Source of the DNA: an uncultured bacterium
GTDB taxonomy: Bacteria > Patescibacteriota > Saccharimonadia > Saccharimonadales > Saccharimonadaceae
Direction: 5' to 3'
DNA: 36,363 nucleotides
NCBI GenBank assembly: GCA_903866605.1
Contig: CAIPOF010000071.1
Coordinates: 1 to 36,363, forward strand
The notes under the pieces were generated by a model. That model did no database searches. It was not told where the DNA came from and saw only the letters and a program-made list of their open reading frames with translations. This document shows, one piece after another, positions 1 to 36,363 of this stretch (its first letter is position 1; every line of letters starts with the position of its first letter). A program made the translations under genes and the position numbers.

Positions 1-1766
1 TAATACATATTAATCGTAGTATCGCCAGTTGCAAGGGAAGGTATTTTTACCCAATATTTACCATCTGTTTCTTGCCAATATGGGTATTCGGTTGTTCCTG
101 TCGTATCCTTGAAGCGAACGTCGCCGTAATCGCTGCGTACTTTTGGTGTGCCGGATGTGCCATAGCGGTTTGATATTTCAGTTGCGGAAAGTGCTCGGTT
201 GTATATTTTTACTTCGTCGATTTTTCCATTAAAATATCGTCCATAATCCGTACTATTTGGGGTATAGTATCCAAATCCTCCTATATTTAAAAGTTTTGTA
301 TTATCTGCTGGATTCACCGTGTTAGCAGCTTGACCTACATACGAGCCATTTACATATATCTTGCTATTAGAGCCATCATATACACCAACAACATGCGACC
401 AAGTGCCAGCAGCTAGTGTATAGTTGATATCACCACCACCATCCGCAGAGGCACTTATAGTAGTTAGTCCAATCGATTGAGTACCAGCATTATTTTTTAG
501 TCTAAGATCATATCCACCTTGATTTCCAGATCCATCGTATTTACTAACTATACTAGCAAGGTTCCCAGCTGTGGGGAGAGAAGTCGGATTAATCCAGGCC
601 TCAATTGTAAATGAGCTGCTTAAAGTCAGAGACGAGCTGTCTGCAGTCGTAACTTTATTCGTGCTGCCATTTCCACTAAGTCCACTTCCAAATTTGCCCG
701 AGCTATTCCAATAACTTGTCCCGGTCATGGTACCAGTATTGTTGTAGCCAGACGAATCAGTAGTAGTTGTCCCACTGCCTTCGTTTAAATGCCAACTTCC
801 AACTAGCCCGTTGTTATTTAAAAAGGCTGCATCTGAAAATGGATTTATTTGTACCTGATAATTTGTCAATGTACCACCAGAACTATTAGTAATAGTTATT
901 GGTCGTTTATACGCCAACTTCACAATATCTTGGCTTGAACTGGTTCGGATCGAGCCGGTCTGGCTGACAGTACGACCAGCGATAGTTTTACTAGCGTCTA
1001 TTTCGACTTTGATTGAACTGGCTGTTTGTAGGGCTGTTTGTCTGACAGTATTTGATTGACTAGAATCAATGGCACTTGGTATTGCTGTCGTAGGAGCAGC
1101 ACTTGTATAGTAATTGACAGTAAAACCATCTGATTGGACACCGTCAACTAATTTTATATCTTCAGATTTACAAAACGTATAATCTGTTGAGTTGTATCCA
1201 GGTACGCAGGTTGGTTTTTGCCAGGGCATATTACAATTTACGTTTGCACCTGCATTATAAGTGGATGGCATAATGATTCGTCGCCACAATGCTTTGTTTT
1301 TTACGAAATAGACAATATTTGTCATTAGTTTTGAATTTTGGCTAACTGACGAACTGGAACAGGCGTTTGGTTGACCTGTTAAATAAACATAACTTCGGGC
1401 TGAGGATAAGGGATTGGCAGTTGTCGCGTATGAATTTATAATTAACATTGAGCCTATTGAGGTATCAGAATTCACATTATTAAAAGCGGCTATGCCATTG
1501 TCGTAGCCCTGGCCATTTAAGAGTGGGGTAATACTATTGGTTGCCAAATATCCGCCACTGGCTTTGACATCAGCGCTAACAGTGTCCAGTGCATTTTGGA
1601 TATTGTAGGTCATGTTATTAACGCTTCGGACTGACAGCACATCACCTGTCATGCTGACAATAGCACTAACAAAAATTCCTATGACCAAAACAACAATCGG
1701 TGCGATTATTAACATTTCAACTAGTGTAAAACCCTTTTTCGTGGGTAGTGAGTTATGGTTTGACAT
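1..1766 (-). CDS. Prepilin-like protein with LamG/concanavalin-like C-terminal region (partial, runs off left edge)
   Basis: Minus-strand frame open from ATG at 1766 to the window edge. N-terminus MSNHNSLPTKKGFTLVEMLIIAPIVVLVIG is a type IV prepilin motif. The distal part reads LVGSWHLNEGSGTTTTDSSGYNNTG...FTIEAWINP...GKIDEVKIYNRALSATEI, which is LamG-like. Missing from the ORF track because no stop lies in the window. Confidence 0.85.
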   Translation of the reverse strand, partial: MSNHNSLPTKKGFTLVEMLIIAPIVVLVIGIFVSAIVSMTGDVLSVRSVNNMTYNIQNALDTVSADVKASGGYLATNSITPLLNGQGYDNGIAAFNNVNSDTSIGSMLIINSYATTANPLSSARSYVYLTGQPNACSSSSVSQNSKLMTNIVYFVKNKALWRRIIMPSTYNAGANVNCNMPWQKPTCVPGYNSTDYTFCKSEDIKLVDGVQSDGFTVNYYTSAAPTTAIPSAIDSSQSNTVRQTALQTASSIKVEIDASKTIAGRTVSQTGSIRTSSSQDIVKLAYKRPITITNSSGGTLTNYQVQINPFSDAAFLNNNGLVGSWHLNEGSGTTTTDSSGYNNTGTMTGTSYWNSSGKFGSGLSGNGSTNKVTTADSSSLTLSSSFTIEAWINPTSLPTAGNLASIVSKYDGSGNQGGYDLRLKNNAGTQSIGLTTISASADGGGDINYTLAAGTWSHVVGVYDGSNSKIYVNGSYVGQAANTVNPADNTKLLNIGGFGYYTPNSTDYGRYFNGKIDEVKIYNRALSATEISNRYGTSGTPKVRSDYGDVRFKDTTGTTEYPYWQETDGKYWVKIPSLATGDTTINMY

Positions 1767-2142
1767 ATGTCGCATCCGTTATTGTTTGTTGTGGAGTGCC
1801 ATATTTAATCGTGACAGAGACTTTGGATATGGATGTTATTGCGCTGTATGGGCAGGTGATGGATACGGTCAATGTTACGTTTGATAAACCATTCACACCA
1901 CTTATTGGGGAATCTGTTGGCAGTGACGACGGATTTGTACATGGGTTGGTCGCGGATGATTTGTATTGTTGCAAATAATCCATTGCAACATTTGAGGCAT
2001 TTACTTTCAATCTAGCTTCACCGCCGTCTTTGATGACTACGGCATACAACTGAAAACCAGATATCAAAAATGCAGCCGCAACGAATAAGGTTATTAGCAA
2101 TTCGACCGCTGAAAAACCTAATTGTTTTTTAATATTTTTCAC
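1753..2142 (-). CDS. Prepilin-like protein (129 aa)
   Basis: MKNIKKQLGFSAVELLITLFVAAAFLISGFQLYAV: prepilin-type N-terminus. Overlaps its neighbours as in an operon. Confidence 0.75.
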   Translation of the reverse strand: MKNIKKQLGFSAVELLITLFVAAAFLISGFQLYAVVIKDGGEARLKVNASNVAMDYLQQYKSSATNPCTNPSSLPTDSPISGVNGLSNVTLTVSITCPYSAITSISKVSVTIKYGTPQQTITDATYVKP

Positions 2143-3569
2143 TGATTTATACTCGTTACCATATATACGGTGTTATCTGTTTCCATTCTGTAATACAAAT
2201 TAAATTTGCGGCACTCCTGGGCTGTAATGGTACATAACGCACCGCCACTTTGCAAAGGTTGGTAAACATATTCATTCTTTGTTGGATGCGTGCTGGCAGT
2301 TGTAGGTATTGTTCCGTCTGTCGCCGAAATAAATGTTGAAGCAACATGATCGGCAATAGTAGTACTATCGTCTCCTGAACTGGCCAAGCCTGGAGCAATG
2401 AATGAATTCGTGTCAATATCCCGCAGGGCAAGTTTTAGAGCATCCACAGTTGCCATTATTGCGGTAGAAGGGTATGAGCCAATGCCAATTGGTGTTAAGT
2501 AGCGAACGATGACTATTCCTTGGTACCCATTGCCACCAGGGCCACCTTGCCCATTTGAACCGCCAGCTGCACCGCCACCGCCACCATAATATGTGGCATT
2601 GCTACCAGCTCCTGATCCATTTCCACCACCGCCACCGCCATCTCCACCAGTTGATGTTCCACCTCCACGAAGGCTACCACCACCTCCACCAGCGTAAAGT
2701 AAAGCCGTGCCTGATATATTTTTTGAAATTCCAACCCCTCCATTTCCAGCTGCACTGCTGGTCGCACTACCGCCAAGGCCACCTGCACCACCACCACCAC
2801 CACCAACATAGGGGTTACCAGTATAGCCCATTCCACCTGCGTAGCCTTGATTTTCGGTTCCACTGCCACCTATTAGAGCTGGAGCACTAGTACCATGTGA
2901 CCCACCACCACCACTACCGCCACTAAACGCAGCGGGTGTTAATCCCCAAACATTTTGTTCGGCTCCACCACTGCCACCGCCATATGCTATTTGTCCGGCA
3001 AATGATGAATATACTCCACTTGTAGGCACTGATGTTGTGTACCCGCCATTTCCATTATTGCCAACTACAACAGTATATGGTTGAGCTGTTAGGGGTATAC
3101 TTGGGCTAAGAACACCACCTGCACCGCCACCGCCACCTTGATACCCTGCACCGCCACCGCCACCGCCACCTACAATCAAAGCCGAAGCAGTTACTGAGGT
3201 AGTACAGGTCAGTGTACTAGTGCCAGTGGCCGTGAATGTGTGAACAGTGTATAACCCATCATGTGAAATGCTTCCCCCAGTGCAGTCAACGTTAGCAGGA
3301 CTGCTGTCAGTTCCACCTTTATAGTATGTCTCCAAATGTTGGGCGATTGTTTCAATATCAGTTTTACGTTCATTATCACGAGCATTTGCCTGGGTCCCTC
3401 TTAAATTAACAACGCCCAGTGTAATCAGGATAGCCATAATTGTAATTACAATAATCAATTCAACAATAGTAAAGGCATTTTTAGTAGTTGGTAGGCGGTA
3501 GTTGGTAGGTAGTAGTTGGTTAATACGTAATTTTATCATCACTATTACAATAGCACTGTCTTTCATCAT
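2139..3569 (-). CDS. Prepilin-like protein with long glycine-rich region (476 aa; true start may be internal)
   Basis: NAFTIVELIIVITIMAILITLGVVNLRGTQANARDNERKTDIETIAQHLETYY is prepilin-like, followed by about 240 aa of GGGGG/AGG repeats. Confidence 0.8.
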   Translation of the reverse strand: MMKDSAIVIVMIKLRINQLLPTNYRLPTTKNAFTIVELIIVITIMAILITLGVVNLRGTQANARDNERKTDIETIAQHLETYYKGGTDSSPANVDCTGGSISHDGLYTVHTFTATGTSTLTCTTSVTASALIVGGGGGGGAGYQGGGGGAGGVLSPSIPLTAQPYTVVVGNNGNGGYTTSVPTSGVYSSFAGQIAYGGGSGGAEQNVWGLTPAAFSGGSGGGGSHGTSAPALIGGSGTENQGYAGGMGYTGNPYVGGGGGGAGGLGGSATSSAAGNGGVGISKNISGTALLYAGGGGGSLRGGGTSTGGDGGGGGGNGSGAGSNATYYGGGGGAAGGSNGQGGPGGNGYQGIVIVRYLTPIGIGSYPSTAIMATVDALKLALRDIDTNSFIAPGLASSGDDSTTIADHVASTFISATDGTIPTTASTHPTKNEYVYQPLQSGGALCTITAQECRKFNLYYRMETDNTVYMVTSINQ

Positions 3570-3598
3570 AGCGCAAGCGTTTTTAGGACTAATAAGCC

Positions 3599-4618
3599 CT
3601 ACATTTCAAGTGGTTCTTGCTGGATTTCAACGCGAAATATATCACGAACTTTTCCAATAACTTGATCACGGGCATAGGCTAAGTCTTTATATGATGTGGC
3701 TGATTCGTTAATTAGCACTAGTGCATTTTTATCGTAAACTCTTATACCGTGAATTAAGGCGCCTTTTAGGCCAGCGTTTTCAATTAACCAACCAGCTGGG
3801 ATTTTGTAACGACTATCACCCAGCTCAAAAACAGGAACGTTGGGGTTACTTTTTCGTAAATCGTCTAGTTGCCATTTTTCGACAATTGCATTTTTAAAGA
3901 ATGAACCACTATTTGGATAGATGCTGGGGTCGGGCAGTTTAGTTTTTCGAATTTCAAGAACAGCATTTCTGATTATTTCGACGGAATACATTTTTATATT
4001 ATGTTCGTCAAGGTATTTTTGTAATGAATCATAAAATGGGGGTCGTGGCTGGTTTTTGGATAATTTAATGGTAATTGATGTTATAACGTAGCGTCCAGTA
4101 GCAATATTTCGAAAAATACTGTCGCGATAGAAAAAACCACAATCTTCATTTTGGATGGTTACAAATTTATCATTTTGACTATCATAGGCTTCAAGCGATT
4201 GCAAAGTATCAGCGATTTCTTGACCATAGGCACCAACATTTTGAACTGGTGTTGCACCAGTTGTTCCAGGTATTCCAGACATGGCTTCAATACCACTTAG
4301 ATTCATATCGACAACACGCTTGACAACTGAATCCCATATTTCACCAGCACCAATTTTAATAATTGTATTATTTATATCATCAGCAATGATTTCAAAGCCA
4401 GGGATTCGCATTCGGATTACTAAACCTCTGTAGCCTTCGTCGTGTGCAATAACATTACTACCACTTCCAAGTATAAATATTGGTATTTGTTTTGATTTGG
4501 CATCACGATATACTTCGGCAACTTCGTTTGGTGTACGAACTTCTACAATAAAACGGGCTTTGCCACCAATTTTCATGGTCGTAAAGTTTTTTAGGGGTAT
4601 ATTTGTGTGAATATCCAT
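3599..4618 (-). CDS. murB: UDP-N-acetylenolpyruvoylglucosamine reductase
   Basis: NFTTMKIGGKARFIVEV, LGSGSNVIAHDEGYRGLVIR, GIEAMSGIPGTTGATPVQNVGAYGQEI, YRDSIFR, NSGSFFKNAIV and PAGWLIENAGLKG are MurB signatures. Confidence 0.95.
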   Translation of the reverse strand: MDIHTNIPLKNFTTMKIGGKARFIVEVRTPNEVAEVYRDAKSKQIPIFILGSGSNVIAHDEGYRGLVIRMRIPGFEIIADDINNTIIKIGAGEIWDSVVKRVVDMNLSGIEAMSGIPGTTGATPVQNVGAYGQEIADTLQSLEAYDSQNDKFVTIQNEDCGFFYRDSIFRNIATGRYVITSITIKLSKNQPRPPFYDSLQKYLDEHNIKMYSVEIIRNAVLEIRKTKLPDPSIYPNSGSFFKNAIVEKWQLDDLRKSNPNVPVFELGDSRYKIPAGWLIENAGLKGALIHGIRVYDKNALVLINESATSYKDLAYARDQVIGKVRDIFRVEIQQEPLEM

Positions 4619-4951
4619 ACAGTTATTATTATAACGTATTTAGTTATTCTGTCGTCTGTTCTATTTTTTCCACTACTTTCTTGCCGTTCACCACCACTAA
4701 GTTCACACAAACGGCCACTCTACGTGTGACCATTTTATGGTCAGCACGTGGCGCTTGGCTGCCTACCGTCACATCCGTTCGTGTTGAACCATGTGGCGTT
4801 GAACGTGAGAAACTGTCTTAGAATGAACAATTTTGGGCTTTTAAGTATGTCTACGGGTGACGTTTGGTGGGGCAAACCGTACGGCAGGACCCAGTAAACT
4901 TAATCTGATTACTCTAGTTAATCTGTTAATTTTTGATATAATAAACAACAC

Positions 4952-5028
4952 GCACCCGTAGCTCAGTGGATTAGAGCATCTGTCTTCGGAACAGAGGGTC
5001 GGCGGTTCGAATCCGTCCGGGTGTACCA
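4952..5028 (+). tRNA. tRNA-Arg (anticodon TCG), CCA encoded
   Basis: gcacccg...cgggtgt acceptor stem; TCTGT-CTTCGGA-ACAGA anticodon arm; GGCGGTTCGAATCCG T-arm; ends A-CCA. Confidence 0.93.
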
Positions 5029-5075
5029 TTCTACTTCGCCACCCATTATCCAAAGCAAGATTGTGAAGAAAAATG

Positions 5076-5108
5076 CCCTCCATTGCCTAGGCGACGGAGG
5101 GATTTTTT
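5076..5108. terminator. Rho-independent terminator, probably bidirectional
   Basis: CCCTCCATTGCC-TA-GGCGACGGAGGG hairpin followed by a T-run; on the minus strand it is followed by CATTTTTC. Confidence 0.75.
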
Positions 5109-6499
5109 GATTTTTTATCTTCGTACATATTAAAATCAGCAGAATGGTAAAGAGCATTATCCCATTCTGATGATTCTTTAGCTGTGGCAAGACCAATCGA
5201 AACAGAGATTTTAACATCAGGATCTTGTTGATTATACAAAGCAATATTTCCATGAATCCTCTCGGCGTATTCCTTAGCAGTTTCTTCGTCAACATCGGGC
5301 AACAATATAGTAAATTCATCACCACCTGATCGGCAAACGCAGTCTTCCTCACGGAAGACGCTTCGCAGGATAGAACCAAATATTATTAAAACTTCATCGC
5401 CTTTTGCATGACCCAGTTGATCGTTTACACTTTTGAAATTATCCAGATCCATTTGTAAAATACTCGCTGGAAAATGCCGACTATTTTTTATTATTCCGAA
5501 CTGTTCTTCCATGTGATACCTTGAAAATACCTTTTTTACTAAAGGATCATATAATGATTTATTCATTAATTCTTGTTGCAGTTGCTTTAAATCAGTTATA
5601 TCAATAACATTTATAGAACTAAAAACCACTTGATTAAATTTATCTTTTTCAATATTTAAATTAATTAAAGCTGGGAATTTTAACCCATCCTTTCGAATAC
5701 ATGTAGATTCGGTGTCCATCTGAAATATTCGGCTTTGGTTTTCATTAATATCTTTTTCTATTTTTAAACGAATTTCTGGTGCAAATAAATTAAAGAAAGA
5801 TAATTCTTTTAATTCAATTGGGGTATATCCGAATATTTTTTGGAAGGCCGGATTAGACATCCCGATATTTATACTTTTTCCACCGACTGCTTCCATTGCG
5901 ATGCCCCATTTGGCGCTAGAAAACAACTTTGTCCATCTTTGCCCCCGCTCTTTTAAGCGACTCAATTCGTTGATACCTTGTATTACTCCAAGCACAGATA
6001 TCACATTTCCATGCTCATCATATTCTACTGTTTCAGCGGTTTCCCTAACCTTGTTCCAGTAACCGTTTTTGTGTCTTATCCGTAATTCGCAATCATATTC
6101 TGGGATCTCGCCTTTAATGAATTCCTGTAATTGTTTATCCGACCTTTCGATGTCATCGGGGTCCATGAGGTGCGCTTTAATATTACTATTTAATTTTTCA
6201 ATATCTTTTTCGGGAAAACCAAGCTTTTCTAAAAATGAATGATACGTTTTTTCTCCAGTTAATACATCCAATTGCCAAAAACCAGTCTTTGAACTTTTTT
6301 GTAGTATTTCAATTTTTCGCCTCTCTTCAGCTAATTGATCCAAAGTTTGTTCAAAATCATTCGCCCAAAAACCCGTATTACCTGGAGAAGGTGTTTCGAC
6401 CACATTAGTTAATCTTAAAAGATCGGCTAACTGTCTGCTGTCAGTTTCGGTTTGGACTGCTTTAAATGCTATTTCTGCTAGTTTTCTTGCGGCGTGCAA
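5087..6499 (-). CDS. PAS-domain diguanylate cyclase (GGDEF); the open frame extends upstream past the annotated ATG
   Basis: PAS-like segments; LQMDLDNFKSVNDQLGHAKGDEVLIIFGSILRSVFREEDCVCRSGGDEFTILLPD is a GGDEF signature (SGGDEF). Confidence 0.9.
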   Translation of the reverse strand: MHAARKLAEIAFKAVQTETDSRQLADLLRLTNVVETPSPGNTGFWANDFEQTLDQLAEERRKIEILQKSSKTGFWQLDVLTGEKTYHSFLEKLGFPEKDIEKLNSNIKAHLMDPDDIERSDKQLQEFIKGEIPEYDCELRIRHKNGYWNKVRETAETVEYDEHGNVISVLGVIQGINELSRLKERGQRWTKLFSSAKWGIAMEAVGGKSINIGMSNPAFQKIFGYTPIELKELSFFNLFAPEIRLKIEKDINENQSRIFQMDTESTCIRKDGLKFPALINLNIEKDKFNQVVFSSINVIDITDLKQLQQELMNKSLYDPLVKKVFSRYHMEEQFGIIKNSRHFPASILQMDLDNFKSVNDQLGHAKGDEVLIIFGSILRSVFREEDCVCRSGGDEFTILLPDVDEETAKEYAERIHGNIALYNQQDPDVKISVSIGLATAKESSEWDNALYHSADFNMYEDKKSKNPSVA

Positions 6500-6813
6500 T
6501 CTAGTTTCGATATCAGGGCTTTCAAGATTTTCTGCTATTTCAAAAAAATCTTGCGGTTCAAGATCCTGATCCGGATTGTCATTTATTTTGTCTATAAAAT
6601 TTCCTTCAAAACCTAGTATAGTAATATCTGATTTTGTTATTATTTAGATTCTAGCATACTTAACCCATGCAGAGCATGAATATATGTAAGCATATCTTTA
6701 CATATATTACTGAATTTGTAAATGTTTATATCGGATTTTGAAAAGTTTTGACATCTATGGATTGACAGCATTTATGATTAATAATTATTTTTATGATAAA
6801 CTTAATTTAATTC

Positions 6814-7548
6814 ATGAATAAAATAACCAATATACTTTTGACAAAAATTAGGCTCAGTTATTACTTTATTATTTTATTTGTTTTTTTCGTAATAGTTGTG
6901 ACTTTTATCCCACATATAAAATTTGATGGTGGAGCGTTGGCATTATTCTCTGTCAACTCATTTTTATATGGATTTTATATTTCGCCAATACTTAGCGCAC
7001 AAAAGGCAAGAATAGAGGATTTACATAAAATTGTTCGTTCTGAATCAAATGCAATTTTTGCAATGGCCCTTGTTGTTGCCAAATCACCAGATAAGTTCAG
7101 GGAAGAAATTCAAAATATGTTATTAGATTATCTAGATCACGCTATGCGTCATCGTCGTCCAGCTGGGGGCGAAGAAAAATACGAGGCTATGATTTCGTAT
7201 TGTCTAGATTACAAAGGTGCAAATCAGGGAGAGATTGATAAGTTGTTGGATAAATTAATTGCCAATCAGCAAAATCGTACTAACTATTCAATGCAACTTA
7301 GCAACAGAGTCTATAGTAACGAATGGATGATAATGATAATCTTATTTTCCGTTACGTTGACGTTTATATTACTGCTAGATGCTGGTAGTAATTATATTTA
7401 TAAAATTTTGGCCGCCCTACTTTGTACTGGTCTTAGTATGCTGTTGATTATCCTTGCCAAGATGTCGACGCTAACTCATAAAAAAGCCAAACAAATCTGG
7501 GATCCGTATAAAAAGTTGATTGATAGTCGTTTTTATCGAATTGACTAA
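6814..7548 (+). CDS. Hypothetical membrane protein (244 aa)
   Basis: Several hydrophobic helices (YFIILFVFFVIVVTFIP; WMIMIILFSVTLTFILLLDA; ILAALLCTGLSMLLIILA). Confidence 0.7.
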   Translation: MNKITNILLTKIRLSYYFIILFVFFVIVVTFIPHIKFDGGALALFSVNSFLYGFYISPILSAQKARIEDLHKIVRSESNAIFAMALVVAKSPDKFREEIQNMLLDYLDHAMRHRRPAGGEEKYEAMISYCLDYKGANQGEIDKLLDKLIANQQNRTNYSMQLSNRVYSNEWMIMIILFSVTLTFILLLDAGSNYIYKILAALLCTGLSMLLIILAKMSTLTHKKAKQIWDPYKKLIDSRFYRID

Positions 7549-7599
7549 ACTATTTCCTTGCACCAACAGAGGTAATAGTGTACAATCTTTTTTGTGAGC

Positions 7600-7764
7600 G
7601 GGTCAGTAACTCAGCTGGTTAGAGCGTCTGCACACTTTCGGCAGATGTCGTGGGTGAGAACTGCCCAGAATGGCAGTTAGCAAGGCCGGAAGCCGGATGA
7701 CGAATGTCACCGACTGAGGCGGGGTCGCGGAATTTTCCAAAGGAAAATATCTATGACCAAGTCC
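7600..7764 (+). other. tRNA-Lys-like relic interrupted in the T-loop by a ~110-nt structured element
   Basis: gggtcagtaactcagctggttagagcgtctgc...gcagatgtcgtgggt matches the 5' part of tRNA-Lys at 7805 but has a 9-nt anticodon loop (acactttcg) and no normal T-loop. The inserted element recurs at 24171-24287. Confidence 0.7.
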
Positions 7765-7766
7765 TA
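7650..7766 (+). ncRNA. Structured RNA-like element, copy 1
   Basis: Near-identical to copy 2. Hairpins AACTGCC/GGCAGTT, CCGG/CCGG, TGAC-GAAT-GTCA, ATTTTCC-AAA-GGAAAAT, and closing pairing GTCGCGG/CTATGAC. Confidence 0.55.
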
Positions 7767-7804
7767 GGATTTGAACCCACAGTACTTTACAATGATTATC
7801 ACAT

Positions 7805-7881
7805 GGGCCAGTAACTCAGCTGGTTAGAGTGTCTGCCTCTTAAGCAGAATGTCGTGGGTTCAAGTCCCACCTGGCCCTCCA
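7805..7881 (+). tRNA. tRNA-Lys (anticodon CTT), CCA encoded
   Basis: GGGCCAG/CTGGCCC acceptor stem; TCTGC-CTCTTAA-GCAGA anticodon arm; GTGGG-TTCAAGT-CCCAC T-arm. Confidence 0.92.
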
Positions 7882-9566
7882 AAAGTGGATTCATATTCCA
7901 ACCCAATTCGAAACAGTCCGTTTATCTCTGGTAGCGGGCTGTTTTTTGGTGTTTCAAAATTTATTTCAGTGTAAGTTGGCGTGGAATTGAATAGAACTGC
8001 GAAAAAGGCGGCTTTCCGGAGTGGATTACTGAGCTCAAGTAGTATATCTGAGAGGTGTTTCAAAAGATATCTGGCGTATTCCAATACGAGGCTAATATTC
8101 ACTGTATTTTCGCCATTATTGGCTAACTGATCGTTTAGTTTTTTCATTTGTTTTTCTGCGCTCACGATATCTTCCTCCATGTATTTAATTGCCGTTTCAT
8201 TAGTTATGACCTTCATGCGATCTACAGTGACCCTAATTTGAGCCTCAAGAGCCTGTCGTTGTTCCACGAGTTTTTGGCTATCTTGTATTGTTTGTTCTTG
8301 CTGCGCACGCCAGGACTGCTCAATCATTTCTAAAAGCTTATCAATATGTTCTGGTGCGATCTCAATACTCTTAACGAAGCGCTCAATAGTCGCATCAAAC
8401 TCTGCTTGTGGCATACGGAAATAATGACCGTCACGACTACAGTGATAAGCAGGATAATATTTGCCGAGTTTGCCGCGTGCCGCACTCCCACTTAACGGTT
8501 TGCGGCAGTATGGGCAACCAATAACTTTCTTGTATGGAAACTTTGGATTCATCATTTGCTTCACAAGTTGCCACTCTTGCGGTTGTTTGTGACGTATCGT
8601 CACTTCGTTGTTGTTAGCTATTTCGATAACCAATTTGCCATGATTAGCTCGGTTGAATAGCTCCGTTGATACGAGTCCTTCAAACTGGGCTTTGACTGGC
8701 TTATCGTTTGTCCATTTACCCTTAATGATGCCTGCGTAGATTAAGTTGTGGGCGATTCTATCAATCATTTTGACGTCAATAAGTCGGCCACCGACAATAC
8801 GTTTAATTTTTGTGCGGTCGTATTTATCACGCACATAGGTAGTACGCGTTTTGAAGCCTAAACGATTCACTTCATCTGCGATTTCTTGTCCACTATAAAT
8901 ACCTTGAGTACGCATCTCAAAAATGCGCCTCACGAATACTGCTTCTTTAGGATGTGGTTTTAAAACGACACGTTTACCGTGGTTTGTATCAAGGGTTTCA
9001 CTTGTAAAGCCGTAGGGCGGTTGACGCATCCAATAGCCTAGTTGGGTGTAGCGGATTTCAGCGCCAATCATACGGGTCATAATGTCGCGCAGTTCATCTT
9101 TGGCGTGTTCAGCCTCTAGTATCTCGCTTTTAAACGAGGGGCTGTAATCGCTCCAATAGTAACTAAAGCCGGTGTGTTCAAGTGTATTGACCCTACGGCC
9201 GTCAATGATTCCAAAGGTATCAAGCAGACTAACGCCAAGTCCATCAAGTTGCTCTTTTAGTTTAATGTAGGCAACTGAACCGCCGCGAGTGAAGCGATCG
9301 ATGGCTTTAATCAATACAACTTCTATGCTCGGGTTGGCTCTGCAATGTTCGATGATCTCTTGCATCGGTTGCTCAACATGAGAGGCTGATTCAACCAAAA
9401 CGATAGTTTTAACAATCACGACGTTGTTATTGCGAGCAAGATTTTCGCCACGTTGGCGTTGCTCTTCTGGCGAATCACCGTCACGTTTCTGCTTACCAGA
9501 CGATACACGAACGGCCAGCAGGCCGACGCGCTGTTTAGTTGTGCTCGGTAACATCATCCACCCCAA
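7860..9566 (-). CDS. Large serine recombinase / site-specific integrase
   Basis: AVRVSSGKQKRDGDSPEEQRQRGENLA resolvase N-terminus, AIDRFTRGG, PPYGF..., recombinase domain, Zn ribbon (CPYCRKPLSG...YHCSRDGHYF) and coiled-coil tail. The C-terminus FGGPGGT* is encoded antisense to tRNA-Lys. Confidence 0.95.
   Translation of the reverse strand: MGWMMLPSTTKQRVGLLAVRVSSGKQKRDGDSPEEQRQRGENLARNNNVVIVKTIVLVESASHVEQPMQEIIEHCRANPSIEVVLIKAIDRFTRGGSVAYIKLKEQLDGLGVSLLDTFGIIDGRRVNTLEHTGFSYYWSDYSPSFKSEILEAEHAKDELRDIMTRMIGAEIRYTQLGYWMRQPPYGFTSETLDTNHGKRVVLKPHPKEAVFVRRIFEMRTQGIYSGQEIADEVNRLGFKTRTTYVRDKYDRTKIKRIVGGRLIDVKMIDRIAHNLIYAGIIKGKWTNDKPVKAQFEGLVSTELFNRANHGKLVIEIANNNEVTIRHKQPQEWQLVKQMMNPKFPYKKVIGCPYCRKPLSGSAARGKLGKYYPAYHCSRDGHYFRMPQAEFDATIERFVKSIEIAPEHIDKLLEMIEQSWRAQQEQTIQDSQKLVEQRQALEAQIRVTVDRMKVITNETAIKYMEEDIVSAEKQMKKLNDQLANNGENTVNISLVLEYARYLLKHLSDILLELSNPLRKAAFFAVLFNSTPTYTEINFETPKNSPLPEINGLFRIGLEYESTFGGPGGT
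7873..7883 (+). repeat. att-like core GGCCCTCCAAA (tRNA-Lys 3' end)
   Basis: Exact 11-mer shared with 21583, 22068, 22541, 24090 and 24291. Confidence 0.85.
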
Positions 9567-9726
9567 TGCCTAGAATATCAACTATCTTGCTACCGAAGCT
9601 TTGGTCTTCTACAATCCTCTCAACTATCAGGTCGGCAACGATTTTCATACGCTGTTCAAGCGTATATTCAAAAGCTCCTTCCGTGATAGGCTTTGGCTTG
9701 TTCTTCGACCCTATTCTTCTAGCCAT
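9535..9726 (-). CDS. Small protein overlapping the recombinase start (63 aa)
   Basis: MARRIGSKNKPKPITEGAFEYTLEQRMKIVADLIVERIVEDQ...; overlaps the recombinase start by 32 bp, suggesting translational coupling. Confidence 0.6.
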   Translation of the reverse strand: MARRIGSKNKPKPITEGAFEYTLEQRMKIVADLIVERIVEDQSFGSKIVDILGIGVDDVTEHN

Positions 9727-9750
9727 TTTGATACCCTTTAACTATGCTTT

Positions 9751-9783
9751 ATATGAATAGTATACCACCCAAATATGAATAGT
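9751..9783. promoter_or_regulatory. Putative operator: two direct repeats of ATATGAATAGT, 22 bp apart
   Basis: ATATGAATAGT at 9751-9761 and 9773-9783, upstream of the recombinase operon. Confidence 0.4.
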
Positions 9784-9963
9784 TGCAATAGTTTTTTGGC
9801 GTATTTTCGCATATTCCTGTGGAAAAGTATCCCCACTAACGAAAGGTGGTATTTCTCTTGTTTTCACCTCTGTTGACTCTTGCTTTTTACTCTCTTTTCA
9901 TTTATATATACATATAGTAACAAAAGTATCGTGGTGGGCACGGGAAGATGTACGTGTTTGCCT

Positions 9964-10767
9964 ATGAAAAACTATCAACCTAAATATAGATGGAAAATCT
10001 CAGAACAACAGAAAACTATACTAATCTACATTCATAAATTCAGATTTGTATCGACGGATATACTGGCAGAGATATTCGGAAAAGATAGATCAACTATTTA
10101 TGAAAGGTTGTCGGTACTCGAAAAGCAAAGATATATCTTGAAACAACATGATAGTAGCTATCGATTGAGACGACGACTGGCAACCTATTGTATTGCACCG
10201 CTTGGCATCAGGACGCTCAAAGATGATCCCAGAGTTGAACAAATATCACTCCGTCAGAGTTACAGAAACAGAAGTCTTACAGAAGAACAGATAGATGATT
10301 GTTTGCAAGCCGCGCAGATCTATCTTCACTTTCGTCGCCACTACCTAAAACAATTCGATTGTTTCACCAAATACCAGCTTGATCGCGATAAGTTCATTAG
10401 ACCAACCCCTATCCTCTCGATTCATGGCCAGACCGACAAAATACCAGATTACTTGGTGGATATCGTACCGGCGAGGCTACAGACCTGGATTATCAGGAAG
10501 CGTATTATTCAGCACGAAAACTTCGCCGAAAAATCCGAAAAATACTACCCGCACGTCCTCTTTATAGCCGGAAACAACAATACAGAGAAACGTATCGTCA
10601 GACTAACCGAGGAGCGCTATAACGATTTCAGTTTCTACACTACGACCATGGAGCGACTGCTAGGCGGTGATACGAAGAAGATTTGGCAGGACCCAGATGT
10701 TTTTTCAGAGTTAGAAGATAATGAGGAGCCAAAAAGAGCAACATTGTTACTTAGACTAGAGAAATAA
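9964..10767 (+). CDS. Winged-helix protein resembling the replication-relaxation family
   Basis: MKNYQPKYRWKISEQQKTILIYIHKFRFVSTDILAEIFGKDRSTIYERLSVLEKQRYILKQ. ATG at 9964 is a better start than the track start at 9880. Confidence 0.6.
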   Translation: MKNYQPKYRWKISEQQKTILIYIHKFRFVSTDILAEIFGKDRSTIYERLSVLEKQRYILKQHDSSYRLRRRLATYCIAPLGIRTLKDDPRVEQISLRQSYRNRSLTEEQIDDCLQAAQIYLHFRRHYLKQFDCFTKYQLDRDKFIRPTPILSIHGQTDKIPDYLVDIVPARLQTWIIRKRIIQHENFAEKSEKYYPHVLFIAGNNNTEKRIVRLTEERYNDFSFYTTTMERLLGGDTKKIWQDPDVFSELEDNEEPKRATLLLRLEK

Positions 10768-11028
10768 TGAGCGGTTTACTACAACTGAATTACTGCATAA
10801 AGAAGGCATTTCCGCAAAACTGTGGGAAAAGGGGCGATTAAGGTATAGTTTATTACCAGACTAGCTTCAATAGCAAGATTTGCCTGAAAAAGAATAAGAC
10901 AGGCGGAATCTTTTTATTGTTGGAATGTTGCGAACTGTAGCTTATAATAGAGTTTATAGCAAAGGCAGTAACGCTCGAATTGCAATAACAACAAAAACAT
11001 TATAAAATAGACTAAAAGGAGCTAGGAT

Positions 11029-11376
11029 ATGCGAAGAGTGACATACGAAGTAAGTAAAATGCTGCGATCGTTTGGCGTTGTTTTCGATACTTCAAAAAAT
11101 GAACAAATCGCAGAACTAAAAAAGGCACTCCGGTTACTAAAAAACTCGAGAATTGAATTCTATATTGAGCAATACCCCGATGGCACTTGGTCGGCGGAAT
11201 CAACCAACGTAGACGGCATTGCGACGGGTGGTGATGATCCTCGACTTATAAGTGACAGTCTAAAAGATGCCGTGATGACATATTACGAGATTCCGGCACT
11301 TTATTATGATTCAGTTAACTTACGTTCAGACAATGAACCTGTCACCGTACAGCAAAAGGTTCACGTCGGTGCCTAG
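11029..11376 (+). CDS. hicB: HicB-like antitoxin
   Basis: IEFYIEQYPDGTWSAESTNVDGIATGGDDPRLISDSLKDAVMTYYEIP resembles the HicB fold; overlapped by a HicA-like gene. Confidence 0.65.
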   Translation: MRRVTYEVSKMLRSFGVVFDTSKNEQIAELKKALRLLKNSRIEFYIEQYPDGTWSAESTNVDGIATGGDDPRLISDSLKDAVMTYYEIPALYYDSVNLRSDNEPVTVQQKVHVGA

Positions 11377-11602
11377 CATCACGTCGGCCAAACAAAAAGA
11401 CTGGATCAAAGCAGCCCGAAAACTCGGATTGGAAGTAAATAAAAAGGGTGGCAAAGGCAGCCACGTTTTGATAATCAATAGAGAATCAAGCAGTAAGTAC
11501 ACTATCCAAAAACATCTTTTCCCAATCGTAAATACAAAAATACTCAAAAAGTTTCTGGAATGGGGCTTCACGGAAGAAGAAATTCACGACTCGCTTAACT
11601 AG
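11369..11602 (+). CDS. hicA: HicA-like toxin (GTG start proposed at 11369)
   Basis: KDWIKAARKLGLEVNKKGGKGSHVLIINRE...YTIQKHLFPIVNTKILKKFLEWGFTEEEI; GTGCCTAG overlap with the hicB stop. Confidence 0.75.
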   Translation: MPSITSAKQKDWIKAARKLGLEVNKKGGKGSHVLIINRESSSKYTIQKHLFPIVNTKILKKFLEWGFTEEEIHDSLN

Positions 11603-11611
11603 TAACATTTG

Positions 11612-11655
11612 AGTTAGGTTACTAGGGAGAGCCTAACTCGGCATACTTTTTCGGT
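11612..11655 (+). terminator. Terminator-like hairpin after hicA
   Basis: GAGTTAGG ... CCTAACTC stem followed by ggcatacTTTTT. Confidence 0.5.
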
Positions 11656-11773
11656 AGCGATGGTTTAGGGCTAATACACGTAAGTTTTTTTATTGCCTCC
11701 GCATAACACTAATGTTATACTAATTCTAACTAAGGATGATTTATAATAATTATGAGTACTAAAACAATAAATT

Positions 11774-12940
11774 ATGAAAAAGCAACTCTCTCTCTCTAAT
11801 AAGTTAAAAAATCCTATTTCACTGAAGTTTAGTAGGACAAGTCGTAGGACTGACCCTAACAAACTCGGTTTTACGATCGTCGAACTTTTAGTTGTTATTG
11901 TTGTCATCGGTATACTAGCTGCCATAACTATAGTCTCCTTTACTGGCATCTCCCAAAAAGCCACAGTAGCCTCAATTCAATCAGATCTATCTAACGCTAA
12001 AAAACAACTACAATTGTATTATACCGAATACGGTTATTATCCAGCCGCTCCACTAAGTAATAATTGCCCAGCTGCACCATCAATTGTTGACAATAGATAT
12101 TGCCTCAAGACAAGTCCTGGCAATACCTTTACCTCCTATACATCTGACGGTACAACCTTTAGTCTGGAAGCAACTAATACCAATGGTATGGTCTATAACG
12201 TAACTGACAATACTGGACCAACTGCTGGTGCAATAATCACCGGTTCGCCATACATCCAAACCATCACTGCAGCTAACTGCCCATCAACTCGTACCCAAGT
12301 TCAGGATGCCCGTGATGGTCACACCTACTGGGTTCAAAAACTAGCTGACGGTAAATGCTGGATGCTGACTAACCTTGGTTACGCTGGTGGTGGCACTAAT
12401 ACCTACAGTGACACAAAAACTCTAACTAACGCTCCTGGGTCAACCTACACAGCAGCGGGCTATTATACGCCTACAGGTTCCAATATCACCACCGAACCAA
12501 ACGCTCCTAGCACTTCAACTGACGGCACTGGTCAATACGGCTATCTATACAACTGGTGTGCCGCTACAGGCGGTGATCTAGCTAGCTCTGGCTGCTCAAG
12601 TACCATAACCACTCCACTACCAGTTACTACAGCATCAATCTGTCCCTCTGGTTGGCGTTTGCCAACCAGCAATGGCGGTGAATTCACCGCGCTCAACACA
12701 GCCATTAATAGCGGTTTAACCAGCACCGACGCCGGCTTAATCGGCGCTTCTTGGCTCGCGCAGCGAGGTGGCTACTGGGATTTTGGGTTTTACGATCAGG
12801 GTAGCTACGGCTACTACTGGTCGTCTACCCAGTACTCAGCCACTGTCGCCTACTACCTTAGATTCGGCAGCACTTACGTTAACCCGGTCAATCTCAGCAG
12901 TAAGAACGGCGGTTTTGCGGTGCGGTGTGTAGCGGTTTAG
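11774..12940 (+). CDS. Prepilin-like protein with FISUMP-type C-terminal domain
   Basis: LGFTIVELLVVIVVIGILAAITIVSFTG prepilin segment; DARDGHTYWVQKLADGKCWMLTNL ... CPSGWRLPT ... GYYWSSTQYSATVAYYLRFGSTYVNP...GGFAVRCV FISUMP motif. Confidence 0.88.
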   Translation: MKKQLSLSNKLKNPISLKFSRTSRRTDPNKLGFTIVELLVVIVVIGILAAITIVSFTGISQKATVASIQSDLSNAKKQLQLYYTEYGYYPAAPLSNNCPAAPSIVDNRYCLKTSPGNTFTSYTSDGTTFSLEATNTNGMVYNVTDNTGPTAGAIITGSPYIQTITAANCPSTRTQVQDARDGHTYWVQKLADGKCWMLTNLGYAGGGTNTYSDTKTLTNAPGSTYTAAGYYTPTGSNITTEPNAPSTSTDGTGQYGYLYNWCAATGGDLASSGCSSTITTPLPVTTASICPSGWRLPTSNGGEFTALNTAINSGLTSTDAGLIGASWLAQRGGYWDFGFYDQGSYGYYWSSTQYSATVAYYLRFGSTYVNPVNLSSKNGGFAVRCVAV

Positions 12941-12975
12941 CCTTACCCCTAGATTTGAATGAATAAGAATTTGAA

Positions 12976-13035
12976 AGCAGTCTAATCAGGAAGCTACCCG
13001 TCCTTTAGGGCGAGTAGCTGACAGATTAGACTGCT
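12976..13035. repeat. 60-nt nested inverted repeat
   Basis: AGCAGTCTAATC (12976-12987) pairs with GATTAGACTGCT (13024-13035); an inner AGCTAC...GTAGCT stem is capped by CGTCC-TTTA-GGGCG. Confidence 0.85.
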
Positions 13036-13062
13036 AAGTAACGAACAAATAAGGCGAAATTT

Positions 13063-13782
13063 ATGGATGAAGACAAAAGTTACGAAAAACTAAAAACAGT
13101 GCCTGACCACATTCGGTATGAATTTACCAATCAAGATTCAATTGCGCTAAGAAAAAACGGGGTATACTATAAAGCCGTCGGTAATTCGGCGATTATGTTA
13201 AAAATTCTGGGCGCTAAAACCAAGATTCGTTCAAATTTCAACACTTTTTACGAACAAGAAGTATTAGAAATGAGTCTGCACGGCAGCAAGTTTGACGAAA
13301 TTAAAAATTATTTGCAAACACTTAGTTCAAAAACCCTGCGCGATGACAATTTGTTCTATATCATCCGGTTAAAATCACCGATTAACGCTAAAAGAATTAA
13401 ACGTGCCCGTGCTAGCGGCGATTTGCGTACAGAAGTTACCGAAGACATTTTGTTGAAACGACGGCACAGTACGCCTTTATCAAAAGAAGTTAGGGGGATT
13501 TTTAAAGAAGTGGGTTTACTGGTTAGCGCGATGAAAAGCCAAGATGGTCAGGTGTTAGGCCTTGCGCTATTGAACGAGGTAATCGATTTGCAGCGGGCGG
13601 TACGCGTTTTGACGCGAACCGAAACGCCGTCAGGCAAATTAAAATTGGCGGTTGATGATGCTGCCGACGATTTGTTAGGTACGTTGCTGTTAGTATCTAA
13701 TTTTGTCGAGCAAGCGACCAGGTTGGCAAGGATTGGCAGAAGCATCAACACGATCACAGTTACCCCAATAGCGAAAGACTGA
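13063..13782 (+). CDS. Hypothetical; possible MutS-like (MSL) + Avd-like four-helix-bundle DGR accessory protein
   Basis: N-terminal SIALRKNGVYYKAVGNSAIMLKILGAK resembles MutS domain I. C-terminal helical region VLGLALLNEVIDLQRAVRVLTRTETPSGKLKLAVDDAADDLLGTLLLVSNFVEQATRLA is Avd-like. Sits directly after the FISUMP gene. Confidence 0.4.
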   Translation: MDEDKSYEKLKTVPDHIRYEFTNQDSIALRKNGVYYKAVGNSAIMLKILGAKTKIRSNFNTFYEQEVLEMSLHGSKFDEIKNYLQTLSSKTLRDDNLFYIIRLKSPINAKRIKRARASGDLRTEVTEDILLKRRHSTPLSKEVRGIFKEVGLLVSAMKSQDGQVLGLALLNEVIDLQRAVRVLTRTETPSGKLKLAVDDAADDLLGTLLLVSNFVEQATRLARIGRSINTITVTPIAKD

Positions 13783-14015
13783 ACATCAAGTGAAAAATCA
13801 AGATAGTGATAATTTGATACCAGTTTGCCGAGGATGATACCAGTAGTAATTATTGTAACTAGCAAAACTGCCGAACCATTATCGCTGTCTCGACTATCAT
13901 TTTTTGATTTCGTATATACAAACAAAAAGTCGCAAATTGCCCAGATGAAGATTAAAATTAATAAAATATTATCTGACACCTTACTAACATAGGCTTTTGT
14001 CGCCTTTGTGGTCAA
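13548..14015 (-). CDS. Hypothetical membrane protein, convergently overlapping the preceding CDS
   Basis: Three hydrophobic helices (ILLILIFIWAICDFLFVY; AVLLVTIITTGIILGKLV; FAIGVTVIVLMLLPILANLV), the third inside the overlap. Confidence 0.45.
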   Translation of the reverse strand: MTTKATKAYVSKVSDNILLILIFIWAICDFLFVYTKSKNDSRDSDNGSAVLLVTIITTGIILGKLVSNYHYLDFSLDVQSFAIGVTVIVLMLLPILANLVACSTKLDTNSNVPNKSSAASSTANFNLPDGVSVRVKTRTARCKSITSFNSARPNT

Positions 14016-14133
14016 GCTTATATGGGGTCGTTAAATTGATGAACAGTCATTTTTATGTTAAAATTACCAAGACCTTTTAAAGGTGTAATGCCCTGTTAAC
14101 CGGTAGCTCTTTGACAAGAGAGAGGTTTTCGAA

Positions 14134-15468
14134 ATGCAAAAGAAAATGGTACTTTTGATTTCGCCCGACGCGCACATGCACAAGTTCGTTATCGGCTCGT
14201 TCGTCAAGTCGTCAAGAGAAGCACCGCTTACTCTGACAACACTGGCCGCGATGGTCCCTGAGGACAGGTTCGACGTACGGATTGTGGATGGCAGTATCGA
14301 TACAATTCCGCTCGACTATCCGGCCGACTTGGTCGGAATCAGCACGCTCACGGGCACTTGCCTGCAGGCTTACGAGCTTGCGGAACACTATAGAAACAGG
14401 GGAATCCCTGTGGTGCTCGGTGGTGTACACGCTACGATCATGCCGGAGGAGGCGAAGCAGCACGCTGACAGCGTCCTCATCGGTATGGCTGAAGAATCGT
14501 GGCCTCAGCTTCTCCAGGATTTTCTGGACGGAGACCTGAAGCCTGTTTACGAGGCAATCGAACCTGAAGGAGACACACTCCTGAACGTTCCAACGCCTCG
14601 TCTCGATCTGATGCGCCGTAGCGGCTACATGCTGCCGGATACAATTCAAGCTACAAGAGGCTGCAAGCACGACTGCGATTTCTGCTCGGTGCCGACGGTT
14701 TGGTCGAAGTACTACAAAAGGCCGATCGCCGACGTCATCAGAGATATCAAGAATGCCCCAGGCACTTACTTGGCCTTCAACGACGTCAGCATCATCGAGG
14801 ATGTCGACTACGCCAAGGAACTCTTCACGGCTATGATCCCACTGAAGGTGAAGTGGGGAGGTCTTTCGACCACCCTCATCACGAAGGATCAGGAGCTGAT
14901 GGAGCTCGCCGCCAAGAGCGGCTGCATCTACATGCTTCTGGGGTTCGAGTCGGCAAGCCAGATGACACTCAAGAGTATCGCCAAGGGCTTCAACAAGAAG
15001 GACGACTACCACAAGGTCATGCAATGCATGCATGACTACGGCATCTCTGTACAGGGGTGCTTTGTTTTCGGCTTTGACGAAGACGATCAATCTGCCTTCC
15101 AGCAGACGGTCGATTGGGTCAACGAGCTCAAGGTCGACATCCCTAGGTACTCGATCTATACCCCTTATCCCTGTACGAGACTGTTCAAGAGGCTCGAGGG
15201 TGAGGGGAGGATCCTTACCTACAATTGGGGTAACTACGACACGATGCACGTTGTCTACCAGCCCACCCAGTTGACGCCACATGAGCTATTCGATGGTTTC
15301 AAGTGGGCGTACAAGCAAACGTTCTCTGCTGGTAGCATCGGCCGACGCATATTCTTCCAGAAGCTGGGAGCGCGCAGCGTCGTCAACCTGGCTGGGAACG
15401 TGACCTATCGGATATTCGTTCATCGCCTTTACAAAGATGAGCGTTTTGTACTTCCGATGATGCCGTAA
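14134..15468 (+). CDS. B12-binding-domain radical SAM protein
   Basis: Cobalamin-binding-like N-terminus (ADLVGISTLTGT...GGVHATIMPEEA) and RGCKHDCDFCSVP [4Fe-4S] motif. Confidence 0.92.
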   Translation: MQKKMVLLISPDAHMHKFVIGSFVKSSREAPLTLTTLAAMVPEDRFDVRIVDGSIDTIPLDYPADLVGISTLTGTCLQAYELAEHYRNRGIPVVLGGVHATIMPEEAKQHADSVLIGMAEESWPQLLQDFLDGDLKPVYEAIEPEGDTLLNVPTPRLDLMRRSGYMLPDTIQATRGCKHDCDFCSVPTVWSKYYKRPIADVIRDIKNAPGTYLAFNDVSIIEDVDYAKELFTAMIPLKVKWGGLSTTLITKDQELMELAAKSGCIYMLLGFESASQMTLKSIAKGFNKKDDYHKVMQCMHDYGISVQGCFVFGFDEDDQSAFQQTVDWVNELKVDIPRYSIYTPYPCTRLFKRLEGEGRILTYNWGNYDTMHVVYQPTQLTPHELFDGFKWAYKQTFSAGSIGRRIFFQKLGARSVVNLAGNVTYRIFVHRLYKDERFVLPMMP

Positions 15469-15480
15469 CGCAAGGAGACT

Positions 15481-16809
15481 TTGATGCACATCACTCTGGT
15501 TTTGCCGTCCGTTGGGCGGAAAGGCAAGAAGTACATCAAGACCTGGACGATGGAACCGCTAGCGATAGCAGTTCTGGCCAGTCTGACTCCAGCCGATGTC
15601 AAGATTACTTTCTTTGACGATCGGCTCGAGGATGTGGATTACGACGCTCCGACCGACCTGGTTGGTATAAGTGTCGAGTCCTACACCTCGAAAAGAGCCT
15701 ACGAGATCGCGGCTGAGTATCACAAGCGTGGCGTACCCGTCGTAATGGGGGGTTACCACGCTACACTGGTACCCGAAGAAGTACAGAACCATGCAGAGGC
15801 TACGGTCATCGGCGACGCCGAGCCAGTTTGGGCTCAGGTGGTCGATGATGCAAAGAATGGCCGGCTCAAGAAGGTCTATCGGGCGGAGCGTCAGACGCTT
15901 TCGTCCGAGATGACAATTCCTGACAGAAGTATCTATGCCGATAAGAAGTATCTGGGCATAACACTTCTGGAGACCGGTCGTGGATGCAAGTTCCACTGCG
16001 AGTTCTGCTCTGTCACCGCGTTCTACGAAGGCGACTATCGTCGCAAGTCTGTAGACCTGATCGTCGAAGAGATTCGGGCGACCGGGAGCAAGCAGGTCTT
16101 CTTCGTCGATGACAACATCATCGGCGACGTCGAGTCCGCGAAGGAGCTTTTCACTGCACTGATCCCGCTGAACATCAAGTGGGTTACACAGTGCAGTCTG
16201 AATGCCGTCAAGGACCGAGAGCTTCTTGACCTCATGGTCAAAAGTGGTTGTGTCGGCATTCTGGTCGGTTTCGAGTCGATCGCAAAAGATAACCTCGTGC
16301 AAATGCACAAGGGGCAAAACAACGGCGCCAAGGACTATTCCGGCGCGCTTGCTCAGCTTCGTCAAAGAGGCGTGGTGATCTATGCGACGTTCGTATTCGG
16401 CTACGACAACGATGACGCCGGCCTCATCCAGAGAACGGTGGATTTTTGTCGGGAAGAAAAGATCTTCATCGCCGCCTTCAACCACTTGGTTCCCTTTCCC
16501 GGGACACCTTTGTATGGACGGCTGAAGAGCGAAGACAAGCTACTCATCGAGAAGTGGTGGCTTGACCCTGACTACCAGTACGGCGACATCAGCTTCTATC
16601 CGAAGTCGGTGTCACCCGATGAACTGACACGGCTATGCCTAGTAGCTAGGAACGAGTTCTACGGAGTTCGCTCGATTATCGAGAGAAGTCTCGATTTCCA
16701 CGCGAACTCCAAGAGTCCGAAATGGCTCTTCTTGTTCCTTCTGGCTAACTTCATGCTCCGCAAGGAAGTCATGGAGAAGAGGAGCTTGATGCTGGGTAGT
16801 GAGTCCTGA
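15481..16809 (+). CDS. B12-binding-domain radical SAM protein (paralogue)
   Basis: TDLVGISVESYTS...GGYHATLVPEEV and RGCKFHCEFCSVT. Confidence 0.92.
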   Translation: MMHITLVLPSVGRKGKKYIKTWTMEPLAIAVLASLTPADVKITFFDDRLEDVDYDAPTDLVGISVESYTSKRAYEIAAEYHKRGVPVVMGGYHATLVPEEVQNHAEATVIGDAEPVWAQVVDDAKNGRLKKVYRAERQTLSSEMTIPDRSIYADKKYLGITLLETGRGCKFHCEFCSVTAFYEGDYRRKSVDLIVEEIRATGSKQVFFVDDNIIGDVESAKELFTALIPLNIKWVTQCSLNAVKDRELLDLMVKSGCVGILVGFESIAKDNLVQMHKGQNNGAKDYSGALAQLRQRGVVIYATFVFGYDNDDAGLIQRTVDFCREEKIFIAAFNHLVPFPGTPLYGRLKSEDKLLIEKWWLDPDYQYGDISFYPKSVSPDELTRLCLVARNEFYGVRSIIERSLDFHANSKSPKWLFLFLLANFMLRKEVMEKRSLMLGSES

Positions 16810-16821
16810 AGGGGGGGTAAG

Positions 16822-17922
16822 ATGGGACGCTATGAAATCGGCCTGGCAACACCCGAGGAAGATGAACAGCTTATGGCCATTCAGGCCATGCCGATGGAGG
16901 GATCAATCAAGATTTCCTACCAGAGGCAGCCGAGCATATTCACTTCCATCGGTTTGCTGGGGCATCACAGCGACATCATGGTCATGCGAGACACCAAGAA
17001 GGACCAGATCGCTGGTTTTGGCGTACGGTCCATCAAAAGGGCCTACGTCAACGGAGAGCTGTCTGATGTAGGCTATCTAAACGGCCTCCGTTCACGCGAA
17101 GAGTACCGTGGTTCGGTGTTATTGGCTCGTGCGTATAGGTATCTTCGTGAGCTGCACGACCAGTCACCAATGCCGATGTACTTTACGACCATTATCGAGG
17201 GTAACGAAGTCGCACTGTCCGCCTTAACAGGCGGCAAGGCAGGGCTTCCTCGCTACCAAGATATTGGAAGATATACAACCTATGCGCTGAAGGCGTCTCG
17301 TGGTCACAGTCGTGATCATGGGATCACCATCGTCAAGGGCTGTAGTGATCGGCTCCCTGAAATCGTAGAGTTCTTAAATCAAGAGAGCTCACGCTTTCAG
17401 TTCGGCGCCCATTACGACACCCTGGAACTACAAGAAAGCGCGCAATATCGCGGCCTATCGATGGACGACGTTTACGTCGCCTACGACAATGGCTCGTGCG
17501 TAGGAGTTTTGGCAGTGTGGGACCAGAACTTCTGCAAGCAGAACGTTGTCAGTGGGTATGCCGACAGAACCAATAAGTACCGCCGGGTTTACAACTTGGT
17601 GGCGCGAATTGGTCAAAACCCTCAACTTCCACCGGTGGGCGCAAAGATCTCCCTCAGCTATATTGCCATGCTGGCGGTTCAGGATGATGATAAAGTCGTC
17701 TTCGAATCACTGCTTGACAAAGTCCGGGGGTCTAACCGCAATCGGGGGAATGACTATGTGCTAGTCGGAATGCATGAGGATAATCCTCTGTCGTCCGTGC
17801 TTCAAAAACTCCATCCGATTACCTACCATAGCCGTTTTTTCACGGTCTTTTGGGAGGATGGTCGGCAGTTTTACGAAGCGCTTGACGGGAGGACTCCGCA
17901 TGTCGAAGTCTCAAGCATGTAA
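16822..17922 (+). CDS. GNAT-like acyltransferase family protein
   Basis: MGRYEIGLATPEEDEQLMAIQAMPMEGSIKISYQRQPS...DVGYLNGLRSREEYRGSVLLARAYRYLRELH; GNAT-like N-terminal half; coupled to upstream genes. Confidence 0.6.
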   Translation: MGRYEIGLATPEEDEQLMAIQAMPMEGSIKISYQRQPSIFTSIGLLGHHSDIMVMRDTKKDQIAGFGVRSIKRAYVNGELSDVGYLNGLRSREEYRGSVLLARAYRYLRELHDQSPMPMYFTTIIEGNEVALSALTGGKAGLPRYQDIGRYTTYALKASRGHSRDHGITIVKGCSDRLPEIVEFLNQESSRFQFGAHYDTLELQESAQYRGLSMDDVYVAYDNGSCVGVLAVWDQNFCKQNVVSGYADRTNKYRRVYNLVARIGQNPQLPPVGAKISLSYIAMLAVQDDDKVVFESLLDKVRGSNRNRGNDYVLVGMHEDNPLSSVLQKLHPITYHSRFFTVFWEDGRQFYEALDGRTPHVEVSSM

Positions 17923-17934
17923 GCGAGGTGGAAG

Positions 17935-18651
17935 GTGAACAAGCTAACGGGGCGTATCATCCCTATTTCGGAACTCTCTCAAGGGGATACCGTCACGATG
18001 TGGCGGTTGATGCAACGGTTCTACAAGCATGTCAGTTGGGCCATCTTCACGAAAGATTTGGCAGAGAAGGATTCTGTCATTTTGCTTCGTGAAGTGGCCA
18101 CGGGCGACATCAAGGGCTTCTCGACGACGATGATTATCCAGACTGAGGTCGATGGCGTACAAATCGCCGCCGTCTTCTCTGGGGACACTATCATCGACAA
18201 GGAATTCTGGGGTGAGCTGGTTTTGGCCAAGCTCATGATCCAGTACCAACTCGAAGTTCTCGAGAGGTTCCAAGACCGAAACGTCTACTGGTTCCTGATT
18301 TCAAAGGGATACAAGACGTATCGGTATCTGCCGCTGTACTTCTGCAAGTTCTACCCGAGTTACTGCGAAGACACCCCTGCTTTCGAGCAGAGTGTCATCA
18401 ATGAGCTCTCTAGGCTGAAGTTCGGTGACTGCTACGACGAATCGAGAGGTTTGATCGTTTTCGATGAACCCTCGGAATGTCTGAGGCCCGACGTTGCCCA
18501 GATTGATGACAAGTCGATGAAGAACCCTCATGTCCAGTACTTCGCCAAGAAGAACCCTGGACATCGTGAAGGTGACGAATTAGCGTGTCTGGCTCGAATC
18601 GCGCCGGACAACTTCAATCGGGCGTTCCTAAGGACGGTGAAGCAAGAATGA
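17935..18651 (+). CDS. Hypothetical protein, possibly acyltransferase-fold (GTG start)
   Basis: 238 aa in the operon; GTG at 17935 preceded by gaggtggaag. Confidence 0.6.
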   Translation: MNKLTGRIIPISELSQGDTVTMWRLMQRFYKHVSWAIFTKDLAEKDSVILLREVATGDIKGFSTTMIIQTEVDGVQIAAVFSGDTIIDKEFWGELVLAKLMIQYQLEVLERFQDRNVYWFLISKGYKTYRYLPLYFCKFYPSYCEDTPAFEQSVINELSRLKFGDCYDESRGLIVFDEPSECLRPDVAQIDDKSMKNPHVQYFAKKNPGHREGDELACLARIAPDNFNRAFLRTVKQE

Positions 18652-20354
18652 AACGAGCGGGAATTCTCCTAGCTAACGTTATCTGGATTGCTTCCTGCTT
18701 TTCGGGCTGGTTGCTTTTCAGACTTGCCAGTCTTTTTCCTGGAAAGATTCAGGAAAACGTTCTGCGCAAGATCTTAGGGCTGAATCAGGAAACTGAGTTC
18801 GGCCGAAACCACAATTTCGACAGGATCAAGAGCATTTCGGATTTTCGTCGATTAGTTCCGGTCGGGGACTACGGTTCTCACAAGAACTACATCACGGAGA
18901 TCATGGGCGGTAAAGAGAACGTGTTGGTCGGCGAAGATATTCAGGTGTTGATGCCAACCAGCGGTTCTACTGGGGGTGTTAAGTACATTCCCTACACCGC
19001 TTCGCTCCAACGTCAGTTCCGTGCTGGAATCTCTCCGTGGCTGTTTTCGCTATACCTTCGGAATCCAAGGCTCTTTCTGGGCACTGCCTACTGGTCAATC
19101 ACACCGGCGGGAAGTAAACAGGAGGAAACACCTTCTGGAATCCAAGTCGGTTACCAAAGCGACGGAGAGTATCTGGGCAAGACTGCCCAGCTGGTTCTAA
19201 ACGCCGTTATGAACGCTCCAAGCGAAATCGGACAAATCTCGGAAATGGATAACGTGTTCTACGCGACGCTACTATTCCTACTCCGAGACAAAGACCTTGC
19301 ACTGATTTCGGTCTGGAGCCCGACGTTCCTTACGGTGCTTCTTGATCGATTTACAGAGTGGGGAGGGTCAATTGTAGCCGACATCGAGTCTGGCACAGTT
19401 AACCTCCCCATCAAAGGAGATCAAGCAGTTGCCGAGAAACTGAAGGCAAAGACTTTCCCTGATCCAAAACGGGCAAGTGAAATTCGGACTAGGACATCAG
19501 TCTCTGGCCGAAAAATGGAGTGGACATTACTATGGCCCAAACTAAGAGTAATAAGCTGTTGGGCCGACGGAAGCTCCGAGAACTATTTGCCCGGGTTGCA
19601 ATCACGTTTTCCAACGGTCTCAATACAACCCAAAGGCCTGTTGTCAACAGAGGGGATAGTTTCTTTCCCTCTCTGCGATGAGCCTGGTGCGGTACCGTCT
19701 ATCAGATCCCATTTCTACGAGTTCTTAGAAGTCGGAACCAGCGCGGTTCCAAAACTTCTGATTGAGCTCGAGGTCGATGGGATATATGAGGTGGTACTGA
19801 CCACTAGTGGGGGACTGTATCGTTACCGAACAAGCGATCTCGTTGAGGTCGTAGATATTCGGCGCGGTATTCCCAGACTAAGGTTTGTTGGACGAATCGG
19901 CAACGTCTCTGACCTGTTCGGTGAGAAACTTCACGAAGAACAGATTATTGAGGCGATGTCGGCTATAACTGTTCGGCAAAGGTCAAGACTGTCCTTCTGG
20001 ATGGTTGCGCCTGATAAAGAGTGCTCAGGGGAAACCCACTACACCCTCTTTATCAAGCCGGCAGATCCTGACGGTACAGACGGATGCCGTGAGATTGCTG
20101 ACGAACTCGAACGCAGTCTTCTCGTTAATCCCCACTACAAGTATGCGAGAGAGCTTGGCCAGCTCTCGAGCCTACGTGCTGTTCTAGTCGAAGAAGACTA
20201 TCTTCGACGCTACACCGAAGGGTGTGTCCAACTGGGCCAGAGACTCGGGGACGTCAAGTTGACGTTTCTGAGGAAAGAATTCGGCTGGACGGAAAGGTTC
20301 CAGGAACCAATCACAACTGAGTCCGCAGTGTCCTCACCCCGACGCTGCACATAG
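18648..20354 (+). CDS. GH3-family acyl-acid amido synthetase-like protein
   Basis: MPTSGSTGGVKYIPYT adenylation motif, TEFGRNHNFDRIKSISDFRRLVPVGDY, EGIVSFPL, GLYRYRTSDLVEVV, FVGRIGNVSDLFGEKLHE. ATGA overlap puts the start at 18648 rather than 18585. Confidence 0.85.
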   Translation: MKRAGILLANVIWIASCFSGWLLFRLASLFPGKIQENVLRKILGLNQETEFGRNHNFDRIKSISDFRRLVPVGDYGSHKNYITEIMGGKENVLVGEDIQVLMPTSGSTGGVKYIPYTASLQRQFRAGISPWLFSLYLRNPRLFLGTAYWSITPAGSKQEETPSGIQVGYQSDGEYLGKTAQLVLNAVMNAPSEIGQISEMDNVFYATLLFLLRDKDLALISVWSPTFLTVLLDRFTEWGGSIVADIESGTVNLPIKGDQAVAEKLKAKTFPDPKRASEIRTRTSVSGRKMEWTLLWPKLRVISCWADGSSENYLPGLQSRFPTVSIQPKGLLSTEGIVSFPLCDEPGAVPSIRSHFYEFLEVGTSAVPKLLIELEVDGIYEVVLTTSGGLYRYRTSDLVEVVDIRRGIPRLRFVGRIGNVSDLFGEKLHEEQIIEAMSAITVRQRSRLSFWMVAPDKECSGETHYTLFIKPADPDGTDGCREIADELERSLLVNPHYKYARELGQLSSLRAVLVEEDYLRRYTEGCVQLGQRLGDVKLTFLRKEFGWTERFQEPITTESAVSSPRRCT

Positions 20355-20392
20355 CCTCCGACGCTGCAAAGCGTCGGAGGCTCTACTTTTTT
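20353..20392 (+). terminator. Rho-independent terminator of the GC-rich operon
   Basis: Perfect 13-bp stem AGCCTCCGACGCT-GCAA-AGCGTCGGAGGCT with GNRA tetraloop, then ctacTTTTTT. Confidence 0.93.
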
Positions 20393-20578
20393 GTGGATTA
20401 ACCTAGTGTTCTTGCCGTTGGATTATCGGCTCAGGGTATGACCTAAGCAAGGCTATAACTTCGTCAACCACAGCGTACTAAATCGACATTATAAAAAATC
20501 ACTCTTTGAACTCGGTTCTAATATTTTAGACACAAGTCTCTACTGTAAACTTTTCAAAAGCGGTATAATATATTCAAT

Positions 20579-20791
20579 ATGTCATCCAAGCTAAGCAGTT
20601 ACATTGGTCGCCAGCTCCAGCTAGCGCGACAAAAGAAAGGGCTCACACAAGCTGAGGTTGCAGGGCATGCAGGCACAACTGTCAATCACTACGCCAAGAT
20701 TGAGCGTGGCGAAGTAGTGCCATCACTTAAAACGTTAGAGAAGATAGTCAAAGCTCTCGGTGTGAAGTCGTCGGACGTTTTGTCTTTTTAG
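20579..20791 (+). CDS. XRE-family helix-turn-helix regulator
   Basis: IGRQLQLARQKKGLTQAEVAGHAGTTVNHYAKIERGEVVPSLKTLEKIVKALGV. Confidence 0.93.
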   Translation: MSSKLSSYIGRQLQLARQKKGLTQAEVAGHAGTTVNHYAKIERGEVVPSLKTLEKIVKALGVKSSDVLSF

Positions 20792-21015
20792 TCTTTTGGT
20801 GACTGGTTGTATTGATCGATAAACTTTTCAAAATCCAGCTTGGATGAGTCAGCCATAGTCTTGGCGACACTTTGCATTCGCTTCAGTAATCCAATCGCAT
20901 ATTCGCGATTAGCATTGTTTGGATCTTTGTATTTCAAATAATTGATAGTCTTCTCAATAACCCCTTCATTTTCTGCGAGGTTGCGGTCATTGAAATCAGT
21001 ATTTTCGTCTAGCAT
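20788..21015 (-). CDS. Hypothetical protein (75 aa)
   Basis: Overlaps the end of the PLD-like gene in an operon-like arrangement. Confidence 0.5.
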   Translation of the reverse strand: MLDENTDFNDRNLAENEGVIEKTINYLKYKDPNNANREYAIGLLKRMQSVAKTMADSSKLDFEKFIDQYNQSPKD

Positions 21016-21448
21016 ATTTCTTCACGCCAATAAAATTAATCAGTATCTTGGCTTCTACGGATGATACCACTCTTCTCATTATCTCACAACTGTTACTGAA
21101 TGATAGGAAGTTGAGGCTACCCTCATAAAACACTTCTCGGTCAAGGATGACCAGTTTACGGTGATGGTTAGTGGTATAAAGAACCGTGATGCCTAAATCT
21201 TGCATCACCTCAATAGCATTTAGTGCTTGATGGTAGTAATCGCCATCGTGTTCTATAGGATTGCGTGTATTCACGATGATAGTAACGTTACGTTTCCGTA
21301 AGCTAGCTAAAATAGGCAACAGGGCGTTCGTGCGTCTCGTAGTGATAAATGGACTTTCTATGATTAACTCTTGCTTGCAGTACTTCAAATCGCGTTCAAA
21401 AGCATCATAAAACGTATTCTGGTCGTAGAGTTGGGAGGATTTAAACAT
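20996..21448 (-). CDS. Phospholipase D-like domain protein
   Basis: QELIIESPFITTRRTNALLPILASLRKRNVTIIVNTRNP...HHRKLVILDREVFYEGSLNFLS (HxK-type motif). ATG at 21448 couples to the upstream TAA. Confidence 0.7.
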   Translation of the reverse strand: MFKSSQLYDQNTFYDAFERDLKYCKQELIIESPFITTRRTNALLPILASLRKRNVTIIVNTRNPIEHDGDYYHQALNAIEVMQDLGITVLYTTNHHRKLVILDREVFYEGSLNFLSFSNSCEIMRRVVSSVEAKILINFIGVKKYARRKY

Positions 21449-21581
21449 CTTTCTCCTCCAAATCAGCAAGGTAAACTTCGCCGTTTCGGTATTCTACGCC
21501 TAGTTCAACCAGTTTGGTGTATAGGGATATTAAATCATCAATCAACTTATGTGTAGTTTGGTGTTTCAGAAAAGTATACGC
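21441..21581 (-). pseudogene. 46-codon 3' ORF fragment truncated at an att-like core; predicted C-terminal extension of the recombinase in the circular form
   Basis: AYTFLKHQTTHKLIDDLISLYTKLVELGVEYRNGEVYLADLEEKDV* directly follows TTT GGA GGG CCA (FGGP), in the same frame as the recombinase FGGP at 7872-7883. Confidence 0.55.
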
Positions 21582-21582
21582 T

Positions 21583-21593
21583 GGCCCTCCAAA
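21583..21593 (+). repeat. att-like core GGCCCTCCAAA
   Basis: Exact 11-mer; shares 13 bp (CTGGCCCTCCAAA) with the tRNA-Lys site. Confidence 0.85.
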
Positions 21594-21605
21594 CCGGTTA
21601 TGCTT

Positions 21606-21635
21606 AAAACAGAGATATAATATCTCTGTTTTTTT
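21606..21635 (+). terminator. Terminator directly after core
   Basis: AACAGAGATA-TAA-TATCTCTGTT then T-run. Confidence 0.9.
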
Positions 21636-21649
21636 GTTACAATCTATGT

Positions 21650-22048
21650 ATGGACATACTGAAACAAGTATCGACTCTAAGATTACCATCAGGACAATAT
21701 GCAATTTTTGGTAGCGGGCCAATGGCGTTACATGGAATAAGAGAATCACGTGATATTGATTTGATAGTTACAACTAATCTATATAATGAGTTACATCGTT
21801 CAGGATGGCAAGAAGAAGGAAGCGGGAGCAAAAAACATTTAGTAAGAGATAATATTGAAATATTTAGTAGTTGGGATTTTGATAACTATCATCCAATTCC
21901 CAAACAATTGATTAATGAAGCAGAAATAATAGATGGCGTAGCCGTTGTTCAATTGTCTGAAGTTATGAAATGGAAAAATGCATTTGGTAGAGAAAAAGAT
22001 TTAGCGGATATTAAACTAATTCAGGATTATTTACTGACCGAAAAATAG
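21650..22048 (+). CDS. Nucleotidyltransferase-like cassette protein (132 aa)
   Basis: YAIFGSGPMALHGIRESRDIDLIVTTNLYNEL...VVQLSEVMKWKNAFGREKDLADIKLIQDYL; GSG..A..G.R...DID.. pattern. Confidence 0.7.
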   Translation: MDILKQVSTLRLPSGQYAIFGSGPMALHGIRESRDIDLIVTTNLYNELHRSGWQEEGSGSKKHLVRDNIEIFSSWDFDNYHPIPKQLINEAEIIDGVAVVQLSEVMKWKNAFGREKDLADIKLIQDYLLTEK

Positions 22049-22078
22049 TTCCAATAGACTCTACTACGGCCCTCCAAA
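22045..22078 (+). repeat. att-like site: ATAGTTCCAATAG-N10-GGCCCTCCAAA
   Basis: Same arm and same 23-nt spacing to the core as at 22518 and 24067. Confidence 0.85.
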
Positions 22079-22090
22079 TTGGTTATGCTT

Positions 22091-22119
22091 AAAACAGAGA
22101 TGATTTGTCTCTGTTTTTT
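22091..22119 (+). terminator. Terminator directly after core
   Basis: AAACAGAGA-TGATTTG-TCTCTGTTTTTT. Confidence 0.85.
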
Positions 22120-22177
22120 GTTAGCAATTTGAGCTCAATTTGTGGTATTGTGTAGATACATATAATAAGGAGCAAAC

Positions 22178-22480
22178 ATGGGTACTGATGGCGAAAATGG
22201 AGTATATGATTGGCAAAAGGAAGGCGATATTGTTGGCGAACCTCAAAAGTTGCCAGAGTTAGAAGAATCTGTTGAAACTTTCGAATCAAAAATAGATGCG
22301 ATGCTTACCAATTGCGTTAATAATCCTGACTATAGTGATTGGCCAAGCGACTATACTGAAGCAGTAAACACTTGGGGCTTGGAATGTTCGGAAGACGATG
22401 TCTATAGTTCTCTTAAAAGACTAGCGGCACAAGGTGTAATTGAATGGAAAGTTGATCATTACGAACCTAAAACAAACTAA
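22178..22480 (+). CDS. Hypothetical cassette protein (100 aa, acidic)
   Basis: aaGGAGcaaac SD-like sequence upstream of ATG; sole ORF between two cores. Confidence 0.65.
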   Translation: MGTDGENGVYDWQKEGDIVGEPQKLPELEESVETFESKIDAMLTNCVNNPDYSDWPSDYTEAVNTWGLECSEDDVYSSLKRLAAQGVIEWKVDHYEPKTN

Positions 22481-22517
22481 AGCTAATCAATTTAACTCAA
22501 TCGAAAAGTTGCGGACT

Positions 22518-22551
22518 ATAGTTCCAATAGCCAACAATATGGCCCTCCAAA
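22518..22551 (+). repeat. att-like site: ATAGTTCCAATAG-N10-GGCCCTCCAAA
   Basis: Shared arm and core. Confidence 0.85.
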
Positions 22552-22562
22552 CTAGTTTTGAT

Positions 22563-22590
22563 TAAAAAAGACCTTTTCTAAGGCCTTTTT
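22563..22590 (+). terminator. Terminator directly after core
   Basis: AAAAAAGACCTT-TTCT-AAGGCCTTTTT. Confidence 0.8.
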
Positions 22591-22604
22591 GTTATTATAG
22601 GATA

Positions 22605-23081
22605 GTGCAAAATATAATTAAATACAGGTCATATCAAACCTCTAATTTCCAAGACTTATTAGAATTTTTGTCTACTGTAGAAAAAGATTTTTATCCACCG
22701 CTATCAAAACGAACTACTTTAAGAAATTATTTACTAAGTGATCTAGTAGAAAATAGCTATACTTATTTAGCTTTATGCAATGATTCAATAATTGGGTTTA
22801 TTAATCTTCAAATTAATGAACCAGCAAAAAATGATACTAATATAAATACTGTTGCCATTCACCCAAAATTTAGAAAAATGGGGATTGCTACACAATTAAT
22901 GGGGAATGTAATTAATTTTGCCAAGACTAATGGCTTTGGATGTATAAAAACAAGAACCTGGTCCATAAATAATTCTGGACTTGGATTATATAAGAAGTTT
23001 GGATTCGAAGTAGATTACATAGTAAAAAATGATAGAGAAAATAATGTTGACAGCATTTATTTAGTCAATAAATTCACTTGA
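22605..23081 (+). CDS. GNAT family N-acetyltransferase (GTG start)
   Basis: SIIGFINLQINEPAKNDTNINTVAIHPKFRKMGIATQLMGNVINFAKTNGFGCIKTRTWSINNSGLGLYKKFGFE. Confidence 0.88.
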   Translation: MQNIIKYRSYQTSNFQDLLEFLSTVEKDFYPPLSKRTTLRNYLLSDLVENSYTYLALCNDSIIGFINLQINEPAKNDTNINTVAIHPKFRKMGIATQLMGNVINFAKTNGFGCIKTRTWSINNSGLGLYKKFGFEVDYIVKNDRENNVDSIYLVNKFT

Positions 23082-23157
23082 TATCTAGTTGAGATTAGCT
23101 TGATGATTGCTCTCCATCTTATTTTTGCTAATATATATGGTTGAGTTATAATAAAAA

Positions 23158-24009
23158 TTGATGACTTGGTTCTATTACACTTTACTTGCTGTTTTTTCAT
23201 ACTCTTTATACTACCTTTTCTCAAGAGTTTTTTTGAAATCTAAAGACAGCAACGTAGTCACTTATGCGATTTTATTTAATTTTGTATGTGCAACAATTTT
23301 AACGGTTTTAGCTGTTAGCAGGGGATTCGAATCATTAGACATTAAGAAATATGCCCCTAATCTTATATTAATGGCTATATTGTACGCTGCTGCTCAAATA
23401 TTAATTTTCAAAGCTTCCAAATTGATTGAAGCTTCAGAATTGATAATTCTATCCGCGACTCGTGTATTGTGGACAATTGCTGGGGCTATGTTACTGCTGG
23501 GGGAAAGTTTTAACCTACAAAAAGCAGTTGGAGTATTTTTAATAATTTTTGCAGTTATATTTGTATCCTACAAGAAAAAACGCATGAAGCTAAATTGTGG
23601 CCATTGGTATGCAATACTGGCTGGATTTTGTTTAGGTATAGGTTTTGTTAATGATGCATATATACTTCAACATTCTGATGCAATGTCATACGGAGCAATA
23701 GTTTTTATATTGCCTTTGGTTTTAACGTTAATTGTCTATTCTTCGTCTTTGAATAAATTAAAAAAAGAAGTTACTGTAAAGTTGCTTTTCAAAAACTTGT
23801 TGCTGGGTGTTGTCTATTCAATCGGTGTTATTTCTTCATATCTTGCATATCAGAACGGGGGCAATGCGTCACAAATTGTTCCTATAGGACAATCAGTAGT
23901 AATCATAACCGTTATTTTAGCTGCGATTTTTTTGGGTGAGAGAAACAGTTTGCTTAAAAAGTTTGTAGCCGCTGGGTTTGTTACTATAGGTGTCTTTCTA
24001 ATTAAATAA
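23158..24009 (+). CDS. EamA/DMT-family transporter
   Basis: About ten hydrophobic segments; terminal VPIGQSVVIITVILAAIFLGERNSLLKKFVAAGFVTIGVFLI. Confidence 0.85.
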   Translation: MMTWFYYTLLAVFSYSLYYLFSRVFLKSKDSNVVTYAILFNFVCATILTVLAVSRGFESLDIKKYAPNLILMAILYAAAQILIFKASKLIEASELIILSATRVLWTIAGAMLLLGESFNLQKAVGVFLIIFAVIFVSYKKKRMKLNCGHWYAILAGFCLGIGFVNDAYILQHSDAMSYGAIVFILPLVLTLIVYSSSLNKLKKEVTVKLLFKNLLLGVVYSIGVISSYLAYQNGGNASQIVPIGQSVVIITVILAAIFLGERNSLLKKFVAAGFVTIGVFLIK

Positions 24010-24066
24010 CACAACCGATACTGTCTACATAGTTATTTAATATATTGCCTTCGATTATCATGAGAC

Positions 24067-24100
24067 ATAGTTGCGATTAATTCTAAGATGGCCCTCCAAA
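24067..24100 (+). repeat. att-like site: ATAGTTGCGATTA-N10-GGCCCTCCAAA
   Basis: Diverged arm with the same spacing, exact core. Confidence 0.8.
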
Positions 24101-24138
24101 TAATAAACTCCTATCTACGGTAGGAGTTTATTATTTGG
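24096..24138. repeat. Perfect 18-bp inverted repeat, 7-nt loop, overlapping the att core
   Basis: CCAAATAATAAACTCCTA-TCTACGG-TAGGAGTTTATTATTTGG. Confidence 0.92.
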
Positions 24139-24170
24139 AAGTGCTCAGTTGAACCTTGAATCCTCGACTG

Positions 24171-24287
24171 TCGGGGGTGAGAACTGCCAGTCGGCAGTTT
24201 GCAAGGCCGGAAGCCGGATGACGAACGTCACCGACTGAGGCGGGGTCGCGGAATTTTCTGAAAGAAAATATCTGTGACCAAGTCCCA
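24171..24287 (+). ncRNA. Structured RNA-like element, copy 2, running into the tRNA-Lys 3' end
   Basis: GGGGGTGAGAACTGCC...GGCAGTTTGCAAGGCCGGAAGCCGGATGACGAACGTCACCGACTGAGGCGGGGTCGCGGAATTTTCTGAAAGAAAATATCTGTGACCAAGTCCC; near-identical to 7650-7766. Confidence 0.55.
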
Positions 24288-24301
24288 CCTGGCCCTCCAA
24301 A
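24282..24301 (+). repeat. tRNA-Lys 3'-end duplication containing the GGCCCTCCAAA core (24291-24301)
   Basis: CCCACCTGGCCCTCCAAA identical to the tRNA-Lys 3' end, within a longer match AAGTCCCACCTGGCCCTCCAAA. Confidence 0.85.
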
Positions 24302-24354
24302 TTCATTAAATCTGTATAGATTTAATCGAAATTTTATAAGGTATAATAGATATT

Positions 24355-24828
24355 ATGAAATTACCAACTAAGCAAGCAACATTATTATTTCTTGTTAAAG
24401 ATAAAAAAATACTTTTAGCCATGAAAAAGCGTGGCTTTGGTGTTGGCAGATTGAATGGGGTTGGCGGAAAACCTGATGGTAATGAATCTATAGAACAAAC
24501 CGCAATTCGTGAATGCCAGGAAGAAATTGGTGTAACGCCAGATATTATCAAACATGTCGCTACACTAAACTTTTATTTTCCTATAAAAAAGTCAGATTGG
24601 AATCAGCAAGTTATGGTTTATTTTTGCACAAAATGGAAAGGTGATCCCGAAGAAACCGAAGAAATGAAACCAAGTTGGTTTGAGATTGGGGACATTCCTT
24701 ATGATGATATGTGGAAAGATGATAAATACTGGTTACCTAAAGTAATTGATGGTAATTATGTTGATGCAGAATTTCATTTTGATGATAATGACGATGTTTT
24801 AAATTACAAAGTCAAAGTAAGAGCCTAG
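24355..24828 (+). CDS. Nudix hydrolase (MutT/MTH1-like)
   Basis: GVGGKPDGNESIEQTAIRECQEEIGV is a Nudix box. Confidence 0.93.
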   Translation: MKLPTKQATLLFLVKDKKILLAMKKRGFGVGRLNGVGGKPDGNESIEQTAIRECQEEIGVTPDIIKHVATLNFYFPIKKSDWNQQVMVYFCTKWKGDPEETEEMKPSWFEIGDIPYDDMWKDDKYWLPKVIDGNYVDAEFHFDDNDDVLNYKVKVRA

Positions 24829-24908
24829 TAAATTAAACAAAAAGATTTTGATGAATGACTTTAGTCCTTGTGCTTGCAGTTTGTGTTTAAGGGCATAAAA
24901 TATATCTC

Positions 24909-25391
24909 ATGGATAAATTAGGTGAAGTTATTGACGCAAAGTTTGATGAAGCATTAGGAATAATGCTTGAAAAAGGGAATAATTCGGTTTTAACAGGAAA
25001 ACCATTAATGGGTTCTGCACACGAAATTATTGGTTTGGATTGTGAAATCGGGCAACCAAACAGATATATTCTTTCCAGACCATGTATCGATGGTCACGAT
25101 GTGAGTTTTGATTTAGGCGACTCCGAAACAGACGAAATTGATGGCACGTCTTGGATGGTTCAAATGCCTCGAAATTTGGGCGATAGGCGCAGAATGGAAG
25201 ATTTGCCAGTTGAAGCAATGCACGGTGATATATTTATTGTTGACGGTGAAAAAGAAGTTATCCTTCGTATAGAAATGCTAGAACCTTTGGCAAAAACCGC
25301 AATTAAAGCAATTACTTTTGAATTAAGTGGACTTAGGGTTGCAGAAGACATGTCAAACTTTCTAAAAATTACAGAAATTCCAGAATTATAG
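24909..25391 (+). CDS. Hypothetical protein (160 aa)
   Basis: Well-formed ORF in an AT-rich context. Confidence 0.6.
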   Translation: MDKLGEVIDAKFDEALGIMLEKGNNSVLTGKPLMGSAHEIIGLDCEIGQPNRYILSRPCIDGHDVSFDLGDSETDEIDGTSWMVQMPRNLGDRRRMEDLPVEAMHGDIFIVDGEKEVILRIEMLEPLAKTAIKAITFELSGLRVAEDMSNFLKITEIPEL

Positions 25392-25407
25392 GTTTATAAT
25401 ATAATTT

Positions 25408-26022
25408 ATGGAAAAGATTGATTATAAAAAACAACTATCTGAATTTTATGGGGCCAAAGTTGGTAAACCGGTAACCGTAAAGGTTCCGAAAATTAATTAT
25501 TTAATGATTGATGGGCATGGCGATCCAAACAAATCAAAGCAATATGTCGATGCCATTCAAACTCTGTATGCAGTCGCTTATACGATTAAATTTATGGTTA
25601 AAAAGGAGTTAGGCAAGGATTTTGGTGTTATGCCACTGGAAGGGTTGTGGTGGACAGAAAAAATGGCAGATTTTAAGGTTGACGATAAAAGTAATTGGCA
25701 GTGGACAGCCATGATTATGCAACCAGATTTTATTACCAAAGAAATGTTTGAACGTGCTGTTAAACAAGCGACTGAAAAGAAAAATCCCGTATCAATTGAA
25801 AAAATTCGTTTTGAAGCCTACGACGAAGGTCGCAGTGCTCAGGTGATTTACGTTGGGCCATATTCCGGCGAAGGTCCAACAATTATGAAATTACACGAAT
25901 ATATAATAGGGCAGGGCGGCAAGCTGGACGGAACAAACAAACATCATCACGAAATTTATTTGGGCGATCCACGTCGCACCGATCCATCGAAGCTAAAAAC
26001 GATTATCCGGCAACCTTACTAA
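25408..26022 (+). CDS. GyrI-like small-molecule-binding domain protein
   Basis: NYLMIDGHGDPNKSKQYVDAIQTLYAVAYTIKF...GLWWTEKM...HHHEIYLGDPRRTDPSKLKTIIRQP. Confidence 0.85.
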   Translation: MEKIDYKKQLSEFYGAKVGKPVTVKVPKINYLMIDGHGDPNKSKQYVDAIQTLYAVAYTIKFMVKKELGKDFGVMPLEGLWWTEKMADFKVDDKSNWQWTAMIMQPDFITKEMFERAVKQATEKKNPVSIEKIRFEAYDEGRSAQVIYVGPYSGEGPTIMKLHEYIIGQGGKLDGTNKHHHEIYLGDPRRTDPSKLKTIIRQPY

Positions 26023-26044
26023 GACATTTTGGTATACTGTCTAT

Positions 26045-26857
26045 ATGCCAAGCTTTTTTAAATATTTGAGAAATATTTTTATTCCAATACCTAAACTTTA
26101 TGTTGCTTTTGACTCTGGGGGTAGCAAAAAGCAGACGATTGTACTGTTGCATGGTATTGCCGCAACCTCAAAAACCTGGGATTTGTTGATTAAAGAGCTA
26201 GATGCTAAAAAGTTTCGTATTGTTGCCTTGGATCTACTGGGTTTTGGTCAATCTCCAAGGCCAACAGGTTATAAATATGACGCTGACGACCATATTGCAT
26301 CTGTTCATAAAACCCTAAAAAAACTTAAAATACGCCAGCCATTTATTATTGTAGGACATTCTATGGGAGGAATAATTGCATCGCATTACGACGCAGTTTA
26401 TTCTGCCAAAATAAAAGAAATGTTTTTATTGAGTTTGCCGATATATTTGGATGATAACATTCCTCAGACAATCATCACTCGTACACGCACCGATTTATAC
26501 CTTGAAGCCTATAAATTTTTAGCTGAAAAAAAGGATTTTACGATTACAAATTCGCAACTTATTCGTAAAATATTGCTGATCAAAGATGGTATTGATGTCA
26601 ACGAAAATAACTGGAATGGTTTTCGGTTGTCGTTAATGAATACGATAGTTAAACAAGACACATATGAGGAACTAAGCAATACAAAAATACCAGTACATAT
26701 CGTCTACGGATCATTAGATGAGTTTTTAATTCAAGAAAGTATTAAGAAACTTGAGGTATTAAATAAGGTCAATGTTTCCAAAATTGACGGGGTTGATCAT
26801 ATCATCGGCAAGCGATTTGCACATGTATTAGCTGATATGATTATCGGCAAAAAATAA
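26045..26857 (+). CDS. Alpha/beta hydrolase
   Basis: VLLHGIAATSKTWDLLIKEL...RIVALDLLGFGQSPRP...IVGHSMGGIIASH...DEFL...VDHII. Confidence 0.93.
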   Translation: MPSFFKYLRNIFIPIPKLYVAFDSGGSKKQTIVLLHGIAATSKTWDLLIKELDAKKFRIVALDLLGFGQSPRPTGYKYDADDHIASVHKTLKKLKIRQPFIIVGHSMGGIIASHYDAVYSAKIKEMFLLSLPIYLDDNIPQTIITRTRTDLYLEAYKFLAEKKDFTITNSQLIRKILLIKDGIDVNENNWNGFRLSLMNTIVKQDTYEELSNTKIPVHIVYGSLDEFLIQESIKKLEVLNKVNVSKIDGVDHIIGKRFAHVLADMIIGKK

Positions 26858-28456
26858 TTATTTCTTGATTACTTTATCGGGCAGATATTTTGAGAATAAC
26901 AAAGATAGTAGAGACAGGAATGTTAAAACTAGCATAGATCTTTTTAGTGATGCCATTTGTGCGTTCGAATAGTAATCAGATATTTCAGTAGCTTCAGATT
27001 GAGATAGACCTTTATCGACTGAATATTTATAGACCTGGTTTTTATTAACAACTGATAAACCAGACTTAGAGTTATCTGATATATATTGTTTGACGTCACT
27101 AGGCAAGGTACTGGAGGCGCTGGTTGCACCGGTGACAAAACCTGTAGTCAATGAGGCTATAAGAACCGAACCGATGAGTGCCGTGCCTAGTGATGAACCC
27201 AAATTCTGGAATGTTCCCTGCAGACCACCTGCTTCTGATGACTGAGTATCTTCAACTGATGATAAAATAACATTTCCAATTTGTGAAGCCATTAATCCCA
27301 TACCACCACCGACAAGGAACATCCCGATTTGGAATATTGTGTCTTTTAAGTCTGGCCCAATCGACAACATTAGAGCGAGCAAACCGACAACGATTAAATA
27401 TTTTCCGGTAACAATAATTCTTTTAGGCGAATATTTGCTGACTAGTCGTGCCCCAAAAAGTGAGAATAGAACTAATGCAATCGAAAGAGGCAATATTTTT
27501 AGGCCGGTTGAAAGGGCATCTAGGCCCAATGTCATCTGTAGGTAGACTGGTAGAATAAAAAACAAACCGCCTGTTAGCAAATACTGAATTGTTATGTTTG
27601 ATATGCCAGATCGTAGGGCGGGGATACGTAGCATTGATACATCTAGCAATGGAGAATTGTTCTTTGATTTAAGTTTGATTTGGCGTTGAACGAAAAACCA
27701 CAATATCCCAACTCCAATTGCGATCATAAACGGCACAACCGAAAACCCAAATGGTGTGAATGACTGGCCATTGATTGTTGGCGCCGACAGTGGTTCGATC
27801 CATCCCCAGGTTTTTGATTGTAAAATTGCCAGAATTATCATAAATATACCACTTACTGAAAGTAATACACTTGGAATGTCGAGTCTTGGTTTTTCTTTGA
27901 CTTCGATGTCTTTGATTTTACTGGCAAAGAATATCAAAATGATCAGTACAATTACTGTTTCGGCTGCAAAAACGTAGCGCCATGAAAGGTAAGTAGTAAC
28001 TGCACCACCAATCAGTGGTCCAGCGGCAGCAGCGGCACCTGAGACTGCACCAAGAATACTATAGGCTACAACTCTGTCTTTGCCTTTATAATTTGCCGCA
28101 ACCAACGCAACAATAGCAGGAATTACAAGGACTGCACCTAGGCCCTCAACAAATGACCAACCCAGCACAAGCATCGGTAATCCAAATGATAATGATGTGA
28201 TGAATGATCCAATCCCATAAATAAATAAGCCGATTTTAAAGGCTTTTAATCTTCCCCAAATGTCACCAAATTTTCCACCAGTTAACATAAAAGCGGCCAT
28301 AACCAAGGTATAAAAAGTTATCGCAACTTGTAATCCGGAAACACTAGTATGCAAATCAGCCACTATCTCTGAAATTGAAACGTTCATAACAGTGCTATCA
28401 AGCACCATAATAAACTGAGCACATGCCAGTACAGCAACAACCATCCATTTCTTCAT
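26858..28456 (-). CDS. MFS drug-efflux transporter (DHA2/EmrB-like)
   Basis: QFIMVLDSTVMNVSISEIVADLHTS...GGKFGDIWGRLKAFKIGL...; 14-TM style. Confidence 0.92.
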   Translation of the reverse strand: MKKWMVVAVLACAQFIMVLDSTVMNVSISEIVADLHTSVSGLQVAITFYTLVMAAFMLTGGKFGDIWGRLKAFKIGLFIYGIGSFITSLSFGLPMLVLGWSFVEGLGAVLVIPAIVALVAANYKGKDRVVAYSILGAVSGAAAAAGPLIGGAVTTYLSWRYVFAAETVIVLIILIFFASKIKDIEVKEKPRLDIPSVLLSVSGIFMIILAILQSKTWGWIEPLSAPTINGQSFTPFGFSVVPFMIAIGVGILWFFVQRQIKLKSKNNSPLLDVSMLRIPALRSGISNITIQYLLTGGLFFILPVYLQMTLGLDALSTGLKILPLSIALVLFSLFGARLVSKYSPKRIIVTGKYLIVVGLLALMLSIGPDLKDTIFQIGMFLVGGGMGLMASQIGNVILSSVEDTQSSEAGGLQGTFQNLGSSLGTALIGSVLIASLTTGFVTGATSASSTLPSDVKQYISDNSKSGLSVVNKNQVYKYSVDKGLSQSEATEISDYYSNAQMASLKRSMLVLTFLSLLSLLFSKYLPDKVIKK

Positions 28457-28605
28457 TGTATTAGTATAGTACTAATGACCGATAAACTGAATATCAATAC
28501 ATAATTTTTTGATTTGACTATCGATATGGAAAAGATGATATTATTAGATACAGACAAATGAAAAAATAATCTGTATACTGGCGAAACAGAAGAGTAATAA
28601 ATTAT

Positions 28606-30174
28606 ATGGCTATTGACAAAAAACTAAACGCAAATGGTTTTCAGCTAATGAATCAACTAGCGGCTGCCAAAGTTGCTGGAAAAAAAGAGCAAATAGGGCA
28701 ACTGATAAATGTTGCTGGAGTTGGGGGATTAGTGTCGGTTGCCTATGAGCAACTTCGTAATGCGGCCGAATATGCGCAGGAACATTTGCTGATTCAAAAC
28801 GCAATTCGTCGGTTTTTTGTGCGCAGCATTTCTTTTCATAGTCATAGCCCTGTCGGCAAAACAACAGCCGAAGAGTTGATAATAGAATTGACACAGTCTG
28901 GTTATATCAAAAATAATACTCAACCAGTTGAAATTATTAGTCAACTTGGTCGAATAATAAAAAAACATTACGATAATTATTGGAAATTAAAAGTATCTGG
29001 GATAGACGAAAATATTGCTCGCGATTGGACACTTGATCTGTTGTCGATTGGGTGCGAAAATGTGCTAGGTGAAGATGTTGTTCAGACAATATATCTGCAG
29101 TTTGCATATCATCACTACAAATCTATTCTTCACAAAAGGTCTTTTGTATCCAGTAGGTCATCTGATGCAAATTTTGATGTCAGTTTATACATTGCGGTTC
29201 ATAGGGCTTTGTTGAAATCTGATTTATCTGCAGTTAGATTCGATATGCAAAAACTGTATAAAGTGTCTGATGAAAATATAAATGAATACGCCCAGTTTCA
29301 TCAAAATGTTGACGACATGTTCAGTTCAGAACTGACAAACAAAATTACAATGCATATAAATAAATATGGTGCTCCACTTAGAATTCTGCGGAGCATGATC
29401 CAGGACGATGAAAAAATTAGCGAAGAATTAGTTGATAGCGAACGTTTTGAAAGAGCCTACGGCGAACAAATTAAAAAAGAATACAAAAAAGCGGAGTCGA
29501 AACTAAATAAAGGTTTGATAAAAAGTATTTTATTCTTGCTAATTACAAAAACTTTAATTGGTTTGGCTCTTGAGGTTCCCTATGATTTATTGACAATTGG
29601 CACGGTATTGATGGTCCCGTTATTTATCAATCTGTTTACACCAATTGTATATCTAGTAATATTAAGGTTTGGATTTAAATTTCCAGGTACGGCTAATTCA
29701 AGAGCTATGCGATTATATTCAGACGACATGTTGTACGGTGATCAGTCTCAGACGAGTCTATATCCGGCCGTGAAAAACAAAAAATATCCTATTGGTTTTT
29801 CAATCGCCTATGCCGTATTGTCATTGATTATTTTTGCATTAGTGATAAATATCCTAATAACGCTGGGCTTTAATTTCTTGCAAATTATTATTTTCTTTGT
29901 ATTCCTCGCAACGGCAAGTTTCTTGGGCTTTAGATTATCGCGAATCGTACGAGAGATAGAACTAGTTGTGGCAAAATCGGGTTTTATCACGACTATTCAG
30001 GAATTATTATTTGCTCCGTTCACTTTTATGGGCAAATGGATATCTGATAAATATCAAAAATTGAATGTGGTAGCACTAGTCTTGGATACATTGATTGAAT
30101 TACCGCTTAAAACAGCCCTTCGTTTAATTAGACAGTGGACTGGCTTTTTAGACGATAAAAAGGACGAGTTTTAG
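28606..30174 (+). CDS. Hypothetical membrane protein (522 aa)
   Basis: Long ORF with several C-terminal TM segments. Confidence 0.7.
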   Translation: MAIDKKLNANGFQLMNQLAAAKVAGKKEQIGQLINVAGVGGLVSVAYEQLRNAAEYAQEHLLIQNAIRRFFVRSISFHSHSPVGKTTAEELIIELTQSGYIKNNTQPVEIISQLGRIIKKHYDNYWKLKVSGIDENIARDWTLDLLSIGCENVLGEDVVQTIYLQFAYHHYKSILHKRSFVSSRSSDANFDVSLYIAVHRALLKSDLSAVRFDMQKLYKVSDENINEYAQFHQNVDDMFSSELTNKITMHINKYGAPLRILRSMIQDDEKISEELVDSERFERAYGEQIKKEYKKAESKLNKGLIKSILFLLITKTLIGLALEVPYDLLTIGTVLMVPLFINLFTPIVYLVILRFGFKFPGTANSRAMRLYSDDMLYGDQSQTSLYPAVKNKKYPIGFSIAYAVLSLIIFALVINILITLGFNFLQIIIFFVFLATASFLGFRLSRIVREIELVVAKSGFITTIQELLFAPFTFMGKWISDKYQKLNVVALVLDTLIELPLKTALRLIRQWTGFLDDKKDEF

Positions 30175-30680
30175 TCGATAACCAAGATACCAAGCAATGA
30201 TTTTAGTTTGTTTGCGGGGTCTTTGAACGTATAGCCGTCGTTCGCTTTGACATGATAATAACTATGATTATACTCGATGTTATTTAATTGATTGGCGTCA
30301 TAAATCATCCAGATATCAACTTTTTTTTGTGGACGTTCGAGACACATCGGTTTCCATTTATGAAAGCCTTCTAGCACTGATAATGTCATAGGCCTTTTTG
30401 CAACACATCCATAACCGAATAGATCGATAGTCCGGTCATTAACTTTTATCTCATTTTTATTTTCTAAGGCATATCTATCCGAACCAGTGTCGACAATTGT
30501 CTGAATCAATTTTTCTTTTGAGATATCGTGTTTTTCTGATTGGATTCCTCTAATAACAACTTTTTTATTGGCAAATTTATCAATTAGTATGCCATCGAGG
30601 CATTGACTCACTTTATCTAAATCCAAATTATTAAAATTATAATCTGAGCAGGAAATGTGTTCAATAATAGTATTCATCAA
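30171..30680 (-). CDS. Hypothetical protein downstream of phosphoketolase
   Basis: Overlaps the xfp stop region by 4 nt (translational coupling). Confidence 0.6.
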   Translation of the reverse strand: MMNTIIEHISCSDYNFNNLDLDKVSQCLDGILIDKFANKKVVIRGIQSEKHDISKEKLIQTIVDTGSDRYALENKNEIKVNDRTIDLFGYGCVAKRPMTLSVLEGFHKWKPMCLERPQKKVDIWMIYDANQLNNIEYNHSYYHVKANDGYTFKDPANKLKSLLGILVID

Positions 30681-33085
30681 GCATCAATCACAGAGTCGGC
30701 CAGCTTTGCAATATCAGGCGCTATGCCTTCACCATTCCAGGTCCATGAGTTGATTTCAGGCATATCGGTGCCATGAGCTTTTGCGTATTCGATATTTTCA
30801 GTAATCTTTTTTTGATATTTGATGATGATATTTTGAGCCATTTCTTTCGGCATACGATCAGCAGCGGCCAACTTTTCAAAAACAGCAATCAACAGATGAT
30901 AACGACTGGTCAAATTACGTACTTGCATATCAAATGGCGTCGTGGTGCTGCCATGTTCGATGTATCCGCGGACATCAAAACGTCTGGTATCGACGTCGTA
31001 ATTGAAAAAGATTGACTTGATGGTTTCTGGATAACCATGGAAGGTGATTATGACCGGCTTATCTGTCGTGAAGTTTCGATTAAATTCTTGTTCGGATACA
31101 TATTCACCATATCGGCCGATGCCGTGGCTGTGCCTACCACTAGTAAGTGAGCTTATATTGACGAAACGTAGTCGAGCCTCCGGATATTCCTTTTTGACCA
31201 AACTGATTGCGGCCAGGGCTTCCTTTGTCGGATAATCGCCGATGCCTGCCAATATAACGTCAGGATTTAGATCGCTGGCAAAGTCCCAGGTCATAATACA
31301 TTCATCATATTGTTTTTTGGCCAAGTCGGTTGTTAGCCAGCGAGGTTCAAGGGTTTTGCCGGCAACCATAACATTCACTTTACGGATTGAACTTAGCATT
31401 TTTTCTAGGATTACTAATACCGTATTGCCATCACTTGGGAAATAGACGTCGCAAAAATTACCCTGTCGTCTGAGCGTGTCGTCAATAAAGCCGGGGTTTT
31501 GATGGCTGAACCCATTATGGTCTTGTCTCCATCCTGAACTGGTCAATATGTAGTTAAGTGATGGAAAATCACCGTGCCAATCAAATTGATCCATGTGTTT
31601 TAGAAATTTTACGTATTGATCAACCATACTACTAACTATAGGTAAAAATGCTTCATAACTGGCGAATACTATATGACGGCCAGTTAAGGCATACCCTTGA
31701 GACAAGCCCTGTAAGTTATGCTCACTTAGCATTTCCATGACGCGACCGTCTGTTGCCATGTCTTTGTCCCATTTTTCGAGAGGCCAAACCCAGGCGCGAC
31801 TGGCTTCGCCAAAAATTGCGTCAAGCTTGTTAGAGTATGTTTCATCAGGTGAAAAAAACCGAAAATTTTTAGATTCTTTATTAAGTTTGAATACTTCTTG
31901 TAGATAAAGGCCAACACGTCTCATGCCAGATGATCCAATTGTACCTGGTTTTTTTGCGTCTTCTGCAAATTGATCGGCTGGAGGTAATTTTAGAGGTCTA
32001 TAGACTGCATTGCCACCACGAGCGTGTTTGTTCATGCCCATACATTGTTCGAAGTCGGGTATGATGTTTTTTATAAAATCACCAAAACCATGTTCACGGT
32101 CGAATAATTCATTAAATTTATATGATTTCAGCCAATCCTCCAGCATTTTTAATTGTTCAGGATTGGTTTTTGCTTCGGCCAGAACTACTTGGTGAGAAAG
32201 ACAATTGCCTTCTATTTTTTGGCCATTTAATTCTTTGACGCCAGTCCAACCTTTTAGGGTTCGCATGATTATCATAGGCATTCTGGGAGCAATAATCTCT
32301 TTGTCAGATTCTTTGATGTCCCAGATTAATTGGTGTGCCCACTGCAAAGCTTCTTCCATTTGCTGATCCAGATTATCCCCACTGACTAGGCGTGGTTCGT
32401 AACCGTAGCCCCAGAATAAAGATTTGAGTTCATCGTCACTCATACGTCCAAAGACAGTCGGAGCCGAAATCTTGTATCCATTTAGGTGCAAAATAGGTAG
32501 TACTGTGCCATTTATTTTTGGGTCAATTAACTTATTTAGGTGCCAGGCACCAGCCGCAGGACCTGTTTCGGCTTCACCATCGCCAACAAGGCAGGCAACA
32601 ATCAAATTGCGATTATCCAAAATAGCTCCATACGATGTCGCTAATGAATAACCTAACTCGCCACCTTCCAATATAACTCCAGGAGTACCTGGGTTGCTAT
32701 GACTTGGGAAACCATAAGGCCAACTAAAATTGCGACATATATAACCGATACCGTCATAGGTATGTTTGGCTTTGGGATAGAATTTTTCTAATGTACCTTC
32801 TAAAAACAAGTTTGCCTGGAGTGAGGGGAAAGCATGTCCAGGACCAAGTACAAACATCATTTCTTGGCCAGTCTTTTTGATGAGTTTATTCAGATGGGAA
32901 TAGATAAGGTTCACTCCTGGGCCAGAACCCCAGTGGCCTAATAATCTGGGTTTTATATCTTCTGGTTTCAATGGTCTTTCTAATAAAAAATTATCCTGCA
33001 AAAATATTTGTGCAGCTGTTAAATAATTTGTGGCACGTCGAAATTGCTCGAAATCAGTAATTTGCCCATCCTCATTATCATTCAT
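30677..33085 (-). CDS. xfp: Xylulose-5-phosphate/fructose-6-phosphate phosphoketolase
   Basis: RATNYLTAAQIFLQDN, GHWGSGPGVNLIYSHLNKL, GDGEAETGPAAGAWHLNK, NGYKISAPT, SSGWRQDHNGFSHQNPG, HGIGRYGEY. Confidence 0.96.
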   Translation of the reverse strand: MNDNEDGQITDFEQFRRATNYLTAAQIFLQDNFLLERPLKPEDIKPRLLGHWGSGPGVNLIYSHLNKLIKKTGQEMMFVLGPGHAFPSLQANLFLEGTLEKFYPKAKHTYDGIGYICRNFSWPYGFPSHSNPGTPGVILEGGELGYSLATSYGAILDNRNLIVACLVGDGEAETGPAAGAWHLNKLIDPKINGTVLPILHLNGYKISAPTVFGRMSDDELKSLFWGYGYEPRLVSGDNLDQQMEEALQWAHQLIWDIKESDKEIIAPRMPMIIMRTLKGWTGVKELNGQKIEGNCLSHQVVLAEAKTNPEQLKMLEDWLKSYKFNELFDREHGFGDFIKNIIPDFEQCMGMNKHARGGNAVYRPLKLPPADQFAEDAKKPGTIGSSGMRRVGLYLQEVFKLNKESKNFRFFSPDETYSNKLDAIFGEASRAWVWPLEKWDKDMATDGRVMEMLSEHNLQGLSQGYALTGRHIVFASYEAFLPIVSSMVDQYVKFLKHMDQFDWHGDFPSLNYILTSSGWRQDHNGFSHQNPGFIDDTLRRQGNFCDVYFPSDGNTVLVILEKMLSSIRKVNVMVAGKTLEPRWLTTDLAKKQYDECIMTWDFASDLNPDVILAGIGDYPTKEALAAISLVKKEYPEARLRFVNISSLTSGRHSHGIGRYGEYVSEQEFNRNFTTDKPVIITFHGYPETIKSIFFNYDVDTRRFDVRGYIEHGSTTTPFDMQVRNLTSRYHLLIAVFEKLAAADRMPKEMAQNIIIKYQKKITENIEYAKAHGTDMPEINSWTWNGEGIAPDIAKLADSVIDA

Positions 33086-33183
33086 ACTTATGTTTAATTG
33101 TATAGTAGCGGTTATTGTTTGTAAAACAAATAATTTTAACTCTGAGCTTATATCTGTTAGACTTGTATAGTTAGGATTATAAA

Positions 33184-34014
33184 ATGAGTAAGATTTTAGA
33201 TGGTTTAGAATTAGCTAGTTATATAAAAGAACGCCAATTAAAACAAGTGCGGTCATTGCGTCAATCATGGAAAATTATTCCACGCTTGGCAATTATTCGA
33301 ATGGGGGATGATGCGGTAACTGATAAATATACACAGTTAAAGTCAATTTACGGTGAAGATATTATGGTTGATGTTGATATCTATAATCCAATTCCAACAG
33401 AATTATTAGGTCAAATAAAATCACTAAATGATGAGGACAGTGTACATGGTATTATCATACAATTACCACTAGCAGATAAAACTTTGACTGAAGATGCTAT
33501 TAATTCTGTATTGGCGTCAAAAGATGTTGATGGGCTAGGGGATAATTCATTGTTTACTCCCGCGACAGCCATGGCGATTGATTGGCTACTTGCTGGCTAC
33601 AATATTAATTTGGTCGATAAAAAGATTGCAATTGTCGGCAAAGGACGTCTTGTCGGTGCGCCTCTGGCAAAGTTGTGGAAAAGTTCTGGATTTGATGTCA
33701 CGATTTGTGACACTAAAACAGCTGATTTGGCATTAGCGTTAAAACCTATGAATATTATTGTATCTGCTACAGGTATTCCTGGATTAATCAAGAGCAGTAT
33801 GATTAGGGCGGATGCAGCGGTAGTAGATGCAGGTACTGCATCCGAGCAGGGGATGATTGTAGGTGATTTGGCCGATGACGTGCGCGAACGACCGGATTTA
33901 TCAATTACGCCAATAATTGGCGGAGTCGGCCCATTAACAGTTACGGCTTTATTTGATAATGTTATTTCTGCTGCAAGAAAAGTTGCCGATCAAAAAGGCC
34001 AATCAGATATCTAA
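33184..34014 (+). CDS. folD: Bifunctional methylenetetrahydrofolate dehydrogenase/cyclohydrolase
   Basis: HGIIIQLPLADK, KDVDGL, PATAMAIDWLL, VGKGRLVGAPLAKL, ATGIPGLIK, PIIGGVGPLTVTALFDN. Confidence 0.95.
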   Translation: MSKILDGLELASYIKERQLKQVRSLRQSWKIIPRLAIIRMGDDAVTDKYTQLKSIYGEDIMVDVDIYNPIPTELLGQIKSLNDEDSVHGIIIQLPLADKTLTEDAINSVLASKDVDGLGDNSLFTPATAMAIDWLLAGYNINLVDKKIAIVGKGRLVGAPLAKLWKSSGFDVTICDTKTADLALALKPMNIIVSATGIPGLIKSSMIRADAAVVDAGTASEQGMIVGDLADDVRERPDLSITPIIGGVGPLTVTALFDNVISAARKVADQKGQSDI

Positions 34015-34493
34015 AATATTTTTTTTAAATCTTTGATGTTTATATATTCGACTAGGAAATTCAATTCCCGAGGTAGTTCAGCTGAAATAAATTCTTTTAA
34101 TATATAAATTTTCTTTTTATTAAAATATTGAGCACAGGCTATTTCTTTCATTGCACCCCAGGCAAAGCCAATACATATAAAGATATCGCATTGTCGGTTG
34201 AATTCGTTAGCTTGTATATCCCAATCACGGCAGTCGATTATTTCGCCAATTTCGATATTCAGATAGTCTTTGTGGCTTTCTTCCTGAGTTGGGATGACTA
34301 ACCAGACCTTTTTACCGCCAAATTCAACATATTTTTTACCGAAATGCTCTAAAAGTGATTCTTTATCAGCTGTCAGAACGATTTCATTGTTACTTTTTGC
34401 GATAATTTCGGCAATATTATCAATCAGACGTTTTCGTTCATCAATATTTGCTCCATAAATTTTATTCGGGCCGATTATTCCAATTTTTATCAT
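34011..34493 (-). CDS. Hypothetical, possibly SLOG/LOG-like Rossmann protein
   Basis: MIKIGIIGPNKIYG...ICIGFAWGAMKEIACAQYFNKKKIYIL. Confidence 0.5.
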   Translation of the reverse strand: MIKIGIIGPNKIYGANIDERKRLIDNIAEIIAKSNNEIVLTADKESLLEHFGKKYVEFGGKKVWLVIPTQEESHKDYLNIEIGEIIDCRDWDIQANEFNRQCDIFICIGFAWGAMKEIACAQYFNKKKIYILKEFISAELPRELNFLVEYINIKDLKKIF

Positions 34494-34533
34494 GTCAATA
34501 TTATAGCTTAAACCATGACTTTTAGCTTTTAGA

Positions 34534-34607
34534 GCTTTTAGAGGGCGTTCCTCTATAGGTGTTATTTCGTGCTTTTAGAGGGCGTTCCTCTATAGGTGTT
34601 ATTTCGT
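34534..34607 (+). repeat. Two tandem 37-bp REP-like units
   Basis: gcttttagagggcgttcctctataggtgttatttcgt exactly duplicated; each has an AGAGG-GCGTT-CCTCT hairpin. Confidence 0.92.
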
Positions 34608-34648
34608 GACACTTTTATTATAAGCTAAATTTAAGTTATAATATTAGT

Positions 34649-35263
34649 ATGCCATCAAGAAATGTTAAAAAAGAACAAGCACCTGATTCGTATTATCATG
34701 TTTACGTAAGGGGTGGCAACAAACAAAAAATATTTATCGATGACGCTGATTACAAATATTTTCTAAAATTATTTGATCGATATTTGTCGCAAACACCGGT
34801 AATCAGCAAAACAAACGAAGTCTATCCGAATTTTCAAAACAAAATTGAGATTTTGGCATATTGCTTGATGAAAAACCATTTTCATATCCTTGTTTACCAA
34901 TATGACGTGCCATTTTTAGAAAAGTTTATGCGTAGCATCATGATCAGTTATAGTAGATATTTTAATCTAAAATATAAAAGGACCGGGCCTATATACGAAA
35001 ACCGATATAAAGCAGTTAGAATTGATCAAAATACTTATCTACAGCATGTTTCTAGATATATTCACCTAAATCCGAGAGTCTGGGAACGATATAGGTATTC
35101 AAGTCTACGGTACTATCGGGACGAAAATGTCCTATTTTGGCTAAATACAAATCGAATTCTAGAACAGTTTACCTCGAAGCAAAAATATCTAGAATTCGTT
35201 TCAGATTATGAAGAAATGCACGATACACTAGGCGAAATACAACATCAGTTAGCGGATAAATAA
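34649..35263 (+). mobile_element. RAYT (REP-associated tyrosine transposase, Y1/IS200-like)
   Basis: YYHVYVRGGNKQKIFIDDADYKYFLKLF...ILAYCLMKNHFHILVY (HxH)...YIHLNPRVW; flanked by REP-like repeats. Confidence 0.9.
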
Positions 35264-35270
35264 AAGAAGC

Positions 35271-35303
35271 ACAAAATAACACCTATAGAGGAACGCCCTC
35301 TAA
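35271..35303 (-). repeat. Inverted REP-like copy after the RAYT gene
   Basis: acaaaataacacctatagaggaacgccctctaa is the reverse complement of the 34534-34607 unit with one mismatch. Confidence 0.9.
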
Positions 35304-35328
35304 CAGAGTGGGGAATAATGTGTATCAA

Positions 35329-35700
35329 TTAGGCAATGTTTAGGGCTTCTTTGACGCGAGCTACAACCTGTTTTGGTGTTAGATTGGCTTTTACGATATA
35401 GCTGTGGATGCCTAAATCGCGGAGTTTTTTTGGTGATTCTTCTTCGCCCATATTTGTCAGAATTATTACTGGGATGTTTTTACCCCACTCATTTTTTCGA
35501 ATAATTTCTAATGCATCGGCACCACCCATTTCTGGCATTTGCAAATCAAGTAGTATAAGGTCAGGCAAGAATGATTCGACTAATTCAACACCAAGTTTTC
35601 CATTAGTTGCCAGTTGAACATCAAATCCATCAGCTTCGAATTTTGTGCGGTACATTTGGCTGATAACCGGGTCATCTTCGATAATAGCGATTTTTGTCAT
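35329..35700 (-). CDS. Response regulator receiver domain protein
   Basis: KIAIIEDDPVISQMYRTKFEADGFDV...LPDLILLDLQMPEMGGADAL...PVIILTNMG. Confidence 0.95.
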   Translation of the reverse strand: MTKIAIIEDDPVISQMYRTKFEADGFDVQLATNGKLGVELVESFLPDLILLDLQMPEMGGADALEIIRKNEWGKNIPVIILTNMGEEESPKKLRDLGIHSYIVKANLTPKQVVARVKEALNIA

Positions 35701-35779
35701 ACTTTGATGTTATAATAAATAACGAATAATTACCATAGAAGGTATATCAAAAATCTTCTTAAAAACAAACGGGGTACAA

Positions 35780-36363
35780 ATGTCTGACACCAACCTAAAA
35801 GAAAAGCTATCTGAAATAAGTGGACTAGTTATGCCCGTTATCGAAGAATTATTAACTCAAAATGTCGAAGAGCATAACTCTGAACTAGTTGTTTATCAAT
35901 GTAAAGTTGGTGGCAAAAGAATTAGGCCATCGCTGGTGGTTTTAAGTGGTCAAGTGTTTGGGGCTGGTATAAATGAATTGCTATATCCTGCGGCGTCAAT
36001 CGAAATATTACATAACTCGACATTGGTTATCGATGATATTATTGATCACTCAGAATTTAGACGAGACGAACCGACTGTTTGGAATAAATATGGCAAATCA
36101 ATCGCTGAGTGTACCGCTTTTGACTATTTGGCTGCCGTCTATGAGGGTATAAATCACGTAAATAACAGTTCAAAACTAATTGATTTATATAGTAAAACAT
36201 TAAAAACTATTATTGACGGTGAAATTAAGGACATTTTATTTGAACGTTCCGGTCGTGAAGACGAAGATTATGTTGTAAAGAATAGATATCAAACAATCAC
36301 CAAAGACGACTATTTTAAAATGATTGGTCAAAAAACAGCAGTCCTATTGCAAGCTTGCTGTAA
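35780..36363 (+). CDS. Polyprenyl synthetase (partial, runs off right edge)
   Basis: GGKRIRPSLVVLSGQVFGAG...ASIEILHNSTLVIDDIIDHSEFRRDEPTVW (DDIID first Asp-rich motif). Confidence 0.92.
   Translation, partial: MSDTNLKEKLSEISGLVMPVIEELLTQNVEEHNSELVVYQCKVGGKRIRPSLVVLSGQVFGAGINELLYPAASIEILHNSTLVIDDIIDHSEFRRDEPTVWNKYGKSIAECTAFDYLAAVYEGINHVNNSSKLIDLYSKTLKTIIDGEIKDILFERSGREDEDYVVKNRYQTITKDDYFKMIGQKTAVLLQACC

Follow-up and report, generated by a model that had tools for sequence, protein, structure and literature searches.

In the streptococcal rumA ICEs and IMEs, a single serine integrase carries att in its own gene, and the 3′ part of this gene is swapped on integration (PMC4701971). In the myxophage Mx8, attP lies in int, and integration gives int a new 3′ end and an altered activity (PMC6070905); the Mx8 integrase is of the tyrosine family (PMC4701971). 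The archaeal suicidal integrases of SSV, pTN3, and pT26-2 also have att within the integrase gene (PMC8371274). In the integration-dependent immunity of mycobacteriophages, a regulatory protein acquires a different C-terminus on integration (PMC4557955, PMC8092301), and ICEKp1 has a state-dependent switch of integrase transcription (PMC13023037). Large serine recombinases (LSRs) that use tRNA genes, as in mycobacterial AICEs (tRNA-Leu) and phage RSM1 (tRNA-Ser), were described as rare in 2011 (PMC3218068), and Islander knew of no serine recombinases using tRNA genes (PMC4383910). In CIME accretion, recombinase-less segments between att sites are stacked beside an integrated element (PMC5704250).

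Here, we analyzed a stretch of 36,363 bp (the window), corresponding to contig C71 in the 814-kb genome G000, whose named relatives are mostly Candidatus Saccharibacteria. It very probably contains a Patescibacteria LSR element whose attP overlies the 3′ end of the recombinase gene and whose C-terminal tail and PLD gene are exchanged at tRNA 3′ ends. This reading draws on the geometry, codon phase, naturally joined forms, selection on the tail, and motif spacing, as read from DNA. A C-terminal swap on integration is already known from Mx8 and the rumA ICEs, and the tRNA-targeting form is a variant, for which the streptococcal rumA ICEs with serine integrases are the closest precedent. Both have an LSR with att in its own gene and a C-terminus changed by integration. 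However, the rumA ICEs target a protein gene and exchange 3′ ends with frame changes, whereas here the targets are tRNA 3′ ends, and a conserved in-phase tail module is followed by PLD. Mx8 likewise has attP in the integrase gene, but without a reported tRNA T-arm rule or PLD operon. The archaeal suicidal integrases are tyrosine recombinases split into inactive halves, whereas here the catalytic and DNA-binding domains remain whole, and in mycobacteriophage immunity the altered protein is instead a repressor. While mycobacterial AICEs and RSM1 use one tRNA per group, the Patescibacteria family uses 10 tRNA families. In the open-access literature, we found no paper describing this LSR family.

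The recombinase gene and its tRNA-Lys target

The recombinase gene runs antisense to tRNA-Lys(CTT), and its ORF terminates inside the tRNA as ESTFGGP-GGT-stop. Two copies of a 13-bp block (minus strand, TTTGGAGGGCCAG) are located at 7871-7883 and 21581-21593, with a spacing of 13,710 bp. The features of the element are as follows.

7805-7881, plus strand: tRNA-Lys(CTT), the target gene, intact after integration (ARAGORN, Rfam RF00005)
7860-9566, minus strand: large serine recombinase, short integrated form (PF00239, PF07508, phrog_95 integrase)
7871-7883, minus strand: attL core TTTGGAGGGCCAG, at the tRNA-Lys 3′ end and within the recombinase ORF
7945-7956, minus strand: R1 motif TGAAACACCAAA, which repeats R2 in direct orientation and lies 75 bp upstream of the core TGG
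9535-9726, minus strand: 63-aa ORF overlapping the recombinase start, possible accessory factor
9880-10767, plus strand: divergent winged-helix/Replication-relaxation-like protein (weak PF13814, PF13730)
11029-20354, plus strand: cargo, comprising a HicA-like ORF, a prepilin-type protein, two B12-binding radical SAM proteins, a GH3-family protein, and others
20579-20791, plus strand: HTH_3 regulator (PF01381)
20788-21015, minus strand: 75-aa ORF 3′ of PLD, with a homologue at the same place in G071
20996-21448, minus strand: PLD-like protein with one HKD motif (PF13091; weak Zucchini/MitoPLD match)
21441-21581, minus strand: detached recombinase C-terminal tail, an in-phase open frame of 46 codons plus stop
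21557-21568, minus strand: R2 motif TGAAACACCAAA, at +23 from the core TGG
21581-21593, minus strand: attR core of the recombinase element (site S1), the second copy of TTTGGAGGGCCAG

In the recombinase, the Resolvase catalytic domain (PF00239) is followed by the Recombinase domain (PF07508), both above the cut-off, and the PDB match is the TP901-1 integrase catalytic domain. The zinc-ribbon residues C337, C340, C362, and H367 are invariant, and in the AF2 model of the G073 homologue the architecture is that usual for recombinases, with an inserted pair of long helices (422-501), the feature taken to mark the coiled-coil. By its predicted domains, zinc-ribbon residues, and coiled-coil, the protein is classed as an LSR. 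The 63-aa ORF at 9535-9726 had no Pfam or PHROG match. In five relatives, tRNA-Lys is uninterrupted and adjoins the same flank gene, representing the empty site. The regenerated tRNA 3′ end, the matching far core, and the empty site in relatives indicate that the window element is a tRNA-targeting integrative element.

In G374 and G071, too, the winged-helix/Replication-relaxation-like gene and the recombinase are divergent, and in G071 an HTH gene equivalent to the 20579-20791 regulator adjoins the PLD operon. No T4SS gene was recognized on the window element, and it is not classed as an integrative and conjugative element. The cargo operon at 14134-20354, containing the two B12-binding radical SAM proteins and the GH3-family protein, is possibly a small biosynthetic cluster. 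At 7600-7780, a degenerate tRNA-like 5′ half is located 205 bp upstream of tRNA-Lys, together with a T-arm-like fragment. A REP-like repeat (CCGGAAGCCGGATGACGAATGTCACCGACTGAGGCGGGGTCGC...), for which no match was found in Rfam, lies beside tRNA fragments at 7690-7750 and ~24200 of the window and also in L046 and L027.

From 21593, the minus-strand frame reads FGGP and then AYTFLKHQTTHKLIDDLISLYTKLVELGVEYRNGEVYLADLEEKDV up to a stop at 21443-21441, giving 46 codons in the recombinase codon phase. The ATG of the PLD gene (21448-21446) overlaps the tail stop, and GGAGG is located just 5′ of the ATG. The preliminary description held that two cores 13,710 bp apart join the recombinase in frame to these 46 codons, and both the coordinates and the phase were confirmed. 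As judged from the core within the ORF and the in-frame alternative C-terminus, the recombinase falls among integrases of the Mx8/rumA type, whose C-terminus is altered by integration. A nuclease role of the PLD protein is a guess, because it is suggested by one HKD motif and a weak Zucchini/MitoPLD match.

We propose that, in the circle, attP would straddle the last recombinase codons, giving a long recombinase with a tail of ~32-49 residues, followed by the PLD gene in one operon. Integration would recombine attP with the tRNA 3′ end, the common core being the complement of the tRNA CCA end. The tRNA would be kept intact, a few antisense-tRNA codons would replace the tail, and the tail and PLD would be relocated to the far end, where a host or cassette terminator precedes them. 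Since the insertion site would lie inside the recombinase gene, each insertion would remove the tail and disconnect the next gene. Excision would restore the long recombinase and the PLD operon, as had been predicted earlier, and the geometry is consistent with this. The tail may aid integration or block excision in the circle, and PLD may be active mainly in the circular stage.

Tails and joined forms in relatives

A recombinase search of 150 related genomes gave a match in 35, and a scan of GTDB contigs added 80 further named loci (Saccharibacteria, Levybacteria, Shapirobacteria, Roizmanbacteria, WWE3, and others). Of the 90 distinct loci across Patescibacteria that have a complete C-terminus, 75 show the 3′ end of the recombinase gene entering a tRNA 3′ end in antisense, and the tRNA targets of these 75 loci span 10 amino-acid families. 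On the recombinase tree, at least 15 changes of target were counted versus a shuffled mean of 33, showing that tRNA targets are inherited yet repeatedly switched. Homologues at L091 and L095 were binned as Micrarchaeota and Chitinophagales, probably through binning errors or transfers. Scans of IMG/VR with recombinase and PLD profiles detected no relatives, and plasmid and phage collections gave none or merely weak Marinitoga matches.

In relatives whose contig reaches the far end, a tail ORF is found there in the recombinase phase, usually with the PLD gene next. Far sites were located in nine relatives by DNA alone (core 6-mer plus R2). At all nine, the recombinase phase was the longest open phase (32-49 codons), a count that is inflated by kinship; the window and G071 were in agreement. 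At the window cassette sites, which have the same core and no recombinase upstream, the recombinase phase was open for just 4-11 codons. The 9/9 phase test and these short frames indicate that the in-phase tail is not due to chance.

Unbroken recombinase-tail-PLD arrangements without a tRNA were found in three contigs, G073:C6 (MGCS01000006.1), G374:C5, and G374:C11, all from MAGs. G115:C91 is a frameshifted joined example, and partial joined examples were found in G283:C6, G196:C1, and G234:C3. Circle closure was tried for G073:C6, G105:C1, G374:C5, and G374:C11, and none closed. The use of MAG data and the lack of a closed circle would fit an origin of the joined contigs and in-phase att sites in chance or assembly artefacts. 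We consider such an origin extremely improbable in view of the 9/9 phase test and of the three full-length examples, which come from two genomes and have differing tails like those that occur as orphans elsewhere. The 28.6-kb contig G073:C6 (L035/L036) appears to be an ICE- or plasmid-like relative; by eye, its ORFs include VirB4/VirD4-like (T4SS-like) proteins, cytochrome bd, a copper ATPase, and Dsb/VKOR proteins.

These data bear on the preliminary description in several ways. Its placement of attP within the recombinase 3′ end is supported by the core position, the far-end tails of relatives, and the joined forms. Its proposal that integration trims the C-terminus and detaches the PLD operon agrees with the tail/PLD geometry at the far ends of relatives. 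It would have been contradicted by homologues that never carry the tail, and homologues were found to have it, some as part of the recombinase and others at the far att site. As for the episomal homologues that it called for, three contigs have the intact long recombinase, but none was closed as a circle. The targeting of tRNAs throughout the family, the +23/+18 spacing of the motifs, and the cassettes past 21593 were not part of that description.

We also evaluated selection on the tail. The dN/dS values were mostly 0.03-0.2 in 13 pairs (0.20 for the window versus L053), and the pooled pN was 0.085 versus a pS of 0.374. Past codon 12 (codons 13 on), the window and L053 gave a dN of 0.14 and a dS of 2.2. 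These substitution patterns indicate that the tail is under purifying selection as a functional protein segment. In the AF2 model of the G073 protein, the tail is a helix-hairpin predicted with modest confidence. R2, a DNA-level motif, overlaps conserved tail residues such as WN, and tail conservation could in that case be a by-product of constraints on attP DNA (R2 and half-sites) rather than of protein function. This explanation is highly improbable, since purifying selection extends past the att part in the window/L053 comparison, and the cassette sites have core and R2 yet no open tail.

A second alternative is that the tail has no role in recombination. The overlap with attP would then reflect compactness, the frame would be kept for translational coupling, and the switch would control PLD. 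The tail stop does overlap or shortly precede the PLD start across loci, and the dN/dS values of the tail are silent on which function is selected. However, some elements (G059 and G018) have a tail without a detectable PLD, a point in favour of a role of the tail in the recombinase itself, and the amino-acid conservation exceeds what coupling needs. We therefore regard coupling alone as rather unlikely.

One version of the main proposal is a self-limiting integrase, in which full activity would require the tail, and integration, by removing it, would lower activity and lock the element in place. Such behaviour was reported for Mx8 and proposed for the rumA ICEs (PMC4701971, PMC6070905), and the tail is joined to the recombinase in the circular form only; in Mx8, however, activity is modified, not abolished, by integration. 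We hold this version to be a real possibility, although the balance is somewhat against it.

A second tail type (WLGIRDDYRTL..., TGG phase 0, R2 = AGAACTT or CAAACTT) was observed upstream of PLD genes at L216 (G000:C29:10.7 kb), L217 (G050), and L179-L206. On inspection of L216 and L217, the stretch up to the next tRNA-Gln contained no recombinase, a finding that counts against the main proposal.

Motif spacing and the T-arm

Offsets were counted from the T of the core TGG (= 0), TGG being the complement of the tRNA CCA; phase and offset were left out for ~12 loci without TGG at the called tRNA end. R2 (TGGAAC-like) starts exactly at +23 in nearly all attP/attR sites examined. At PLD loci, the core TGG occurs in all three codon phases (16, 24, and 13 loci), and the R2 spacing is therefore attributable to a constraint on DNA. 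Core and R2 were found upstream of 53 of 70 PLD genes, compared with 14 of 847 control windows. In attB, the complement of the universal tRNA T-arm, TCGAAC, begins at +18. Because this offset is set by fixed tRNA geometry, only the match to R2 and the spacing are informative.

In the LI serine integrase, the zinc-domain motif of attB is located 5 bp closer to the centre than that of attP (PMC3783163). The same 5-bp attP/attB shift is present here, suggesting that the T-arm is probably read by the zinc domain of the recombinase. What is new relative to known systems, as far as site sequences tell, is this motif rule of +23 (attP) and +18 (attB) in a tRNA-targeting LSR family.

R1, located in the recombinase gene at -74/-75, fits the R2 of its own element better than that of other elements, with 0 of 20,000 permutations as good; common ancestry and relatedness contribute to this covariation. 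A left-half mirror of R2 was also sought, and the conserved T at -31/-30 is more simply explained by codon constraint.

Cassettes and integration state

Beyond 21593, the tRNA-proximal element is followed by an array with the following features.

21592-22076, plus strand: cassette C1, terminator hairpin and 132-aa ORF (21650-22048), closed by S2 with R2 TGGAAC at +23
22077-22549, plus strand: cassette C2, 100-aa ORF (22178-22480), closed by S3 with R2 TGGAAC
22550-24098, plus strand: cassette C3, GNAT (22605-23081) and EamA transporter (23158-24009), closed by S4 with R2 CGCAAC
24099-24299, no strand assigned: outer flank, with a native-like tRNA-Lys 3′ flank, REP-like repeat, and an extra tRNA-Lys 3′ fragment

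Extra cores at 22076, 22549, and 24098, each with R2 at +23, delimit three units (485, 473, and 1,549 bp). Each of C1-C3 opens with its own hairpin after CCA and contains one or two genes in the direction of the tRNA. The sequence outside 24098 is similar to the native tRNA-Lys flank of L163, an uninterrupted site, and 24098-24299 was rejected as a fourth cassette on account of this match. G071:C17 (L054) has a similar array, in which the recombinase element occupies the middle. Homologues of the C1 protein elsewhere were not bounded by core and R2 sites, and C2 had no relative in 343 genomes. From their sites, C1-C3 are candidate non-autonomous cassettes that may be mobilized in trans by the recombinase and accumulate at the tRNA. 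Since an attB-type half is present only at the tRNA-proximal site, new units should enter there, as in integrons. Compared with CIMEs, these are one- or two-gene units of 0.5-1.5 kb with their own terminators, nearer to integron cassettes in size. They are not an integron; the recombinase is serine-type and the sites consist of core plus R2, and the likeness is one of cassette logic only.

A broader reading, which we offer tentatively and consider doubtful, is that of an integron-like serine system. T-arm reading would give access to many tRNAs, cassettes with core and R2 would be captured tRNA-proximally, and loss of the tail would sense integration, set direction, and turn PLD off. Sensing of the integration state would follow because integration would remove the direction-setting tail and switch off PLD.

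The choice of direction by serine integrases is not yet explained, and this family provides natural long/short pairs produced from one gene via integration. T-arm reading, if true, would explain how one LSR family moves among tRNA genes and would offer integration tools with a site found in every genome. Mobile elements of Patescibacteria have received little study, and the family adds to them a system of integrating elements and cassettes.
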